Origin: Streptomyces sp. HUAS 15-9
GTDB lineage: Bacteria; Actinomycetota; Actinomycetes; Streptomycetales; Streptomycetaceae
Assembly: GCF_025642155.1 (NCBI RefSeq)
Contig: NZ_CP106798.1
Location: 3,720,001 to 3,784,000, forward strand
DNA length: 64,000 nt
Direction: 5' to 3'
Part shown: in pieces, positions 1 to 64,000 of the stretch
How the letters are laid out: every line of letters begins with the position of its first letter
Position numbering within the stretch: the stretch's first letter is position 1
Position numbers and translations under genes: made by a program
Notes under the pieces: generated by a model
What the model saw: only the letters and a program-made list of their open reading frames with translations
Told to the model about the DNA's origin: nothing
The model's database searches: none

Positions 1-1854
1 GATCTTGCCGTCGCCCTTGATCTTCGACTCGATCAGATCGGTTATCCGCTGGCTGCGGGCGCCGTAGCCCCAGTCCGTGGTGAGCGTGTAGGGGTACTTG
101 TCCTTGTCGACGACGGCCTGGTTGGCGGTGACGATGTAGCCGCGCGAGGGGTTGTACTCGTAGGGCAGTTCGTCCTGCTTGATGTAGCCGGTCCAGCGGT
201 ACTTGGAGTCCCAGCCAGGGACCGGGACCGAGCCGTCCTCGCCCTGCGCGCGCGTGGGGATCTTTCCGGGCAGCGTGTAGCCGATGTTGTCCTTGTCGGC
301 GTAGATCAGGTTCTGCGAGGGCACGTCGAACAGCGCGGCCGCGGAGCGGAAGTCGTTCCAGTCTGCCGCCCGGTCCATGGCGAACACGGCGTCCATGGAG
401 GTGCCCGGCTGCAGGGCCGTCCACTTCAGGGCGATGCCGTAGCCGTCGCCGCGGTCGGGAGCGGCGGTGTCGACGGTGGCCTTCCTGCCGACCTTGACGA
501 GCTCGTCGTCGCGGTCGGACAGCAGCGGCATCCCGTCGGCGGTCCGGCGGACGACGATCTTCTTGGACTCGCCTCCGGCGACCTTGATCGTCTCCTCGCG
601 GGAGGTGAAGGGCTTGACCTTGCCGTCGTACAGGTAGCCGTCGCCGCTGAGCTTCTCCAGGTAGAGGTCGGTGACGTCGACCTCGGAGTTGGTCATGCCC
701 CACGCGATGTCCGCGTTGTGGCCGATTATGACGCCCGGCATACCGGCGAAGGTGTAGCCGGTGACGTCGTACTGGCACTTGGCGGAGACCGTGCGGCAGT
801 GCAGGCCCATCTGGTACCAGACGGACGGCAGCGAGGCCGACAGGTGCGGGTCGTTGGCGAGCAGCGGATGCCCGGTGATGGTGTGACTCCCGGCGACGAC
901 CCAGGAGTTGGAGCCGATGCCCTGGCCGTTCACGCCGACCGCCGTGGGAACGTCGTCCAGGACCTTGTAGAGGCCCGCCAGCTGGCTCGTGAGGGCCGAA
1001 CCCGCGGTCGACGAGTTCGAGGTACCGGTGGTGCCCGTCGTGCCCTGTGTGCCGCTCGTGGCGCCGCCCTGCCCGAACGTCTTGGTGGCCGCGTCGTACC
1101 GGCCCGTCTGGACGATCGACTTGTGGCGGTTGTACGGGTAGTCGGGATACAGGTCGGCGATCTGCTGGGGGCCGAGGCGGCTGGTCATCAGGGCGCGGTC
1201 GATCTCGTCCCGCATGTTGCCGCGCAGGTCCCAGGCCATCGCCTTCAGCCAGGAGACCGAGTCGACCGGGGTCCACTGCTCGGGCTTGTAGTCGTTGGAG
1301 AACCCGAGGGCGGCGTACTCCAGGGAGATGTCCTCGCCGTCCTTGCCCTCCAGGTAGGCGTTGACACCCTTGGCGTACGCCTGGAGGTACTTCTTCGTGG
1401 CGGCCGACAGCTTGGAGTCGTACTCCTGCTTGGCGATCTTGTCCCAGCCCAGGGTGCGCAGGAACTCGTCGTTGTCGACCTGGCTCTTGCCGAACATCTC
1501 CGACAGACGGCCGGAGGTCATGTGGCGGCGCACGTCCATCTCGTAGAACCGGTCCTGCGCCTGGACGAAGCCCTGCGCCATGAACAGGTCCTCGTCGGAC
1601 GAGGCGTAGATCTGCGGGATGCCGTTGCCGTCCCGCTTCACGTCGACGGGACCCGTGAGGCCCGGGAGCGTGATCGAACCGGTGGTCTGCGGGAAGGAGG
1701 CGCGGACCGTGCTGATGGACCAGTACGCCCCGTAGGCGACGCCTCCGATGATGGCCAGCACCAGGACGAGCACGATGAGTCGGGCTTTGCGCCCCTTCTT
1801 CCTGCCGGACTTGCCGGGCTTGTCACCCGTTGAGGCGGTGGTGTTGGGGGGCAT
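1..1854 (-). CDS. penicillin acylase family protein (3' end beyond window)
   Basis: The frame is open from an ATG at 1854 to the window edge, so about 618 residues of a usually 800 to 950 residue protein are visible. A basic N-terminus is followed by one hydrophobic segment at about residues 26 to 44, a signal anchor or signal peptide. The motif GSNSWVV places the N-terminal nucleophile serine at residue 315, exposed after autocatalytic removal of a spacer, as in penicillin G acylase and acyl-homoserine-lactone acylases. The family are Ntn-hydrolases cleaving amide-linked acyl groups outside the membrane. An AAGGA precedes the ATG by seven bases. The substrate cannot be read from the sequence. 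Confidence 0.9.
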   Translation of the reverse strand, partial: MPPNTTASTGDKPGKSGRKKGRKARLIVLVLVLAIIGGVAYGAYWSISTVRASFPQTTGSITLPGLTGPVDVKRDGNGIPQIYASSDEDLFMAQGFVQAQDRFYEMDVRRHMTSGRLSEMFGKSQVDNDEFLRTLGWDKIAKQEYDSKLSAATKKYLQAYAKGVNAYLEGKDGEDISLEYAALGFSNDYKPEQWTPVDSVSWLKAMAWDLRGNMRDEIDRALMTSRLGPQQIADLYPDYPYNRHKSIVQTGRYDAATKTFGQGGATSGTQGTTGTTGTSNSSTAGSALTSQLAGLYKVLDDVPTAVGVNGQGIGSNSWVVAGSHTITGHPLLANDPHLSASLPSVWYQMGLHCRTVSAKCQYDVTGYTFAGMPGVIIGHNADIAWGMTNSEVDVTDLYLEKLSGDGYLYDGKVKPFTSREETIKVAGGESKKIVVRRTADGMPLLSDRDDELVKVGRKATVDTAAPDRGDGYGIALKWTALQPGTSMDAVFAMDRAADWNDFRSAAALFDVPSQNLIYADKDNIGYTLPGKIPTRAQGEDGSVPVPGWDSKYRWTGYIKQDELPYEYNPSRGYIVTANQAVVDKDKYPYTLTTDWGYGARSQRITDLIESKIKGDGKI

Positions 1855-2125
1855 CGCTGTCCTTGCTGTCCTAACGCGAGCGGCGAGGCGGGCTGTCCTT
1901 TTGAATGAGCGCTGGAGCAACCATAGGCGCAGGGCCCCGTGCCACTTGACGCGGAGTCGGTGAACCAGCGCGCACGGACGTTCGATCTTGCCTCGCGGAG
2001 TGTCAAGAAAACGTCAAGAGTTAGGTAAGGTAACAAAGTACTTGGGTGCGGAATGCCGCAGCCTCGGGTCTTGTGTACGTGTGCCCGCGTGTCCCCCGCG
2101 CGCGGGGCAGCGAAGGGAACCGCCG

Positions 2126-3634
2126 CTGACTGTTCACCACCTCAACCAGCTCCTGCTCGTCTGCTCCCTCGTCCTGCTCGTCGCGGTCGCGGCGGTCCGG
2201 ATCTCCTCGCGCAGCGGGCTCCCCAGCCTGCTCGTCTACCTGGGCATCGGCGTCCTCATGGGCCAGGACGGCATCGGGAACATCCAGTTCAGCAACGCCG
2301 AGCTGACCCAGCTCATCGGGTACGCGGCCCTGGTCGTGATCCTGGCCGAGGGCGGTCTCACCACGAAGTGGAAGGAGATCGAACCGGTCCTGCCGGCCGC
2401 CTCCACGCTGGCGCTGGTCGGGGTCGCGGTCAGTGTCGGGGTCACGGCCGCGGGCGCGCACTACCTGATCGGGCTGGGGTGGCGGCAGGCGCTGATCATC
2501 GGGGCGGTGGTGTCCTCGACGGACGCGGCGGCGGTGTTCTCCGTACTGCGCAGAATCCCCCTCCCCGCGCGCGTGGCGGGCACCCTGGAGGCGGAGTCCG
2601 GGTTCAACGACGCCCCCGTGGTCATCCTGGTCGTGGCCTTTTCCCAGACGGGCCCGGTCCAGCACTGGTACGTGCTGCTGGGCGAGATAGCTCTGGAGCT
2701 GGGCATCGGCATGGCCATCGGGCTCGCCGTGGGCTGGCTCGGCGCCTGGGGGCTGCGGCACGTGGCGCTGCCCGCCTCCGGCCTCTACCCGATCGCCGTG
2801 ATGGCGATCGCGGTCACCGCGTACGCGGGCGGCGCGCTCGCGCACGGCAGCGGCTTCATCGCGGTCTATCTCGCCTCGATGGTGCTCGGCAACGCCAAGC
2901 TGCCGCACTGGCCCGCCACCCGCGGCTTCGCCGAGGGACTCGGCTGGATCGCCCAGATCGGCATGTTCGTCCTGCTCGGCCTGCTGGTCACCCCGCACGA
3001 GCTGGGCGACGACATCGTGCCCGCCCTCGTCATCGGCCTCGTGCTGACCATGGTGGCGCGCCCGCTGAGCGTGGTGCTGAGCCTGGTGCCGTTCCGGGTG
3101 CCGTGGCAGGAGCAGACCCTGATGTCATGGGCCGGCCTGCGCGGCGCCGTGCCCATCATCCTGGCGACCATCCCCATGGTGAACGGCGTCGACGCCAGCC
3201 ACCGCATCTTCAACATCGTCTTCGTACTGGTCGTCGTCTACACCCTCGTCCAGGGGCCCACACTGCCCTGGCTCGCGGGCAAGCTGCGACTGGGTGACGG
3301 CCCCGAGGCCGCCGACCTCGGCATCGAGTCGGCGCCCCTGGAGCGGCTGCGCGGGCATCTGCTCTCCGTCGCGATCCCCGAGGGCTCACGGATGAACGGC
3401 GTCGAGGTCAACGAGCTGCGGCTGCCGGCCGGAGCGGCCGTCACCCTGGTCGTCCGCGAGGGAGAGTCGTTCGTGCCCCTGCCGACGACGGTGCTGCGGC
3501 ACGGGGACGAACTGCTCGTGGTCGCCACGGACCCCGTCCGGGACGCCGCGGAGCGCCGGCTGCGCGCGGTCGCCCAGGGCGGCAAGCTGGCCGGATGGCT
3601 CGGCCTTGGCGGCAACGGGACGAGCTCCCGTTAA
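2126..3634 (+). CDS. potassium/proton antiporter, CPA1 family with TrkA-C domain
   Basis: A 502-residue protein with about 12 hydrophobic segments, the CPA1 motif SSTDAAAVFS in the mid N-terminal half, and a soluble C-terminal TrkA-C (RCK-C) domain at about residues 400 to 480, the NhaP2/CvrA layout. It is expected to exchange K+ or Na+ for protons at the cytoplasmic membrane, with the C-terminal domain sensing a ligand. The chosen start is CTG at 2126, because GAAGGG lies eight bases upstream and membrane segment one follows at once. Upstream in-frame starts would add a non-conserved-looking Arg-rich leader. The rare CTG start is inference. Confidence 0.87.
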   Translation: MTVHHLNQLLLVCSLVLLVAVAAVRISSRSGLPSLLVYLGIGVLMGQDGIGNIQFSNAELTQLIGYAALVVILAEGGLTTKWKEIEPVLPAASTLALVGVAVSVGVTAAGAHYLIGLGWRQALIIGAVVSSTDAAAVFSVLRRIPLPARVAGTLEAESGFNDAPVVILVVAFSQTGPVQHWYVLLGEIALELGIGMAIGLAVGWLGAWGLRHVALPASGLYPIAVMAIAVTAYAGGALAHGSGFIAVYLASMVLGNAKLPHWPATRGFAEGLGWIAQIGMFVLLGLLVTPHELGDDIVPALVIGLVLTMVARPLSVVLSLVPFRVPWQEQTLMSWAGLRGAVPIILATIPMVNGVDASHRIFNIVFVLVVVYTLVQGPTLPWLAGKLRLGDGPEAADLGIESAPLERLRGHLLSVAIPEGSRMNGVEVNELRLPAGAAVTLVVREGESFVPLPTTVLRHGDELLVVATDPVRDAAERRLRAVAQGGKLAGWLGLGGNGTSSR

Positions 3635-3926
3635 GGGCGTGTTTCATACGGTTCACACCACTGCCGATCCCAGGTGAACGCGCCTGATGGTGCTCGTTTT
3701 CACAGGTGTACGGCAAGTTGCCCCCTGTACGATGAAGGCACCCTGATCGAACCAACTCTGCCTGACGCAGAGCTGGCGCGACCGTATGGCGGCCGGAACG
3801 CTCTCCTCTGCACGTGGGCACCGGTATCTACCGCAGTTCCGCGCAAGAGGACAGCTCTCGGCGCACCCCGCACGGCGAACCAGCCGGACCAGGGGCCGCG
3901 CTACCAGGCGGCAGAAAGGCACGGCC

Positions 3927-5219
3927 GTGGCATCCACGGTCACCACCGAGCCGTCGCAGAACCCCGCGGCACCGTCCCGCCCGGGATACGGACAGCTGCT
4001 GCGCACCCGCGGCGCCTGGACGTTCCTGCTCCCCGGCTTCGCGGCGCGCCAGCCGTTCGCGATGCTCACCCTCTCCATCGTGCTGCTGGTGCAGCACACC
4101 ACCGGGTCCTACGGCGCCGCGGGCGCGGCCGCGGCCGCCACCGGTGTCTCCATGGCACTGTTCGCGCCCTACAGCGGCCGCCTCGCCGACCGCTACGGCC
4201 AGCGTGCCGTCCTGGTCCCCGGCGTCCTCGTGCACACGCTGTCCGCCCTGACCCTGACGGCGCTCGCACTGGCCCACGCCCCCCTGTGGGCGCTGTTCGT
4301 CGCAGCCGTACCGACCGGCGCCTCGGTGCCGCAGATCGGCCCCATGGTGCGCGCCCGCTGGGGTGTGAAGCTCCAGGACTCACCCCTGATGGCCACCGCG
4401 GCCGCCTTCGAGTCCGTCACGGACGAACTCACCTTCGTCGTCGGCCCGCTGCTGGCGACCGCGCTGTGCACCGCCGTGGACCCGGCCGCCGGCCTGATCA
4501 CGGAGGCCGCACTGACCCTGTTCGGCGGCCTGCTGTTCGCCGCGCGGAAGAGCACCCAGCCGCCGGTGACCGACGCCGGGCACGCGCGCGTGAAGCACGC
4601 CTCCGCGCTCCGCGTCCCCGGGGTGCGCGTACTGGTCGTGACCTTCCTGGGCATCGGGTCGGTCTTCGGCGGTATGCAGGTCGGCCTCGCCGCGTTCACC
4701 GAGTCGATCGGCGAGCCCGGCCTGAACGGCGTCCTGTACGGCACCTTCGCGGCGGGCAACATGCTCTCCGGGATCGCCTGCGGCGCGATCGCCTGGAAGG
4801 TCGCCCCGCAGCGGCGCCTCGTCCTCGGCTACACGGCCCTCGCGCTGACCGCCTCCGCCCTGTGGACCGCCCACTCGGCGCTCGTCCTCGCGGGCCTCGG
4901 CCTCCTGGTCGGCATGTGCATCGCACCCGCCCTGATCACCGGCTACACCCTGGTCGAGGCCCTGGTCCCGGCCGGCGCCCGCACCGAGGCCTTCACCTGG
5001 CTGACCGGCGCGGTCGCCCTGGGCCAGGCGGCCGCGGTCACCGTGGCCGGACAGCTGGAGGACCGCCTCTGGGACGGTGCCGGATTCCTGGTTCCGATGG
5101 CGGGTACGCTACTCGCCCTGGCGACCCTGGTGGCGCTGCGCTCGCTGCTCACCGCCCGGCCGCGGACCCGCACCGTCGCACGTGGCGTCGGTCACCGCGC
5201 ACCGGTGACGGTGGACTGA
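3927..5219 (+). CDS. MFS transporter
   Basis: A 430-residue membrane protein with roughly 12 hydrophobic segments. It has the short loop motif GRLADRYGQR between segments 2 and 3, the family signature for major facilitator proteins. GTG at 3927 is preferred because GAAAGG sits seven bases upstream; the open frame extends further 5' without a ribosome site. It is probably a drug or metabolite exporter, but the substrate is unknown. It lies alone between the antiporter and fmdB. The roughly 290 bases before it hold no gene I can support. Confidence 0.85.
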   Translation: MASTVTTEPSQNPAAPSRPGYGQLLRTRGAWTFLLPGFAARQPFAMLTLSIVLLVQHTTGSYGAAGAAAAATGVSMALFAPYSGRLADRYGQRAVLVPGVLVHTLSALTLTALALAHAPLWALFVAAVPTGASVPQIGPMVRARWGVKLQDSPLMATAAAFESVTDELTFVVGPLLATALCTAVDPAAGLITEAALTLFGGLLFAARKSTQPPVTDAGHARVKHASALRVPGVRVLVVTFLGIGSVFGGMQVGLAAFTESIGEPGLNGVLYGTFAAGNMLSGIACGAIAWKVAPQRRLVLGYTALALTASALWTAHSALVLAGLGLLVGMCIAPALITGYTLVEALVPAGARTEAFTWLTGAVALGQAAAVTVAGQLEDRLWDGAGFLVPMAGTLLALATLVALRSLLTARPRTRTVARGVGHRAPVTVD

Positions 5220-5286
5220 TCCGCGGGAATAGGTCACTATGGACCGTCGTTAGCACTCATCGAGTCAGAGTGCCAGGAGGAAGACA

Positions 5287-5592
5287 GTGCCGACCTACCA
5301 GTACCAGTGCACCGAGTGCGGCGAGGGCCTCGAGGCGGTGCAGAAGTTCACCGACGACGCCCTGACCGAGTGCCCCACCTGCGAGGGCCGCCTCAAGAAG
5401 GTGTTCTCCGCGGTCGGCATCGTCTTCAAGGGCTCCGGCTTCTACCGCAACGACAGCCGCGGCTCCTCGTCGAGCAGCAGCCCTGCGTCGAAGTCCTCGT
5501 CGAGCTCCTCCTCGTCGGCCTCGACGTCCTCGACCTCCTCGGCGTCCGACTCGAAGCCGTCGTCGAGCTCCGCCAGCAGCTCCGCCGCCTGA
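5287..5592 (+). CDS. FmdB family zinc-ribbon protein with serine-rich tail
   Basis: A 101-residue protein. Residues 1 to about 45 form the FmdB zinc ribbon, with two Cys pairs in CTECG and CPTCEG. From about residue 57 the chain is almost only Ser, Ala, Lys and Thr, so it is likely disordered. FmdB proteins are putative regulators, first seen beside formamidase genes. The GTG start has AGGAGG six bases upstream. It is followed by a strong hairpin terminator and then mtnP. A role with its neighbour is not demonstrated. Confidence 0.9.
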   Translation: MPTYQYQCTECGEGLEAVQKFTDDALTECPTCEGRLKKVFSAVGIVFKGSGFYRNDSRGSSSSSSPASKSSSSSSSSASTSSTSSASDSKPSSSSASSSAA

Positions 5593-5607
5593 GACTCCTG
5601 CCCGCAG

Positions 5608-5635
5608 ACCCTGCCGTCGCCCGACGGCAGGGTTT
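5608..5635 (+). terminator. hairpin terminator after fmdB
   Basis: A perfect 12-bp stem (5608 to 5619 with 5622 to 5633) and a minimal loop follow the fmdB stop by 15 bases. A short T run follows. Confidence 0.8.
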
Positions 5636-5691
5636 CGGCGTTCCCCGGGACCGGCTCCCCCGCGTTTACGCAGCCAGCTAATGTGCTCGTC

Positions 5692-6525
5692 ATGGCGAAC
5701 GCAGAGATCGGTGTGATCGGCGGATCGGGGTTCTACTCGTTCCTCGACGACGTGACCGAGGTCCAGGTGGACACCCCCTACGGCACACCCAGCGACTCCC
5801 TCTTCCTCGGCGAGATCGCCGGCCGACGGGTCGCCTTCCTGCCCCGGCACGGGCGCGGACACCATCTGCCGCCGCACCGCATCAACTACCGGGCCAACCT
5901 CTGGGCCCTGCGCTCCCTGGGCGTCCGCCAGGTCCTCGGGCCCTGCGCGGTCGGCGGTCTGCGCCCCGAGTACGGGCCGGGCACGCTGCTGGTGCCGGAC
6001 CAGCTGGTGGACCGCACGAAGTCCCGGATGGGGACGTACTTCGACGGGCTGCCGCTGGCCGACGGCACCGTGCCGAACGTGGTGCACGTGTCCCTGGCCG
6101 ACCCCTACTGCCCCACCGGGCGGGCCGCCGCGCTGAAGGCCGCCCGTGGCCGGGACTGGGAGCCCGTGGACGGCGGCGCGCTGGTCGTGGTCGAGGGGCC
6201 GCGCTTCTCCACCCGCGCCGAATCGCTCTGGCACCAGGCGCAGGGCTGGTCCGTGGTGGGCATGACCGGCCACCCGGAGGCGGCGCTCGCCCGTGAACTG
6301 GAGCTCTGCTACACGTCCTTGACGCTCGTCACCGACCTCGACGCCGGCGCCGAGACCGGCGAGGGAGTCTCGCACGAGGAGGTCCTGCGGGTGTTCGCGG
6401 CCAACGTGGACCGGATGCGGGGCGTCCTGTTCGACGCGGTGGCGGCACTGCCGGACAACGCGGCGCGGGACTGCCCGTGCGCGAACGCGCTCGGCGGGAT
6501 GAATCCTGGGTTCGAGCTGCCGTGA
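5692..6525 (+). CDS. mtnP: S-methyl-5'-thioadenosine phosphorylase
   Basis: A 277-residue purine nucleoside phosphorylase-fold enzyme. It has the phosphate-binding GGSGFY at the N-terminus, LPRHGRGH, and VEGPRFSTRAE, where the PNP/MTAP family binds phosphate and purine. It cleaves methylthioadenosine to adenine and methylthioribose-1-phosphate in methionine salvage. The ATG at 5692 matches the usual MANAEIG start. An upstream in-frame GTG at 5683 has no ribosome site either. TAATGT lies about ten bases before the ATG, so a leaderless transcript is plausible. Confidence 0.92.
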   Translation: MANAEIGVIGGSGFYSFLDDVTEVQVDTPYGTPSDSLFLGEIAGRRVAFLPRHGRGHHLPPHRINYRANLWALRSLGVRQVLGPCAVGGLRPEYGPGTLLVPDQLVDRTKSRMGTYFDGLPLADGTVPNVVHVSLADPYCPTGRAAALKAARGRDWEPVDGGALVVVEGPRFSTRAESLWHQAQGWSVVGMTGHPEAALARELELCYTSLTLVTDLDAGAETGEGVSHEEVLRVFAANVDRMRGVLFDAVAALPDNAARDCPCANALGGMNPGFELP

Positions 6526-6680
6526 CGACGGGATCCGAGCTGCTGTGACCACGATCTGACCACGGTCGGGTGAGCGAGTTGTCCACAACCCGCCAGTAGC
6601 CCACCGGCTCCGGCGAGCTTCGGCGCGAGGCCTCATCGTGGTTTCGCAAGCCGATTCCTCGTCGCAGGTGGTGGTTCCCC

Positions 6681-7253
6681 GTGCCCGTCGCTCCCTCCCC
6701 GTCCTTCCGCTCCCCTTCTCCCCTTCCCTGTCCGCGCCCGCTGGGCACCGACGCTCCCGCCACGTGCGAGGTCCCGCACTTCGCGCCGGTGCGGGTGCGC
6801 GGCGGGAGGTATCGGCTGCAACGGCTCGTGCGGCATCGCCGACGAGCCGTGGCGGCGGGACTCGCCGTCACCGCGGCCGCACTCGTGGCCGCCGGACCGC
6901 GCACCGGGACGGACCGGGACCAGGGCGAGCGGGCACGCGGACATCCGGTGGCGGAGCCCGCACGACATCACCGAGCGGTGGCGATGGTCACCGCGCCCGT
7001 GCGGATCGCGGATGCCGCCACCGTCCGGCTGCTGCGGCCCGGCGACCGGGTCGACGTGATCGCCGCCGGGGATCCGGCCGTCGGCGGGGATGCCCGGGTG
7101 ATCGCGCGCGGGGCGCGGGTGACGAGGCTCCCGGAGCCCCTGGACGGCGCCACGGAGAGCGGGGCGCTGGTCGTGCTCTCCGTGCCGCGTTCCACTGCGG
7201 CGCGTCTGGTCGGCGCGAGCGCCACGGCCCGGCTGGCGGTGACGCTGTGCTGA
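6681..7253 (+). CDS. SAF-domain protein, CpaB/RcpC-like
   Basis: A 190-residue protein. A basic N-terminal stretch precedes one hydrophobic segment at about residues 55 to 71. A SAF-like region from about residue 95 to the end carries the LLRPGDRVDVIAA pattern typical of RcpC/CpaB pilus-assembly proteins, which guide Flp/Tad pilus secretion from the membrane. No other tad genes are in the window, so its role is open. The start at GTG 6681 is uncertain; only a weak purine stretch precedes it. Confidence 0.65.
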   Translation: MPVAPSPSFRSPSPLPCPRPLGTDAPATCEVPHFAPVRVRGGRYRLQRLVRHRRRAVAAGLAVTAAALVAAGPRTGTDRDQGERARGHPVAEPARHHRAVAMVTAPVRIADAATVRLLRPGDRVDVIAAGDPAVGGDARVIARGARVTRLPEPLDGATESGALVVLSVPRSTAARLVGASATARLAVTLC

Positions 7254-7352
7254 CAGGATGCGAGCCAAGGGACTGGACAGGTCGGCGGCATCGTGCCGTA
7301 GGTTGCGGAGCGTTTCGTTCCACACTCTGTGCGCGCGAGGAGAGTCCCCGAG

Positions 7353-7814
7353 GTGAGCAAGAAGAAGGAACCGAGCATATGGGAGGGCTTCAAGGCCTTC
7401 CTGATGCGCGGCAACGTCGTCGATCTGGCGGTCGCGGTGGTCATCGGCGCGGCCTTCACGAACATCGTGAACTCGCTGGTGAAGGGCATCATCAACCCGT
7501 TGGTCGGGGCGATCGGCACACAGAACCTCGACAATTACAGGTCGTGCCTGAGCTCGTCGTGCCAGGGCACCCATGGCATCCAGTTGCTGTGGGGCTCCGT
7601 CCTCGGTGCCACGCTCAGCTTTGTGATCACCGCGACGGTGGTCTACTTCCTGATGGTCCTGCCGATGGCGAAGTACCTGGCCCGGGTGGAGGCCCGCCGC
7701 AAGGCCAGGGAAGGCACGCAGGAGATCGTCGAGGTGACGGAGCTGGAGGTGCTCCAGCAGATACGCGACGAGCTGATCGCCCAGCGCGGCGCCTCGGGCC
7801 GCGGCGAGCGGTAG
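7353..7814 (+). CDS. mscL: large-conductance mechanosensitive channel
   Basis: A 153-residue protein. The N-terminal amphipathic segment ends in [20 protein letters not shown], the family hallmark before TM1. TM2 lies at about residues 85 to 110, and a charged C-terminal helix follows. It opens under membrane tension to release solutes in hypo-osmotic shock. The periplasmic loop is long and contains two cysteines in SCLSSSCQG, unusual for MscL. The GTG at 7353 follows GAGGAGAG. Confidence 0.95.
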
Positions 7815-7842
7815 CGGCGGCGGAGGTCTCGCCGGGGCGGGC

Positions 7843-8019
7843 TCAGAGGTGGTGGGGCGGCTTCTCGTCGAGGAACCGCTTCAGGTCGGCGGCGCTGTCA
7901 CCGTCCCCGCGCTCGCCCCAGCCGCGGTCCGTGTCGTCCGAGGACTGCTGGTTCAGCGGGTCGTCGAAGACCAGCGCGGACTTCGGGTCGCGCGGCTCGG
8001 GGGCGGGGTCGTTGCTCAT
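7843..8019 (-). CDS. small acidic hypothetical protein
   Basis: A 58-residue frame from ATG 8019, convergent with mscL. The product is rich in Asp, Glu and Pro: it begins MSNDPAPEPRDPKSALVF and ends EKPPHHL. It has no membrane segment or known domain. Codon use is strongly G/C in third position, as in the neighbouring real genes. I do not recognise a function. Confidence 0.6.
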   Translation of the reverse strand: MSNDPAPEPRDPKSALVFDDPLNQQSSDDTDRGWGERGDGDSAADLKRFLDEKPPHHL

Positions 8020-8155
8020 GCCACCAGGGTACGGGCCCGCATCCGTCTCCCCTCCCTTCGTCCCCCTGGCTCACATACCCCTGCCTTACGTCCCCCAGTC
8101 GGCTTGTGAAGCCATGCACAAGCTATCGGTGAGGTTTCATGCTGTGCTGGGAGGC

Positions 8156-9397
8156 ATGACGTCGAGTTCCGCTTCGGCGCCCGCCTCCTCCCCGGGCGGG
8201 CAGCAGCCTCTTGAACCCCTGCGCCGGCTCACCGCACGCGGGCGCGACGAGGCACACCGTGTCGCCTCGCCGCTCGAGCTCTTCTTCGACCTGTGCTTCG
8301 TCGTGGCCATCGCGCAGGCCGGCGTCCAGCTCGTGCACTCCGTGGCCGGGGGGCACGCGGGCCACGGCATCCTGAACTACGCGCTGGTCTTCTTCGCCAT
8401 CTGGTGGGCCTGGATGAACTTCACCTGGTTCGCCTCGGCGTACGACAACGACGACGTGCTGTACCGGGCCGTCACGCTGGTCCAGATCGCCGGCGTCCTC
8501 GTCCTGGCCGCCGGCGTCTCCCGGGCGTTCCAGGACCACAACTACCTGGTCGTGTTCCTCGGCTACGTCATCATGCGGCTGGCGATGGCCGCGCAGTGGC
8601 TCAGAGCCGCAAGATCGGCCCGGGGCGCGGAGAGAACCATGGCCCTGCGGTACGCCGGCGGGGTCCTGGCGTGCCAGGTGGGCTGGCTCGGCCTGGTGCT
8701 CCTGCCACAGCCCGCGCGTCCCTGGCTGTTCCTGGTCATGGTGATCGCGGAGCTGTGTGTGCCGGTGTACGCGGAGAGGGCCTGCCCCACGTCCTGGCAC
8801 CCGCACCACATCGCCGAGCGGTACGGGCTGTTCACGATCATCGTGCTCGGCGAGACGATCGCCGCGGCCACGGTCGCCGTGAAGTCGGCCGTGGACGAGC
8901 ACGACGCGCTGGGCGAGCTGCTGCCTATCGCGGCGGGCGGTCTGCTGATCGTCTTCTCCGCGTGGTGGATCTATTTCGCGGTGCCGATCCACGGACATCT
9001 GCGCTCCAACAAGCAGTCCTTCCTGTGGGGCTACGGCCACTACCTGATCTTCGCGTCGGCCGCCGCGATCGGCGCCGGTCTGGAGGTGGCGGTCGAGCAG
9101 GCGGTCGGCAAGGCGCACATCTCCGTCCTGTCCGCCTCGGCGGCCGTCACCCTGCCGACGGCGCTGTATCTGCTCACCGTCTGGGCGCTGCACTCACGCC
9201 ATTTCAAGATCGGCACAGCCCAGCAGCTGGTGCTGCCGGTCACGGCGCTGCTGGTGATCTGCTGCACCTTCCTGGGCGACTGGGCGGTGCTCACGGCGAG
9301 CCTGGCGTCGGCGCTGGCCGTGGTGACGGGAGTGATCCTGACGGCGCGGACGGGCGCCCACGAGGGCGGGGCGAGGGCGACCGCGCCCGCCGCGTGA
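8156..9397 (+). CDS. low temperature requirement protein A (LtrA) family
   Basis: A 413-residue protein with about 12 hydrophobic segments and the family pattern VASPLELFFDLCFVVAIAQ near residue 40, plus RYGLFTIIVLGETIAAA in the middle. The family is named after a Listeria low-temperature gene, but its biochemical role is unknown. The start is unsettled. GGGAGG lies only one base before ATG 8156, too close, and an in-frame ATG at 8114 is possible. Confidence 0.85.
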   Translation: MTSSSASAPASSPGGQQPLEPLRRLTARGRDEAHRVASPLELFFDLCFVVAIAQAGVQLVHSVAGGHAGHGILNYALVFFAIWWAWMNFTWFASAYDNDDVLYRAVTLVQIAGVLVLAAGVSRAFQDHNYLVVFLGYVIMRLAMAAQWLRAARSARGAERTMALRYAGGVLACQVGWLGLVLLPQPARPWLFLVMVIAELCVPVYAERACPTSWHPHHIAERYGLFTIIVLGETIAAATVAVKSAVDEHDALGELLPIAAGGLLIVFSAWWIYFAVPIHGHLRSNKQSFLWGYGHYLIFASAAAIGAGLEVAVEQAVGKAHISVLSASAAVTLPTALYLLTVWALHSRHFKIGTAQQLVLPVTALLVICCTFLGDWAVLTASLASALAVVTGVILTARTGAHEGGARATAPAA

Positions 9398-9437
9398 GCC
9401 CTCCTGACACGGCCCGGGCCGGTACAGACTGGCTGCC

Positions 9438-10466
9438 ATGACAGTTGACGCATTGACGGACGTGGCCGGACTGCGCGTGGGGCACGCGACGCGCAGCGGC
9501 GACGGCTGGCTCACCGGCACCACGGTCGTCCTCGCTCCCGAGGGCGGGGCCGTCGCCGCGGTGGACGTACGCGGCGGTGGCCCCGGCACCAAGGAGACCG
9601 ACGCCCTCGACCCGCGCAATGTGGTGCAGAAGGTCGAGGCGGTCGTGCTGACCGGCGGCAGCGCGTACGGGCTCGACGCGGCGTCCGGGGTGATGGCCTG
9701 GCTGGAGGAGCAGGGGCGCGGAGTCCCGGTCGGGCCCGACCCGGCGCATGTCGTCCCGGTGGTGCCCGCCGCCTGCGTCTTCGACCTCGGCCGGGGCGGG
9801 AACTTCCGGGCCAGGCCGGACGCGTCGATGGGCCGGGCGGCGGTCGAGGCGGCCGCGGCGAGCGCACCGGGCGCGCCGGTGCCCCAGGGGTGTGTGGGGG
9901 CCGGTACGGGCGCCGCGGTGCAGTGGCTGAAGGGCGGGGTCGGCAGCGCGAGCACCGTCCTGGACTCGGGGATCACGGTGGCCGCGCTGGTGGTCGCCAA
10001 CGCCGTGGGATCGGCGCTGGATCCGGAAACGGGGGTGCTGTACGGGGAGTTGTTCCAGGGGCGGGTGGAGTATCCGGAGGCGCGGGTGCACGAGGCCGCA
10101 CGCCGGCGCCTTGCCGAGGCCGCTGCCAAGAACACCCCTCCGGTGCTGAACACCACGCTCGCGGTGGTCGCCACCGACGCGGAACTCTCCAAGGCGCAGG
10201 CGCAGAAGGTGGCCGGCACCGCGCACGACGGCATCGCGCGCGCCGTGCGCCCGGTGCATCTGCTGAACGACGGCGACACCGTGTTCGCGCTGGCCACGGG
10301 AGCGCGCCCGCTCGACGCCGAGCGCCCGCTCGCGCTCAACGACATCCTCGCGGCCGGCGCGGATCTCGTGACGCGCGCGATCGTCCGCGCCGTACGCGCC
10401 GCCGGGTCGGTGGACGGGCCGGGCGGAACGTGGCCGTCGTACGGGGAGTTGTACGGCGCCCGGTAA
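9438..10466 (+). CDS. P1 family (DmpA-like) peptidase
   Basis: A 342-residue protein of the DmpA/BapA family, Ntn-type aminopeptidases that self-cleave into two chains. The N-terminal GLRVGHAT, the central VLTGGSAYGLDAASGV and the cleavage region NTTLAVVATDAEL near residue 235 are visible. The Thr of NTT is the likely new N-terminal nucleophile. Such enzymes remove N-terminal or beta-amino residues from peptides. It sits alone, starting 40 bases after ltrA. Confidence 0.88.
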   Translation: MTVDALTDVAGLRVGHATRSGDGWLTGTTVVLAPEGGAVAAVDVRGGGPGTKETDALDPRNVVQKVEAVVLTGGSAYGLDAASGVMAWLEEQGRGVPVGPDPAHVVPVVPAACVFDLGRGGNFRARPDASMGRAAVEAAAASAPGAPVPQGCVGAGTGAAVQWLKGGVGSASTVLDSGITVAALVVANAVGSALDPETGVLYGELFQGRVEYPEARVHEAARRRLAEAAAKNTPPVLNTTLAVVATDAELSKAQAQKVAGTAHDGIARAVRPVHLLNDGDTVFALATGARPLDAERPLALNDILAAGADLVTRAIVRAVRAAGSVDGPGGTWPSYGELYGAR

Positions 10467-10652
10467 ACCCGGCCGCGGTCGTCCTCTGCCGGCCTCTCTC
10501 GTCCTCTGCTGTCCTCTGCCGTCCGCGGATTGTCCCGGTTCTGTCACGTGGTGGTGTTCAAGGGAGTCGGAGGGAACCCCTGCGGGCTTCGGTTCCCTCT
10601 TTCTCCACGCACTGGAGCGGATCACCCACATCACACGAACCTGGAGCAGCCC

Positions 10653-11873
10653 GTGACAACGCCGGACATTGCAGCGCGGCGCGCACTGGGGGCCTGTGCC
10701 GCCCTGATGGTCGGCGCCCTCACCCTCACCGCCTGCGGCGGCGACGCCAATGCCAAGAGCGACGACTCCAACGGCGGCAAGGACTCGGCCAAGACGTCCT
10801 CGGCGCAGATAGCCATCTCGGCCAAGGACGGCTCGACCAGCGCGTCCATCAACGCCACCGGCGTGAAGGTCAGTGGCGGCAAGCTGACCGAGGTGAAGAT
10901 GACCGTGGCGGGATCGGGGCAGGCCGTACCGGGCACGATCTCGGCCGACGGCGCCGCCTGGAAGCCGAAGGAGCAGCTGGAGCGCGGGACCAAGTACCAG
11001 ATCTCGGCGACCGCGAAGGACGGCGACGGGCGTACGTCCGCGGCCAATTCCATCTTCACCACGGTCACGACGGCGAACAGCTTCATCGGCACGTACACGC
11101 CGGACAACGGCACGACGGTCGGTGTCGGGATGCCGGTGTCGTTCAACTTCGACAAGGTCATCACCGACAAGAAGGCCGTGCAGTCGCACATCACGGTCAC
11201 CTCCAGCAGCGGCCAGCAGGTGGTAGGCCACTGGTTCGGGGCGCAGCGGCTCGACTTCCGGCCCCAGGAGTACTGGAAGGCCGGCTCCAAGGTCACGATG
11301 AAGATCGACCTGGACGGGGTCAAGGGCGCGAACGGCGCCTACGGCGTGCAGAAGAAGACGGTGACCTTCACCGTCGGGCGCTCGCAGGTCTCCACGGTCG
11401 ATGTCAACACGCAGACGATGACGGTGGTGCGGGACGGCAGGACGGTCAAGTCGATCCCGATCTCGTCGGGCAGTGCGGAGCACACCACGTACAACGGGCA
11501 GATGGTGATCTCCGAGAAGTTCGTGCAGACGCGCATGAACGGATCGACGGTGGGCTACGGCGGCGAGTACGACATCTCGGACGTGCCGCACGCGATGCGC
11601 CTGACGACGTCCGGCACCTTCGTCCACGGCAACTACTGGTACAACCAGGGCAACCCGCCCTTCGGCCGCCAGGGCACCAGCCACGGCTGCGTCGGACTCC
11701 AGGACGTGCGGGGCGCGCAGGGCAGCACGACCGCCAAGTGGTTCTACGACAACTCGCTGATCGGGGACCTCGTGGTCGTGAAGAACTCCCCCGACAAGAC
11801 GGTGTCCCCGGACAACGGGCTCAACGGCTGGAACATGTCGTGGAGCGAGTGGCAGGCGGGCAGCGCCGCCTGA
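10653..11873 (+). CDS. lipoprotein L,D-transpeptidase with Ig-like domains
   Basis: A 406-residue lipoprotein. The lipobox LTAC puts the lipidated Cys at residue 28. Two Ig-like repeats fill about residues 50 to 250. The YkuD catalytic domain follows, with HGN at about 330 and SHGC at residues 343 to 346 giving the nucleophile Cys346. It forms 3-3 crosslinks in peptidoglycan outside the membrane, as mycobacterial LdtMt2-type enzymes do. GTG 10653 follows GGAG by eight bases. In-frame TTG upstream would disrupt the signal peptide. Confidence 0.93.
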   Translation: MTTPDIAARRALGACAALMVGALTLTACGGDANAKSDDSNGGKDSAKTSSAQIAISAKDGSTSASINATGVKVSGGKLTEVKMTVAGSGQAVPGTISADGAAWKPKEQLERGTKYQISATAKDGDGRTSAANSIFTTVTTANSFIGTYTPDNGTTVGVGMPVSFNFDKVITDKKAVQSHITVTSSSGQQVVGHWFGAQRLDFRPQEYWKAGSKVTMKIDLDGVKGANGAYGVQKKTVTFTVGRSQVSTVDVNTQTMTVVRDGRTVKSIPISSGSAEHTTYNGQMVISEKFVQTRMNGSTVGYGGEYDISDVPHAMRLTTSGTFVHGNYWYNQGNPPFGRQGTSHGCVGLQDVRGAQGSTTAKWFYDNSLIGDLVVVKNSPDKTVSPDNGLNGWNMSWSEWQAGSAA

Positions 11874-11913
11874 TCGGGAAGTGCCTTTTGATTGGCTTGT
11901 TCTGACGGGTCGT

Positions 11914-11951
11914 CGGGCCGCGCGGGAACCATCCGCGCGGCCCGCGCGTTT
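11914..11951 (+). terminator. hairpin terminator after L,D-transpeptidase
   Basis: A perfect 12-bp GC stem (11914 to 11925 with 11933 to 11944) with a 7-base loop is followed by a TTTT run at about 11949. Confidence 0.8.
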
Positions 11952-12048
11952 TCCCGACGTACGTTTTCTCGGTTCCCGGACATGATGTCCGACCGAGGGG
12001 CTACGGTATGCACCCACAAGGTGACATGCAGCAACGCCGGGAGCAACC

Positions 12049-12795
12049 TTGAGCGTTCCGTACGAGACGACAGCGTACGAACCAGCCGAGTCGCCCGAGT
12101 CTCCGGAGGAGCACCTCGCGCGGCTCCTCCGTCGCGCCCTGAACTCCTTCGAGCTGCCCGACGAGGCCATACGACAGCTCGACTGCGCGCTGGCGCAGGA
12201 CAGTTCGCTGCACTCCGCGCACCACAGCTCGGGGCTGCACCGCGAGACGTACCGGCACACCTGGCTGCTCTCCGACGGCTCGGCCGTCACCCTCTGGGAG
12301 CTCGTCCACAACACCGCGCCCGGCAGCGAGCCCCAGCACGAGGTGTATGTGGACGAGGAGGAGCTGCGCGCCGCGACCGCCCGGCTGCCGCTGCCGCCGG
12401 ACGCGCCGGACTTCGAACTGCCGGTGCTGACGCAACTGTCGCCGATCCTCGAGCCACGACACGTGTATGTTCCGGACGACTCGGCGGACCACGCGCGCCG
12501 GCTCCTGCGCCGCGCGGAGAACCCGGACCGGCCGGGCACGGAGATGGCCGCGCTGCTGACGACGGCGTTCGCGCACCAGATCACACAGGCCTTCGGCCGC
12601 CCGGGGCGGGCCGGCCGGGCGGGGCTGTGCTTCTCGCTCTACGAGCACGCGTTCCTGCTGCGCGACGGCGAGGAACTCTCCCTGTGGGAGGTCGAGCACA
12701 CGGCGACGCCCGACGGGCGGCACATGTGCGAGGTGTACATGTCGGAGGACGAGGCCCGCGACGCCATGGAGCGCCGGGCGGCACGGCAGGCCTGA
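12049..12795 (+). CDS. DUF6227-type conserved actinobacterial protein
   Basis: A 248-residue soluble protein without membrane segments. Two similar blocks (RHTWLLSDGSAVTLWELVHN and HAFLLRDGEELSLWEVEH) suggest an internal duplication. I recall this pattern as DUF6227, a Streptomyces family of unknown function. The TTG start at 12049 has GGGAG six bases upstream. Confidence 0.75.
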   Translation: MSVPYETTAYEPAESPESPEEHLARLLRRALNSFELPDEAIRQLDCALAQDSSLHSAHHSSGLHRETYRHTWLLSDGSAVTLWELVHNTAPGSEPQHEVYVDEEELRAATARLPLPPDAPDFELPVLTQLSPILEPRHVYVPDDSADHARRLLRRAENPDRPGTEMAALLTTAFAHQITQAFGRPGRAGRAGLCFSLYEHAFLLRDGEELSLWEVEHTATPDGRHMCEVYMSEDEARDAMERRAARQA

Positions 12796-12830
12796 GGCGC
12801 TTCCCCCGTGCAGGGCGCTTCCCCTGAGAT

Positions 12831-13079
12831 CTAACGCTCGTCGAGCCGTCGCATCAGGCCCGCGAACGCGTCCCTCTCCGCCGGGGTCAGTTCCACGGAC
12901 TCCCTGTGGGGCGGGGCCTGGCGCTGATGCGGGAGGGCCTGGAGCACGGGACCCGAGTGTCGTACGACGGCCGCCGCACGGGCACGGCGCCGGGTGCGCA
13001 GAAGGATGACCCAGGTGGCGGTCACCAGGGCAAGGCCGACCACGCCGGTCAGCTGGAGAATCGAGACGTGCTCAGGCAT
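12831..13079 (-). CDS. small single-pass membrane protein
   Basis: An 82-residue protein with one hydrophobic segment at about residues 6 to 27, then an Arg-rich stretch and a charged tail ending LMRRLDER, so probably an N-out, C-in membrane protein. ATG 13079 is chosen; a GTG six codons earlier is possible, and neither has a clear ribosome site. No function is recognised. Confidence 0.6.
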   Translation of the reverse strand: MPEHVSILQLTGVVGLALVTATWVILLRTRRRARAAAVVRHSGPVLQALPHQRQAPPHRESVELTPAERDAFAGLMRRLDER

Positions 13080-13200
13080 GCGCCCAGTACACACCACGGC
13101 CCGGGACTTTGATCCCGGACCGTGACGTATCTCGCAGGTGCCGTGAACGGCTCACAGCACTCCAAAGGGACAAGGGGACAAGGCGGGAAGGGGGCGGGCG

Positions 13201-15270
13201 TTACGCCGCCACCGGCTGCTGCGCCTCCGACTTCGCCGTGGCCGGGTTCGCCGTCGGTCCGGCGCTGACGGCCTGCTTGCGCATGCCCTTCAGGATGACC
13301 ACCAGCACCGTCGTGACGCACACACCGGCCGCGATGGCGAGCAGGTAGAGGAACGGGTTGCCGATCAGCGGGACCACGAAGATGCCGCCGTGCGGCGCGC
13401 GCAGCGTGGCGCCGAAGGCCATCGACAGGGCGCCGGTGACCGCGCCGCCGACCATCGCGGACGGGATGACGCGCAGCGGGTCCACCGCCGCGAACGGGAT
13501 CGCGCCCTCCGTGATGAAGGAGGCGCCCAGCACCCAGGCCGCCTTGCCGTTCTCGCGCTCGGTCTGGGTGAAGAGCCTGCCGCGCACGGTCGTGGCCAGG
13601 GCCATCGCCAGGGGCGGGACCATGCCGGCCGCCATGACCGCCGCCATGATCTTCATCGCCGAGTCGCTGGGGCTCGCGACCGCGATCCCGGCGGTGGCGA
13701 AGGTGTACGCGACCTTGTTGACCGGGCCGCCGAGGTCGAAGCACATCATCAGGCCGAGCAGAGCACCGAGCAGGACGGCGTTGGCGCCGGTGAGACCGTT
13801 CAGCCAGTCGGTCATGCCCTTCTGGGCGGAGGCGATGGGCTTGCCGATCACGACGAACATCAGGAATCCGACGATCGCCGAGGAGATCAGCGGGATCACC
13901 ACCACCGGCATGATGCCGCGCAACGCCGCCGGGATGTCGATCCGCTGGATCGCCATCACCACGCCACCGGCGATCAGACCGGCCGCCAGACCGCCGAGGA
14001 AGCCCGCGTTGATCGTGAGGGCTATGGCGCCGCCGACGAAGCCGGGGACCAGGCCTGGGCGGTCCGCCATGCCGTAGGCGATGTAGCCGGCGAGGACCGG
14101 GATGAGGAAGTTGAAGGCCACGCCGCCGATCTGGAACAGCAGGGCACCCCAGCTGCCCGTCTGGGTCCATACGAAGTGGTCCATGACCGACGGCGCCTTG
14201 TTGACCTGCCAGCCGCCGATCGCGAAGCCCAGGGCGATCAGCAGACCGCCCGCCGCGACGAACGGGACCATGTAGCTGACGCCGGACATCAGCCACTTGC
14301 GGAGCTTGGTGCCGTAGCCCTCGGTGGAGTCGCCCGCGCGCTCGACCGGAGTGGCGGGCGCGGAACCCGCCGTCACCTCGCCGCGCTCGGCCTTGGCCCG
14401 CACCTCGGCGATCAGCTCGGCGGGGCGGTTGATGCCCGCCTTCACGCCGACGTCGACCGTGGGCTTCCCGGCGAAGCGGTCCTTGTCGCGCACCGGGACG
14501 TCGTGCGCGAAGATCACCGCGTCCGCCGCCGCGATCACGGCCGGGTCGAACCGGGTGAAGCCTGCCGAGCCCTGTGTCTCGACGAGGACCTCGACGCCCG
14601 CCTCCCGGCCCGCGTGCTCCAGCGACTCGGCCGCCATGTAGGTGTGGGCGATGCCGGTCGGGCAGGAGGTGACGGCGACGACGCGGAACGCGCGTGCGGC
14701 ACCCGCGTCGCCCTGTGCCGTACTGCCCGCCGTGGCGCCGGCGGAGGCCGCCCCCGGCGCCACGGCGGTGTCCTCCGAGGCGCTCGCGGCGCCCTCACCC
14801 GCATCCGCCTCTGTCTCGCCCGCAGGCACCTTGCCCCCTCGGATCAGCGCGGCCGCCGCGCCCGCGTCGTCCGCCGAGCGCAGCGCGTCGGTGAACTCCG
14901 TGTTCATCAACTGCCGGGCCAGCGAGGACAGGATCGTCAGATGGGCGTCGTCGGCACCCGCCGGTGCCGCGATCAGGAACACGAGGTCGGCCGGGCCGTC
15001 CGCCGCGCCGAAGTCGATCCCGGCGGCGCTGCGCCCGAAGGCCAGCGTCGGCTCGGTCACGTGCCCGCTGCGGCAGTGCGGGATGCCGATGCCGCCGTCC
15101 AGGCCGGTCGGCATCTGTGCCTCCCGGGCGGCCACGTCGGCGAGGAAGCCCTCCAGGTCGGTCACCCGACCCAGGGCCACCATGCGCTCGGCGAGGACAC
15201 GCGCCGCCGCTTCCTTGGTGTCGGCGGACAGGTCGAGGTCGACCAGGTCCGCGGTGATCATGTCGCTCAT
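13201..15270 (-). CDS. fruA: fructose-specific PTS enzyme IIABC
   Basis: A 689-residue fusion. The EIIA domain (residues 1 to about 145) has the phospho-acceptor His65 in GIPHC. An Ala-rich linker leads to EIIB at about 195 to 300 with the active Cys203 in TSCPTG. EIIC, with about 8 to 10 membrane segments, fills the rest. It imports fructose as fructose-1-phosphate. GGAG six bases before ATG 15270 supports the start. It lies 178 bases downstream of fruK, and that gap shows no separate gene. Confidence 0.95.
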   Translation of the reverse strand: MSDMITADLVDLDLSADTKEAAARVLAERMVALGRVTDLEGFLADVAAREAQMPTGLDGGIGIPHCRSGHVTEPTLAFGRSAAGIDFGAADGPADLVFLIAAPAGADDAHLTILSSLARQLMNTEFTDALRSADDAGAAAALIRGGKVPAGETEADAGEGAASASEDTAVAPGAASAGATAGSTAQGDAGAARAFRVVAVTSCPTGIAHTYMAAESLEHAGREAGVEVLVETQGSAGFTRFDPAVIAAADAVIFAHDVPVRDKDRFAGKPTVDVGVKAGINRPAELIAEVRAKAERGEVTAGSAPATPVERAGDSTEGYGTKLRKWLMSGVSYMVPFVAAGGLLIALGFAIGGWQVNKAPSVMDHFVWTQTGSWGALLFQIGGVAFNFLIPVLAGYIAYGMADRPGLVPGFVGGAIALTINAGFLGGLAAGLIAGGVVMAIQRIDIPAALRGIMPVVVIPLISSAIVGFLMFVVIGKPIASAQKGMTDWLNGLTGANAVLLGALLGLMMCFDLGGPVNKVAYTFATAGIAVASPSDSAMKIMAAVMAAGMVPPLAMALATTVRGRLFTQTERENGKAAWVLGASFITEGAIPFAAVDPLRVIPSAMVGGAVTGALSMAFGATLRAPHGGIFVVPLIGNPFLYLLAIAAGVCVTTVLVVILKGMRKQAVSAGPTANPATAKSEAQQPVAA

Positions 15271-15448
15271 CGCGGGCTCCTATGCACGCGTATCGCCCGT
15301 GGAGTGCAGTGGGCGGGAGTGGGGACGGGGGTGCTGCGGGGGAAAGCGGGGAGTGCGGGGACGGTGAGGATGGTGGGGGTGGTGGCGAGTAACGGGGAGC
15401 GGTGCCACGTCCGGACCACAGCCGTCGTACGACGTCTCGTGCGTACGT

Positions 15449-16396
15449 TCATGACACCGGCTCCGTCAGTTCGCGGTCCATCGGGACCTGGGCCGTGACC
15501 GTCACCGCCGCCGGGTCCAGATCGGCCGGCGTGGGCATCACGCTGCCGGGCAGCTGGACGGCGGCGGCGCCGTGCGCGACGGCGGAGGCAAGTGCCTCGG
15601 GCCCGCTGCCGCCCGCGACCAGGAAACCGGCGAGGGAGGCGTCGCCCGCTCCGACATTGCTGCGTACGACGTCCACCCGCGCGCTCGCGAACCAGGTACC
15701 CGCGTCGTCCACGAGCAACTGCCCGTCGGCGCCCAGGCTCGCGAGCACGGCGCGCGCGCCCATCTCGCGCAGCTCCTCGGCCGCCTTCACCGCGTCGCCC
15801 ACGGTCGCCAGGGGACGCCCGACGGCCTGCGCCAGCTCCTCGACGTTCGGCTTCACCACGTCCGGACGCTCACGCAGCGCCTCGATCAGCGCGGGCCCGG
15901 ACGTGTCCAGCGCGATGCGCGCGCCCGCGGCGTGCACGCGGGCGACCAGACCGGCGTACCAGGCCGGCGCGAGGCCCCTCGGCAGGCTTCCGCAGCAGGC
16001 GATCCAGTCGGCGGCACCCGCGTGCTCGCGGACCGTCTCGAACAGCAGCTCCTGCTCGGCCGCCGACAGTTCCGGCCCCGGCGCGTTGATCTTGGTGAGC
16101 ACCCCGTCCGCCTCCGCGAGCGCGATGTTCGAGCGGGTGGCCCCGGTGACCGGCACCGGCGCGACCTCGATGCCCTGCGCGTCGAGCAGGTCGGCGACGA
16201 GCGCTCCGGGCGCACCCCCGAGCGGCAGCACCGCGACCGTGCGGCGACCGGCGGCCGCGACGGCGCGCGACACGTTCACGCCCTTGCCGCCGGGGTCCAT
16301 GCGCTCACCGGTGGCACGGATGACCTCACCGCGCTCGAGCGAGGGGACCTCGTAGGTGCGGTCGAGGGACGGGTTGGGGGTGACGGTGAGAATCAT
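15449..16396 (-). CDS. fruK: 1-phosphofructokinase
   Basis: A 315-residue PfkB-family kinase with TPNPSLDRTYE at the N-terminus, GGKGVNVSRA at about residues 37 to 46, and the ATP/anion-hole motif NVGAGDASLAGFL containing the catalytic Asp. It makes fructose-1,6-bisphosphate from the fruA product. Its ATG overlaps the fruR stop by four bases, so the two are translationally coupled. Confidence 0.95.
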   Translation of the reverse strand: MILTVTPNPSLDRTYEVPSLERGEVIRATGERMDPGGKGVNVSRAVAAAGRRTVAVLPLGGAPGALVADLLDAQGIEVAPVPVTGATRSNIALAEADGVLTKINAPGPELSAAEQELLFETVREHAGAADWIACCGSLPRGLAPAWYAGLVARVHAAGARIALDTSGPALIEALRERPDVVKPNVEELAQAVGRPLATVGDAVKAAEELREMGARAVLASLGADGQLLVDDAGTWFASARVDVVRSNVGAGDASLAGFLVAGGSGPEALASAVAHGAAAVQLPGSVMPTPADLDPAAVTVTAQVPMDRELTEPVS

Positions 16397-17154
16397 GCGC
16401 GCACCACTTCCGTGCCGCCGCGCTCGATGGCGGCGGTGTCTTCGGGGCTCAGCCCGCTGTCGGTGATCAGCAGGTCCACGTCGCTCAGGTCACCGAAGCG
16501 GGCGAAGTGCTCCTGGCCGTGCTTGGCGGAGTCGGCGAGGAGGACCACGCGGCGGGCCGCGGCGACCGCCGCCCGCTTCACCGCGGCCTCGGCGAGGTCG
16601 GGGGTGGTCAGGCCGTGCTCGACGGAGAAGCCGTTGGCGGCGACGAAGAGGACGTCCGCCCTGATCTCGCCGTACGCGCGCAGCGCCCAGGCGTCGACGG
16701 CCGCGCGCGTGCGGTGTCGTACGCGCCCTCCGACGAGGTGGAGCTGGATGCCGGGATGGTCCGCGAGGCGGGCCGCGATCGGCAGGCTGTGCGTGACGAC
16801 GGTGAGCGTCGCCTCCAGGGGGATGGCCCCGGCGAGGCGGGCGACCGTCGTACCGGCGTCGAGGATCAGCGTGCCCTCGGTCGGCAGCTCGGTGACGGCC
16901 GCCTTGGCGATGCGGTCCTTCTCGTCGGCCGAGGTGGACTCGCGCTCGGCGAGGTCCGGTTCGAAGTCGAGGCGCCCGGCCGGGATGGCACCGCCGTGCA
17001 CCCGGCGGACGAGGCCGGCGCGGTCGAGGGCCTTCAGGTCCCGGCGGATCGTCTCCGCCGTCACCTGGAACTCCTCGGCGAGCGACACCACGTCCACCCG
17101 GCCGCCCTCACGGGCGAGCCGGAGGATCTCCTGCTGTCGCTCCGGTGCGTACAT
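16393..17154 (-). CDS. fruR: DeoR-family repressor of the fructose operon
   Basis: A 253-residue protein. The N-terminal winged helix (about residues 3 to 58, with the family phrase ETIRRDLKALDRAGLVRRVHGG) is followed by a DeoR sugar-phosphate sensor domain with DAGTT and NGFS motifs. It is first gene of fruR-fruK-fruA, so it probably represses its own operon until fructose-1-phosphate accumulates. GGAGG nine bases before ATG 17154 supports the start. Confidence 0.92.
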   Translation of the reverse strand: MYAPERQQEILRLAREGGRVDVVSLAEEFQVTAETIRRDLKALDRAGLVRRVHGGAIPAGRLDFEPDLAERESTSADEKDRIAKAAVTELPTEGTLILDAGTTVARLAGAIPLEATLTVVTHSLPIAARLADHPGIQLHLVGGRVRHRTRAAVDAWALRAYGEIRADVLFVAANGFSVEHGLTTPDLAEAAVKRAAVAAARRVVLLADSAKHGQEHFARFGDLSDVDLLITDSGLSPEDTAAIERGGTEVVRA

Positions 17155-17173
17155 GTCCGCTTGCCTCCGAGTG

Positions 17174-17252
17174 ATGCCCGAATTTGTGGTTTCGTTTGGA
17201 GACTACGCCTGGATTTCTGGAAAGTAAACAGGTTCGGGCCCGATTCGGGCAT
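17174..17252. promoter_or_regulatory. candidate FruR operator pair
   Basis: The 10-mer ATGCCCGAAT at 17174 to 17183 is the exact reverse complement of ATTCGGGCAT at 17243 to 17252. The two arms are 69 bases apart and lie just upstream of fruR. The A/T-rich stretch between them likely holds the promoter. Binding by FruR is inference. Confidence 0.5.
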
Positions 17253-17287
17253 GAACGGACGCTCACTCTGCCCGGACACGTGGAAGA

Positions 17288-17314
17288 GCCCGGCACCCTC
17301 CTCGGGTGCCGGGC
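17288..17314 (-). terminator. hairpin terminator after MFS gene
   Basis: An 11-bp perfect stem with a 5-base loop lies 18 bases beyond the stop of the leftward MFS gene. There is no clear U tract, as is usual in Streptomyces. Confidence 0.65.
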
Positions 17315-17331
17315 CCATCCTCAGCAGGGGC

Positions 17332-18876
17332 TCAGTGCACGAGCACGGGCTCCTCCTCCACCAGGTGCTGCTCGTCCTCGCCGTCCCCGCCGCCTTCCAG
17401 ATGCTGCGCCGGCCGCTTCGGCAGCGCGAACATCAGCAGGAAGATCACGCCCAGCACCGCGGCGACCCAGCCCAGCGCGTGCTGGAAGGCGTTCACGAAG
17501 GCCGGTCCCACCTGGGCCCGGGTCAGCCGGTCACCGATCTCGCCGTAGAACACCACCGATACCAGCCCGAGTCCGAGCGCATTGCCCATCTGCTGCACGG
17601 TGTTGATCAGCCCGGAGGCCGAACCGGCGTGCTCGCGCGGCACCCCCGAGAGCACCGCGTCCGTCAGCGGGGCGACGATCAGCCCCATGCCCGCACCCAT
17701 CACGACGAGCGGGAGCGCCATCTGCCAGGAGGCGATGCCGAGGCCGTAGCGCTCGGACTCCGCCAGGTAGATCAGGACGCCGGCCGCCATCAGCAGGGCG
17801 CCCGCCTGGAGCACCTTGCGGCCGAACCGCGGGACCAGCTTCTGCACGGACATCCCGGCCGCCACGGAGACCGCGATCGAGAAGGGCACCCCGGTCAGAC
17901 CGGCCCGCAGCGGCCTCCAGCCGAGACCCACCTGCATGTACAGCGTCCACACCAGGAAGAAGATGCCGAGCGAGATCCCGAAGACGGTCTGCACCGCGAT
18001 GCCCGCCGCGAAGCTCTTCACCTTGAACAGCGACAGTTCGACCAGCGGGGAGCCGTCCCGCGCGCTCTTGCGCCGCTCGTAGGCCACCAGCGCCCCGAAG
18101 ACGACGAGCGAGCCGGCCATCGACAGATGACCCCACAGCGGCCAGCCCAGCTCACGGCCGCGGGTGAGCGGGTAGAGCAGCATCAGCAGGCCCAGCGTCA
18201 CCAGCGCGACACCGACCAGGTCCAGCTTGAGCGCCTTCGGGGCCTTGGACTCCGAGATGAAACGGCTGCCGAGGATCAGGGCCGCGATGCCGACCGGCAG
18301 GTTGATGAGGAAGATGGGCCGCCATTCGAGGCCGAACAGATTCCACTCCGTCAGCAGCGCGCCGAGCAGCGGGCCGGAGACCGCGCCGAGGCCGACGATC
18401 GCGCCGAAGAGACCGAAGACCTTGCCGCGCTCGTGCGCCGGGAAGGTGGCGTGCACGATCGACAGGACCTGCGGCACCATCATCGCCGCCATGCCGCCCT
18501 GCAGGACGCGGGAGGCGACCAGCATCTCCGGGTTCGCGGCGAAGCCGCACAGCGCGGAGGCGAGGGTGAAGCCACCGATGCCGATCAGGAACATACGGCG
18601 GCGGCCGTGGATGTCGCCGAGACGACCACCGGTGATCAGGCCGGCCGCGAACGCGAGCGCGTAACCGGCGGTTATCCACTGGATCTGGCTGAAGGAGGCG
18701 CCGGCGTCCTGCTTGATCGACGGAATCGCGATGTTGACGATCGTGACGTCGACGAGGTCCATGAACGCCGCGGTCATCACGATCGCGAGGGCGAACCAGC
18801 GACGGCGGTCCGCCGCCGAGCCGGTCCTGTCGGCCGCTGAGCCGGTACTGCCGGCAAGGGTTTCGGTGGAGGTCAT
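17332..18876 (-). CDS. MFS drug exporter, DHA2 (EmrB/QacA) family
   Basis: A 514-residue protein with about 14 hydrophobic segments. It carries the DHA2 features MDLVDVTIVNIAIPSI in TM1 and GGRLGDIHGRRR in loop 2-3. It is likely a proton-driven exporter of drugs or antibiotics. ATG 18876 is chosen where TM1 begins soon after. The divergent WYL regulator starts only 62 bases away, so that regulator probably controls it. Confidence 0.9.
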   Translation of the reverse strand: MTSTETLAGSTGSAADRTGSAADRRRWFALAIVMTAAFMDLVDVTIVNIAIPSIKQDAGASFSQIQWITAGYALAFAAGLITGGRLGDIHGRRRMFLIGIGGFTLASALCGFAANPEMLVASRVLQGGMAAMMVPQVLSIVHATFPAHERGKVFGLFGAIVGLGAVSGPLLGALLTEWNLFGLEWRPIFLINLPVGIAALILGSRFISESKAPKALKLDLVGVALVTLGLLMLLYPLTRGRELGWPLWGHLSMAGSLVVFGALVAYERRKSARDGSPLVELSLFKVKSFAAGIAVQTVFGISLGIFFLVWTLYMQVGLGWRPLRAGLTGVPFSIAVSVAAGMSVQKLVPRFGRKVLQAGALLMAAGVLIYLAESERYGLGIASWQMALPLVVMGAGMGLIVAPLTDAVLSGVPREHAGSASGLINTVQQMGNALGLGLVSVVFYGEIGDRLTRAQVGPAFVNAFQHALGWVAAVLGVIFLLMFALPKRPAQHLEGGGDGEDEQHLVEEEPVLVH

Positions 18877-18938
18877 GGAATGAAGGTAGGACTCCAGTAG
18901 GTCGGATCGTGTCCTAGTTGTGCGGCATCCTCGACACC

Positions 18939-19904
18939 ATGACGACGGACACTCCGGCTCGGCTCCTACAGCTCCTCTCCCTCCTCCAGACGCCCCGCGA
19001 ATGGCCCGGCGGCGAGCTCGCCGACCGCCTGGGGGTGTCGCGCCGCACGGTCCGGCGGGACATCGACCGGCTGCGGGAGCTCGGGTATCCCGTGCAGGCG
19101 ACCATGGGGGCCGACGGCGGCTACCGGCTGGTCGCCGGAAAGGCCATGCCGCCGCTCGTGCTCGACGACGAGGAGGCGGTGGCGATCGCGGTCGGGCTGC
19201 GGGCCGGCGCCGGGCACGCGGTGGAGGGGGTGGACGAGGCATCGGTACGGGCCCTGGCGAAGCTGGAGCAGGTACTGCCCTCGCGGCTGCGCCACCGGGT
19301 GTCGACACTCCAGGCCGCGACGACACCGCTGACCAGTGGGGACGGGGCGAGCATCGCGCCCGAGACGCTGACCGTGATGGCGTCCACCGTGGCCGGGCGG
19401 GAGCGGCTGCGCTTCGCCTACCGGGCCAAGGACGGCACCGGGTCACGGCGGCTGACGGAGCCGTACCGGCTGGTGTCGACCGGGCGCCGCTGGTACCTCG
19501 TCGCGTACGACCTCGACCGGGACGACTGGCGCACCTTCCGGGTCGACCGGGTCAGCGAACCCTTCGCCACCGGGGCACGGTTCGCACCGCGGGAGCTGCC
19601 GACCGGGAGCGCGGCGGAATATCTGCGGCGGTCGATCCAACGACGGCAGGAGACCTACGAGTTCACGGTCGCCTTCGCCGCGCCGGCGGACGATGTCGCC
19701 GCGCGTCTGCCCCACTGGCTCGGCACACCGGAGCCGGACGGCGAGCAGGGCTGCGTCGTGCGGGGCGCGACCGGGGACCCCGTGGAGTGGCTGGCGGTCC
19801 GGCTGGCGATGACGGGCCTCGACTTCACAGTCCGGGGACCTGCGGAACTCATCGGCTGCGTACGGGAGTTGGGTGCGCGCTTGAGTCGAGCGGGAGGCGC
19901 CTGA
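18939..19904 (+). CDS. WYL-domain transcriptional regulator
   Basis: A 321-residue protein. An HTH_11 winged helix occupies about residues 5 to 60 (VSRRTVRRDIDRLRELGYPV). The WYL ligand-binding domain at about 140 to 210 contains GRRWYLVAYD, and a WCX extension follows. It shares a 62-base intergenic region with the divergent MFS exporter. The ATG lies close behind a TAGTTG box, so the message may be leaderless. Confidence 0.9.
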   Translation: MTTDTPARLLQLLSLLQTPREWPGGELADRLGVSRRTVRRDIDRLRELGYPVQATMGADGGYRLVAGKAMPPLVLDDEEAVAIAVGLRAGAGHAVEGVDEASVRALAKLEQVLPSRLRHRVSTLQAATTPLTSGDGASIAPETLTVMASTVAGRERLRFAYRAKDGTGSRRLTEPYRLVSTGRRWYLVAYDLDRDDWRTFRVDRVSEPFATGARFAPRELPTGSAAEYLRRSIQRRQETYEFTVAFAAPADDVAARLPHWLGTPEPDGEQGCVVRGATGDPVEWLAVRLAMTGLDFTVRGPAELIGCVRELGARLSRAGGA

Positions 19905-19943
19905 GCGGAGCGGGAGACGCCCGAGCGGCCGTACGGCCTCGCC

Positions 19944-20696
19944 CTACCCGCCGACCTCCCCCGCGCACCCAACTCCCGCCTCCCCGCCCGCACCCGTACC
20001 CGCTTCCCAGGGAAAGTCCCGCAACGCCGCGAGGTTCCGCAGTGCCAGTGCCGCCGGTCCCTCCGAGCCCGAAGGCGGGGCGGACGTCGCGGCCCAGGAC
20101 TCGACCGCCACGCGCACCGCGGCGCCCACGACCGCGGCGGTGAAGCGCAGTCGGGGGGTGGGAGAGACACCGACGGCAACGTTGTCTACCTTCCCGGCGG
20201 CAGCCGCCCGTGCTGCCAGGACCTCCGCCAGAGTCTGCTCCGACGCCTGGCACACCTCGGCCCACACCTTGCCCAGGGCGGGACTCGTGCGGGCCAGACC
20301 GATGAGGGTGCGGACCCACTCCCAGGAGGCGGCGGAGACGCCCACACCGGGGGTCAGGGTGTGGCGCACCGCGCGCTCCAGGGCTTCCGGAACCGTCAGC
20401 GCGGCGGGGGCCGTACGGACCGTCTCCACCCAGCGCTGGGCGCCCGCCGCGTAGAGGGGGGCCACCGCCTCCTCCTTGGTGGCGAAGTAACGGTAGAAGG
20501 TGCGCGGGGCGACCCCGGCGGCCTGGGCGATGTCCTCGGCGCGCGTGGCGCGCAGCCCCTGGCCGACGAAGAGCGCGGCCGCCGCCCGGGCGATCTCCAT
20601 CCGGGTCTCCGCCTTGCGGCGCTCGGTCAGGGATATCGGAGGGGCGGCAGGAACGGACTGGTCAGGGGAGTGGCCGGCGGGGCTGGGGGCGCTCAC
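19944..20696 (-). CDS. TetR-family regulator
   Basis: A 250-residue protein. The TetR DNA-binding region at about residues 25 to 70 contains ATRAEDIAQAAGVAPRTFYR. The rest is the variable ligand-binding part, with a low-complexity Gly/Ala tail. It converges with the WYL gene (40-base gap). The target is unknown; no operator is evident near its start. Confidence 0.88.
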   Translation of the reverse strand: MSAPSPAGHSPDQSVPAAPPISLTERRKAETRMEIARAAAALFVGQGLRATRAEDIAQAAGVAPRTFYRYFATKEEAVAPLYAAGAQRWVETVRTAPAALTVPEALERAVRHTLTPGVGVSAASWEWVRTLIGLARTSPALGKVWAEVCQASEQTLAEVLAARAAAAGKVDNVAVGVSPTPRLRFTAAVVGAAVRVAVESWAATSAPPSGSEGPAALALRNLAALRDFPWEAGTGAGGEAGVGCAGEVGG

Positions 20697-20829
20697 TTCG
20701 GCAGGCTATGCCCATGTGGCAGAATCTGCCATCCGGCGGGCCACCCCGGGGTTCAGGTACGGGGTGACCCGCCGATTCAGCGTGCCCGGCCACAGGCAAT
20801 GCCACAGACCGCGGCGCAGGCCCTGGCAC

Positions 20830-20881
20830 AAAAAGGAGCCGGGCTCCGGCACCCGGGGGGAGTGGCGCCGAAGCCCGGCTC
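20830..20881 (-). terminator. leftward hairpin terminator with U tract
   Basis: The arms GAGCCGGGCT (20836 to 20845) and AGCCCGGCTC (20872 to 20881) are followed on the minus strand by five U. This is about 320 bases beyond the hrdD stop and could end that transcript or an unrecognised small one. The remainder of 20,697 to 21,203 shows no convincing gene. Confidence 0.6.
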
Positions 20882-21203
20882 TGGGAAGGTCCCGGCGCCG
20901 GGGGGGAATGCGTCGGGACGCGTGGCTCAGGGTGGTCGTGGGGTGGAGGGAGTGCGGTCCCGATCCCCGAACTCCTGGGCCCTGAAGGGTTGTTCCCTGG
21001 GCCCCGAGAGTTGAAGCGGCGGTACAGAGCCATGTTTGCGCTGTCTTCCGCCACCCGGCGTACGCGGGAGACGGTGGCCGTACGCCCGTACGCCACTCAG
21101 CACCCATGGAGCCACACGCGCCCCCACATGTCCGCTCCGGTGAACGCCGGTGCCGTCCGTCCATGGCGTCCGTCCTGGACACCAGGCCACCGCGTCGAAG
21201 CCG

Positions 21204-22202
<999 letters not shown>

Positions 22203-22254
22203 GCGTGCTCCCTTGCGATGGTGTCAGCGGGTGGTCCTGGACGCCCGGCGCTCA

Positions 22255-22284
22255 GAGAACTCCTGGGACGAGAACTCCTGGGAC
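22255..22284. repeat. tandem 15-bp repeat in hrdD leader
   Basis: GAGAACTCCTGGGAC occurs twice back to back, 53 to 82 bases before the hrdD start codon. It falls in the transcribed leader if the sigma-R promoter is used. Confidence 0.85.
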
Positions 22285-22315
22285 TCTGCTCGAGTGCCCT
22301 GCATCCGATGGAAAC

Positions 22316-22342
22316 AACGACTGGAATCCGGACAGAATTCCC
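22316..22342 (-). promoter_or_regulatory. sigma-R type promoter of hrdD
   Basis: On the minus strand GGGAAT (22342 to 22337) and GTT (22318 to 22316) are separated by exactly 18 bases. This fits the published sigma-R consensus GGGAAT-N18-GTT. hrdD of S. coelicolor is a known sigma-R target, so a thiol-stress-induced promoter is expected, giving a leader of about 105 bases. Confidence 0.75.
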
Positions 22343-22401
22343 AACCCACCCCTCAATTTTTCTGATCATGCAGTACCCTGCGCGCCACACAGGGAGGCGA
22401 G

Positions 22402-22920
22402 ATGCCGTCGGAACCTACAGAGGTGCAGGTCAGACCAGGAGCCGAGCCCGACCTCGAAGCCCTCACGGACATCTACAACCACTACGTACGTGAGACACCG
22501 ATCACCTTCGACACCGCAGTCTTCACGCCGGAAGAGCGACGTCCCTGGCTGCTCTCCCACCCGGAAGACGGCCCGTACCGCCTGATGGTTGCCATGGACC
22601 CGGACTCACAGGAGATTCTGGGCTACGCCACATCCAGCCCTTACCGGGCGAAGCCCGCGTACTCCACCTCCGTGGAGGTAACGGTCTACCTCGCCCCGCA
22701 CGCCGGGCGCCGCGGCATCGGCACGCTCCTGTACGAAGCCCTCTTCAAGGCCCTGGAGGGAGAGGACCTGCACCGCGCCTATGCCGGCATCGCCCAGCCG
22801 AACGAGGCGTCCACGCGACTGCACGAGCGCCTCGGGTTCCGGTACGTCGGTACGTACCGCGAGGTGGGCCGCAAGTTCGGCAGGTACTGGGACGTGGCCT
22901 GGTACGAGAAGGACCTGTGA
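22402..22920 (+). CDS. GNAT acetyltransferase, phosphinothricin acetyltransferase-like
   Basis: A 172-residue GNAT protein of the Pat/Bar group. It has the N-terminal DIYNHYVRETPITFDT, the acetyl-CoA loop GRRGIGTLLYEALF at about residues 105 to 118, and NEASTRLHERLGF towards the end. These enzymes N-acetylate phosphinothricin, methionine sulfoximine or related amino acids. GGGAGG six bases before ATG supports the start. The exact substrate is inference. Confidence 0.87.
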   Translation: MPSEPTEVQVRPGAEPDLEALTDIYNHYVRETPITFDTAVFTPEERRPWLLSHPEDGPYRLMVAMDPDSQEILGYATSSPYRAKPAYSTSVEVTVYLAPHAGRRGIGTLLYEALFKALEGEDLHRAYAGIAQPNEASTRLHERLGFRYVGTYREVGRKFGRYWDVAWYEKDL

Positions 22921-22958
22921 TCCCCGGGAGACATCAGCAGTGCCCGCCCCGGGAGGGA

Positions 22959-23750
22959 TCAGCCGAACTGCACCGACCGCTTCGCCATCCCCATCCAGAA
23001 CCCGTCGATCACCGACTGTTGCGCGGCCGGCTCACCGCCCGCCTCCGCCGCGCCCATGGTGACGAACAGCGGGGCGAAGTGCTCGGTGCGCGGGTGGGCG
23101 TACCGGCCGGCCGGGGCCTTGTCGAGGAAGTCCAGCAGGGCGTCCCAGTCACGTGCCTCCAGCGCACGCCGGCCCCAGTCGTCGAACTCGGAGGACCAGC
23201 TGGGCACTCCACCGCCCGTGTACCGCAGCGCGGCCAGGTTGTGGGTGAAGAAGCCCGAGCCGACGATCAGCACGCCCTCGTCGCGCAGCGGGGCCAGCCT
23301 GCGGCCGATCTCCATCAGCCTCACCGGGTCGAGGGTGGGCATGGAGATCTGCAGGACGGGGATGTCGGCCTCGGGGAACATCTCGGCCAGCGGGACGTAC
23401 GCGCCGTGGTCGAGGCCGCGGTCCGGGATGTCCTGGACGGGCGTGCCGGGGGCGCGCAGCAGCTTCCGTACGGACTCGGCGAGCTCCGGTGCGCCGGGAG
23501 CGCCGTACTTCACCTGGTAGTAGTGCTCGGGGAAACCCCAGAAGTCGTACACGAGAGGGACGGTCCGCGTGGCGCCGATGGCGAGGGGGGCCTCCTCCCA
23601 GTGGGCGGAGACCATGAGGATCGCCCGGGGCCGGGGCAGGCCGGCGGACCAGGCGGCGAGCTGGCCGGGCCAGATCGGGTCGTCGGCCAGCGGCGGCGCT
23701 CCGTGGCTGAGGTAGAGGGCGGGCATGCGCTCCTGGGCGGCGGCGGACAT
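22959..23750 (-). CDS. class III extradiol dioxygenase (DODA/YgiD family)
   Basis: A 263-residue protein with the LigB-fold metal ligands in LYLSHGAPPL (His near residue 16), VSAHWEE (His near 49) and the catalytic LDHGAYVPL (about residue 115). The family opens catechol rings such as DOPA. ATG 23750 is chosen because GAAGGGAG is about nine bases upstream; two earlier in-frame starts exist. It is divergent from a MarR gene that probably controls it. Confidence 0.88.
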   Translation of the reverse strand: MSAAAQERMPALYLSHGAPPLADDPIWPGQLAAWSAGLPRPRAILMVSAHWEEAPLAIGATRTVPLVYDFWGFPEHYYQVKYGAPGAPELAESVRKLLRAPGTPVQDIPDRGLDHGAYVPLAEMFPEADIPVLQISMPTLDPVRLMEIGRRLAPLRDEGVLIVGSGFFTHNLAALRYTGGGVPSWSSEFDDWGRRALEARDWDALLDFLDKAPAGRYAHPRTEHFAPLFVTMGAAEAGGEPAAQQSVIDGFWMGMAKRSVQFG

Positions 23751-23826
23751 GACGGCGGCTCCCTTCGGCGGATCCCACGGACCCATTGCTTTAACTCTCA
23801 AGCTTTACCGGACACACTACGCGCCA

Positions 23827-23843
23827 CTTGTTCAAGTTTCAAG
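23827..23843. promoter_or_regulatory. candidate MarR operator
   Basis: CTTGTTCAAGTTTCAAG, an imperfect palindrome with CTTG/CAAG ends and internal TTCAAG repeats, lies 25 bases before the marR start and 77 bases from the divergent dioxygenase start. Its role is inferred from position. Confidence 0.4.
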
Positions 23844-23867
23844 GAGATTCCTCGTACAGTGGACCGC

Positions 23868-24377
23868 ATGAACACGGCATCCGAATCCGCAGCGGACAGC
23901 CGCTGGCTCACCGCCGAGGAGCAGCGCGTCTGGCGCTCGTATCTGCACGCCACCACCCTGCTCGAGGACCACCTCGACCGTCAGCTGCAGCGTGACGCGG
24001 GCATGCCGCACATCTACTACGGCCTCCTCGTCCAGCTCGCCGAAGCCCCGCGACGGCGGCTGCGGATGACCGAGCTGGCCATGAACGCGAAGATCACCCG
24101 CTCCCGTCTCTCGCACGCGATCGCCCGCCTGGAGAAGAACGGCTGGGTTCGGCGGGAGGACTGCCCCTCCGACAAGCGGGGCCAGTTCGCGGTGCTCACC
24201 GAGCAGGGCACCGAGGTGCTGCGACGCACCGCGCCGGGCCATGTGGCCGCCGTACGCCAGGCGCTGTTCGAGCGCCTCAGCCCCGAACAGCAGAAGACCC
24301 TCGGCGAGATCATGCAGATCGTCGCCGAGGGTCTTCAGCCGGACGAAGCGGGTGCGGACCTGCCCTGGCTCCGCTGA
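23868..24377 (+). CDS. MarR-family regulator
   Basis: A 169-residue protein with the MarR winged helix at about residues 50 to 110 (MTELAMNAKITRSRLSHAIARLEKNGWVRRE) and flanking dimerisation helices. It is divergent from the extradiol dioxygenase, with a 117-base shared promoter region containing a candidate operator. It probably represses the dioxygenase and itself and responds to a phenolic or oxidative signal; this is inference from family and position. The ATG at 23868 is the first after the promoter region. Confidence 0.9.
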   Translation: MNTASESAADSRWLTAEEQRVWRSYLHATTLLEDHLDRQLQRDAGMPHIYYGLLVQLAEAPRRRLRMTELAMNAKITRSRLSHAIARLEKNGWVRREDCPSDKRGQFAVLTEQGTEVLRRTAPGHVAAVRQALFERLSPEQQKTLGEIMQIVAEGLQPDEAGADLPWLR

Positions 24378-24415
24378 GCCGCTCACTCGCGGAGCCGGGG
24401 CAGGTCCTTCGGAGT

Positions 24416-24449
24416 CGTACGTACGGGGTTCCCCCTCCGCGTACGTACG
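24416..24449. repeat. two CGTACGTACG palindromes
   Basis: The same 10-bp palindrome occurs at 24416 to 24425 and 24440 to 24449 between two convergent genes. The two copies can pair into one hairpin, so a bidirectional terminator is the simplest reading. Confidence 0.5.
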
Positions 24450-24478
24450 CGAAGCTCCCGCGATGGTGGGCCGACGCC

Positions 24479-26017
24479 TCAGTGGGCGACGACCGGCACC
24501 GCCACCTCGTCCTCGACGCCCTCACCGGAGGCCACCGTGATGGTGTCCGGGCGGCCGGCGTTGACGAAGGCCGTGACGATCACCGCGGCGAGCACCAGCA
24601 TGCCGACGGCGAACCAGATCGCGTTGGTGTAGCCGTGCACCATGCCCTCCAGCTGGACCAGCTGCTGCTGGGACTTGGAGGTGGCGCCGGCGATGTGGTC
24701 CTTGATGTACGAGGTCGTCGCGGAGGCGGCGATCGTGTTCAGCAGGGCCGTACCGATCGCGCCGCCCACCTGCTGCGAGGTGTTGACCATCGCGGAGGCG
24801 ACACCGGCGTCCCGGGGCTCGACGCCCAGGGTGGCCAGGGACATGGCGGGCATGAACGCCGTACCCATGCCGAGACCGAGCAGCAGCATCGCCGGCAGGA
24901 CGGTCGAGGCGTACGAGGAACCGATCTCCAGCCGGGTCAGCAGGAACATGCCGGCCGCCGCGACCAGGAAGCCGGGGGCCATCAGCTGCCGCGCCGGGAC
25001 GCGGGTCATCAGACGAGTGCCGATCTGGGTCGAGCCGACCATCATGCCGAAGATCATCGGCAGGAAGGCGAAGCCGGTGTTGATCGGCGAGTAGCCCTTC
25101 ACGACCTGCAGGTAGTAGGTCAGGAACAGGAAGGTGCCGAACATGGCGATGATCGCGATGCCGAGGGAGAGGTAGATGCCGCCGCGGTTGCGGTCGGTGA
25201 CCACGCGCAGCGGCAGCAGCGGGGACTTGACCCTGGCCTCGGTGACGACGAAGGCGAGCAGCAGCACCGCCGACGCGACGAACAGGGAGACGGTCACCGA
25301 GTCGCCCCAGCCGTCGGACTCGGCGCGGGTGAAGCCGTAGACCAGGGAGACCAGGCCCAGGGTGGACAGGATCACGCCGGGGATGTCGAGCGGGGAGCGG
25401 TTGCGGCCGCCCTCGGGCTCACGGATGACGAAGTACGCACCGGCCGCGGCGACGATCGCGAACGGGATGTTGACGAAGAACGTCCAGCGCCAGTCCATGT
25501 ACTCGGTGAGCACACCGCCGAGGATGAAGCCGACGGCGCCACCGCCACCGGCGATCGCGCCGTAGATGCCGAAGGCCTTGGCGCGCTCCTTGGCGTCGGT
25601 GAACATCACGGCGAGCAGGGACAGCGCGGCCGGGGCGAGCAGGGCACCGAAGGCACCCTGGAGGGCCCGGGCGCCGAACATCATCGCTCCGGTGGTCGCG
25701 GCGCCGCCGAGCGCGGAGGCGGCGGCGAAGCCGACGAGACCGACGACGAAGGCCCGCTTGCGGCCCCACAGGTCGGCTATCCGGCCGCCGAAGAGCAGCA
25801 GGCCGCCGAAGGCGAGCGCGTAGGCCGTGACGACCCACTGCCGGTTGCCGTCGGAGATGCCCAGGTCCTGCTGGGCGGAGGGCAGTGCGATGTTCACGAT
25901 GGTGGCGTCGAGGACGACCATCAGCTGGGCGAGCGCGATGAAGACGAGCGCTTTCCAGCGGTTGGCGTCGCCGGACTGCGCGACGGCGCCGGGAGCCTTT
26001 GCGGCTGTTTCAGACAT
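24479..26017 (-). CDS. MFS drug exporter, DHA2 family
   Basis: A 512-residue membrane protein with about 14 hydrophobic segments, MVVLDATIVNIALPSAQ in TM1 and GGRIADLWGRKRAF in loop 2-3, hence EmrB/QacA type. ATG 26017 has only a weak purine-rich site. The TetR gene 235 bases upstream on the same strand is the likely regulator; no other gene is visible in that gap. Confidence 0.9.
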   Translation of the reverse strand: MSETAAKAPGAVAQSGDANRWKALVFIALAQLMVVLDATIVNIALPSAQQDLGISDGNRQWVVTAYALAFGGLLLFGGRIADLWGRKRAFVVGLVGFAAASALGGAATTGAMMFGARALQGAFGALLAPAALSLLAVMFTDAKERAKAFGIYGAIAGGGGAVGFILGGVLTEYMDWRWTFFVNIPFAIVAAAGAYFVIREPEGGRNRSPLDIPGVILSTLGLVSLVYGFTRAESDGWGDSVTVSLFVASAVLLLAFVVTEARVKSPLLPLRVVTDRNRGGIYLSLGIAIIAMFGTFLFLTYYLQVVKGYSPINTGFAFLPMIFGMMVGSTQIGTRLMTRVPARQLMAPGFLVAAAGMFLLTRLEIGSSYASTVLPAMLLLGLGMGTAFMPAMSLATLGVEPRDAGVASAMVNTSQQVGGAIGTALLNTIAASATTSYIKDHIAGATSKSQQQLVQLEGMVHGYTNAIWFAVGMLVLAAVIVTAFVNAGRPDTITVASGEGVEDEVAVPVVAH

Positions 26018-26251
26018 GGGTGTACCCACTTCGGGACTTCGTGACGGAAAAAGGCGTTGAGGGGCGTTGCGTATGGGCTGAGTGGCGATGCGCAAGGACG
26101 GCCCGCCCTGGTGGACGGCCGGAAGCTTGGTTGCGGTGATGACCGGAGTACGGCCCTGAACTAATCGATCGGGCGAGGGATCGTCGGAGTCAGGCTTTCG
26201 CCGGACATGGCGTCGTAAGGCTGTGGTCGGACTCGGACTCGGGCTTTGTGA

Positions 26252-26905
26252 TCAGACTTGGCGCAGGTCCTCCAAGGTCACGGTCGTGCCCGGCAGGACG
26301 GATCGGGCCGGAGCCCGCAGCCCGTCCAGGAACAGCTGCAGATGGCGGTGTACGAACCGGTCGGCGCTGAGGCATCCCGTGCCCGCCGGGGGCCGGCTGA
26401 GCTGGGCCACGGCGACCATCAGATCCCCGACGCCCACGTCCGGGCGGAGCAGTCCGGCCTCCCTGGCCCGGTCCATGAGATCTCCGACGATCCGCTCGAC
26501 ACGTTCCCGAGCGGCCACCAGATCAGGGTGGTGCTCGTCGAAGGTGCCGGCGATCATCGGGCACAGAGCGCTGATCCGCTCGTCGGCGGAGACGTGCACG
26601 AAGCGCTCCAGCGCCTCGAAGGCGTCGCCGCTCTCCGCGAGGGCCTCCTGCCCGGCCCGCACCGTACGGTCCATGACCGAGCAGACGACCTCACGGACGA
26701 GGGCGTCGCGGTCCGGGAAGTTCCGGTACACCGTGGCGTTGCCGACGCCGGCCCGGCGGGCGATCTCGTCGAGCGGGGCGTCGGGGCCGTGCTCGACGAA
26801 CATCTCCCGGGCGGCGGTGACGATCCGCTCCCGGTTGCGCAGGGCGTCGGCGCGGGGCCGGGCAGTCTTGCGCGCTGCGGGGTGCGGAGAAGTCACGGTC
26901 TGCAC
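26252..26905 (-). CDS. TetR-family regulator of exporter
   Basis: A 217-residue protein with a TetR helix-turn-helix at about residues 25 to 70 (PLDEIARRAGVGNATVYRNF). GTG 26905 has GAGGAG six bases upstream. It is followed by the DHA2 exporter. Two copies of one palindrome lie 126 to 180 bases upstream of its start, which suggests autoregulation. Confidence 0.9.
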   Translation of the reverse strand: MQTVTSPHPAARKTARPRADALRNRERIVTAAREMFVEHGPDAPLDEIARRAGVGNATVYRNFPDRDALVREVVCSVMDRTVRAGQEALAESGDAFEALERFVHVSADERISALCPMIAGTFDEHHPDLVAARERVERIVGDLMDRAREAGLLRPDVGVGDLMVAVAQLSRPPAGTGCLSADRFVHRHLQLFLDGLRAPARSVLPGTTVTLEDLRQV

Positions 26906-26953
26906 GGCGCACTCCTCGGGGGTCGGGTCGCGGGTGGCGACGCGGTCGTTCCG

Positions 26954-27007
26954 CTGACGTTGATCCGGCTACTGACATTGATTCGGCCACTGGCGTTGAT
27001 CCGGCCG
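26954..27007. repeat. three tandem 18-bp repeats
   Basis: Units CTGACGTTGATCCGGCTA, CTGACATTGATTCGGCCA and CTGGCGTTGATCCGGCCG follow one another exactly (26954, 26972, 26990) in the TetR upstream region. Confidence 0.8.
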
Positions 27008-27030
27008 CCGCTGTCAATCCAGGACGATCC

Positions 27031-27085
27031 GGGGAGACAATCCCCGTTTCGCTCGGACACAGGTCTAAACGGGGAAACGATCCCC
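27031..27085. promoter_or_regulatory. twin GGGGA-N5-TCCCC operators
   Basis: The palindrome GGGGA-N5-TCCCC occurs at 27031 to 27045 and at 27071 to 27085. The centres are exactly 40 bases apart, about four helical turns. They lie between the leftward TetR gene and the rightward metalloprotease. Confidence 0.65.
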
Positions 27086-27252
27086 GGTTATTTCCCACCC
27101 CCGAACAGATTCGATGTGAACTAGGTCACACCCCTACCGGCGGGAAACCCACGATCGGCCCCTCCAGCGCGCGCCCACCGCCGCGGCGACCCAGGGTGAT
27201 CGAAAGGGTGCAGCCGGAAACCGGTGGCTGCCGTGGAGCGAGAGGTCCATGC

Positions 27253-28554
27253 ATGCAGCCGCCGCCGATCTCCCGCCGGATACGCCCGCGCCGGATACGC
27301 CCGCACCGCGTGGCGGCCCTCACAGCCGTGACCGCGCTCATCCTCGCGGTCAGCACCTCGGCCGGGACGGGTCACCTGACGGCGGGCCCCACCTCGCGCG
27401 GGGCGGGTCCGATCGCCCTCGCCCGCACCCCGGCCCTCAGCCCCTGCCTGATCAACGGCAACGTCGACGTCCAGATGACGGAGGGCGTCCCCACCCCCGG
27501 CGGCTACTCCCGGTCCACCGGCACCGTCCACGCGCTGACCCTGATGGTCGACTTCTCCGACGCGCCCGGTGAGGGCGACGCGCTCGACCGCTTCCACGAG
27601 TTCTTCCCGCAGACCCAGGAGTGGTTCCACACCGCCTCCTACGGCCGCCTCGACTACCGCCCCGAGACCCCGATCCCGCACTGGCTGCGGATGCCCAAGT
27701 CGTTCGCGGCGTACGGCATAGAGCGCGGCGCCCCCTTCGACCCCGGCTACCGCCTGCTGGTCCAGGACATCGTGGCCGCCGCCGACCCCGAGGTGGACTT
27801 CCGCTCGTACGACCTGCTGAACGTGCTGGTGACCCCCAACGCGGGCCCGTCCGCCCTGGACACCGTGCTGTCCGTGACCTTCGCCGGCAACGCCGAGGCA
27901 CCCGTCGCCGACGGCGTCCCCGTGGCCAACGCGTCCTTCGTCTACTCCCGCCAGGACGACGGCTCCGGCACCTACGACCGGACCGGCTACCGGGTGCTCC
28001 CGCACGAGAACGGCCATGTCTTCGGCCTGCCCGACCTCTACACCCAGGACGGCGGGGGCGCGGTCGGCCACTGGGACATCATGAGCGAGGACTGGGGCGC
28101 CGACAACGACCTGCTCGGCTGGCACAAATGGAAGCTGGGCTGGCTGGACGCGAAGCAGGTGAGCTGTGCGGCGGCCCGGGGCAGCAAGGAGTACACGCTG
28201 ACACCGCTGTACCGCACCGGCGGCCACAAACTGATCTTCGTGCCGATCACCGCCCGCAGCGGCTACGCCGTCGAACTGCGCGCCCGCGGCGGCAACGACG
28301 AGACCGTCTGCCACCCGGGCGTCCTCATCTACCGGGTCGACGCGAACGTCGACACCGGCCGCGGCCCCATCACCGTCTACGACGCCCACCGCGGCACCGG
28401 CGGCTGCACCCGCAGCCCCAACGTCCACGCGGAACTCTCCGACGCGACCTTCGCCCCCGGCGAGACGTTCAAGGATCCACGCAGAGGAATCACCGTCGCG
28501 GTGACGGCGGCGAACCTGGCCGGTGACTACAAGGTGCGGGTGACGCGGAAATAG
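27253..28554 (+). CDS. secreted M6 family metalloprotease
   Basis: A 433-residue protein. A basic N-terminus and one hydrophobic segment (about residues 20 to 38) form a signal peptide. The zinc motif HENGHVFGLPD near residue 256 gives two His ligands and the catalytic Glu; GHWDIMSEDWG after it is the usual M6 Met-turn. The family includes immune inhibitor A. GAGAGG lies seven bases before ATG 27253. Confidence 0.88.
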   Translation: MQPPPISRRIRPRRIRPHRVAALTAVTALILAVSTSAGTGHLTAGPTSRGAGPIALARTPALSPCLINGNVDVQMTEGVPTPGGYSRSTGTVHALTLMVDFSDAPGEGDALDRFHEFFPQTQEWFHTASYGRLDYRPETPIPHWLRMPKSFAAYGIERGAPFDPGYRLLVQDIVAAADPEVDFRSYDLLNVLVTPNAGPSALDTVLSVTFAGNAEAPVADGVPVANASFVYSRQDDGSGTYDRTGYRVLPHENGHVFGLPDLYTQDGGGAVGHWDIMSEDWGADNDLLGWHKWKLGWLDAKQVSCAAARGSKEYTLTPLYRTGGHKLIFVPITARSGYAVELRARGGNDETVCHPGVLIYRVDANVDTGRGPITVYDAHRGTGGCTRSPNVHAELSDATFAPGETFKDPRRGITVAVTAANLAGDYKVRVTRK

Positions 28555-28704
28555 GCCGGTGGACCTCCCCGACTCACAACCACAGCAACCCGAATCAAGA
28601 CGGACCCGCACACGGCATCCCGCACCACGGCCCTGACCCCCACACCCCCACGGACCAGATCCGGTACGCTGACGCCTGTGACCCAAGCGGCCACGATCCA
28701 CCCC

Positions 28705-28780
28705 GCCTTCGTAGCTCAGGGGATAGAGCACCGCTCTCCTAAAGCGGGTGTCGCAGGTTCGAATCCTGCCGGGGGCACCA
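28705..28780 (+). tRNA. tRNA-Arg(CCU)
   Basis: The full cloverleaf folds: acceptor GCCTTCG with CGGGGGC, anticodon stem CCGCT/AGCGG, loop CTCCTAA with anticodon CCT at 28738 to 28740, T-arm GGTTCGAATCC, and encoded CCA. Its 3' 45 bases are repeated at 46761, so it is the integration target and is restored by the element. Confidence 0.96.
28736..28780. repeat. attL core repeat
   Basis: This 45-bp sequence, from the anticodon loop of tRNA-Arg to its CCA end, is identical to 46761 to 46805. Confidence 0.92.
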
Positions 28781-28784
28781 GCCA

Positions 28785-28818
28785 AAAGGCCCCGGACCGA
28801 TCATGGTCCGGGGCCTTT
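28785..28818 (+). terminator. terminator after tRNA-Arg
   Basis: AAAGGCCCCGGACC pairs perfectly with GGTCCGGGGCCTTT across a 6-base loop, four bases behind the tRNA. It belongs to the element side of the junction. It is palindromic and may also end the leftward int transcript. Confidence 0.85.
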
Positions 28819-28858
28819 GACATCTACTTTTGACATCAACGGGGGCGGTCGCCGCTGA

Positions 28859-30019
28859 TCACTGGCGACCGGGGCGCTTCTTCCTGTTCCTGAGGAGCCG
28901 GTCCATGTGGCTCATGGCTTCGCGCTGGGTGTCCTGGACGACGTGGGTGTAGACGTCCATGGTGATGCTGATCTGGGAGTGGCCGAGGATCTCCATCACG
29001 ACGCGGGGTGCGACTCCGGCCGCCGTGAGGAGGGTGGCGGTGCCGTGCCGGGCATCGTGCAGCCGGATGACGCGGAGGCCGGCGGACTCGGCGACGCGGG
29101 TGAAGGAGCGGTAGAGGTTGCGCGGCTCGACGGGGCGGCCGGTGCGGGTGGCGAAGACGTAGTCCGAGTCCTGCCACCTCTCCCCTGCCTTGGTCCGGGC
29201 GGCTGCTTGCCGCATGCGGTGCCAGCGCAAGGGTGCGATGCAGAGGGCGGGCAGCGGGACGGCTCGACGGCGGCGGCTCTTGGGATCGTCGTCGTAGAGG
29301 ACGCCACGGCGGCGCTGGACCTGGTGGCGGACGTAGAGGACGCGGTTGTCGAGGTCGACGTCAGACCAGCGGAGGCCGACGATCTCTCCCCGGCGGAGCC
29401 CCATGGCGATGGCAAGGACGAACGCCGCGTAGAGCGGGTCCTTACGGGAGACGGCGAGGAAGTCGAGCGTCTCGTCCAGGGTCCAGGGGTGCAGCTCGGG
29501 CGTGTCCGTGCGAGGCGGCTCGACGAGCTTGGCGACGTTGCGCGTGATGAGTTCCTCTCGGCAGGCGGAGGACAGAGCCGAGCGTAGAACTCGATGCGAT
29601 TCCTTGGCGGTTGCGGCGGTGGTCTCCTTCTCCAGGCGGACTAGGAAGCGTCGGACGTCGGCGACGCCGAGGGATTCGAGGCGCTTGGCACCGAGGAGGG
29701 GCACCAGGTAGAGGCGGACGTGCGTCTCGTACTTGTCGAAGGTGCTGAGTTTCCGTCGGGGCTTGATGACGTTGTCCAGCCAGTACGGCAGCCACTCGGA
29801 GAGCTTGGCGGACTTGGTGGGCACGGGCACGCCCTGGTCCACCTTGTCGAGCAGCTCGCGGCGCTTGGCGTCGCACTCGGCCCAGGTCTTGCCGTAGGCG
29901 AACTTGCGGGCGCGGGTGCCGTCCGGCTGGAGCACGTAGACCGCGCACTGGAAACGTCCGTCCTTGCGCTTGGTGATGGTGCCGGCGCCGTTCGGATTGC
30001 GCTTGCGCTGCTGGGCCAT
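28859..30019 (-). CDS. int: tyrosine site-specific integrase
   Basis: A 386-residue phage-type integrase. The N-terminal arm-binding and SAM-like core-binding regions span about residues 1 to 165. The catalytic domain shows Arg209 in GLRRGEIVGL, HDAR with His321 and Arg324, His347 in GHSQ, and the nucleophile Tyr357 in DVYTHV. All needed residues are present. It recombines the tRNA-Arg core repeat. Its ATG overlaps the xis stop by one base (TGATG) and GGAGG precedes it. Confidence 0.96.
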   Translation of the reverse strand: MAQQRKRNPNGAGTITKRKDGRFQCAVYVLQPDGTRARKFAYGKTWAECDAKRRELLDKVDQGVPVPTKSAKLSEWLPYWLDNVIKPRRKLSTFDKYETHVRLYLVPLLGAKRLESLGVADVRRFLVRLEKETTAATAKESHRVLRSALSSACREELITRNVAKLVEPPRTDTPELHPWTLDETLDFLAVSRKDPLYAAFVLAIAMGLRRGEIVGLRWSDVDLDNRVLYVRHQVQRRRGVLYDDDPKSRRRRAVPLPALCIAPLRWHRMRQAAARTKAGERWQDSDYVFATRTGRPVEPRNLYRSFTRVAESAGLRVIRLHDARHGTATLLTAAGVAPRVVMEILGHSQISITMDVYTHVVQDTQREAMSHMDRLLRNRKKRPGRQ

Positions 30020-30207
30020 CAGGCAGCCTCCTCCAACTGGCCCAGGACGAAGTCCCGGACGGCATCGGCCGGGATCCGGCGGGCGCCGTCGATCTTGATC
30101 GAGACGAGACGGTGCGACCGGATGAGGTCATAGACCTTGGAGCGCCCGAGCTTGAGCCGGGCCATGACCTCCGGCACGGTCAGGAGTTCGGCGGTGGCGG
30201 TGGTCAT
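30019..30207 (-). CDS. xis: excisionase, helix-turn-helix
   Basis: A 62-residue protein with a MerR-like winged helix typical of actinomycete Xis proteins (LTVPEVMARLKLGRSKVYDLI). It would bend attL/attR DNA to direct excision with Int. ATG 30207 has GGGAG eight bases upstream. The ATG overlaps the repSA stop (ATGA), and its own stop overlaps int. Confidence 0.93.
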   Translation of the reverse strand: MTTATAELLTVPEVMARLKLGRSKVYDLIRSHRLVSIKIDGARRIPADAVRDFVLGQLEEAA

Positions 30208-31628
30208 GCTGCGGCTCCCTCCTCGGTGAGCTTGTCGCGCAGGGCGTCGCGGGCGGTCTCGCGGTTGGTCTGGAGGTCGCGAGCGATGGTGGCGGCGAGG
30301 GCGGCTTCGCCCGGGGTGTGGCCGTGGCCGGCGTATTGCCAGTCGGTCAGGACGAGGACGGTGTCCGGCTCGCGGTCGTCGATGCCGAGGGCGGAGGCCT
30401 CTTGGGCGGCGCGGTAGTCGGCGCGTTCCTGGCGGAGGGCGCCGAGGGTGGTGGAGTAGGTGCGCGACTTGGACGAGAAGTGGCCGCGGAAGCCGAGCAT
30501 GTGCGCCCAGGCCCAGAGACGTCGGTCTGGATAGAGGGCGTCCAGGTCGCGGCAGGCGGTGATGAGTCGGCGGGTGTGGTCGGGGACATGGTGGCGGTCG
30601 AGTTCGGCGAGTTCGCCGATACGGCGGTCGAGGGTGCCGGTGTTCTCGGCGGCTTTGGTGGCGTACTTGGCCACGTAGGAGGCGACGGCCTGTTCGGTGA
30701 TGTCGGAGCCGTCGCCGAAGGCCTTGACCGGGCGGACGTCGAGTTGCCGACCCCATCGGAAGGTTCGGGCGGGTTGGTCGGCGGCGGCCGGGACGGAGAC
30801 AGACGTGTACGAGTGCGCGGCGGCGGCGCGGGCCGCGTCGGTGAGGAGGCCGACCGTGGCCCAGGCGGGCGGTGGTGTGCCGGGTCCGTCGGGGCCGTCG
30901 AGGCGGATGACGGCGTGGAAGTGGAGGGCGCCGCGCTTCTGGAATTCGGCGACCTTGCCGTACGAGACGCGGAGGTGGTCGGCGAGTTCGCGGCGGGGCA
31001 GGCCGGCGCGGGCGGCGAGTTCGCGACGCAGGCGGGTGGTGAAGCGCTGCCAGAGCTGACCGGCGTGGTTGTTGAAGAGGACGGCGCCCGCGTAGTCGTA
31101 GGTGTTCGGGTCGAGAGCGGTGCCCAGCTCGGGAGCGTCGGGGGTGTGTGGAGTGCCGCAGCGGCAGGTGCCGCCGTGGTCGGGGCGGTTGTGGACCGGG
31201 CCGAAGGATGGCGCGGTGAGGGTGGCGAAGACACGGGGGTGGTCGCGGACGGCGGCGGGAATGTCGCGGCGGTGGTCTCCGGCGAGGCCGGCGCGGATCA
31301 GGTGGTAGGTGTCGCCCGCGTAGGTCCAGGCGCAGGAGGGGCAGCGGGAGGCGCGGCGGTTGCCGCAGGCGAGGCGGAGGCGTCCGCCCGGTTCGATGGC
31401 GGTGGAGTAGTGGTGCAGGGTCTCGCCGGTGGTCTTGTCCTTGTGGAGGGTCCAGCCGGTGAGGTGGATCGGGTCGGAGCAGCCGCCGGTACGGCGGATC
31501 TGGTCTTCCCAGCGGGTGTAGTCGGAGGCCGAGGCGACCCGGAGGACGTCCCGGAGGGTGGTCGGGTCGAGCGGCGGCGGGGCGGGCGTGTGCGTCTTCC
31601 GTGTCGCGCGTGAGGCCCGGTGGGCCAT
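30204..31628 (-). CDS. repSA: RepSA-like rolling-circle replication initiator
   Basis: A 474-residue protein. A Cys cluster at residues 88 to 99 (CGNRRASRCPSC) may bind zinc. The HUH motif is ALHFHAVI with His236 and His238. The likely catalytic tyrosines are Tyr318 and Tyr322 in ASYVAKYATK. It nicks the origin to start rolling-circle replication of the excised circle. GGAAGG precedes ATG 31628. It is first of three tightly overlapped genes with xis and int. Confidence 0.9.
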   Translation of the reverse strand: MAHRASRATRKTHTPAPPPLDPTTLRDVLRVASASDYTRWEDQIRRTGGCSDPIHLTGWTLHKDKTTGETLHHYSTAIEPGGRLRLACGNRRASRCPSCAWTYAGDTYHLIRAGLAGDHRRDIPAAVRDHPRVFATLTAPSFGPVHNRPDHGGTCRCGTPHTPDAPELGTALDPNTYDYAGAVLFNNHAGQLWQRFTTRLRRELAARAGLPRRELADHLRVSYGKVAEFQKRGALHFHAVIRLDGPDGPGTPPPAWATVGLLTDAARAAAAHSYTSVSVPAAADQPARTFRWGRQLDVRPVKAFGDGSDITEQAVASYVAKYATKAAENTGTLDRRIGELAELDRHHVPDHTRRLITACRDLDALYPDRRLWAWAHMLGFRGHFSSKSRTYSTTLGALRQERADYRAAQEASALGIDDREPDTVLVLTDWQYAGHGHTPGEAALAATIARDLQTNRETARDALRDKLTEEGAAA

Positions 31629-31673
31629 GCTGGTGGTTCCTTCCGGTTGCGAGATCGATCGGCGGAGACGGCT

Positions 31674-31713
31674 CCCGGGCGGCGGATGCTTGGCGGTATC
31701 GAGGCCGCCCGGG
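31674..31713 (-). other. 10-bp stem-loop upstream of repSA
   Basis: CCCGGGCGGC (31674 to 31683) and GCCGCCCGGG (31704 to 31713) form a perfect stem with a 20-base loop in the only gap of the transfer-replication operon. It may be an attenuator or part of the replication origin. Confidence 0.55.
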
Positions 31714-31719
31714 GGCCGG

Positions 31720-32049
31720 TCAGCGGCGCTTGGCCTCGGAGGCGAGCAGGGAGCGCAGGACGACCGCGCAGACGGCGACCGAGGCGCCGGTGATGGCGAC
31801 CGCCAGGAGCAGGGAGACAAGGACGGCGCCGACGACCAGGACGACGGCCGTACCGCCGCCGACCAGGACGAGGGCAGTGCCGGGGGTGAGCTGGACGACC
31901 GGGCGGGACGGCGGCGCGGGTACGGCGACGGGTGCCGACGGGACCGGTGCGGTCGGGGTTCCCGGGGTGATCGTGGTCGGGTGGATGACGGCGGGCGGGG
32001 TGGTCAGACCGGTGGGCTGGGGCATGGTCGGGAGCTTGGGACGGAACAT
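31720..32049 (-). CDS. spread protein-like membrane protein (SpdD/SpdB type)
   Basis: A 109-residue protein. A Pro/Thr/Val-rich N-terminal half (to about residue 52) precedes two hydrophobic segments at about 56 to 80 and 82 to 102. This layout and its position next to repSA fit the small Spd proteins of Streptomyces plasmids and AICEs, which help conjugated DNA spread through septated hyphae. AAAGGAG precedes ATG 32049. Confidence 0.75.
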   Translation of the reverse strand: MFRPKLPTMPQPTGLTTPPAVIHPTTITPGTPTAPVPSAPVAVPAPPSRPVVQLTPGTALVLVGGGTAVVLVVGAVLVSLLLAVAITGASVAVCAVVLRSLLASEAKRR

Positions 32050-32073
32050 GGGCGGTTCTCCTTTCGCGGCGGG

Positions 32074-32229
32074 TTACTTGACGGCGGTGTTGATGAGCGG
32101 GGCGAAGACGCTGTCGGCGAGGAGGTAGCCGCCGAGGAGGAGCACGCAGATCAGCCACCAGGGCGGGCGGATGAGCTTGACGCCGAGGTAGCCGACGGCC
32201 AACAGGGCGAACCAGAGCGGTACTTGCAT
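32074..32229 (-). CDS. very small membrane protein of transfer operon
   Basis: A 51-residue protein with two hydrophobic segments (about residues 4 to 18 and 24 to 40), beginning MQVPLWFALLAVGYLGVKLI. AGGAGG lies seven bases before ATG 32229. It sits in line with the Spd-like genes and has matching codon use. No specific function is known. Confidence 0.7.
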   Translation of the reverse strand: MQVPLWFALLAVGYLGVKLIRPPWWLICVLLLGGYLLADSVFAPLINTAVK

Positions 32230-32242
32230 GGACGGTGGCCTC

Positions 32243-32434
32243 CTAGGCGACGCGGCAGCGATGCGTACGGGCGGCGAGCTGGGCGGCGGTCTGGCTGGAG
32301 TAGTCGGCGGACCAGCCGCAGCGGTCGGCGGTGCAGACGGCGGCGTGCGTGGTCCGGCCGTTGCGGTCGCGGTGGGTGCCGATCTGCACGGGGCCGATCC
32401 GCATCAGCGAGTGGAAGTTGTCGCGGGCGGGCAT
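32243..32434 (-). CDS. mobile element transfer protein (small, Cys/His)
   Basis: A 63-residue protein with RIGPVQIGTHRDRNGRTTHA and a CTADRCGW pair plus a terminal HRC, so possibly metal-binding. This pattern is common in Streptomyces AICEs, where it is annotated as transfer protein without defined biochemistry. AGGAGAG precedes ATG 32434, and it starts one base after the stop of the next upstream gene. Confidence 0.8.
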   Translation of the reverse strand: MPARDNFHSLMRIGPVQIGTHRDRNGRTTHAAVCTADRCGWSADYSSQTAAQLAARTHRCRVA

Positions 32435-32435
32435 G

Positions 32436-32630
32436 TCAGTCGCTCTCCTCTCGGATGGTCGTCGGGTCGGGAAAAGCGGCGCGGATACCGGCGGCGGTGG
32501 CCGGGTCGGGGGTGCGCTTGGCGGCCTCCTCGGCGAGCAGGTAGGCGAGGTAGGGCCGATCGGCTGCGGCCATCTCGCGGGCGCCGTCGAGGTAGTCGGC
32601 AGCCGTCAGGGCAGCGGGGTCGCGGGTCAT
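32436..32630 (-). CDS. small AICE hypothetical protein
   Basis: A 64-residue acidic, probably helical protein (MTRDPAALTAADYLDGAREM at the start). GAAGGAGG lies just upstream of ATG 32630. It is part of the leftward transfer operon. No recognised domain. Confidence 0.7.
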   Translation of the reverse strand: MTRDPAALTAADYLDGAREMAAADRPYLAYLLAEEAAKRTPDPATAAGIRAAFPDPTTIREESD

Positions 32631-32661
32631 CTGTCGTCCTCCTTCCGGTGTCTCTCGCGGG

Positions 32662-33321
32662 TCAGGTGAGGTGGGCGGCGATGGCGTCGGCGAGGTGGGG
32701 CGGGACGCCGAGGCGGGAGCGGAGGGTGTCGGAGTCGATCGGGGATCCGGTGCGGGCGCGGTACTCGTCGGCGACCTTGCGGGCGTGGTCGACGAGGGCG
32801 GCGGGGACCTGGGGCACCGGTGCCGAAGCGGCCGTGACTTCTGGCGCGGGGGCCGCGTCAGGCGCGGGCACGGCTTGCGGTGCGGACTGCTCGGCGTCCG
32901 GCGTGTCCGGGACGGGGGCCGGCGGAATCGGCTCCGGCTCCGCCTGCGGGTCGGCGGGCGACGAGTGAGCGAGGAGCGTGCCGCCGAGGAAGGCGAGCGC
33001 GGGCCATCCGGCGATGCCGAGGCGGAGCAGGGCGGGCGGGTCGGTCAGGTCGAGGAATCCGGCGGTGGCGACGTTGGCGCCGAGGGAGGCGAACAGCGCG
33101 ACGACGAACCAGCACCAGGCCAGCCGGGACGGCCCCTCGCTGCGTAGCCGCCGCCAGGCGGCGACCAGGAGCAGGTCGACGCTGACCGGGTAGGCCCAGG
33201 CCTTCCAGCCGTTCTGTCCGGCAGCGGCGGCCAGGTCGTGCAGGTGGGCGAAGGACAGGGCACCGGCGATGACGGCCTGAATCAGGACCGCGTCGAACCG
33301 GAGACCGTGACGGGCACCCAT
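32662..33321 (-). CDS. DUF2637 membrane protein, SpdB2-like
   Basis: A 219-residue protein. About four hydrophobic segments lie in residues 8 to 115 (DUF2637 pattern with AWAYPVSVDLLLVAAWRRLR). A Pro/Ala-rich linker and a C-terminal helical domain containing SPIDSDTLRSRLGV, possibly DNA-binding, follow. Such proteins occur beside TraB in Streptomyces mobile elements and are thought to act in intramycelial spread. Its ATG overlaps the previous stop (TGATG). Confidence 0.78.
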   Translation of the reverse strand: MGARHGLRFDAVLIQAVIAGALSFAHLHDLAAAAGQNGWKAWAYPVSVDLLLVAAWRRLRSEGPSRLAWCWFVVALFASLGANVATAGFLDLTDPPALLRLGIAGWPALAFLGGTLLAHSSPADPQAEPEPIPPAPVPDTPDAEQSAPQAVPAPDAAPAPEVTAASAPVPQVPAALVDHARKVADEYRARTGSPIDSDTLRSRLGVPPHLADAIAAHLT

Positions 33322-33524
33322 CAGACATCGCCCGGGGAGGCGGGGCCGCCGTCGGGGTCGTAGTCGTCCGTGAACGTGCCGGACGGCGGCTCGGGCAGCG
33401 AGACGGCGAGGGACGGGCTGACAGCGTCCACGAAGTCGAGGTCGGCGCCGGCCATGTCGGCGTAGAGGGCGAGTTGGCCGAGCAGGAGCACGGTCCGGGC
33501 GAAGTCCTCGCAGTCCGGGCACAT
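33321..33524 (-). CDS. small AICE protein with CPDC motif
   Basis: A 67-residue acidic protein starting MCPDCEDFARTVLLLGQLAL, so one Cys-x-x-Cys pair at the N-terminus. GAAGGGAG precedes ATG 33524. It is coupled to the DUF2637 gene by a one-base overlap. Similar proteins recur in AICEs; function unknown. Confidence 0.72.
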   Translation of the reverse strand: MCPDCEDFARTVLLLGQLALYADMAGADLDFVDAVSPSLAVSLPEPPSGTFTDDYDPDGGPASPGDV

Positions 33525-33607
33525 GGCGGGTCTCCCTTCATTTGGGCCTGGCGGGGTAGGGACGCGGCGCGAAGGCGGTCACGCCGACCGTGAGGAGCGG
33601 TGAGAGA

Positions 33608-34963
33608 TCAGGCGGTAGCCGAGGACGCCTTGACCAGCGGCACGGACTCGACGTCGGAGCCGGGGAGAACAGGCCGGAACGGTGCCAGCTCGGGCAGGTC
33701 CGGGGTCCGGTCGGCGTGCCGGTTGCAGATGTTCACGGCCTGCCGGAGCGAGGTGTGCGGGGCGCGGATGCGGTGCCATCCGCCCGACGAGTCGCCCGCG
33801 ATGGCCAGCCCCCGCATCTCGGCCGGGATCTGGATGGCGGCGAGGACGGCGTCCGGGGAGATGTCGCCGAAGGCCATGTTGGCGGACGATTCGTCGTTGA
33901 CGCGGTGGGCGGTACGGCCCGTGAGCTGGGCGCGGAGCATGGTGATGCCCTTGCCGAGTTCGGAGCCGAAACGCTGCCCGCAGATTTCGAGGTAGATGCC
34001 GGCCGCGCGGCCGAGCTGGGCAAGGCGAACCAAAGCGGTGACGATGCGATCCCGGCGCTTCTCCTCCTTCTTGCTTGCATACAGGGCGAGTTCGGCGACC
34101 TCATCAACCAGAACCACGACCGGAACCGGGCGCAGATCGTCGGGCAGGTCCCAGATGTCGGCGGCGATCTCCGCATCCGGCACGTCGGAGGTGATCCGCT
34201 GCTGTGACCGGATGACCTGATAGACACGCTCCATCCGCGCCACCAGCGCATCGAGCACTTCGGCGGCGGTGTCGGGATCGTCGGCCAGCGCGGAGAACCG
34301 CCGGGCCAGTGGGAACAGTTCCACCCCCTGTTTGCAGTCGATGCCGACGAGGGCGACGTCCATCGGGGCCAGCCCAGCGACCAGGTTGCGTTGGTAGACG
34401 GACTTGCCGGACTCCGTGGCGCCGAGGGTGAGGGCGTGGGGTATCGCCCGGTAGTCGCGGTAGTGCACCGAGCCGTCCTGCCGCAGGGCGACCGGCACCC
34501 GCATCGGCCGCGGGTCGGTCTCGGCCGGCATCTGCACCCGCTTGAGCACGTCGTAGCCGGTCATCCGCACCTCTACGACGCCGGAACGCAGTTCCCGCGA
34601 GGTGACGCCGTACATGGAGAACGAGTGCCGGAGCCGGTCCGAGGCGGCGGCGATATCGAAGGCGTCCTGTCCGGGGCGGAGCTTGAGCCGCAGGACGAGG
34701 CCGGTACGGGTCGGCCGCAGCCGCAGGATGCGCGGCGGACGCGGCTCGGGGATCGGCCGGTTGGTGGCACGGGCCAGAGCGAGTCGCCACCGGGCGGGCG
34801 GGACGGTCAGTCCGCACGCGTCCATGACCGAGCCGTACCGGACCAGGACCCGCACCACGGCCAGCGTGACCCCGAAGGTCAACCAGTACCAGGCGGGGCG
34901 CCGCCACCGCAGGAGACCCACGGCGGCGACGACCAGCACCAGAGCGACCGTGAACCCGGTCAT
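33608..34963 (-). CDS. FtsK/SpoIIIE-type DNA translocase, TraB/TraSA-like
   Basis: A 451-residue protein with two N-terminal membrane segments (about residues 3 to 42), then an FtsK motor domain with Walker A GATESGKS at 181 to 188 and Walker B VVVLVDE at 282 to 288. The C-terminal part likely carries the DNA-recognition helix. A single such hexameric motor moves double-stranded plasmid DNA between Streptomyces hyphae. It starts two bases after the previous stop. Confidence 0.93.
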   Translation of the reverse strand: MTGFTVALVLVVAAVGLLRWRRPAWYWLTFGVTLAVVRVLVRYGSVMDACGLTVPPARWRLALARATNRPIPEPRPPRILRLRPTRTGLVLRLKLRPGQDAFDIAAASDRLRHSFSMYGVTSRELRSGVVEVRMTGYDVLKRVQMPAETDPRPMRVPVALRQDGSVHYRDYRAIPHALTLGATESGKSVYQRNLVAGLAPMDVALVGIDCKQGVELFPLARRFSALADDPDTAAEVLDALVARMERVYQVIRSQQRITSDVPDAEIAADIWDLPDDLRPVPVVVLVDEVAELALYASKKEEKRRDRIVTALVRLAQLGRAAGIYLEICGQRFGSELGKGITMLRAQLTGRTAHRVNDESSANMAFGDISPDAVLAAIQIPAEMRGLAIAGDSSGGWHRIRAPHTSLRQAVNICNRHADRTPDLPELAPFRPVLPGSDVESVPLVKASSATA

Positions 34964-34965
34964 GA

Positions 34966-35322
34966 TCAGGCTGCCTTGGGCCCTGCGGCGGCGCCGGCGA
35001 GCGAGGTGACCGCGACCGCGCGGAACGCAATGCCGTGCCGCTTCTGGCCGTTGAAGTCGTTCTCCCACGGCCGGGCGATGAGCCCCGTGAGCGCGACCGG
35101 CGTACCCATGGCCAGCTCACCGGAGATACCCGGCTCCGGAACGGTGATGGACAGGATCTCCACCTCCTCGTTCGCCGCGAACATCACGTCCACCGTCATC
35201 AGCTTCGCCCCGGTCTCGGTGTCGGTGGCGATCTCGCCGGTACGGCGGTCGCGCACCTTGACCTGCGGGGACTTGGCGACCATCACGACCGCGCCGGAGG
35301 TGTCGACGGGAATCTGACGCAC
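34966..35322 (-). CDS. conserved AICE protein upstream of the translocase
   Basis: A 118-residue protein rich in beta-strand-like sequence (starting MRQIPVDTSGAVVMVAKSPQ). GAGGAG lies eight bases before GTG 35322; the frame stays open 12 codons further up, into the operator palindrome. It begins the leftward transfer operon. Homologues sit at this place in many Streptomyces elements, but no function is known to me. Confidence 0.75.
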   Translation of the reverse strand: MRQIPVDTSGAVVMVAKSPQVKVRDRRTGEIATDTETGAKLMTVDVMFAANEEVEILSITVPEPGISGELAMGTPVALTGLIARPWENDFNGQKRHGIAFRAVAVTSLAGAAAGPKAA

Positions 35323-35354
35323 AGGGATCACTCCTCTATAGATGTTGAACTCCG

Positions 35355-35408
35355 CCACTCATGTACATGAGTGGCATGAAGAAGAGTGCATCACTCCTGT
35401 ACATGAGT
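35355..35408. promoter_or_regulatory. two KorSA-type operators of the transfer operon
   Basis: A perfect 20-bp palindrome, CCACTCATGTACATGAGTGG (35355 to 35374), and a near copy, ACTCCTGTACATGAGT (35393 to 35408), have centres 36 bases apart. A third near copy is at the nudix start. They lie 33 bases before the first transfer gene, so repression by the adjacent GntR protein is likely. Confidence 0.8.
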
Positions 35409-35460
35409 CAACCCGCCGCGAAGAAGAACTCGCGACGGGCTGTGAGAAGTTGAGCGGCCG

Positions 35461-36240
35461 TCAGTCGTCCGCAGGGATCCGGTACTCGAAAACGAACTGG
35501 TCAGCGGCCATGAGCGTGTCGCACACCTCGACCACGAGACCCGCGACCGTACGCGCCTCCCGGATCAGATGAATCACCGGAGCACCCGGGCTCAGCGCCA
35601 GCTCCGTGGCCTCCGCCTTCGAGGCCGGCCGCGCTTGCAGCGTCTCGACGAACTCCGCGAACTGATGCCCGTGGTCTTCCAGTCGGGCGTAGATGCCACC
35701 GCCGCCGGGGTTCTCGGCGAACAGCTCGGGGATGTCCTTCACGACGTCCCAGGGCAGGTAGGACGTGGCGGTCTCGACCGGCGTGCCGTTACGGAAGTAC
35801 AGGCGTCGGCGGGCCAGCACCTGCGTACCGGCGGGGACGCCCAGCCGCTCGGCGGCATCCTCGGGCGCCTCCATGGGCCCGATGTAGAGGACGCTCACCT
35901 TGGCCGTGGCCCCGGACTGCGCGGACTCCGCGAGGTAGGCCGCCTGCCCCCCCTGCCGAAGCGAGCGCCGGAAGCGATCGGAGGAGCGGTGCCGCACCGG
36001 AGGCCGGTTCTTCACGATCGAGCCCTTGCCGTGCCGGGTCTCGACCAGCCCGCTAGCCCGCACCTCGACCATGGCCTTACGAATCGTCCCGCCGGACACG
36101 CCATAGCGATCCACCAGCTCAGACTCACTCGGCACCATGTCACCAGGCTTCAGAACCCCCGCCCGAATCTGCTGCACGATCTCGTCCGCGATCTGTACGT
36201 ACCGAGGCCCGGAACCGACCCCTCCCGCCGCAGTTCCCAT
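35461..36240 (-). CDS. GntR/HutC-family repressor, KorSA-like
   Basis: A 259-residue protein. A GntR winged helix fills about residues 12 to 78 (VPSESELVDRYGVSGGTIRKAM), and a UTRA ligand domain follows to the end. AGAAGG precedes ATG 36240. In pSAM2 KorSA represses the pra activator; here three matching palindromes flank this gene and are its probable sites. Its 5' leader overlaps the start of the divergent nudix gene, only 18 to 30 bases away. Confidence 0.88.
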   Translation of the reverse strand: MGTAAGGVGSGPRYVQIADEIVQQIRAGVLKPGDMVPSESELVDRYGVSGGTIRKAMVEVRASGLVETRHGKGSIVKNRPPVRHRSSDRFRRSLRQGGQAAYLAESAQSGATAKVSVLYIGPMEAPEDAAERLGVPAGTQVLARRRLYFRNGTPVETATSYLPWDVVKDIPELFAENPGGGGIYARLEDHGHQFAEFVETLQARPASKAEATELALSPGAPVIHLIREARTVAGLVVEVCDTLMAADQFVFEYRIPADD

Positions 36241-36260
36241 AGTCCTTCTCTGCCTCCTAT

Positions 36261-36276
36261 GCTCCTCTACATGAGT
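36261..36276. promoter_or_regulatory. operator overlapping the nudix start codon
   Basis: GCTCCTCTACATGAGT matches the two operators at 35355 and 35393 (right half identical). The ATG of the nudix gene at 36271 lies inside it. TATGCT at 36258 could be the -10 of a leaderless transcript. Confidence 0.65.
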
Positions 36277-36723
36277 CAACCACAGGAAGCGACACCCTCC
36301 CCCCTGCACTCCGTGTCCGTAGCCGGAGCAGTGGTGCGCGAGGACGGCCGCCTCCTGGCGATCCGCCGAGCCGACAACGGCACCTGGGAACTCCCTGGCG
36401 GCATCCTCGAACTCAACGAGACCCCCGAAGCCGGCGTCGCCCGCGAGGTCCTCGAGGAGACCGGCATCCACGTCGAGATCGACGAACTCACCGGGGTCTA
36501 CAAGAACACCACCCGAGGCATCGTCGCCCTGGTCTTCCGCTGCAAGCCCTCCGGCGGCACCGAACGCACCTCCAGCGAATCCACGGCCGTCTCCTGGCTC
36601 ACCCCCGACGAGGTCAGCGACCGCATGTCCGAGGTCTACGCGGTCAGACTCCTGGACGCCCTGGACGGCAACGGCCCCCACGTCCGCAGCCACGACGGCA
36701 AGCGCCTCATCCCAGCGGGATAA
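36271..36723 (+). CDS. Nudix hydrolase, Pif-like
   Basis: A 150-residue protein with the Nudix box GGILELNETPEAGVAREVLE at about residues 44 to 63, followed by ETGI, giving the full GX5EX7REUXEEXGU pattern. pSAM2 Pif, which blocks redundant transfer into cells already carrying the element, also contains a Nudix motif and sits near korSA, so an immunity role is likely. No ribosome site precedes ATG 36271, which fits a leaderless message; ATG 36259 is an alternative. Confidence 0.85.
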   Translation: MSQPQEATPSPLHSVSVAGAVVREDGRLLAIRRADNGTWELPGGILELNETPEAGVAREVLEETGIHVEIDELTGVYKNTTRGIVALVFRCKPSGGTERTSSESTAVSWLTPDEVSDRMSEVYAVRLLDALDGNGPHVRSHDGKRLIPAG

Positions 36724-36769
36724 AATCTTCTCTCCATCATCAAGGCGGCTCGCTCCGCTCCCCGCGCGC

Positions 36770-36790
36770 GGCCCGGCCCCCGGCCGGGCC
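36770..36790 (+). terminator. GC hairpin after nudix gene
   Basis: GGCCCGGCC-CCC-GGCCGGGCC, a perfect 9-bp stem 47 bases past the nudix stop, without a T run. Confidence 0.5.
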
Positions 36791-36896
36791 TGCGCTCCTG
36801 TCTCCGCCCCGCTCCAGCCCGGCCGGCGCCCGTGCCGCGCACAGAGCAATCAGCCGCCTGACGCCAGAGAAGGGGTACGTCGTGGCTGGGGCGGTC

Positions 36897-37030
36897 GGCT
36901 CCGCGGCTTTACGGAGCCACTTTGGCGCGAGCCTCGAAGATCATGGCCCCAACGTCGTGCTTTACCGGGCAGGTCCACAGACTGCCCGACGCGCCGGAAG
37001 CTTACGGGGCCATGATCACTCGCGCCAAAG
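36897..37030. other. nested inverted-repeat block
   Basis: Three structures occupy 134 bases. GGCTCCG/CGGAGCC is at 36897 to 36918. A long stem has arms 36920 to 36931 with 37019 to 37030 (12 bp, perfect) and 36939 to 36950 with 37006 to 37017 (12 bp, perfect). Inside it CGGGCAG/CTGCCCG is at 36966 to 36988. It is non-coding and lies between the nudix gene and the HNH gene. It may be a structured RNA, a transfer locus or a replication origin. Confidence 0.75.
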
Positions 37031-37090
37031 CAGCGCCACCCCAAAGCCGCTACACCGACCTCAGATAAAAGGCGCACTGCGGGTATTCAA

Positions 37091-37945
37091 TCAGAGGGGA
37101 GCCTCACAAAGGATCTTCGCAGTAAGACTGGCTTCCCTATGCCCGCGAATAGCACATCGCGCCACGGCCGAGTACTCGGCCGAGCGAGTCATAAATTGCG
37201 CCAGCTCCGCCAACCTCTCCTTGTATTCAACCCGCATGTCGGAATTACCCGTAAGAATCAATTTATAAATTCGATCAGCCCTCCCGCAGAGCGATATCAT
37301 CTTCAAATGTATCCTCTTCCTCTCTCTGACGGTATACGGATGATCTAAGTGCAAAATCACGCGCGAAGAATCAATGCGACTCATCGCCAAAGGGTCTGTC
37401 AGCACCATCGAGGTGTTAAGTCCCAGCTTTCCTTCCTCGTCGTACCAAACGGTTGATACATCGAGGACCGAGCAGGGATCCAAGAGTAGGGGCTCTTCAC
37501 AATCAATGGAGTCATTCGGCCCGTAAGCTCGGTATGAACCGACCGCCAGCGGGAAATGGTCCTGTTTGCCACCGGCGCTACCCGACTCTGCGTGCTTTCG
37601 CCTACTGTTGCAGTAAGTGCACGCGTATCGATAATTCTTGTAGTCGAAGGCCAGCCACCAGTAACCCGGATGGTTCGCATCCTCGGCCACTTTCCCCTTA
37701 GGGCGATAGTGGTCTACAGCATTATCCGATCGCGTATTCTTTGACTCGCAGTACCAACACTTCCCATGCGAGGCTTCTGACAATTTCTCTTTGACTTCAC
37801 GCCAAAGGTCAGAATGGTCCTTGAGGATTTTATCTCTCTCGTCATCGGAACTTGCTTGCTCAAGCTCACGCGTAACAGAAGCGCACTCCTTCTTCCACTC
37901 TGCGGGCAGCAGAGAAGCAACTTCCAAGAGATCAATAAGAATCAC
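37091..37945 (-). CDS. HNH endonuclease, PtuB-like
   Basis: A 284-residue protein. Zinc-binding pairs CWYC (residues 63 to 66) and CTYC (109 to 112) flank DHYRPK with the catalytic Asp78-His79, and Asn104 or Asn113 completes an HNH pattern. The closest group I recall is the HNH partner of Septu (PtuB) and of retron-linked Septu effectors. GTG 37945 lies one base behind the ATPase stop, with GGGGAGAG upstream, so the two are coupled. Base composition is near half GC, well below the host. Last gene of the cargo operon. Confidence 0.85.
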   Translation of the reverse strand: MILIDLLEVASLLPAEWKKECASVTRELEQASSDDERDKILKDHSDLWREVKEKLSEASHGKCWYCESKNTRSDNAVDHYRPKGKVAEDANHPGYWWLAFDYKNYRYACTYCNSRRKHAESGSAGGKQDHFPLAVGSYRAYGPNDSIDCEEPLLLDPCSVLDVSTVWYDEEGKLGLNTSMVLTDPLAMSRIDSSRVILHLDHPYTVRERKRIHLKMISLCGRADRIYKLILTGNSDMRVEYKERLAELAQFMTRSAEYSAVARCAIRGHREASLTAKILCEAPL

Positions 37946-37946
37946 G

Positions 37947-39509
37947 TTACTCTCCCCCGGGCGCTGTGAAATCGCCTTCGCTAAGGACTTCCCTCAGGAG
38001 GTCTTGAGCGGCTTCGCGGTTTTCCTCGATCTCTTCACGCGAAAATACTAGAGGCGCATCGATGCCCCCCTCCTCGCTGAGCTTCGCCCGCAAGTACTCT
38101 TGAAACTCTGGATCCCTATCTTCCATAAGGAGACCTAGCGCTTGAAGCTTTTCACTCAGCCCGCGCAACTCCTCCGCCTCAACAGAGGATAGGTAGTCCC
38201 GCGAGGCTAGATCTCTTTTCCGATCGAGAAGCTCAAGTGTTTCGAGGTCGAGTTGCGACCTCAATCCATAGACGTCACTCGTCAGCAAATTACCGACGCC
38301 CATACCGCGGGGATCCTCGATTGGTGCAGACGCCGAGATCGTCCCATCGTCATGGCGTTCCAGGATGCGGACTTCCGACTTCAGGAGGCCGGCCACTACT
38401 AGAGGATCGTGCGTGGCCATCAAAACGTGCGACGTCTCGTCCAGCGCACCGAAATCATGCAGGAATTGCCTGTATCGAACACTCCAGGCCGGATTAAGGT
38501 GCGTGTCTGGTTCATCCAACAAGAAGAGCGATTCTTCTTCCCTCGTGAATCTCATAAGACCTAGTACCAAAAGCAGCTGCTGCTCGCCCTCACTGAGTTG
38601 TCTGAAAGTAAGGGAAGAAGAACCTCGTTCCGTCGAAACTCGGATCCGAACATCGTGAATCAATTCCGACATGTAGGTACTTTCGAGCGCCTTGAAGAAC
38701 TCCTGATTGCTTGGGTAGGCGCTCGCTAGTGCCCGAGTCTCAGCAAGCCCGGATAGATATAGAAAGAGATGCTCTGAGCGGCTAAACCTAGCCAGCCCCA
38801 CGGGAACTCTTCTATCGAGTCTCATTGGCGCGAGCGCGATCGCATACAAGCGATCCAGGAAACTCCTGACTGTGCCTCTTGCATTCCAGAAGCGCTTATC
38901 TCCGGACCGGCTATGCCATGATGGCTTCTGCATGACAAACATGACTGACTCAAGGTCATGTATACCGAGTAACCCCTTGAGGAGTCTTTGAACGGTGGGG
39001 TCGTCATCCAAGAAAAACGCAAGCAGGACGAAGCTGGAGTAAACATTCCTCGCGTAAAAGAGAGGACGCAAGGGCTTCTCTTCACCTCGAAGAAGATCCC
39101 TATAAAAGCGCTCCTGGTGGGCACTGAAGTGCTCCTCCAGCCGATTGCTCGGGCCGGAGTAGTAACCGAATACATGCCGAGGCCGATAACTCGCCCCTAC
39201 ATTACCCACAAACTTGCCATTCGGAATAACATCCCCGTTCACTGAACAGGTGAGATGAATCGAGCCAGCGTTCTCCGCCGCTGATACGTGAATCAAGTCG
39301 CCGCTGATCTCATACTTTAGGTCATACTCGAATCTCGGAGTAAGCCCCAAGTCGAGATCCCGGAAGATCACCGTGAGTGCTTCCAGCAGGTTTGATTTGC
39401 CAGCGCCGTTACGCCCGACAAGAACTGATACTGGCGCAGTATTGTCGAATGACACATGGAAATCATTCAGATTTTTGAATCTGCGTACACCAACTTCAAG
39501 TATTCTCAT
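37947..39509 (-). CDS. ABC/SMC-type ATPase, PtuA-like
   Basis: A 520-residue protein. Walker A GRNGAGKS is at residues 32 to 39, the ABC signature LSEGEQQ at 305 to 311, Walker B LFLLDEPDTHLNP at about 328 to 340, and the H-loop His367 in ATHDP. There is no OLD-type TOPRIM domain. The 120-residue C-terminal tail is charged and helical. This matches the AAA ATPases paired with HNH nucleases in Septu. ATG 39509 overlaps the hsdS stop by four bases. It probably senses invading DNA and controls the nuclease. Confidence 0.87.
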   Translation of the reverse strand: MRILEVGVRRFKNLNDFHVSFDNTAPVSVLVGRNGAGKSNLLEALTVIFRDLDLGLTPRFEYDLKYEISGDLIHVSAAENAGSIHLTCSVNGDVIPNGKFVGNVGASYRPRHVFGYYSGPSNRLEEHFSAHQERFYRDLLRGEEKPLRPLFYARNVYSSFVLLAFFLDDDPTVQRLLKGLLGIHDLESVMFVMQKPSWHSRSGDKRFWNARGTVRSFLDRLYAIALAPMRLDRRVPVGLARFSRSEHLFLYLSGLAETRALASAYPSNQEFFKALESTYMSELIHDVRIRVSTERGSSSLTFRQLSEGEQQLLLVLGLMRFTREEESLFLLDEPDTHLNPAWSVRYRQFLHDFGALDETSHVLMATHDPLVVAGLLKSEVRILERHDDGTISASAPIEDPRGMGVGNLLTSDVYGLRSQLDLETLELLDRKRDLASRDYLSSVEAEELRGLSEKLQALGLLMEDRDPEFQEYLRAKLSEEGGIDAPLVFSREEIEENREAAQDLLREVLSEGDFTAPGGE

Positions 39510-41128
39510 GAAGGGGCGCCGATCGTGACAAAGACCAGTTCATCGTCTGGGCGATCAATGTCGATGCGTCCATCTTTCGATAGATCACGAAGCAGGGCAT
39601 AGAAGTCGTCTACAGCATCGTCTTCCAAACGCATACTACGATATAGCTCTGCGGGGCTAATTCGACCACCTGACGACTTAAGAATCTGAAGCAAATTATC
39701 AGCGTTCGCCACGCCGCCCTCTGCACTCATTTCGCCCGTTTTCCTTACCTGGGAGGTTTTCTTCTTAGCAGGAGCCTTTACCGAAGACTGTCGCTCAAGC
39801 ATTCGGTTGACGAGGTTTTGCGTTTCGACTCCTGTCATGGAGTTACTCAAGCTCTGCGAAATAGTGCGCGCCAGATCACCATAGGCCAGTCCCGCAATCG
39901 TAAGCACTTCTGTCTTTAGCAGATGTTGCTGGCTTTCGACCAGGGCGGCCCTAGCCTCGTTGGCCTTATCAACGACTTGATTAATCAAGTTCACTTGCCG
40001 GCGTTGTTCGGTGACTTTTGGGATGGGAACCGGTAGTTGGCGCACGTCACGCAGATTTAGGCCCGGCATGTCGATTCCTCGCATGCGGTCAGACAGCCAA
40101 CCTTGCACCCAATGGCTTGAGAGCCAATGTGCTAGATACTCGCTTTCCAAGTCTTCGCGTGGCCGGAGGCGAGCAATTCCCCTGTTGATGTTCCCGCCAT
40201 CCAGTTCGGGGGGAACCACTGCAACACGTGTATTACGGATAATTCCCAGCAACACATCACCAGAGGCGATAGCTGATCGAGAGAACTTCTCATGAACTGC
40301 CACCGACGTGTTCCGCAACTGGCCCTCGGTAACCTCGCCATTCTGCAGGTCTTGCTGTTGCACATATGGAACTCCAGTTCCATCCTCCACATCCGGTCCA
40401 GGTTGCAGGATCCCGTAAACGATCGGAGCATCGGGGGCAACTGCCTCAGCAGCAGTTACCCATGATGGGTCTGCTTCGCTCGGAAAGGACTCCTCCTCTG
40501 GGTCACGATCACCGATGATCACTTGATCCCGGAAGTTCCGCACCAAGAAGTCCAGGTCTGGAACGGACTCTGCTAGGACATGGCGAGCAGTGTCTACTCG
40601 CTCTTGAAATACGCGCGCCGTGTCCGCTAGAAGCTCTTGAATGGCCCGAGGTGGAATCGGAAAAGGCAAAGATTTAAATCTATTAAGCCCTAGGTGGGCG
40701 ATATTTGTTGTTGCTTTCGCGATCTGCGAGAACACGCCCTCCTTTTGGTAGGCTCGAAAGACTAGTAGTGCGTACTCGGGAAGGATCTCCTTATGTGGGC
40801 GAAACCTAATGATACTGTTCTGAAAAAATAGTTCTTCGAGTTCACCGCGGTACACGGCGGCTCGCCCTACTAGCTCTCGGCTCTGCCCTTCGCACAGAAG
40901 CACGTCGCCATCCTTGAGGCGGTACTTCTCCCGCGCTTCACTGGAAAAGTTCATGGTGGCTAGATCGCTGAGATCGATCTCGTCGTCAAAAACATTCGCC
41001 ACTCGGAGGTACGGATACTGCTCCGGCGCCAAGGACGCTGCCGGCGTCTTCTGTTGCCCAGAGATCGCGTCCCCGGCTTCGGCCACCTTGCAAACTGCCC
41101 AGCCGTCAGGAAATTCTTTCCTTATCAC
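39506..41128 (-). CDS. hsdS: type I specificity subunit with C-terminal winged-helix-like extension
   Basis: A 540-residue protein with two target-recognition halves. The first ends in SLPFPIPP (153 to 160) and a helical spacer; the second ends in LPVPIPKVTEQRRQV (365 to 379) and another spacer to about residue 420. This is a complete bipartite HsdS of about 420 residues. A Lys-rich linker (about 450 to 465) then leads to an extra domain at 473 to 540 resembling a winged helix (LLQILKSSGGRISPAELYRS). Its start overlaps the hsdM stop (ATGA). Confidence 0.87.
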   Translation of the reverse strand: MIRKEFPDGWAVCKVAEAGDAISGQQKTPAASLAPEQYPYLRVANVFDDEIDLSDLATMNFSSEAREKYRLKDGDVLLCEGQSRELVGRAAVYRGELEELFFQNSIIRFRPHKEILPEYALLVFRAYQKEGVFSQIAKATTNIAHLGLNRFKSLPFPIPPRAIQELLADTARVFQERVDTARHVLAESVPDLDFLVRNFRDQVIIGDRDPEEESFPSEADPSWVTAAEAVAPDAPIVYGILQPGPDVEDGTGVPYVQQQDLQNGEVTEGQLRNTSVAVHEKFSRSAIASGDVLLGIIRNTRVAVVPPELDGGNINRGIARLRPREDLESEYLAHWLSSHWVQGWLSDRMRGIDMPGLNLRDVRQLPVPIPKVTEQRRQVNLINQVVDKANEARAALVESQQHLLKTEVLTIAGLAYGDLARTISQSLSNSMTGVETQNLVNRMLERQSSVKAPAKKKTSQVRKTGEMSAEGGVANADNLLQILKSSGGRISPAELYRSMRLEDDAVDDFYALLRDLSKDGRIDIDRPDDELVFVTIGAPS

Positions 41129-42531
41129 TCGTCACCAACTTCGATCGATTCCCGTCGTGCGGCGGCTACCAACGAGCTGTCTCGCAACATTTCTTCTACC
41201 TCCCCAATAGCCTGCTGAGCAGCCGTGATGCAGTCGAGAAGGGCTACTGCGACATCATGAGGTGTCCGGTGGACGCTTTCAGCAGCACTCTGTGTCCCTG
41301 AAGTGCCAGCTAGGTCCAACCTGTCATCTACCGACCTCAAGTCCTCGCGGGTTACACACCTGAATCGATCGGTCTCCTCTCGCTCGGCGCGGCCGAGAGG
41401 ATCACTTCCGTAGCACTGAAGGAAGTCTCCTAGGTCAGAAATACCTAGCGGCTTACGCTTAGTGAATGAGCTGGAGGAAGACCTGAGGTCATAGATCCAG
41501 GTCGAATGAGTAGGGCCGTCTGCACAGAAGAAGAGAACTGACGTCCTGATTCCAGTTGCATAAAAGATGCCAGTCGGCAGCCTGAGGATCGTGTGCAGTC
41601 GATAGTTGTCGAGTAGATGGGTCCTAATCGACGATGCGACCCCCGACTCAAAAAGGACGTTGTCGGGGACTACGACGGCCGCTCTACCTCCCGCACTGAG
41701 GCTCTTGTAAATATGTTGGAAAAATCCTAGCTGCTTGTTCGATGTCCGGTAATCCATGTACTGACTTTGAGTCGCCGACAAGTTGCCTTTCACTCCAAAT
41801 GGAGGATTCGTCAGGCATACAGACACCTGCAGCGCCTTGGGATCTCGACTAAGGGAATCGCCAAGTTCGATTTCTCCCTGCAGGTCATGCAGTAGCAGGT
41901 TCATAAGTCCCATGCGTTGGACATCATGCACTAGCTCAACACCATGTAGTCGAGGCTGTTCTTCGCCTTGATTTTGCGTGTGTAGGCCAGCCGCTACCAG
42001 AAAACCTCCGGTGCCTGCTGCGGGATCATAAACGGTGTCGCTATCCGTTGGATTAATCGCTTGTACCAAGGCGTCGACAACCGCCCGGGGAGTGAAGTAC
42101 TGACCAGTTCCATACCTCGACTCCTGGGCATTTTTTTCAATGAGGCCCTCATAGACATCACCAAGCCCATTTTGACGAGCGCGATACCAGTCAATTTCAT
42201 CGATGCCATTGATCAACTGCCTCAGCGCATCACCTGAAGTCAGACGAGTCTCCGCCTCGCCGTAAATCGTTGCTACCGTCTCATCCTGCGATGATCCAAG
42301 ACGTTCCAATATGTCGCTATAAATGCCAGCAACTTCATCCGATCTTGCTTCTCGTAGCACTGCCCAACGGCAGTTCACTGGAAGCCGTTCCTCCATGCCG
42401 AGCTCTGCGGCCAACTTCAAGAAAAGCAAGTACGTAAGCTCATTGAGGTACTCGTGATAGGTGACTCCCTCATCACGAAGAACCGCACAGAGCGACCAAA
42501 GCCGCCGTGTAACGTCTGACGTATCCCTCAT
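41125..42531 (-). CDS. hsdM: type I N6-adenine DNA methyltransferase subunit
   Basis: A 468-residue protein. The N-terminal helical domain precedes RYGTGQYFTPRAVVDAL (139 to 155). The SAM motif DPAAGTGGF is at 169 to 177 and catalytic NPPF at 242 to 245. ATG 42531 follows GAAGG and overlaps the stop of a small upstream frame; the frame stays open further up. With HsdS it should methylate adenines at a bipartite site. No HsdR translocase is encoded nearby. Confidence 0.92.
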   Translation of the reverse strand: MRDTSDVTRRLWSLCAVLRDEGVTYHEYLNELTYLLFLKLAAELGMEERLPVNCRWAVLREARSDEVAGIYSDILERLGSSQDETVATIYGEAETRLTSGDALRQLINGIDEIDWYRARQNGLGDVYEGLIEKNAQESRYGTGQYFTPRAVVDALVQAINPTDSDTVYDPAAGTGGFLVAAGLHTQNQGEEQPRLHGVELVHDVQRMGLMNLLLHDLQGEIELGDSLSRDPKALQVSVCLTNPPFGVKGNLSATQSQYMDYRTSNKQLGFFQHIYKSLSAGGRAAVVVPDNVLFESGVASSIRTHLLDNYRLHTILRLPTGIFYATGIRTSVLFFCADGPTHSTWIYDLRSSSSSFTKRKPLGISDLGDFLQCYGSDPLGRAEREETDRFRCVTREDLRSVDDRLDLAGTSGTQSAAESVHRTPHDVAVALLDCITAAQQAIGEVEEMLRDSSLVAAARRESIEVGDE

Positions 42532-42764
42532 CTGGTTCCTTCGGGTCGTGCGAAAGCATCGGCACAGGGTAGGCAGGTCATGATCCCACGGTGAGTCGAG
42601 TTGAGGCCCAGGGCTCTCAGTTCGCGGCTCGGCCTCCACACCTGGGTCCCCCGTGCTCGGGCCCGCTGGATGTCCGCTGCTACTTCGGCTGCTACTGGCT
42701 GCTTCGGATCCTTGTGATCTCCCTCGCCCTGTCCCTGCCGCCTAGATGTGTCTGGCCTGCGCAT
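42528..42764 (-). CDS. possible small protein coupled to hsdM
   Basis: A 78-residue frame ending in a TGA that overlaps the hsdM ATG. The C-terminal part reads GIMTCLPCADAFARPEGTR, with a Cys-x-x-Cys pair. Codon bias is weak and no ribosome site is evident, so it may be chance; the four-base overlap with hsdM is the argument for it. Confidence 0.35.
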   Translation of the reverse strand: MRRPDTSRRQGQGEGDHKDPKQPVAAEVAADIQRARARGTQVWRPSRELRALGLNSTHRGIMTCLPCADAFARPEGTR

Positions 42765-43449
42765 CGTAGCGAGCGAGGGTCTGCCTGGTGCCGTATACAG
42801 CGGTTCAGCAGCCGAGATCCCGATATTCAGGCGGTGTTGTCAGTACCGCTTGGTGCGTTGATCATCGTGGCTCCAGTTCACCCCATCAAGCAGCTGGCGC
42901 CGTCCCGATCGGATGAGGAGACGAATGTCGGCTTCGTTGACGTTCGCGTCGGCACGGCCTCATCCGAACACGCGAGCGCCCTACCGGACCGCCGTCCTGA
43001 GCTGTGGAGGGCCCTCAATGCTGACCGACGTCGACAGCCGCCAACAGCTGTCCAACAGGTAAGGGCGCTGGTTGATAAAGCAACCGCAATCCACGGCTGC
43101 CCGAGATCAAGTGGGAACAGCAGGCAATCACAGGGAAAGGCGCTCAGCCCAACGCAGTGACGGAACAAGGATTCGGCCACGTCAGCGCCCCAAATGCTCC
43201 TAAAATGCCCTAGCTTCCCAAGCAGATGGCTCAGGCGGTGCAGTCGGACCGGCCGTCGCAACTTCTCTGGTCGACGACGCCGGCAACGAAGCTAAGACCG
43301 GCGGGGGTGCCGCGAGGCATACGCGCGCGTGATCGGTCGGCACAGCCGCCGTCGTGGCTGACTGTCGTCGGCTGAGGCTCAGACAGTCACAGAGAGATTC
43401 CTCCTCGAATCGATGCGCTGCATATCGCCTGAGGTCGGCATGACGCGAC
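42765..43449. other. region without supported genes
   Basis: Open frames exist on both strands but have inconsistent codon bias and no recognisable motifs. The promoter of the hsdM operon is presumably near its left end. Composition is intermediate between the cargo and the right arm. Confidence 0.5.
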
Positions 43450-43489
43450 GGGGAGGGGAGCCCGAGTTGATGCTCAGGCTTCCCTCCCC
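43450..43489 (-). terminator. terminator of the right-arm operon
   Basis: GGGGAGGGGAGCC (43450 to 43462) pairs with GGCTTCCCTCCCC (43477 to 43489) with one G-U pair, 59 bases past the last leftward stop. Confidence 0.7.
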
Positions 43490-43547
43490 GCCAGGAATGG
43501 CCGTTATCGTCAAGCGCCCTTCCGCTCGCTACCTGTCACTCGCCCTG

Positions 43548-43838
43548 TCACTCGCTCATCGCCAGGAGGTGACCGCGGCTGGTCGCGACGCGGAGGACAG
43601 CTCGCAGAGCGCCAGTCAGTTCTTTCGCCAGGCCCCGCACGACCTCCGGGTCCGTGTCCTGGTCGTCGAGGGCTTCGCAGGCTCGTTCCAGCAACTCCCC
43701 CGCCGTCCCGAGTTGGACTGCCTCGATGTTGTCCGCCAGGCGGGACATGGAGCCGTCCGGGTCGTCGGTGCTCAGGTAGCAGGGCTTGCCCTCCGGCCCC
43801 GACCACGGGAGGAGCCGCAGTTCGTTCAGTGCCGTCAT
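43548..43838 (-). CDS. hypothetical protein of right-arm operon
   Basis: A 96-residue soluble protein, mainly helical and acidic (MTALNELRLLPWSGPEGKPC at the start). Its ATG overlaps the stop of the GntR gene (ATGA). It is the last gene before the terminator. No domain is recognised; homologues I recall sit beside GntR genes in AICEs. Confidence 0.65.
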   Translation of the reverse strand: MTALNELRLLPWSGPEGKPCYLSTDDPDGSMSRLADNIEAVQLGTAGELLERACEALDDQDTDPEVVRGLAKELTGALRAVLRVATSRGHLLAMSE

Positions 43839-44578
43839 CCTTGCGTCTGCCTCTCGTCGGTCATGTGGTGGGTTGTGAAGACTGCGTCGACGCATTCCCC
43901 TGGGAATGCCAGTAGTGCGGCTTCCACGACTCGACCGGTGGGGTCGGTCGCGACGCGTGTGATCGCGAGGATGGGTGGAGCAGAACCGATGCGGAGGGCC
44001 GAGACTTCGTCCGGCGTTGGCTGACGGGCGCACACCGTCTCCCTCACGGCGGTCGGCGACGGGCCCAGTACGCCGAATCTCGTGACCGTCTCCCGACATG
44101 TGGACTCGTCGTCGAGGACCCCGGCCGGTACGAGGTCATGCGGGATGTAGATGCGGGCCAGCCCGTGCGGTGCGTCTCCTTCGAGGCTGACGCAGGTGAA
44201 CTCGGCAAGGGGACTACCCGTGGGCACCTTCAGCAAGGTCGTCAGATGCCCGTGAGCCTGCACCGTCGCGCTGCGAACGGTGACGCGTAGGGGCGCATCG
44301 GCGGCGGTCCAGGGGTCCAGCGTGCCCCAACCGCCGACGTACATGATCTTGCGCACTGGGCGGCGGACGAAGTTGCCCTTGCCGTGGATCTTCTCGACGA
44401 GGCCTTCCCTTTGGAGCACCGCGAGGGCGTTCCGCAGAGTCACCGTGCTGACCTTGTACCGGACGGCCAGGCCGGCTTCGGAAGGAAGACGCTCGCCAGG
44501 CTGGATCCGACCGGTCGTGATCTGGCGCCGGAGATCCTCGGCGATGTCGTGGTGGCGAGAGGGCACGACTCCGGTCAC
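43835..44578 (-). CDS. GntR/HutC-family regulator
   Basis: A 247-residue protein. The winged helix at about residues 8 to 75 contains LPSEAGLAVRYKVSTVTLRNAL, and the rest is a UTRA domain. GTG 44578 is chosen because it overlaps the previous stop in GTGA with AAGG just upstream; a GTG four codons later is possible. It lies within an operon of small proteins and probably controls it or a chromosomal target. Confidence 0.82.
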   Translation of the reverse strand: MTGVVPSRHHDIAEDLRRQITTGRIQPGERLPSEAGLAVRYKVSTVTLRNALAVLQREGLVEKIHGKGNFVRRPVRKIMYVGGWGTLDPWTAADAPLRVTVRSATVQAHGHLTTLLKVPTGSPLAEFTCVSLEGDAPHGLARIYIPHDLVPAGVLDDESTCRETVTRFGVLGPSPTAVRETVCARQPTPDEVSALRIGSAPPILAITRVATDPTGRVVEAALLAFPGECVDAVFTTHHMTDERQTQG

Positions 44579-44799
44579 CGCCTTCTCAGCGTTCGCGCGG
44601 CGACTAGCCGGGTGCGCCTGTGTATGGTCAGCGACTCGCCTGACTCGAAGACGAGTTGTTTGGCGCCGTGAGGGAGTTGGAAGAGGTCTCTCACCCGGTA
44701 GGCACAGCCGCCGAGTTGGATGATGTCGCCGCACTGCACAGTGGTCGAGGTGACCTCGATGTTGGAGATCAGAGCGCCACCGGGGAGCCGTTCGCTCAC
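44575..44799 (-). CDS. small hypothetical protein of right-arm operon
   Basis: A 74-residue, beta-rich protein (starting MSERLPGGALISNIEVTSTT). GGAGG lies about seven bases before GTG 44799, and both ends overlap neighbours by four bases (GTGA). No recognised domain. Confidence 0.65.
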   Translation of the reverse strand: MSERLPGGALISNIEVTSTTVQCGDIIQLGGCAYRVRDLFQLPHGAKQLVFESGESLTIHRRTRLVAARTLRRR

Positions 44800-44999
44800 C
44801 GCGCCACCTCCGCAGGCGCGGACTGGTCACGCGCCATGTGGCACGGGCAGTTGCACGCTTCGTAGATCAGCGGCAGGTCGACCGACGCCGAGGCCGGGGA
44901 GGACTCCGCGCAGGCGGGATGGGTGCCGATGCGGCAGGCGGTCGATCGGTAGAGGGCGGCGGGGGTGTCCGCGATACGAAGCTGTTGACGGGGAGGCAT
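44796..44999 (-). CDS. small Cys-rich hypothetical protein
   Basis: A 67-residue protein with CRIGTHPAC and a CNCPCH cluster near the C-terminus, so a metal site is possible. It starts in TGATG with the previous gene and ends in GTGA with the next. Confidence 0.6.
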   Translation of the reverse strand: MPPRQQLRIADTPAALYRSTACRIGTHPACAESSPASASVDLPLIYEACNCPCHMARDQSAPAEVAR

Positions 45000-45310
45000 C
45001 AGTGGACCCCCACGAGGGCCGAGCAGGCATCGGTCGGCACATGGGGAGCGACCACTACCGAGCGCGCCCGTACGCGCGCCTCCCAGGCCAGCACGTAAGG
45101 GCGGACGAGCGCGGTGTCCTCACCCCTGAGCGGGTGTCGATGGTCCGGGCCCGCGGAAGCCCGACCCAGGACGACGGTCGACGCGTCAGCCGACGCAGCA
45201 GAGACGGAAGTGGCCGGCGGCCGCGCGGGCGTTAAGGGGCGGCGGTGCCTGCCCTTTGGGGAGCGCCGCGCTCTGGTGAGTGAGACGGCGCGGCGGATAC
45301 GGTTGAGCAC
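44999..45310 (-). CDS. hypothetical protein of right-arm operon
   Basis: A 103-residue protein with a basic N-terminal third and LVRPYVLAWEARVRARSVVV in the C-terminal half, a pattern I recall from other Streptomyces AICEs. AGGAG lies about nine bases before GTG 45310. Function unknown. Confidence 0.65.
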   Translation of the reverse strand: MLNRIRRAVSLTRARRSPKGRHRRPLTPARPPATSVSAASADASTVVLGRASAGPDHRHPLRGEDTALVRPYVLAWEARVRARSVVVAPHVPTDACSALVGVH

Positions 45311-45322
45311 GCTGTTCAGCTC

Positions 45323-45601
45323 CTATCGCTGATGGCCCGGTCCCCCGACATCGCCCGTCGTGGGGACCGTTTTGCGTACGACCGCCCAAAGGGTGCGGCC
45401 GTTCAAGCTGGTGGCGAGGAGCCCGAACCGATCGGCCTCCGCCACCACGTCCAGGACCTCCCGCCATGTCTCGGCGGAGACCGATTCCGGTACCTCCGCT
45501 TCCACCGAGGTGTGGCGGGGGTATTCCTCCACTCGTGCGAGGAGCCCGAGACCGGACAGCCGGGCGGCGATGGCCGCCGCGCTAACTCCCGAAGCGGGCA
45601 C
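45323..45601 (-). CDS. first gene of right-arm operon, hypothetical
   Basis: A 92-residue protein with an N-terminal helix and alternating hydrophobic strands (RTLWAVVRKTVP near the end). GGAGG lies seven bases before GTG 45601. It is divergent from the GntR gene at 45679, with which it shares the two CTAGT operators. Confidence 0.65.
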   Translation of the reverse strand: MPASGVSAAAIAARLSGLGLLARVEEYPRHTSVEAEVPESVSAETWREVLDVVAEADRFGLLATSLNGRTLWAVVRKTVPTTGDVGGPGHQR

Positions 45602-45638
45602 AGGCAGCCTCCGTCACCAGCGATCACTTTGAGTGAAG

Positions 45639-45669
45639 CTAGTTAACTAGATTAGAGCTAGTGGACTAG
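45639..45669. promoter_or_regulatory. two CTAGTnnACTAG operators
   Basis: CTAGTTAACTAG (45639 to 45650) and CTAGTGGACTAG (45658 to 45669), centres 19 bases apart, lie between two divergent genes. The second overlaps TAGATT, a likely -10 for a leaderless GntR transcript starting at 45679. Confidence 0.78.
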
Positions 45670-45678
45670 ATTTTCCAT

Positions 45679-46434
45679 ATGCCTGAGCAGCCGCCCTATC
45701 TCCGCATCGCCGACGAGCTTCGGCAGCGCATCGCGGAGCACGTATGGGAGCCGGGGGACCGTCTGCCGTCCCGCGCCCAGATCGGCCAGGAGTGCGGCGT
45801 AGGTGAGAACGTGGTCCGCCGGGCGCAGGAGTTGCTGATCTCCCAAGGTGTGCTGGAAGGCCGCGCCGGATCGGGCACTTACGTCGCCGAGCCCCGGCAG
45901 CGGGTCCGGGTCGTCCGGTCAACCGCCCGCGAGCAGCCCAGCGGATCGCCGTTCCGGGCCGACATGAAGGCCGTGGGCAGGCAAGGGGATTGGGAGAGCC
46001 GGACGGACGCCAAGGTGCCGGCGCCGACGGAGATCGCGGCGCGACTCGGCATTGCCGAGGGCGAGTTGTGCGTCCGGACGACATACGAGTTCCTGGCGGA
46101 CGGCAGACCGGTGCAGCTGTCGACGAGTTGGGAGCCGTACGACCTCACGGCCGGCACTCTCGTCGTACTGCCCGAAGGCGGGCCCCACGCGGGCGCCGGG
46201 GTCGTGAACCGCATGGCCGAGATCGGGGTCACCGTCAGCCATGCCGTGGAGCAGCCGGAGCCAAGGCAGGCGACGGCAGAGGAAGCGTCGTTGCTCGGGA
46301 TCCAGAAGGCCGCACTCGTCACGCACATCCGGCGGACGTACTACAGCGACGACGGGCGGCCCGTAGAGACGGCGGACATCGTGGTGCCCGCGGCTCACTG
46401 CGAGATCGTCTATGAGATCCCGATCAACCGGTAG
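45679..46434 (+). CDS. GntR/HutC-family regulator, divergent
   Basis: A 251-residue protein with a GntR winged helix at about residues 5 to 72 (LPSRAQIGQECGVGENVVRR) and a UTRA domain to the C-terminus. No ribosome site precedes ATG 45679, while a -10-like TAGATT ends six bases before it, which suggests a leaderless message. It most likely binds the two CTAGTnnACTAG sites and represses itself and the leftward operon. Confidence 0.87.
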   Translation: MPEQPPYLRIADELRQRIAEHVWEPGDRLPSRAQIGQECGVGENVVRRAQELLISQGVLEGRAGSGTYVAEPRQRVRVVRSTAREQPSGSPFRADMKAVGRQGDWESRTDAKVPAPTEIAARLGIAEGELCVRTTYEFLADGRPVQLSTSWEPYDLTAGTLVVLPEGGPHAGAGVVNRMAEIGVTVSHAVEQPEPRQATAEEASLLGIQKAALVTHIRRTYYSDDGRPVETADIVVPAAHCEIVYEIPINR

Positions 46435-46454
46435 CCCTGTCTAGGGTTCTCCAT

Positions 46455-46655
46455 ATGACCGACGATGCTCCGCGCTGTCCCGAGTGCAACCAGCCCCTGA
46501 GGTCGGGCGGCCTGGTGCTCGCCGGGCGGGACGACGACGGCCGACGGGCCTGCCGGGCGTTGTGGCGGTGCGCGGACCGGCACGCGTGGTGGCAGTGGGC
46601 GGACCGGCCGGACGACCCGTTGGAGGTCTGCCCAGTTCCGGGGCTGTATCCGTGA
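46455..46655 (+). CDS. small zinc-ribbon-like AICE protein
   Basis: A 66-residue protein with CPEC near residue 8, then Trp-rich HAWWQWADRP and a late Cys. It begins 20 bases after the GntR stop; the sequence before its ATG resembles that before the GntR gene, again with no ribosome site. It is the last gene before attR. Confidence 0.65.
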   Translation: MTDDAPRCPECNQPLRSGGLVLAGRDDDGRRACRALWRCADRHAWWQWADRPDDPLEVCPVPGLYP

Positions 46656-46760
46656 CATCCAACGCTGACATCAACGAGGCCGGACGGCGGCATACAGCAG
46701 CACCCCCGAGCGGCCGTCGGACCAGCCGTCGACGGCCCCAGAGGCGGGGGTAGATCGAAC

Positions 46761-46805
46761 TCCTAAAGCGGGTGTCGCAGGTTCGAATCCTGCCGGGGGC
46801 ACCAT
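46761..46805. repeat. attR core repeat
   Basis: This is an identical 45-bp copy of 28736 to 28780, the displaced 3' end of the original tRNA-Arg. Confidence 0.92.
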
Positions 46806-46832
46806 GCCTGACCAGGCACGATGCATCAGAGA

Positions 46833-46865
46833 AGCCCCTCGGAAGTGATCTCCGAGGGGCTTTTC
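46833..46865 (+). terminator. original tRNA-Arg terminator
   Basis: AAGCCCCTCGGA pairs with TCCGAGGGGCTT over a 7-base loop, followed by TT, 28 bases beyond attR. It was presumably the host terminator before integration. Confidence 0.85.
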
Positions 46866-47788
46866 GGCGTTGCATGGGAACGAATGGGAACGGGCCGTCG
46901 GGCAACCTCCCGCGCGGGAATCCTGGGCGATTGCCCTCCTTCATCCCCTTTCACGCACAGCCGTCAGTAGACCCCGTCCACATCGGCGCCCTCGAGCACG
47001 ACCAGGACCCCGCGGTCGTCCTCTGAAACGTCCTCTCCGACCGCCTGCCGACGTCACGCGGGCCACCGCCCGCAACGGACGACCCGAGCCGACGACGACT
47101 TAGCGACTCTGGCGGCGTTGGTGCTCGCCGTGCGTCAGGCAGCCCGGGAGCGCCGGTGGTCGGCGAGGCCGCCGACGGCCAACAACGGGACCAGGCGCGG
47201 GAGTTCACTGAGCGGGCAACGCTGCGTCGACCTGCATGTCGTCGAGATACACGTGGTCAGCCGGCGCAGACTTCGGCAGGGGCACGCCGACAGCCGGGTT
47301 GACCGCCGAACGACGAGCTTTGACCCCGTAGCCGAGCCGCTCGACAGCTTCTGGTCCGTGGCCGTCGGCCACTCGTTCGCCGCCGTTGCCGCCCGGCAGC
47401 TGCCGACGCGCACCGCCGGCGTCCCGCTGCGGGCGCAGCTGAAGAACCTCTACGGCACCGGCCCCGCGACGCCTGCGGCATCATCGGCGTCTTCACCATC
47501 CCCGCCGACCTCGCCGCCTTGCTCCGGTACATGCTCGCTCCTGCCGTGTCCCAGTTCCGAGCCGGTTTCGGCAACCCCACACGACGAGGGCCACGAAGGC
47601 CGACACGTTCCCTACCGGCGGTGACGGACATGACCAGAGCAGCCGTACAGCGGTGTCGCGGAGGCGCCGTTGCGTCGGCCGTGCGGCCGGATTCTCGTTC
47701 TCGCACGGTCCCGAGGGGCACCGGCGTCTTACGCGACCTCGAAGGCCGAGGCACCAGTGGAGTGCGCCGTGAAGGGGATGGCGGCATC
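46866..47788. other. eroded region without supported genes
   Basis: The rightward frame around 47340 to 47560 switches between phases with protein-like pieces (for example GIIGVFTIPADLAALLRYML in one phase), which suggests a decayed gene. Nothing can be named. Confidence 0.4.
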
Positions 47789-49537
47789 GTGGAGGACGTG
47801 AAGCCCGGCGAAAAGCACGAGTGGCGGCTGTCGGCGGCGGAACCGGGACTGTGGCAGCGGGTCGTCGAGCAGCTGGGCACGGCGGTGACCGTGATCGACC
47901 CAGCGGGGCGGATCGTCGCGGTCAACCCGGCCGCCGAACGGCTGCTGGGGCGCGCGGCTGCGGTGACGGACGGGCAAGACCTGCACGACCTGTGCCATCG
48001 GGATCCGGGAGGCGCCCGGATCCCACGCGAGCACTGCCCACTGCTGCAGGCACTGGCCGAGGGGCGTCCGGCGCGCGGGGACGACGACAGGTGCCTGCGG
48101 GGTGACGGACGGCTGATCCCGATCTCCTGGTCGGCCACTCCTCTGACGCAGGGCGGTGTCTCCCTGGGCATGGTCGTGCTCACCATCGAGACCGCGGCGG
48201 ACCACCGCGCCCACCGAGAGCGCGCGGAACGTGCCGAGCGGGCGGAACGAGCCGCTCGCACGACCGCTCTGGAGAGCCGCGCCGAGCGGTTGACGCTCGG
48301 CGCGGAGATCACCGAGGTGCTCGGTCAGACCCTGGAGGTGGACGAGGCCCTCGCCCGGTTGAGCCGGCTCCTGGTCCCCCGTTTCGCCGACTTCGCGGCG
48401 GTGGACCTGCGGGTCGGCTCCCGTCAGGTGCACCGGGTGGCGGTGACCGGACCGGAGGGCCGCGACGCCGGGCAGGAGGACTGGCGCGGACACCTTCCGC
48501 CGCCGGCCGGGGAAGCGGCCCACTCGGCCCTGGTACAGGTGCTGAACGGAGGCGGTCCCGTCCTGCGGGACCGTTCCGGCATGGAGGCACCGCCCGACTC
48601 CCCGTTGGCCGCCGTCCACCACGCCTTCCTCGAAGCGACCGGCGCGACATCGGTCATCACGGTGCCGCTCAGCGCCGGCCAGCGGGTCACCGGCGCCCTG
48701 ACACTGGTGCGCAGCGACCCGGCACGGCCCTTCGACACCGGCGACCTGGACGTGGCGAGCGACATCGGCCGCCGGGTCGGCCCGGTCATCGACAACGCCC
48801 GCCGGTTCGGCCGACAGCGCGAGGTCGCCGAGGCCATGCAACGCAACCTCCTGCCCCCGCTGCCCGTGCACGGCCGCATCCAGCTGGCCGCCCGGTACCA
48901 GCCCGCGCCGGCCGGCTCGCAGGTCGGTGGCGACTGGTACGACGCATTCACGCTGAGGGACGGCACGCTCGCCCTGGTCATCGGCGACGTCGTGGGCCAC
49001 GATCTGACCGCCGCGGCCGGCATGGCGCAGTTGCACGGCATCCTGCGCTCCCTCGCCTGGGACCACACCGGGCCGACCGGTCCTGTCGTGGACCGACTCG
49101 ACGATGCCATGCACGCCATCACGGCCGTGTCGATGGCCACCCTCGTCCTCGCCCGGGTGGACGGCCCGGACACCGGCCCCTACACACTGCACTGGACCAG
49201 TGCCGGGCACCCGCCGCCCCTGCTGCTGACCCCCGACGGGAACGCGCAGTACCTCGAAGCCGGGCAGGGACTGATCCTCGGAACCCACCTGGGCGGCATC
49301 CATCGGCCGAGCGCCGCCCACGCCTTGCCGCCGGGGTCCACGCTCCTGCTCTACACCGACGGCCTGATCGAGGTTCCCGGCAGCGACCTGGACACCGGGC
49401 TCGGCCGACTGCGCCGCCATGCCCTCGCCCTCGCGCACGAACCGCTGGACGCCCTCTGCGACCGGTTGTCCGCCCGGGTGCCCCCCGGCAGCACCGACGA
49501 CATCGCCCTCCTCGCCCTGCGCCTGCCCATGCCCTGA
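47789..49537 (+). CDS. PAS-GAF-PP2C (SpoIIE-type) phosphatase
   Basis: A 582-residue protein. A PAS domain lies at about residues 15 to 125 (VTVIDPAGRIVAVNPAAERLLG), a short coiled Glu/Arg stretch follows, a GAF domain is at about 165 to 330, and a PP2C phosphatase at about 340 to 580 with GGDWYDAF and IGDVVGHD metal ligands and STDDIALLAL at the end. These enzymes dephosphorylate anti-anti-sigma factors. The start is uncertain: GTG 47789 has GAAGGGG eleven bases upstream, and the frame is open further up. Confidence 0.87.
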   Translation: MEDVKPGEKHEWRLSAAEPGLWQRVVEQLGTAVTVIDPAGRIVAVNPAAERLLGRAAAVTDGQDLHDLCHRDPGGARIPREHCPLLQALAEGRPARGDDDRCLRGDGRLIPISWSATPLTQGGVSLGMVVLTIETAADHRAHRERAERAERAERAARTTALESRAERLTLGAEITEVLGQTLEVDEALARLSRLLVPRFADFAAVDLRVGSRQVHRVAVTGPEGRDAGQEDWRGHLPPPAGEAAHSALVQVLNGGGPVLRDRSGMEAPPDSPLAAVHHAFLEATGATSVITVPLSAGQRVTGALTLVRSDPARPFDTGDLDVASDIGRRVGPVIDNARRFGRQREVAEAMQRNLLPPLPVHGRIQLAARYQPAPAGSQVGGDWYDAFTLRDGTLALVIGDVVGHDLTAAAGMAQLHGILRSLAWDHTGPTGPVVDRLDDAMHAITAVSMATLVLARVDGPDTGPYTLHWTSAGHPPPLLLTPDGNAQYLEAGQGLILGTHLGGIHRPSAAHALPPGSTLLLYTDGLIEVPGSDLDTGLGRLRRHALALAHEPLDALCDRLSARVPPGSTDDIALLALRLPMP

Positions 49538-49939
49538 ACCGGGCGGAGGCGTGATCGACGCCGGAGGTGCTCACGTTCCCGGAGCCAGTACCAAAACGCG
49601 GAACGGGCGGGGCAGGGTGGCCGTAAGGGTCGTCTCCGGCTGCTCTTCCGCTGCACGGTCCTGGGAGGGACGAACTGCCGACGCACGCCCGGCCACGCCG
49701 ACCTGGGACGCAGGCCGACGAGCCTGCCCTCGGGCGGTGAAGTTCTCCAGTACGACGGCAGGTCACGCGCTGTTTGCGGGTTGGAAGGCCGAGGATGTGG
49801 CACCCGGCCTAGTGAGCGGGCCGAACGCGCGAACTGCGTCCCGCAGGGGTCAACGGTTCGGCAATGAGCCGCAAGCCGCACGAGGCCGGTGCGACCCGCT
49901 CAGCCCGGTCGGTTGTCGCCGCAAGGCTGCCCGGCGACA
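49538..49939. other. eroded region without supported genes
   Basis: No frame shows a known motif or consistent codon bias. Confidence 0.4.
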
Positions 49940-50060
49940 ACCGCCAACGCGGTGCTGGCCGTCGATCGTGATCAGGCGCCCGATGCCGCCGATGGACCAC
50001 GGAACGGTGAGGTAGCCGACCGATCCGTCCTCGCTGATCGGCTGGAAGGTGGATGCCGTC
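49940..50060 (-). pseudogene. fragment resembling a DGQHR-domain protein
   Basis: One minus-strand phase reads FQPISEDGSVGYLTVPWS then LITIDGQHRVGG, which resembles the DGQHR proteins related to DndB. The frame has no start or continuation, so this is a remnant at most. Confidence 0.35.
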
Positions 50061-50110
50061 GGCCCACACGTAGACCAAGTCGACCTCCGAGAGATCGCGG
50101 TCCATGAAGG
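50045..50110 (-). pseudogene. fragment resembling IS256-family transposase
   Basis: The phrase DLSEVDLVYVWADGIHL matches the conserved core of mutator/IS256 transposases. It is only about 20 residues long and ends abruptly, abutting the DGQHR-like piece in another phase. Confidence 0.45.
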
Positions 50111-50259
50111 CGGCGTGGTCGTCTGGGACCGCGAGGTCGCCCTTTCTCCTGGCCGCCGGTCAAGGGCAGCAGCCCGAACACGTCCGGGTAGCGGTGACGG
50201 GTCATGACATCGACTGGGTTCGTCACGCTCACCGACCCCGAGTACGCCCGGCGTTCCCT

Positions 50260-51120
50260 TCAGTCGCGAACGTGTCGGATGTGGGCGGTCCGCCGCTTCC
50301 CCGAGCCGTCTTCGTACTCGACCGGGGAGCCGACCATGCACCACAGCAGAGCAGCGGCGAGAGGCGAGGACGGGCTGAGCGCCTGGCCCTCCTCCGTCGT
50401 CGGGCCCTGAGAAGTGATCTCGTACTCCTCAATGTCTGTGGACTCGCCGAAAGTCAGGCCGACCAGGCGACCAGGGGTGACCATCCGTCCGCCAGTCGCG
50501 CGAGGAGTGGAGGGCACTGCCCTGAGGAAGTTCTCCAGGAAGGTGGCGCGCTCCTTGAGCTGTGCACACCGCTTCTCCCGATGGCGCCGGTTGTCGGCGC
50601 GCACCCGGTAATCGGTGGCGGTGTCCAGAGGGCTCCGGCTGCCGCAGGTACTCGCGGATCTGGGACAGTTCGTTCTCGACACGGCGGCGAGATGTCTCGG
50701 CCAATGCTGTCACCGGGTATCGGGTGGCAGAGTCGGCTTCCTCGCGTCGTGGAGTCGGCACGGTTCCGCTCTGCCACGCGGAGCGAGCGGAAGCGGCGAC
50801 GGTCCGGGTTTCGGTACCCCGAGCCGCAGAAGGCCGCCGCGCGGGCCCTCTCTGCGGTTCGGCTCGCGGCGACGGCGCCTTCAGTGACGGTGCTTCAGGT
50901 CCCGCCGTGCCGCCCGCGATCACACGCGGGGTTGGGGCCCGTCCTGACAAGAGCCACCGCGCGTCCGACGGCGGTACGGAGTCGGGTTTCGGCTCCGGAC
51001 CGGTCGCGGTACCAGTCGGTGCCCCAGATCCGGTGCAGCTCCCAGCCCAGTCCCCCCGCAGCACTCCTTCGCGCAGACGGTCGGGGGCGCCGTTCCCGCC
51101 TGCGGGTCCGTAGCGGCGTA
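50260..51120 (-). pseudogene. frameshifted C-terminus of helicase-nuclease with GreA/GreB domain
   Basis: Pieces in three phases line up in order. GWELHRIWGTDWYRDR at about 51000 to 51050 is the Vsr-like nuclease end of large DUF3320/DUF4011-type helicases. VTALAETSRRRVENELSQIR starts at about 50713. A GreA/GreB C-terminal domain at about 50260 to 50490 follows, with PGRLVGLTFGES and SSPLAAALLW. One frameshift is at the C6 run 51052 to 51057, another near 50650. The N-terminal helicase part is missing. I recall the nuclease-plus-Gre fusion in actinobacteria but cannot verify it. Confidence 0.6.
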
Positions 51121-51386
51121 CGGGAAGGGAGCTGGGCAGAGTGGGGGTTGAAGGGTCAGAGTCCGACTGCCGACGAACAGTGATCTGACACATTTCAGGG
51201 CTGAAAGGGGCTCGAACGGTCAATGCCCTGTCGTTTTCGTACTCAGTGACGCACTTTTGTTGTACTCAAAGGGACTTTTAGGTGGGTGGGCGGGTAGGCC
51301 ACTACGGTGGTCTCCGCGATGCGCCCCGGACCTCGGCTTCTTCGCACAGTGCAGTTCGCGCTTGTGTCGTAGGAAAGCTGGTGCCC

Positions 51387-51839
51387 ATGGATATCTGCGA
51401 TCCCGTGTCGCTGCGGCAATGCCGCGTCGTCCGGGCAGACGGAGAGCTCGACCTATCCACCATGGTGGCATTCGCCGCACTGCTGCACGGCCCCGACCTC
51501 GTACCAAAGACGTTGTCGCTAGTGGTGGACCTGCGCCCAGTGTCGTTCATGGACTCCAGCGGGGTGCACGGACTGCGCTCGGCACAGACCAGGTACAAGG
51601 ACCGCGGTGGCTGGACCCGTCTGGTGTATCACCAGCGGGGCATCCACTTCCTGCTGTGGGCGATGGGGCTGACTGAGCAGTTTCCCCGATATGCCACCAC
51701 CCTCGACGCCCGCCTGGGACGCATCACTCCCGCAGGGTCGTCGTCGCTGGGTGGCAGCTCTTTCCTGCGGCCGGTGTCCGGCACGGACGGTCTGGGCGCG
51801 CGAGCTTGGGGCCGGATTGCGGACTGCGTCAAGGCCTGA
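51387..51839 (+). CDS. STAS-domain anti-anti-sigma factor
   Basis: A 150-residue protein. The STAS domain covers about residues 10 to 110, with VVRADGELDLSTM and the phosphorylation-site phrase FMDSSGVHGLRS. The Ser pair is where an anti-sigma kinase would phosphorylate and a PP2C phosphatase act. A non-conserved tail follows. AGGAA lies upstream of both GTG 51381 and ATG 51387, so the start could be two codons earlier. Confidence 0.82.
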   Translation: MDICDPVSLRQCRVVRADGELDLSTMVAFAALLHGPDLVPKTLSLVVDLRPVSFMDSSGVHGLRSAQTRYKDRGGWTRLVYHQRGIHFLLWAMGLTEQFPRYATTLDARLGRITPAGSSSLGGSSFLRPVSGTDGLGARAWGRIADCVKA

Positions 51840-52288
51840 AATCACGGTTCAAGCCGGAGCCAGGTGCCCTAACCTGGAAGCAGCAGTTGCGTCGGGCTTT
51901 CGGAAATCTGGCTACGCCACTGTCTGTGGCCCCTTGCCCCCGGGTCGTGTCGTGACCGACCAAGAGCGGCCGGAGCCGTATCACCGACGGAAAGCGGCTC
52001 CAGTCGGCGTCCTCCTTTGCATGCGCCAGGGCGGCCTCCCCCGCTCCCGGGGCGCCGAGTGAGGACGAACAGCGTGAGAACGCCGCCCCAGGTTGGGGGC
52101 TGGGCGATGTCCCCGCGCTCGGCGGTCGGCGCTCCTGGGCCCGAACCGGGAGCGCCGACCCTCGACAGTGAGTGTCACGACGGAGGCGAGCGCGACCAGG
52201 CAGTCTTCGCCAAGGCCGAGGAGGTGGCGGCCGCGGCTGCATTTCCGGAGTAATCGAGGCGGGACGACAAGGCGTCCGGGAGGACCCG
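51840..52288. other. gap without supported genes
   Basis: This 450-base spacer separates the STAS and ANTAR genes. It shows no motif-bearing frame or clear hairpin. Confidence 0.4.
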
Positions 52289-53020
52289 ATGGCCCTAGCA
52301 AGTCAGCAACGCATGCTGGAGATCCTGGTTGAGGCAGTGGATACACTCACGGACGAATTTGACCTCCCCGGTTACCTGCACCGTCTGTCCATCCGTTGCG
52401 TGGAGCTCCTTCCCGTCGAAGGTGCCGCCGTGGTGCTCATCACCCAGCACGGCGAACTCCAGCTCGTCGCGTCCTCCGACGAAGACACCCGGCTTCTGGA
52501 GCTCGCTGCCCTCCAGGACGCCCGCGGACCCTCCAGTCGCTGCTACCTGACCGGTCAGGCCCAGTTGAACATTGAGCTGACCTCGACGTCGATCGCACAG
52601 GACTCCGGCCCGTTCGCAACTCGTGCCCAGGGCAGTGATTTCGTCACCGTCCACACACTGCCGATGAAACTGCGCCACCAGGTCGTCGGTTCGCTGAACC
52701 TCTTCTGCTCACGGCCCGGTCCCCTCATCGAGTCCGATGCCCAGGCCGGCCAAGGGCTCTCCAACATGGCCACCATCGCTATCCTCCAGCAGCGCGCGCT
52801 GCAGCAAAGCCACGTCGAGAAAGTGCAGCTCCAGACCGCCCTGACCAGCCGAGTCGCCATCGAGCAAGCCAAGGGCATCCTCTCCGAACGGCACAGCCTC
52901 AGCCTCGACGACACCTTCGATTCGATGCGTGCCTACGCCCGCCCACGCCACCTGCGCCTGACTGAACTCGCCCAGCAGGTCATCGACGATACGCTGGACC
53001 CAGACTTCCGGCTCCCCTGA
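52289..53020 (+). CDS. GAF-ANTAR antitermination regulator
   Basis: A 243-residue protein with a GAF domain at about residues 22 to 160 and an ANTAR RNA-binding domain at about 180 to 240 (VAIEQAKGILSERHSLSLDD, then RAYARPRHLRLTELAQQV). ANTAR proteins bind paired hairpins in messages and prevent termination. GGAGG five to six bases before ATG 52289 fixes the start. Confidence 0.9.
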   Translation: MALASQQRMLEILVEAVDTLTDEFDLPGYLHRLSIRCVELLPVEGAAVVLITQHGELQLVASSDEDTRLLELAALQDARGPSSRCYLTGQAQLNIELTSTSIAQDSGPFATRAQGSDFVTVHTLPMKLRHQVVGSLNLFCSRPGPLIESDAQAGQGLSNMATIAILQQRALQQSHVEKVQLQTALTSRVAIEQAKGILSERHSLSLDDTFDSMRAYARPRHLRLTELAQQVIDDTLDPDFRLP

Positions 53021-53526
53021 CCAAGGGAGTTGGGGAGGACGGTGGGTAAAGATGATGGGCGGTGCGCCTCGAAGAGGCCACACAGCGGCGTAAAACGGGA
53101 GCAAGACAACACGTGCCCCTGCGTGCCCGAACGAACGGCGACCACCGGGGAAGAGCAGGGAACTACGGAGAGGGCGCGGAGAATGGCCCGGTCAGCGCCT
53201 TGCCAGCTCAGACTGCATCCACATACGCGATCTTCCAAACCAGTGCTCCAGGATCCGAGCGCGGCGGCGCTTGACTGGAGCATTGAAACTCCCGGCCAAA
53301 ACCGCTCCGCCGACCGCGTGGGCATCCTGAAGGCTGTCCCGCCTGCTGAATTCGGCCGCGCGTGTGGACGTTCGCCCCGGCCCGGAGGGCTCGGAGCGCA
53401 CTACTCCGCAGTGAACCCAGGTAGTGGGCGGGCGAGAGGAGCGGGCTCTGAGCAGCGATGACCAGCCAGGTCCACAAGACAGCCGCCAAGGCGACAGCCG
53501 CATTGTGATCATGATTGCTCTCCCAT
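53021..53526. other. gap without supported genes
   Basis: Open frames here lack codon bias or motifs. Confidence 0.4.
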
Positions 53527-54447
53527 TCAGCCCTCCACGACCCTGATGATCGTCTTGCCAGGGGTGCGCCGGTCGGGGGCGAACGCGGCGGGCGCCTCCG
53601 AGAGCGGCCGCACCGCTCCGACGACGGGTTTGAGCCGTCCGTCCCGGAGCCGCTGGACGAGGTCCGTGAGCTGGGCACGATCGGGTTCGACGACGAAGAA
53701 GAGGGCCCGTCCGTCCTTGGGATGGACCTTGGGGGGCGCAGCGATGGTGACGAGCGTGCCGCCGGCGCGCACCAGCGCGGCCGAGCGGTCGAGGATCTCG
53801 CCGCCGATCACGTCGAACACCACGTCGACTTCGCCGGCACCCTCCAGTTGATCGGCCTGCAGGTCCAGGAAGGCATTCACGCCCAGACCGAGAGCCGTCT
53901 CCCTGTCCGCCGCCCGGCCGGTACCGATCACCCGGGCTCCCGCCTCGCGCGCAAGCTGCACCGCGATCGACCCGACGCCGCCCGCAACACCATGGATCAG
54001 GACGGTCTGGCCGGTCAGGAGGCCCGCATGGTCAAACAGACCCTGCCATGAGGTCAGCCCGGAGATGGGCAGCGCGGCGGCCACGGTGTGGTCGACGTCC
54101 GCCGGAAGCGGAGCGAGGTTGCGGGCCTCCACCGCGACGTACTCGGCCAGTGCCCCGTTACGGGCCCAGTCGGTCAGTCCGAATACCCGCTGGCCGACGG
54201 TGAGGCCGGTGGTTCCATACCCCAGCTTGGCGACGACACCCGACACTTCGTGCCCGGGCACGCTCGGGGTCCGCTCGCGGCCGGCGCGGTCCGTCCAGGT
54301 TGCCGGCCAGTCGAGCTCTCCGGGGGTGAAACCGGCGGCGTGCACCTGCACGATGACGTCGTTCTCAGCGGCCTGGGGATAGGGCATGTCCGTCAGGGAG
54401 AGGCCACCGACGCCGGCGTCAGGGTCTCGGACAGTGACGGCTCGCAT
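53527..54447 (-). CDS. NADP-dependent quinone oxidoreductase-like protein (MDR superfamily)
   Basis: A 306-residue medium-chain dehydrogenase/reductase. A GroES-like domain comes first (GHEVSGVVAKLG), and the Rossmann NAD(P) motif HGVAGGVGSIAVQLA begins near residue 145. It lacks the structural zinc Cys cluster, as in zeta-crystallin-type quinone reductases. AAGGAG precedes ATG 54447. The substrate is unknown. Confidence 0.88.
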   Translation of the reverse strand: MRAVTVRDPDAGVGGLSLTDMPYPQAAENDVIVQVHAAGFTPGELDWPATWTDRAGRERTPSVPGHEVSGVVAKLGYGTTGLTVGQRVFGLTDWARNGALAEYVAVEARNLAPLPADVDHTVAAALPISGLTSWQGLFDHAGLLTGQTVLIHGVAGGVGSIAVQLAREAGARVIGTGRAADRETALGLGVNAFLDLQADQLEGAGEVDVVFDVIGGEILDRSAALVRAGGTLVTIAAPPKVHPKDGRALFFVVEPDRAQLTDLVQRLRDGRLKPVVGAVRPLSEAPAAFAPDRRTPGKTIIRVVEG

Positions 54448-54537
54448 GGCAACTCCTTGTTCGGTGCAGTTTCCGGAATCCGAGACGTGCGGCCCGCCTG
54501 CGCGTGGCGTGGTCAGGCGGAGGAGCCATGACGGGCC

Positions 54538-55150
54538 ATGACCCATCTCAGCGCCTGGTCCACCGCGAAGCCACTTCAGACGGTGTATCCGGGGCAAACG
54601 ATGGACGCTGGTGTGGTCATGATCTCGACCGACGACCAGTTCTTCCGGACCCGGCGCCGGGAGCCGATGAGCGTGGCCGCGGAGATCCAGTGGAGCCTGC
54701 TGCCGCCGCTGCCGATGTCCGTGCCGCAGGTCGAGGTGACGGGCATGCTGGAGCCCGCCTACCGCGTCGCAGGCGACAGCTTCGACTACGCCCTCGAAGA
54801 CGACATCCTGCACGCCGCCCTGATCGACGCGATGGGCCACGGCCTGGACGCCGCCACGATGGCGACCGTGGCCATCGGCGCCTACCGGCATGCTCGGCGC
54901 GTGTTCATCGACCTGGCCGAGAAGTACGCGTTCATGGACGATGCCATCTCCCGGCAGTTCGGCGCCGACCACTTCGTCACGGCGCAGCTGATGCAGAGGA
55001 ACATCGCCACCGGTGAGATGGAGCTGGTCAACGCGGGCCACCCCGCGCCACTGCTGATCCGCGACGGCCGGGTGGTGCAGCAACTGGAGAGCGCGACGAC
55101 ACTGCCCGTCGGCTTCGGCGGGGAGGTACCCCGGATCAGAGAGCACAGGG
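54538..55150 (+). pseudogene. truncated PP2C (SpoIIE-type) phosphatase
   Basis: From ATG 54538 the frame carries the PP2C core (REPMSVAAEIQWSLLPPLPM, AGDSFDYALEDD, DAMGHGLDAATM) closely similar to the copy at 59059. It loses similarity after LPVGFGGEVPRIREH, where the remaining third of the domain should be. The open frame then runs on antisense through the neighbouring gene. The sensor part before the PP2C core is also missing. Confidence 0.75.
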
Positions 55151-55173
55151 CTCCACGCTCGGTTCGGGGTGTG

Positions 55174-56367
55174 TCAAGCCGGCTGCGCGGCGGAGTGCAG
55201 CACCGGGGTGACTGCCGGGGCCGGGTCTCGGGGGGTGTGGGGGTAAGCGGTTGTCCGGTGCTGGAAGGAGAGAATCTTTGGGTTCAGGACGACGCCGTCG
55301 CGGATCTCGATGGCCTTTCTGACCGTGGGGTCGGCCTCCCAGGCCGCGGGGCCGCTCATGACCTTGCGCAGGTAGGGCAGGAGTGCCTCGCTGATTTCCC
55401 ACGTGGCCGAGTTCCACAGGTGGGACGGGCTGTGATCCACTGCGTAGTAGTGGCAGCCCGCCCCCACCGTGAGCATCGGCTCGCCGAAGGTGGTCGGACG
55501 GGCCCACGCGAAGCCCATGCCCTCGTCGCAGGCGACGTCGATGAAGAAGGCCCCCGGTCGGAACAGGGCGAGTTCCTCTTCGGTGACGAACATGAGCGGC
55601 GCGTCGGTGTCCTGCAAGACGCAGTTGACGATGATGTCGAACCCGGCCAGGTACTCCGCCAGCGGCACGGAACCGGCCGCGGTGAATGCATGCAGGCGCG
55701 ACGAATCGCTCTCCTGCTGCGCGAAGTGGCCCATCACGACCGAGGGCATGGGCGAGGCCACCGCTGCCGCGGCGCGCTGGGTGAGCACCGTGACGTCGGA
55801 GACCCCCATGGAGCCCAGGCCGGTGACCGCGCCGCGCGCCGTGGCGCCGAAGCTGATGACCACAGCGCGCAGACGTCGCCCGTAGCTGCCGGTCAGCCCG
55901 CCGAGCTGCAGGGCGTGCAGCACCGAGCAGTAGCCCGCGAGCTCGTTGTTCTTGTGGAACACATGGACACTGAAGGCGCCCGTGGACGTCCAGTGGTTCA
56001 TGGCCTCCCAGGCGATGAGGGTCAGCCGTCGGTCGATGGCGAGCTGGGTCAGCTCCTCGTCCTGCACACAGTGCGGCCATCCCCACAGCACCTGGCCCTC
56101 ACACAGCGCGGTGATGTCGTCGTGCATCGGTTTGGGCAGCAGCAACACGTCGCACTCGGCGAGGAGTTGCTCGCGGGAGCGCAAGCCCGCCACGAGCGGT
56201 CCGAGCGTGTCGTCAGCGACGCCGAACCGTTCGCCGTAGCCCTGTTCCAGGAAGATCCTCCCGCGTACGTCCGCCGCGATCCGGTCGAGGTGAGCAGGGT
56301 GCAACGGCAGGCGGAACTCGTTCTCCTTGCGGGAGGAGGCGAGTACTCCGAGACTCATCAGGCTCAT
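55174..56367 (-). CDS. N5-(carboxyethyl)ornithine synthase-like dehydrogenase
   Basis: A 397-residue protein of the alanine dehydrogenase/PNT family. It has NEFRLPLHPAHLDRI at the N-terminus, VLWGWPHCVQDEELTQLAID in the middle, and VACDEGMGFAWARPTTF with YYAVDHSPSHLWNSAT towards the end. The pattern fits N5-(carboxyethyl)ornithine synthase, which condenses pyruvate with ornithine using NADPH, better than alanine dehydrogenase. GAGGAA five bases before ATG 56367 supports the start. A small Cys-rich gene precedes it. Confidence 0.78.
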   Translation of the reverse strand: MSLMSLGVLASSRKENEFRLPLHPAHLDRIAADVRGRIFLEQGYGERFGVADDTLGPLVAGLRSREQLLAECDVLLLPKPMHDDITALCEGQVLWGWPHCVQDEELTQLAIDRRLTLIAWEAMNHWTSTGAFSVHVFHKNNELAGYCSVLHALQLGGLTGSYGRRLRAVVISFGATARGAVTGLGSMGVSDVTVLTQRAAAAVASPMPSVVMGHFAQQESDSSRLHAFTAAGSVPLAEYLAGFDIIVNCVLQDTDAPLMFVTEEELALFRPGAFFIDVACDEGMGFAWARPTTFGEPMLTVGAGCHYYAVDHSPSHLWNSATWEISEALLPYLRKVMSGPAAWEADPTVRKAIEIRDGVVLNPKILSFQHRTTAYPHTPRDPAPAVTPVLHSAAQPA

Positions 56368-56432
56368 ACGCTTCCTCATCATTTCGTTCGCTTCGCGCTC
56401 GGCGTGCTTGGTGTGGCTGCCCGATATCTGGG

Positions 56433-56705
56433 TCAGGAGCCGTCGGCCCGGTGCCTGCGGACGCGCTCGGCCAGCGGGAGGGGCGTTTCGTCCAGACCGT
56501 CGATCGACCCGCTCGCCATGCGTGCACACGTCCCGTGGCAGGCGAGGAGCTGCCTGTCGTCGCGGTGGGAAACCACCACCGCCTCCGGGTCGTGTGCGTT
56601 GCGGTAGTCGGTGCCGCAGATGAGGCAGGCCAGTCCGGAGAGCATCTCCGCGGTCGGTTCGGGACGGTCCCGGCGGCGGCCGGAGATCGAGTCCTGTGAA
56701 TACAT
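56433..56705 (-). CDS. small Cys-rich protein upstream of the synthase
   Basis: A 90-residue protein with CLICGTDY and CHGTCARM, a likely zinc site. AGAGG lies eleven bases before ATG 56705. It is followed 65 bases later by the synthase on the same strand, so they may be co-transcribed. Function unknown. Confidence 0.65.
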   Translation of the reverse strand: MYSQDSISGRRRDRPEPTAEMLSGLACLICGTDYRNAHDPEAVVVSHRDDRQLLACHGTCARMASGSIDGLDETPLPLAERVRRHRADGS

Positions 56706-57142
56706 GCGTCCCGCATCCTCTTGATCGGTTCAAAGTCGTGCTGATCGGTCCAGCCGTGCTGAGCGGCCCAGGGTCGTGCGCGAGATGTCCTAGTGCCCCG
56801 GGGCAGCCCGGAAGCCGGGAAATCCGCTACCGCGCTGCGCGGGACCGGATATGGAAGGCGGCGTGACGGTGCGGGCCAAGAGGCATGTCGCGGCTCATTT
56901 CCGGCCGGATCCGACGTACGCCGGCCTGTGCCGTTGTCCGAGGGCGACGCCGAAACTGATGACGGCGTGCCAGGTGCCCTCGGTGCCGCAACCGTACTCC
57001 CTTCCGGAGTCCGTACGTGCCGGATGCCGGACCCCGGAGCCGTCCCGCCGGGGCGTCATCGAGCTCTTCCCGCTTGTGCGGGAACCTTCCCGGCGCTGCG
57101 GACGTTATGGGCAGCGGTTGTAGTTGAAGTTTGCGAACGTGG
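56706..57142. other. gap without supported genes
   Basis: No coding frame with motifs is seen. The right end merges into the cold-shock gene leader. Confidence 0.4.
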
Positions 57143-57174
57143 AAACGCCCGCGGAGTTCTGACAGCGGGCGTTT
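57143..57174 (+). terminator. hairpin in the csp upstream region
   Basis: AAACGCCCGC pairs perfectly with GCGGGCGTTT over 12 bases, about 100 bases before the cold-shock gene. It is terminator-like in form, but may instead be a leader structure of the csp message. Confidence 0.5.
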
Positions 57175-57275
57175 CGCCGTTTCGGGGGTTTTCTTCGACG
57201 GCCGGCGACCAACAGCCCGGGGATGGCGTGATCGCGCGCATTCCGACCCAGCCGCCATCTCGAAGGAGACAGCAC

Positions 57276-57479
57276 ATGGCTCAAGGAACAGTGAAGTGGT
57301 TCAACGCGGAGAAGGGTTTCGGTTTCATCGCCCCTGATGAGGCCGGTGCCGACATCTTCGTCCACCACTCGGCGATCGATACCGACGGCTTCCGCTCCCT
57401 GAAGGAGAACCAGCGGGTGGAGTTCACCGCCAGCCAGGGCCCCAAGGGCATGCAGGCCGACCAGGTCCACGTGCTTTGA
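57276..57479 (+). CDS. cold-shock protein (CspA family)
   Basis: A 67-residue cold-shock domain. RNP1 is [10 protein letters not shown] and RNP2 is DIFVHHSAI, with the KWFNAEKG start. It binds single-stranded RNA and DNA as a chaperone. GAAGGAG lies seven bases before ATG. A strong terminator follows, then a desaturase, suggesting a cold-response neighbourhood. Confidence 0.95.
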
Positions 57480-57489
57480 GGGCACCCTT

Positions 57490-57524
57490 CCCGAGGCAGG
57501 CCCGCACCGCGGGCCTGCCTCGGG
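57490..57524 (+). terminator. terminator after csp
   Basis: A perfect 16-bp stem (57490 to 57505 with 57509 to 57524) with a 3-base loop, ten bases past the stop. Confidence 0.88.
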
Positions 57525-57612
57525 CGGCTTCCGCAGGATTCCCGACGCGTGCGGCATCCTGCGCCCCGTCCCTCGCGCCGTGGGCAGCGCCGTACCTCCC
57601 GAAGGGAACACT

Positions 57613-58704
57613 GTGACCACTGACGTCAGCGACCGGAGCCCCGATCCGGCGGGCCCCGCCGAGATGACCACGCCCCCACCCGGCAGCCGGGGCAGCGACT
57701 ACGCCGCGCTGTCCCGCGAGGTGAGGCAGAGCGGGCTGCTGACGCGGCGTCCGGGCTACTACTGCGTCAAGGTCGGCGCGAACCTGCTTCTGCTGGCCGG
57801 CGGATGGACCGCGTTCGCGCTGATCGGGCAGTCGTGGTGGCAGCTGCTGACCGCCGCCTTCCTGGCGGTGATGTTCACCCAGACCGGGTTCATCGGGCAC
57901 GATGCTGGACACCACCAGATCGCCGCCTCCAAGCGCGTCAACGACCTGCTCGGCCGCCTGCACGCCGACCTGCTGATCGGCCTCAGCTACGGCTGGTGGA
58001 TCGCCAAGCACAACCGGCACCACTCCCACCCCAACCACGTCGACCGCGATCCCGACATCGCCGACGGCGCGATCGCCTTCACCCGGGACCATGCGCGCGT
58101 CCGCAGCGGGGCGTACGCCTGGCTGGCCCGTCACCAGGCCTGGCTGTTCTTCCCGATGCTGCTTCTGGAAGGGCTCGCCCTGCACGTCGCCGGCGTACGG
58201 GCGCTGCTCGACCGCACCGGCACCACAACCTCGCGGACGACCAAGCTGGCCGACGCGGGCCTGCTGGCAGCGCATCTGGGCGGCTACCTCGCCGCTCTGT
58301 TCCTGGTCCTGTCCCCCGTCCAGGCCGTGTGCTTCCTTCTCGTGCACCAAGGGCTGTTCGGGCTGTACATGGGATGCTCGTTCGCGCCCAACCACAAGGG
58401 CATGGCCCTGTTCGCCAAGGACGACAAGATCGATTTCCTGCGTCGGCAGGTACTGACCTCACGCAACATCCGCGGCCACCGGTTCACCGACTTCGTGCTC
58501 GGCGGGCTCAACTACCAGATCGAACACCACCTCTTCCCCTCCATGCCGCGACCCAGCCTGCGACATGCCCAGAAACTCGTGCGCACGTACTGCGCCCGGC
58601 ACGGCATCGCCTACCACGAGACCGGGCTCTTCAACTCCTACGCCCAGGTACTGCGGTACCTCCACACGGTCGGCGGCCCGCTGCGCCCCGAGCTGGAGTA
58701 CTGA
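57613..58704 (+). CDS. membrane fatty acid desaturase
   Basis: A 363-residue protein with four to six hydrophobic segments and the three diiron histidine boxes HDAGHH (about residues 97 to 102), HNRHHSHPN (about 134) and QIEHHLFP (about 303). The Q-x-x-H-H third box is typical of acyl-lipid front-end type desaturases. It inserts double bonds into membrane acyl chains. GAAGGG precedes GTG 57613. Confidence 0.92.
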   Translation: MTTDVSDRSPDPAGPAEMTTPPPGSRGSDYAALSREVRQSGLLTRRPGYYCVKVGANLLLLAGGWTAFALIGQSWWQLLTAAFLAVMFTQTGFIGHDAGHHQIAASKRVNDLLGRLHADLLIGLSYGWWIAKHNRHHSHPNHVDRDPDIADGAIAFTRDHARVRSGAYAWLARHQAWLFFPMLLLEGLALHVAGVRALLDRTGTTTSRTTKLADAGLLAAHLGGYLAALFLVLSPVQAVCFLLVHQGLFGLYMGCSFAPNHKGMALFAKDDKIDFLRRQVLTSRNIRGHRFTDFVLGGLNYQIEHHLFPSMPRPSLRHAQKLVRTYCARHGIAYHETGLFNSYAQVLRYLHTVGGPLRPELEY

Positions 58705-59058
58705 TCACTTCGCCGTTCGTGCCCCTCATCTCCTCCACCGGGTGCCGCGCGACACCACCAGCCCGCTGTCGTATTCAGAGATCACGGCCTGCGCCCTGTC
58801 CCGGAACCTGTCTTTCTCCAGAATGCGCGCGACGTGCCGGCACCTGCTGCTGCACCACCCGTGCGCGCAGATCACCCAGCTCCTCGCAGTCACCGGATCT
58901 GCTCCGCTGCTTCTTGCGGCCCCCGGGGGTCCCGTGCCGGCCGCCGTGCTCGGCGACCTCACGAGTACCGGGACGCGGGCGCCCGAGGAGCCCGCTCGTC
59001 GGTCGGATCGGCCGGCCCTCAAGGACGGGATCCGCCTTCACACCTGCCCGGCGACGGC
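58705..59058. other. eroded region upstream of the second PP2C copy
   Basis: It probably held the promoter and start of the ancestral gene. The frame is open from 58834, but its sequence before 59059 is Arg/Pro-rich and not family-like. Confidence 0.4.
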
Positions 59059-60048
59059 CTCACGGACGGCGAACCACAGGTGATCGACGGCTCCGAGGCG
59101 GGCCGCTGCTTTCTCGACGCTCACCCCGTCGAGCAGCCCGAGGACGACGGCGTGCAGGTCCACCTCCCGCTGCTGGACGGCGGCGACCAGGTCGGGGTCA
59201 TGGCAGTGACGTTGGACAGCATCGATGACCACGACCGTCGCATGCTGCGCAGGATCGCCGGCCTGGTCGCCGACCTACTGGTGACCAAGCACGGCTACTC
59301 CGACCTGTTCTTCGGTGTCCGACGCGGTGAACCGATGAGCGTCGCCGCGGAGATCCAGTGGTCCCTGCTGCCGCCGCTGGCGATGATCATGCCTCGGGTC
59401 GCCGTGGCCGGGATCCTGGAACCCGCCTATGACATGGCGGGTGACAGCTTCGACTACGCCGTCAACGGAGACGTCCTCCACGTGGCCATGATCGACGCGA
59501 TGGGCCACGGTCTGGACGCGGCCACGATGGCCACCGTGGCCATCGGTGCCTACCGCCACGCCCGCCGCGCCGGCACCGGGCTGCCGGAGATCTACGCCTT
59601 CATGGACCGCGCTATGGCGGACCAGTTCGGCCCCGAGCACTTCGTCACCGCGCGGATGCTGCAGCTGGACACCACGACGGGACATCTTCAGTAGGTCAAC
59701 GCCGGGCACCCGTCACCGATGCTCGTCCGTGATCATCACGTCGCGCTCCGGCTCAACGGTCCGACGACCCTCCCTGTCGGCTTCGGCGGTCCGGAGCCTC
59801 AGCTGAGCGAGATGAAGCTGGAGCAGGGGGACCGCCTCCTCTGCTTCACCGACGGACTGATCGAGGAACACGCGACCGGGGAGGAGGAGTTCGGGGAGGA
59901 CCAGCTGATCGACTGGGTGAACCAGTTGGACAGAACCGGCCGCGGGATCCGGGCGGTGGCGCGCTCCCTGTCCCACACGTTCAAGCGGGCGCGGGGCGGG
60001 CACACCACGGATGACGCGACGCTGCTCCTGGTGGAGTGGCGCGGCTGA
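59059..60048 (+). pseudogene. GAF-PP2C phosphatase interrupted by an amber codon
   Basis: The C-terminal half of a GAF domain (VHLPLLDGGDQVGVMAVTLD) runs into a PP2C core with MSVAAEIQWSLLPPLAM and DAMGHGLDAATM. A TAG at 59692 to 59694 stands where the sister copy has Leu (MELVNAGHP there, HLQ-stop-VNAGHP here). After it the same phase continues intact through FTDGLIEEH to TTDDATLLLVEWRG. Single-base change TTG to TAG would explain it. The 5' end is also degraded. Confidence 0.8.
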
Positions 60049-60095
60049 CCTCACCGCCTTCGTGCGGTACGGCTCCGCCGGCCACGGCTCGCTCG

Positions 60096-60578
60096 TCAGT
60101 CCGGCGGCACGTGCGCGCTCCCGGTGTCGATGAGAATCCGTTCCGCCTGGGTGACGTTGTCGGCCCGGACGGCCTGAGCCATCGCGGCGCGGGCGGCCTC
60201 CGGTGCCGCGTCTGGCGGAACCACCAGCAGCGAGAAGACGTCCTGATCGCCGCGGGTGATCAGGACGGTGTCGTCGCCCACCGGGAAGGAGTCGATGTGC
60301 ACCACCCGGTCCTCGACGACGATCCGCGTCGGGAGCCCTTCCCAGGCCGCGGTGTCCAGCCCGACGCGCGTGACGGGGCCGAGGTGGCCGGTGAGGGCGC
60401 TCAGCAGCGCGGGCAGCTCGGCACCGATGTCGCGCGACCGCGGCCACCACGCACCATCGAGAACGCCTTCGCGCGACTCCGTGGTCTCCAGCCGGAGCAG
60501 CGCACACCCGGGCCGTACGGCCTCGTGAGCGCCACTCGGCAGATGCCGGGAAGCCGGGGACGTATCGGAGCCGGTCAT
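60096..60578 (-). CDS. DUF5994-type protein
   Basis: A 160-residue protein with GVLDGAWWPRSRDIGAELPA at about residues 38 to 57 and later IVVEDRVVHIDSF, the pattern I recall as DUF5994, an actinobacterial family of unknown function often found near stress-signalling genes. ATG 60578 is chosen over GTG 60587; neither has a strong ribosome site. Confidence 0.75.
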   Translation of the reverse strand: MTGSDTSPASRHLPSGAHEAVRPGCALLRLETTESREGVLDGAWWPRSRDIGAELPALLSALTGHLGPVTRVGLDTAAWEGLPTRIVVEDRVVHIDSFPVGDDTVLITRGDQDVFSLLVVPPDAAPEAARAAMAQAVRADNVTQAERILIDTGSAHVPPD

Positions 60579-60587
60579 GAGGATCAC

Positions 60588-61433
60588 CGTCTTCGGGAAT
60601 CGGTGCGATCACGGGACTCGCCTCGCCTTCCCACGCTACTCCTCGTGCCACGGGCGTCGATGTTTCCAGGGCCCCGCCCCTTCATGGCATCAAGTCAAAT
60701 GAGACGTTCGCGTTGCTATGAACCTTGTGGTTCGGGTTCCCTGCGTTTGGTCGGGTCGTCGATCCAGACCTGGCCGGATATCTCGAGTGGCTTCGGTCGG
60801 CGGGCGAGGCGCTCGGGGCGGCGTCGAGCACTCAGTGGCAAACTGCGGTGCCCAGTCGCAATGAGCTGCACGAACATCGTGCTCAGAATGGCCACCTGAA
60901 GTGCACCTCGTCCTCCCACGCGAAATCGCCGCCCTCGAAGCCGAACGCTGTGGCCCCTACCCCAACGCCTTCGGCCTGTGGACCAGCTGCGGCCTCCGTG
61001 GCCGCGTCGAGCGCCGCTGCGCGGCCGACGACCCCGACCGCTCCCGCCAGCCCTGTGCGCCGCGTATGCCCAGCCCTGGAAGTGGGTGCCCTAACCGCAC
61101 GCCTGCGGCTACGTCGGCGCGCTAGAGATCCGCCCGAGCGTCCTGTACGGACTGGTCCCGCAGATGGGCCCGAGCGACTAGCCCGTGCTCAGCGGCCATG
61201 AGAGGCCCGCGCAGACGGCCAAGGGCCCCGACCCCTGATGGGAACGGGGCCTTCGGCGTCCCCAAAGGGTCTGCGGTGCTCACCGCTTCGACCCCCGCAG
61301 CCGACCTCGGGCGACTCCCCGGCCCCCGTTCCTAGGGCCTCGTGGGGCCCTCATGGGAACGTCATGGGAACGGAAGGCCGAGTAAGGACAGGGAAGGATC
61401 AGGAGGAGGGGCTCCCTGTTTACAGCCGCAGGC
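60588..61433. other. eroded region, possible mobile-element remnants
   Basis: Short protein-like pieces occur in different phases: HLVLPREIAALEAERCGPYP at about 60901 and HACGYVGALEIRPSVLYGLV at about 61090 to 61150. There is a hairpin near 61223 to 61250. No intact gene is seen. Confidence 0.4.
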
Positions 61434-61835
61434 GTGGCTGTTCCGCGGTGGCTGCACTTTCTGTCACGGCGATCGTTTCGCGCAGTAGGTCGCGGGCCGT
61501 GGCCAGGTCGGCCGCTGCGAGCCCTGGCCCGACTGGCGACTGCCTATCCGTCCGTACCGCTGGTGATCAGCCAACTGGGCGGCCTGAACTGGATGGACGC
61601 CATCCAGTTGGTCCGAGACACGCCCAGCATGTTCCTGGAGCTGTCCACGGCCAACGTGATCTTCGCTGTTCGTCTGGCCATCCGGGAGATACCGGACCGC
61701 ACCCTGTTCGGCTCGGACGCCCCGTACGGCGACCCGGTACTCGCCCGCACCGCTGTCGAGCGCCTCACTCGCTCCGGTGAGGTACGCGACCGGGTATGGG
61801 GAGGAACAGCAGCCCAGCTTCTCAGGCTCACCTGA
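61434..61835 (+). pseudogene. 5'-truncated amidohydrolase
   Basis: From about 61510 the frame matches the C-terminal third of the amidohydrolase_2 family: LARLATAYPSVPLVISQLGG, then LFGSDAPYGDP with the metal-ligand Asp, ending in GGTAAQLLRL. The N-terminal TIM-barrel two thirds with the HxH site are absent, and the upstream sequence is unrelated. Confidence 0.72.
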
Positions 61836-62017
61836 CCCCGCCGGCGGTTGGGTGCCGTACAGCAGCGAAGTACAGCCCCAGAACCGTGCCAGGTCGTGCG
61901 GGGGACCACGGGGAATGGTGGGGACCAAGTCGTCGACCAGTCAGCTGCCGTAAACCGCTCCGCCACAGGTCAGCCCAGCAAGCGCCCATAGAGAACCCAA
62001 GCTTCCCAAGCTCAGAG

Positions 62018-62046
62018 CGCGAGTTCGATTCCCATCACCCGCTCCA
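62018..62046 (+). other. decayed tRNA-Gly 3' end
   Basis: The sequence ending GATTCCCATCACCCGCTCCA resembles the T-arm and acceptor of Streptomyces tRNA-Gly (usual form GATTCCCGTCACCCGCTCCA). Two T-stem pairs are broken and the 5' part is missing. A terminator follows, as after real tRNAs. It is probably an old attR. Confidence 0.6.
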
Positions 62047-62051
62047 GCGCA

Positions 62052-62083
62052 AAGCCCCAGGCCAGCAGCCCGGGGCTTCTTTG
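62052..62083 (+). terminator. terminator behind tRNA-Gly fragment
   Basis: AAGCCCC (62052 to 62058) and GGGGCTT (62072 to 62078), followed by CTTT. Confidence 0.65.
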
Positions 62084-62314
62084 CTGTCCAGACCTGCCCA
62101 AGTGTCTCGCGCCCGATGCCCCCTCGCCCGGCTGGTCAGCCGTCGCGTTGCGCTGCTCTCGGACATCCGATCCAGCCCGACCGCCACTTTCCTCTTCCGC
62201 TCAAGATCCGAGTGCTGATACATCAGCGCGGCCCGCTCCGAGAAGTGGCCGGCGCGCGCCGTCGTGAGCGTGGCACTCGGCTGTATCGCATCCTCTGAGG
62301 GGGATGTATCCCAA

Positions 62315-62344
62315 GGCCCGGCGAGTCATCGGATGCGCCGGGCC
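62315..62344 (-). terminator. terminator of the Ig-like protein gene
   Basis: A perfect 9-bp stem GGCCCGGCG/CGCCGGGCC with a 12-base loop, 18 bases beyond the leftward stop. Confidence 0.7.
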
Positions 62345-62361
62345 GTGGGGGGCGGGCGGCC

Positions 62362-64000
62362 TCAGTTGGTGAAGGTGAAGTACTTCCAGGAGCCGTGCGT
62401 GGTCGAGTTCACGGTGTCGCCCGAGGAGTTGTTGATGTAGGACGACCGCACGCGCATCGAGTAGCCGGTCTGGTGCGTGCCGCCCAGTTCCACCACCGAC
62501 TTGCCCGTGGAGTCGAGCTCGAAGTACTGGGACCCCGCCGACCGCCAGGCGCCGTCGTAGTAGATCTGGAACTGCAGCCTCTGCGAGCGGCCGGCATAGG
62601 CCGTCATCGTGGTCGTGAGGAGCGGATTGGTCGTCTTCCGGAAGTAGTACTTGGTGTGCCCGTTGACCGTGGCCGTCTTGTAGTAGCGGCTCAGGCTCAG
62701 CGACACCCTGACCTTCGCGCCCACCCAGCTCTTGGCCGTCTTCGGGGCGGTCCGCGCGTCGCCGGAGAAGTACGCGCTCACCGTGGTGTCGCGCTTCAGG
62801 GTCAAGGTGACCGACAGGTTGCCCTCGCTGTTGACCGTGCCGGTCCTGACCAGGTACTTGCCCTTGCCGTCGCCCGCGGTGTCCGCGTAGAGCGAGAGCG
62901 TCCGGTTCTTGTACGTCGCGCCGAGGTGGGCGGTGAACGTCACGTTACTGGCGTAGGCGTAGACGTTGCCGTTCTTGTTCACCGTCAGGGCCGTGGAGTT
63001 CCGGGAGACCTCGACCGTGCCGGAGCCGGAGGCGGGCGCACGATCGGCGTCGCCGGCATAGGAGACCTTGTACGTGACCTTGCCGCCCGCGGGCGGGATG
63101 TCGGTGAGGGAGAAGGTCCCGTCCGCCTTCACCGTCGCGGTCGGGAGCGCCTTGCCGTTCGGGGACTCCAGGTCCGTCCGGGTGACCGCGACGGTGGTCC
63201 CCGCGGGCAGCCCGAGCGAGTTCGTGACCTTGCCGGAGACGGTCAGCGACTTGGCACGGTCGGCCGTCGCCGGGGCGTTCACCGTGACGGTGGTGACGGC
63301 CTTGCCGGGGTCGGTGACGACGCGCAGGCGGTACTTGTTGGAGAGGCCGCGTGTGACCGCGAAGAGCCGGCTGCTGTCGGGCGCGAAGGCGAGGTCGCCG
63401 TGGTCGAGCAGGGTCTCTTGGGCGACTCCGCCCTGGTAGTCGGTGAAGTTGGCGGTCCGCCTCGGGGCCGTGCTACCCGGCTTGTAGACGGACACATGGG
63501 GGAGGTTGAAGGAGGCGTAGATGTCGGTGCCCACCGCGACGAGGCCGTCCGGCGCGACATCCACCGACCGTTGTTCCCAGTAGCTGCTGGGATACCTGAT
63601 GGTCTCCGACAGGTCTGAGGTCCGAAAGACCTGCTGGAAGGCGACTTTTGGCGTGGCCACCACGAGCTCTGTGCCGTCCGGGGTGAGCGCCAGGTCCTCC
63701 GCGGTGTTGCCGATGGCCGCGTCCTGCCCGCCGAGGAACGCGGTCCGGCTGGCCGTGCCGGACGACACGTCATAGATGCCGAGGGTGAAGTAGTACTGGC
63801 GCGAGCCGGCCGCCAGGGTGTTGGGAGCACCGGGTGCCGAGTCCAGCAGGGGAGCGTCGTTCCACGTTCCGTCGGCCTCCTGGGCGAGCGAAACCTGCGT
63901 CTGCCCGCCGGACAGGTCGAGAGAGCCGATGTTGCCGTGACCGACGCTGCCATAGCCGAACCAAAGTTTGCCGCCCGCGAGCGCCAGGTGCTGCGGATCT
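62362..64000 (-). CDS. large secreted beta-propeller / Ig-like protein (5' end beyond window)
   Basis: The frame is open from the window edge to a stop at 62362, 545 residues. The visible N-terminal part has repeated propeller-like units (LALTPDGTELVVATP, DLAFAPDSSRLFAVT). From about 63290 on come Ig-like/carboxypeptidase-regulatory-like domains: KSLTVSGKVTNSLGLPAGTT, then GTFSLTDIPPAGG and repeated beta-sandwich segments to the end. No membrane anchor is visible at the C-terminus. A secreted surface or matrix protein is likely. Confidence 0.82.
   Translation of the reverse strand, partial: DPQHLALAGGKLWFGYGSVGHGNIGSLDLSGGQTQVSLAQEADGTWNDAPLLDSAPGAPNTLAAGSRQYYFTLGIYDVSSGTASRTAFLGGQDAAIGNTAEDLALTPDGTELVVATPKVAFQQVFRTSDLSETIRYPSSYWEQRSVDVAPDGLVAVGTDIYASFNLPHVSVYKPGSTAPRRTANFTDYQGGVAQETLLDHGDLAFAPDSSRLFAVTRGLSNKYRLRVVTDPGKAVTTVTVNAPATADRAKSLTVSGKVTNSLGLPAGTTVAVTRTDLESPNGKALPTATVKADGTFSLTDIPPAGGKVTYKVSYAGDADRAPASGSGTVEVSRNSTALTVNKNGNVYAYASNVTFTAHLGATYKNRTLSLYADTAGDGKGKYLVRTGTVNSEGNLSVTLTLKRDTTVSAYFSGDARTAPKTAKSWVGAKVRVSLSLSRYYKTATVNGHTKYYFRKTTNPLLTTTMTAYAGRSQRLQFQIYYDGAWRSAGSQYFELDSTGKSVVELGGTHQTGYSMRVRSSYINNSSGDTVNSTTHGSWKYFTFTN

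Follow-up and report, generated by a model that had tools for sequence, protein, structure and literature searches.

An HsdM-HsdS-PtuA-PtuB operon with a tailed HsdS and an optional HsdR: a candidate type I restriction-modification derivative

The window analysed here, a 64,000-nucleotide stretch of Streptomyces sp. HUAS 15-9 (contig NZ_CP106798.1, positions 3,720,001 to 3,784,000; coordinates below are counted from its first base), contains a minus-strand operon, hsdM-hsdS-ptuA-ptuB, that recurs elsewhere with its active-site motifs kept and with HsdR as an optional fifth gene. Judged from sequence, the chances are about even that the operon represents a modular type I restriction-modification (RM) derivative in which a C-terminal tail on HsdS couples modification sensing to PtuAB, the latter being a possible sole effector. 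We offer more tentatively the wider reading that such operons form a widespread, unnamed RM class in which type I HsdMS, via a winged-helix HsdS tail, gates PtuAB by modification state, with HsdR optional and lost many times, and in which type I-like restriction would operate without the type I motor and with swappable specificity domains and PtuB effectors. In the mechanism that we propose, HsdM2S would modify self DNA at a bipartite site, PtuA, together with PtuB, would be held on the complex by the HsdS tail, and at an unmodified site PtuA would use ATP and activate PtuB, which would then cut nucleic acid. The target of PtuB could be invading DNA or a cellular RNA such as tRNA, both of which have been reported for other PtuAB pairs, and PtuAB would serve as a second effector alongside HsdR and as the only one in loci that lack HsdR, such as the one in the window. 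Against this mechanism stands the fact that PtuA, unlike HsdR, is no translocating motor, so that cutting would have to take a route other than the established type I one.

The four genes, as called from open reading frames, are joined by a 4-base overlap, a second 4-base overlap and a 1-base gap, the spacing given in the first-pass annotation, and the GC profile bears out the near-half GC content that it had described inside an element of about 70% GC (about 54% for the operon against about 70% around it; 0.51-0.58 at 37-43 kb and 0.65-0.75 elsewhere). Its description of HsdM and HsdS as fused does not hold, since the genes are operonic but separate, while its assignment of an N6-adenine methylase and a bipartite specificity subunit does. 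The hsdM gene (41125-42531, minus strand, 468 aa) encodes a type I methylase with matches to Pfam N6_Mtase (212 bits) and HsdM_N and to the PADLOC model MTase_I PDLC03026 (522 bits); an alternative upstream GTG start lies at 42639. Its NPPF catalytic motif is intact at codons 242-245 (41797-41808), and N242-P-P-F245 is kept in 79 of 79 aligned HsdM proteins. The hsdS gene (39506-41128, minus strand, 540 aa) encodes a subunit with two target-recognition domains (TRDs) and an extra C-terminal tail, matching Methylase_S in two stretches and PADLOC Specificity_I PDLC03167 (563 bits, residues 5-536).

The other two products had been likened to the ATPase and HNH pair PtuA/PtuB, and these are indeed their best PADLOC models. 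The ptuA-like gene (37947-39509, minus strand, 520 aa) encodes an ABC-type ATPase that matches PtuA1 PDLC00293 over nearly its full length (602 bits) and also AAA_21/AAA_15, with the Walker A motif GRNGAGKS at 39393-39416, and K38, S306-G308, Q310-Q311, D332-E333 and H367 are conserved in all 81 sequences aligned. The ptuB-like gene (37091-37945, minus strand, 284 aa; HNH core at about 37595-37762) matches PtuB1 PDLC00330 at 287 bits and TIGR02646 at 35.1 bits, which is below the cut-off of that model, and no Pfam family at E 1e-3; in a PDB search with the protein, a seemingly unrelated hydrolase (E 0.002) ranked above retron I-A PtuB, which came no better than E 0.25-0.32. Residues H79, N104, N113 and K127 are conserved in 80 of 80 PtuB sequences. 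The window protein does have the Cys4 arrangement claimed for this nuclease, yet the family as a whole does not share it: C63 is kept in 80/80, C109 in 49/80, and C66 and C112 in 33/80 each.

Neighborhoods were compared in 80 relative loci collected through the ATPase alone, and the four genes proved to be a conserved unit: the full set is present in 76 of the 80, across 18 named phyla, and the four-gene unit spans many bacterial phyla and one archaeon, with hsdS followed by ptuA and then ptuB. Three of the incomplete loci run into contig ends, and the fourth, L046, has no hsdMS despite the flanks being present. PtuAB of this clade therefore occurs without hsdMS once among the 80 loci, besides the broken and more distant L127, rather than regularly. 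All six plasmid matches lie near annotated hsdS genes, one of them broken. Among 5426 complete E. coli genomes, 10 carry an ATPase of the PtuA clade; four of these loci were read, and all four lack HsdR. A survey of 396 Actinomycetota genomes with the model TIGR04435 gave no match at E <= 1e-60, but since its controls likewise gave none, the survey carries no weight. Flanking ORFs were clustered, and HsdR is the only recurrent family in operon position, in the HsdR-bearing loci; no other recurrent operon gene emerged in the HsdR-less loci, and a missing fifth gene there was thus rejected. The other recurrent flanking families are few and scattered, and some resemble integrases and resolvases by eye.

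Compared with a type I RM system (HsdR-HsdM-HsdS), the operon shares HsdM and a two-TRD HsdS but lacks HsdR in the window and adds the HsdS tail and PtuAB. The first-pass annotation had described the set as being without HsdR, which is true of the window, where no HsdR was found, but is no rule for the family, in which 28 of 80 loci keep an operon HsdR. The single HSDR_N match of the genome and both of its SWI2_SNF2 matches, one of them weak (27.9 bits against a cut-off of 26.7, at C1:3413196), lie outside the window. The HSDR_N match, one complete HsdR, is accompanied by an hsdM and an hsdS of its own and is therefore no obvious missing partner for the window operon; the resident hsdM is 29% identical to the window HsdM over 235 aa, and this HsdR is an unlikely hidden partner of the window hsdMS.

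Among the PtuAB loci, HsdR is present in 28 and absent in 35 (34 with hsdMS, plus L046), absence meaning that no HsdR lies within the fetched flanks of at least 3.5 kb on each side, with a search in trans confined to the genome of the window. Missed HsdR genes probably do not explain these loci: a wider set of 26 HsdR queries, which recovers the resident HsdR, added none to any HsdR-less or undecided locus, and of the 53 large frames that flank those loci, 18 were scanned with Pfam and none of the 18 is HsdR. One such frame, in L019, has weak ResIII and UvrD_C_2 helicase matches and no HsdR family. HsdR is present in 18 of 19 PtuAB-less Streptomyces relatives examined, a control of one genus, and absent in one (Fisher p = 6e-5 against the PtuAB loci, kinship ignored), and it is thus chiefly alongside PtuAB that HsdR seems dispensable. 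On the PtuA tree HsdR switches between presence and absence at least 15 times, and 20 changes are counted on an 89-row tree with the HsdR-bearing outgroup L124-L126, more distant Streptomyces loci that keep HsdR together with PtuAB (R-S-M-A-B in L124; R, an S-M fusion and then A-B in L125 and L126). Since HsdR and PtuAB occur together in these loci and in the 28, the arrival of PtuAB was not a simple replacement of HsdR. The proposal that PtuAB takes the place of HsdR as effector is accordingly upheld in part, in that loci often lack HsdR when they carry PtuAB and seldom do otherwise, though many keep both; this retention counts against our preferred reading, as it fits an accessory or guard role equally well.

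The HsdS target domains are swapped between HsdR-less relatives, as they are in working restriction systems. Of 34 HsdR-less pairs with a PtuA identity of 70% or more, 31 have one or both TRDs below 35% identity, and 14 of these 31 retain 60% or more in the other TRD. Because the TRDs diverge in this way, the modification mark seems, from these sequence comparisons, to matter even without HsdR. PtuB can also change: between E. coli loci L134 and L136, HsdM is 85%, PtuA 74% and PtuB 31% identical, so that PtuB is at times replaced by a quite different PtuB and need not be tuned to its HsdMS, which also counts against our preferred reading. Distances in PtuA, in PtuB and in HsdM rise together (Spearman 0.41-0.56, with none of 500 permutations as high), a correlation that shared ancestry alone could give.

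These observations bear on the main rival explanation, which we regard as unlikely but serious. PrrC is a single protein with an anticodon-nuclease domain. By analogy with it, PtuAB would sit silent on HsdMS(R) through the tail until an anti-restriction protein or DNA mimic freed it to cut tRNA or DNA and abort infection, and HsdMS without HsdR would be only bait and methylase. The likeness to PrrC/EcoprrI lies in an ABC-type ATPase with a nuclease inside a type I locus, and 12 of the 80 loci have the order R-S-effector-M, which matches the HsdR, HsdS, PrrC, HsdM order given for the PrrC locus in available text of PMC11555353; according to PMC12707154, PrrC lies within a type IC locus and fires upon inhibition of that enzyme. 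The PtuAB pairs of one Septu and of retron Eco7 have been reported to cleave tRNA-Tyr, and the retention of HsdR in the 28 loci also suits a guard. PrrC/EcoprrI comes with HsdR, however, whereas here the ATPase and an HNH nuclease are separate proteins, often with no HsdR; a bait would need no TRD swapping, there would be little to guard in the 34 HsdR-less loci with hsdMS, and yet the methylase and nuclease motifs are kept across the set.

The best physical link between the HsdMS and PtuAB halves is the HsdS tail, which the first-pass annotation had overlooked. It comprises the last 75 codons of hsdS (39509-39733, minus strand), delimited by sequence alignment, with a putative winged-helix-like fold; searched against the PDB, the tail profile yielded no relative that could be interpreted, its best matches being a PscE chain (E 3e-5) and then integration host factor. 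The tail is present in 44 of 45 held-out PtuAB-linked HsdS proteins and in 0 of 20 from loci lacking PtuAB; in gene order, the tailed hsdS comes before ptuA. It is missing or unrecognized in L124 (class III) and L130, and it was not detectable in L124-L126, where class III loci combine PtuAB with HsdR, so that it is not universal to the association of PtuAB with type I systems. A separate tail gene in L025 is not claimed, as the small ORF there overlaps the hsdS ORF in another frame.

The distribution of the tail weighs against an arrangement that we consider improbable, in which HsdMS and PtuAB form no complex, the former methylating self DNA and the latter acting as an ordinary Septu nuclease, with its own trigger, that the mark merely blocks, as in classical systems with separate R and M. 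The modules do recombine between loci, and Septu functions in E. coli with two genes according to a partial text of PMC13096335; an excerpt of PMC8565338 describes it as ptuA and ptuB, or both with a reverse transcriptase. The window operon shares with Septu the ATPase and HNH families, the order ptuA-ptuB and their adjacency, but it differs in adding hsdM, hsdS and the HsdS tail, so that it is no stand-alone two-gene system, and a clade PtuAB without hsdMS is, as noted above, nearly confined to L046. The scores for the NCBIfam equivalog-level PtuA and PtuB of the retron Ec78 type are also low, at 40.4 against 500 and 24.5 against 150 bits.

The operon is cargo of an 18.1-kb integrated pSAM2-like mobile element (28736-46804), bounded by an exact 45-base repeat on the plus strand, of which one copy (28736-28780) is the 3' part of a tRNA-Arg (28705-28780, ARAGORN) and the other (46760-46804) lies at the element's other end. 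On the minus strand the element encodes an integrase (28859-30019, Pfam Phage_integrase 97.8 bits), a RepSA-type (pSAM2) replication initiator (30204-31820, start uncertain, RepSA 494 bits) and an FtsK/SpoIIIE-type transfer ATPase (33608-35068, start uncertain, FtsK_SpoIIIE 153 bits). Cargo genes mix in such elements, but a chance meeting of an orphan methylase with a Septu system is scarcely credible given the constant S-A-B order in the 76 complete loci and the specificity of the tail to PtuAB-linked HsdS.

Among other known systems, the methylation-associated defense system MADS likewise brings a methylase, an S subunit and an AAA ATPase together, though it has more genes, and scores here fall well under its curated cut-offs (MAD2 89.8/720, MAD3 33.1/420 and MAD5 63.4/400 bits). 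The nearest NCBIfam ATPase model is the restriction system-associated AAA ATPase TIGR04435, which all 19 PtuA proteins tested match at E 1e-10, although the top score is 162 bits against a cut-off of 300. A 2026 paper, in the part available (PMC12839542), reports OLD-ABC ATPases coupled to various nucleases in RM-like systems. We recognized no description of hsdMS with ptuAB in a literature search whose scope excluded bioRxiv preprints, and an earlier description is possible.

If the reading of a tail-coupled, modification-gated PtuAB is correct, HsdR-less type I loci and Septu-like pairs would be one system where classifiers based on single families would see two incomplete ones, and restriction in it would be gated by a type I specificity complex and executed by an ABC ATPase-HNH pair. 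It would also be relevant to the differences in target and trigger among PtuAB enzymes, as the attached sensor may set the trigger, much as the retron does in Eco7. Because some E. coli strains carry HsdR-less versions, restriction and guard action should be separable in that organism.

The operon in the window encodes, leftward, an HsdM (41125-42531; N6_Mtase/HsdM_N; best PADLOC model MTase_I, 522 bits), an HsdS with two Methylase_S stretches (39506-41128; Specificity_I, 563 bits), an AAA_21/AAA_15 ATPase (37947-39509; PtuA1, 602 bits), and an HNH protein (37091-37945; PtuB1, 287 bits), and among the matches listed none of the four proteins reached an NCBIfam cut-off. The tight arrangement described in the first-pass annotation, with two 4-base overlaps and a 1-base gap, is real, as is the low-GC island that it reported (51-58% GC in the operon versus 65-75% in the window). 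An integrated element of 18.1 kb in total carries the operon as cargo, together with an integrase, a RepSA-type initiator, and an FtsK-type transfer protein, and is bordered by an exact 45-base repeat of a tRNA-Arg 3' end (28736-28780 and 46760-46804). A Nudix-like and a GntR-like ORF, judged by eye, adjoin the operon (36135-36723, forward strand, and 35461-36849, reverse strand), and we take them to resemble the pra/korSA regulators of pSAM2-type elements.

The search for a conserved four-gene neighborhood that the first-pass annotation proposed was made in the best 80 of 261 loci encoding a relative, which came from a genome-contig scan with an alignment of 28 PtuA proteins. With phmmer and profiles built from the same loci, all four families were found in 76 of these 80 ATPase-selected loci; L016, L026, and L050 are incomplete at contig ends, and L046 is without hsdM and hsdS. 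In this last locus, from Tengunoibacter tsumagoiensis, the PtuAB pair belongs to the same clade, and neither gene accompanies it despite 10-kb flanks. The 80 loci span 18 named phyla, including the archaeon Methanosarcina, with two loci lacking a phylum. The gene order is hsdS, ptuA, ptuB, with hsdM at the start in 43 loci and at the end in 33; in a few (L025, L074, L075) hsdS is split or separated from ptuA, and in L003, the nearest relative of the window locus, hsdM is divided between two frames. The PtuA clade is rare in Actinomycetota, the counts being lower bounds with no more than three candidates scored per genome: a strong match in at least 1 of 396 genomes (the window's own, E 8e-254), the next best among the matches listed reaching only E 1e-10, and a match at E <= 1e-40 in at least 5 of 392 Streptomyces genomes. 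In E. coli, 10 of 5426 complete genomes were matched by two blastn searches with plasmid-locus ATPase genes, one yielding 8 genomes and the other 9. Four of these 10 loci were read, and all four have the order hsdM-hsdS-ATPase-'hypothetical protein' with no annotated HsdR in the fetched stretch; profile searches of the four detected PtuB and the HsdS tail in each and HsdR in none. The HsdR-less operon has Fic/DOC-family genes nearby in L137 (9745-10362), L136 (10785-11402), L133 (4594-5673), and L128 (14089-15618), which comprise two E. coli islands, one Vibrio plasmid, and one Pantoea plasmid.

HsdR is an optional fifth gene, present in 28 of the 80 loci on the same strand and upstream of the four genes, five of the 28 being fragments or cut by contig ends (L020, L024, L068, L076, L078). 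It is absent from 35 loci whose flanks each extend 3.5 kb or more, and the remaining 17, with a short flank, were left uncalled. The calls of absence are strengthened by added searches: with 26 queries at E 1e-3, a set able to detect the HsdR that resides elsewhere in the genome of the window, no HsdR-less or short-flank locus gained an HsdR, and Pfam scans of 18 of the 53 large frames flanking these loci found none. On an 81-row PtuA tree built by a quick method, the HsdR state changed at least 15 times and the hsdM position at least 12 times; on an 89-row FastTree tree, with plasmid rows added and the HsdR-bearing class III loci (L124-L126) as outgroup, the HsdR state changed 20 times. At equal costs an HsdR-bearing root takes 20 changes and an HsdR-less root 21, so parsimony alone leaves the direction unsettled. 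Clustering of flanking ORFs gave no other recurrent operon gene. The HsdR-bearing locus L130, on a plasmid of Pseudoalteromonas sp. KG3, has an Abi-family gene inside it, and ptuB is followed there by another restriction endonuclease.

In the reciprocal direction, the window HsdM matched at E <= 1e-50 in 42 of 392 Streptomyces genomes, at 45 places, with PtuAB known at three (the window's own, G558:5472225, which is L124, and G685, which is L126). Twenty further places, mainly top-scoring, were examined, of which L169 was cut short; none of the 19 with hsdM and hsdS has PtuAB beside them, and 18 have HsdR, the exception being L187, whose hsdM has an internal TGA. A weak PtuA-profile match in L181 (46 bits), to another ATPase frame, was left out of the PtuAB count. 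The ratio of loci with and without HsdR is 28:35 for PtuAB loci (35 including L046) versus 18:1 for PtuAB-less places, and the Fisher p of 6e-5 indicates direction, not proof, because the samples differ taxonomically and the rows are kin. In the window's genome, which the first-pass annotation proposed to examine for an HsdR elsewhere, the single HSDR_N match lies half a megabase from the operon and is accompanied by an hsdM and an hsdS of its own, in frames of 877 and 414 aa, respectively. Although the HsdM proteins of the two loci share only 29% identity over 235 aa, the resident HsdS (L113 14855-16096) and the window HsdS are similar in the first recognition region (41% over 231 aa) and may have a half-site in common. 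Elsewhere in the genome, another SWI2_SNF2 match, a weak one (27.9 bits), has neither hsdM nor hsdS in the 3.6 kb covered there.

PtuAB-linked HsdS proteins have an additional ~65-75 residues beyond the usual HsdS C-terminus. A profile built from 43 such tails recognized 44 of 45 PtuAB-linked HsdS outside the building set, many of them related to members of that set, with L130 as the one missed, and 0 of 20 HsdS without PtuAB, the resident one included; by this profile the tail is absent from L124. The tail is a putative winged helix, judging from its pattern of helices and from isolated weak matches (HARE-HTH in 2 of 43 tails, others in 1 of 43). In the Streptomyces loci L125 (5383-8736) and L126 (5455-8751), a single ORF that fuses HsdS and HsdM (1118 and 1099 aa, respectively, counted from stop to stop) separates HsdR from PtuA-PtuB, and no tail was found in the fused proteins. 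The motif residues are retained in HsdR-bearing and HsdR-less loci alike: PtuA K38, S306, E307, G308, Q310, Q311, D332, E333, and H367 in 81/81, PtuB H79, N104, N113, and K127 in 80/80, and HsdM NPPF in 79/79.

We recognized no description of hsdMS with ptuAB in the literature covered. The nearest text, in an excerpt of PMC12839542, places OLD-ABC ATPases coupled to various nucleases in 'RM-like systems', a statement whose likely source is a 2020 survey of conflict-system ABC ATPases, and an excerpt of PMC12255303 cites a preprint on defenses embedded within other systems.

The data establish one recurrent operon with a tail, intact motifs, optional HsdR, and specificity swapping, and in the mechanism that we propose the HsdS tail would tether PtuA, and the modification state of the DNA would gate PtuB. 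According to excerpts of PMC11555353 and PMC13096335, tRNA-Tyr is cleaved by the PtuAB pairs of both retron Eco7 and Septu EcB88, and another Septu is reported to act on nicked DNA, so the target here may be tRNA or DNA. In L134, L136, L129, and L133 a distant PtuB takes the place of the usual one while the neighbors stay similar (L134 versus L136: HsdM 85%, PtuA 74%, and PtuB 31% identical), as if the effector had been swapped. The main rival to modification gating is PrrC-like guarding (excerpt of PMC12707154), and evidence bearing on the choice comes from the divergence of HsdS, compared over regions set as fixed alignment fractions in pairs of loci whose PtuA share 70% identity or more and whose HsdS frames are 450 aa or longer. 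Of 34 HsdR-less pairs, which come from 22 loci and so share loci, 31 have one or both target-recognition regions below 35% identity, and in 14 of those 31 the remaining region keeps an identity of 60% or more; the exceptions are window/L003, L012/L015, and L064/L071. The same divergence is seen in 7/7 HsdR-bearing and 17/18 mixed pairs. That specificity diversifies in loci without HsdR suggests a continuing role for the mark, and favors a modification-gated PtuAB over a methylase that serves as bait only.
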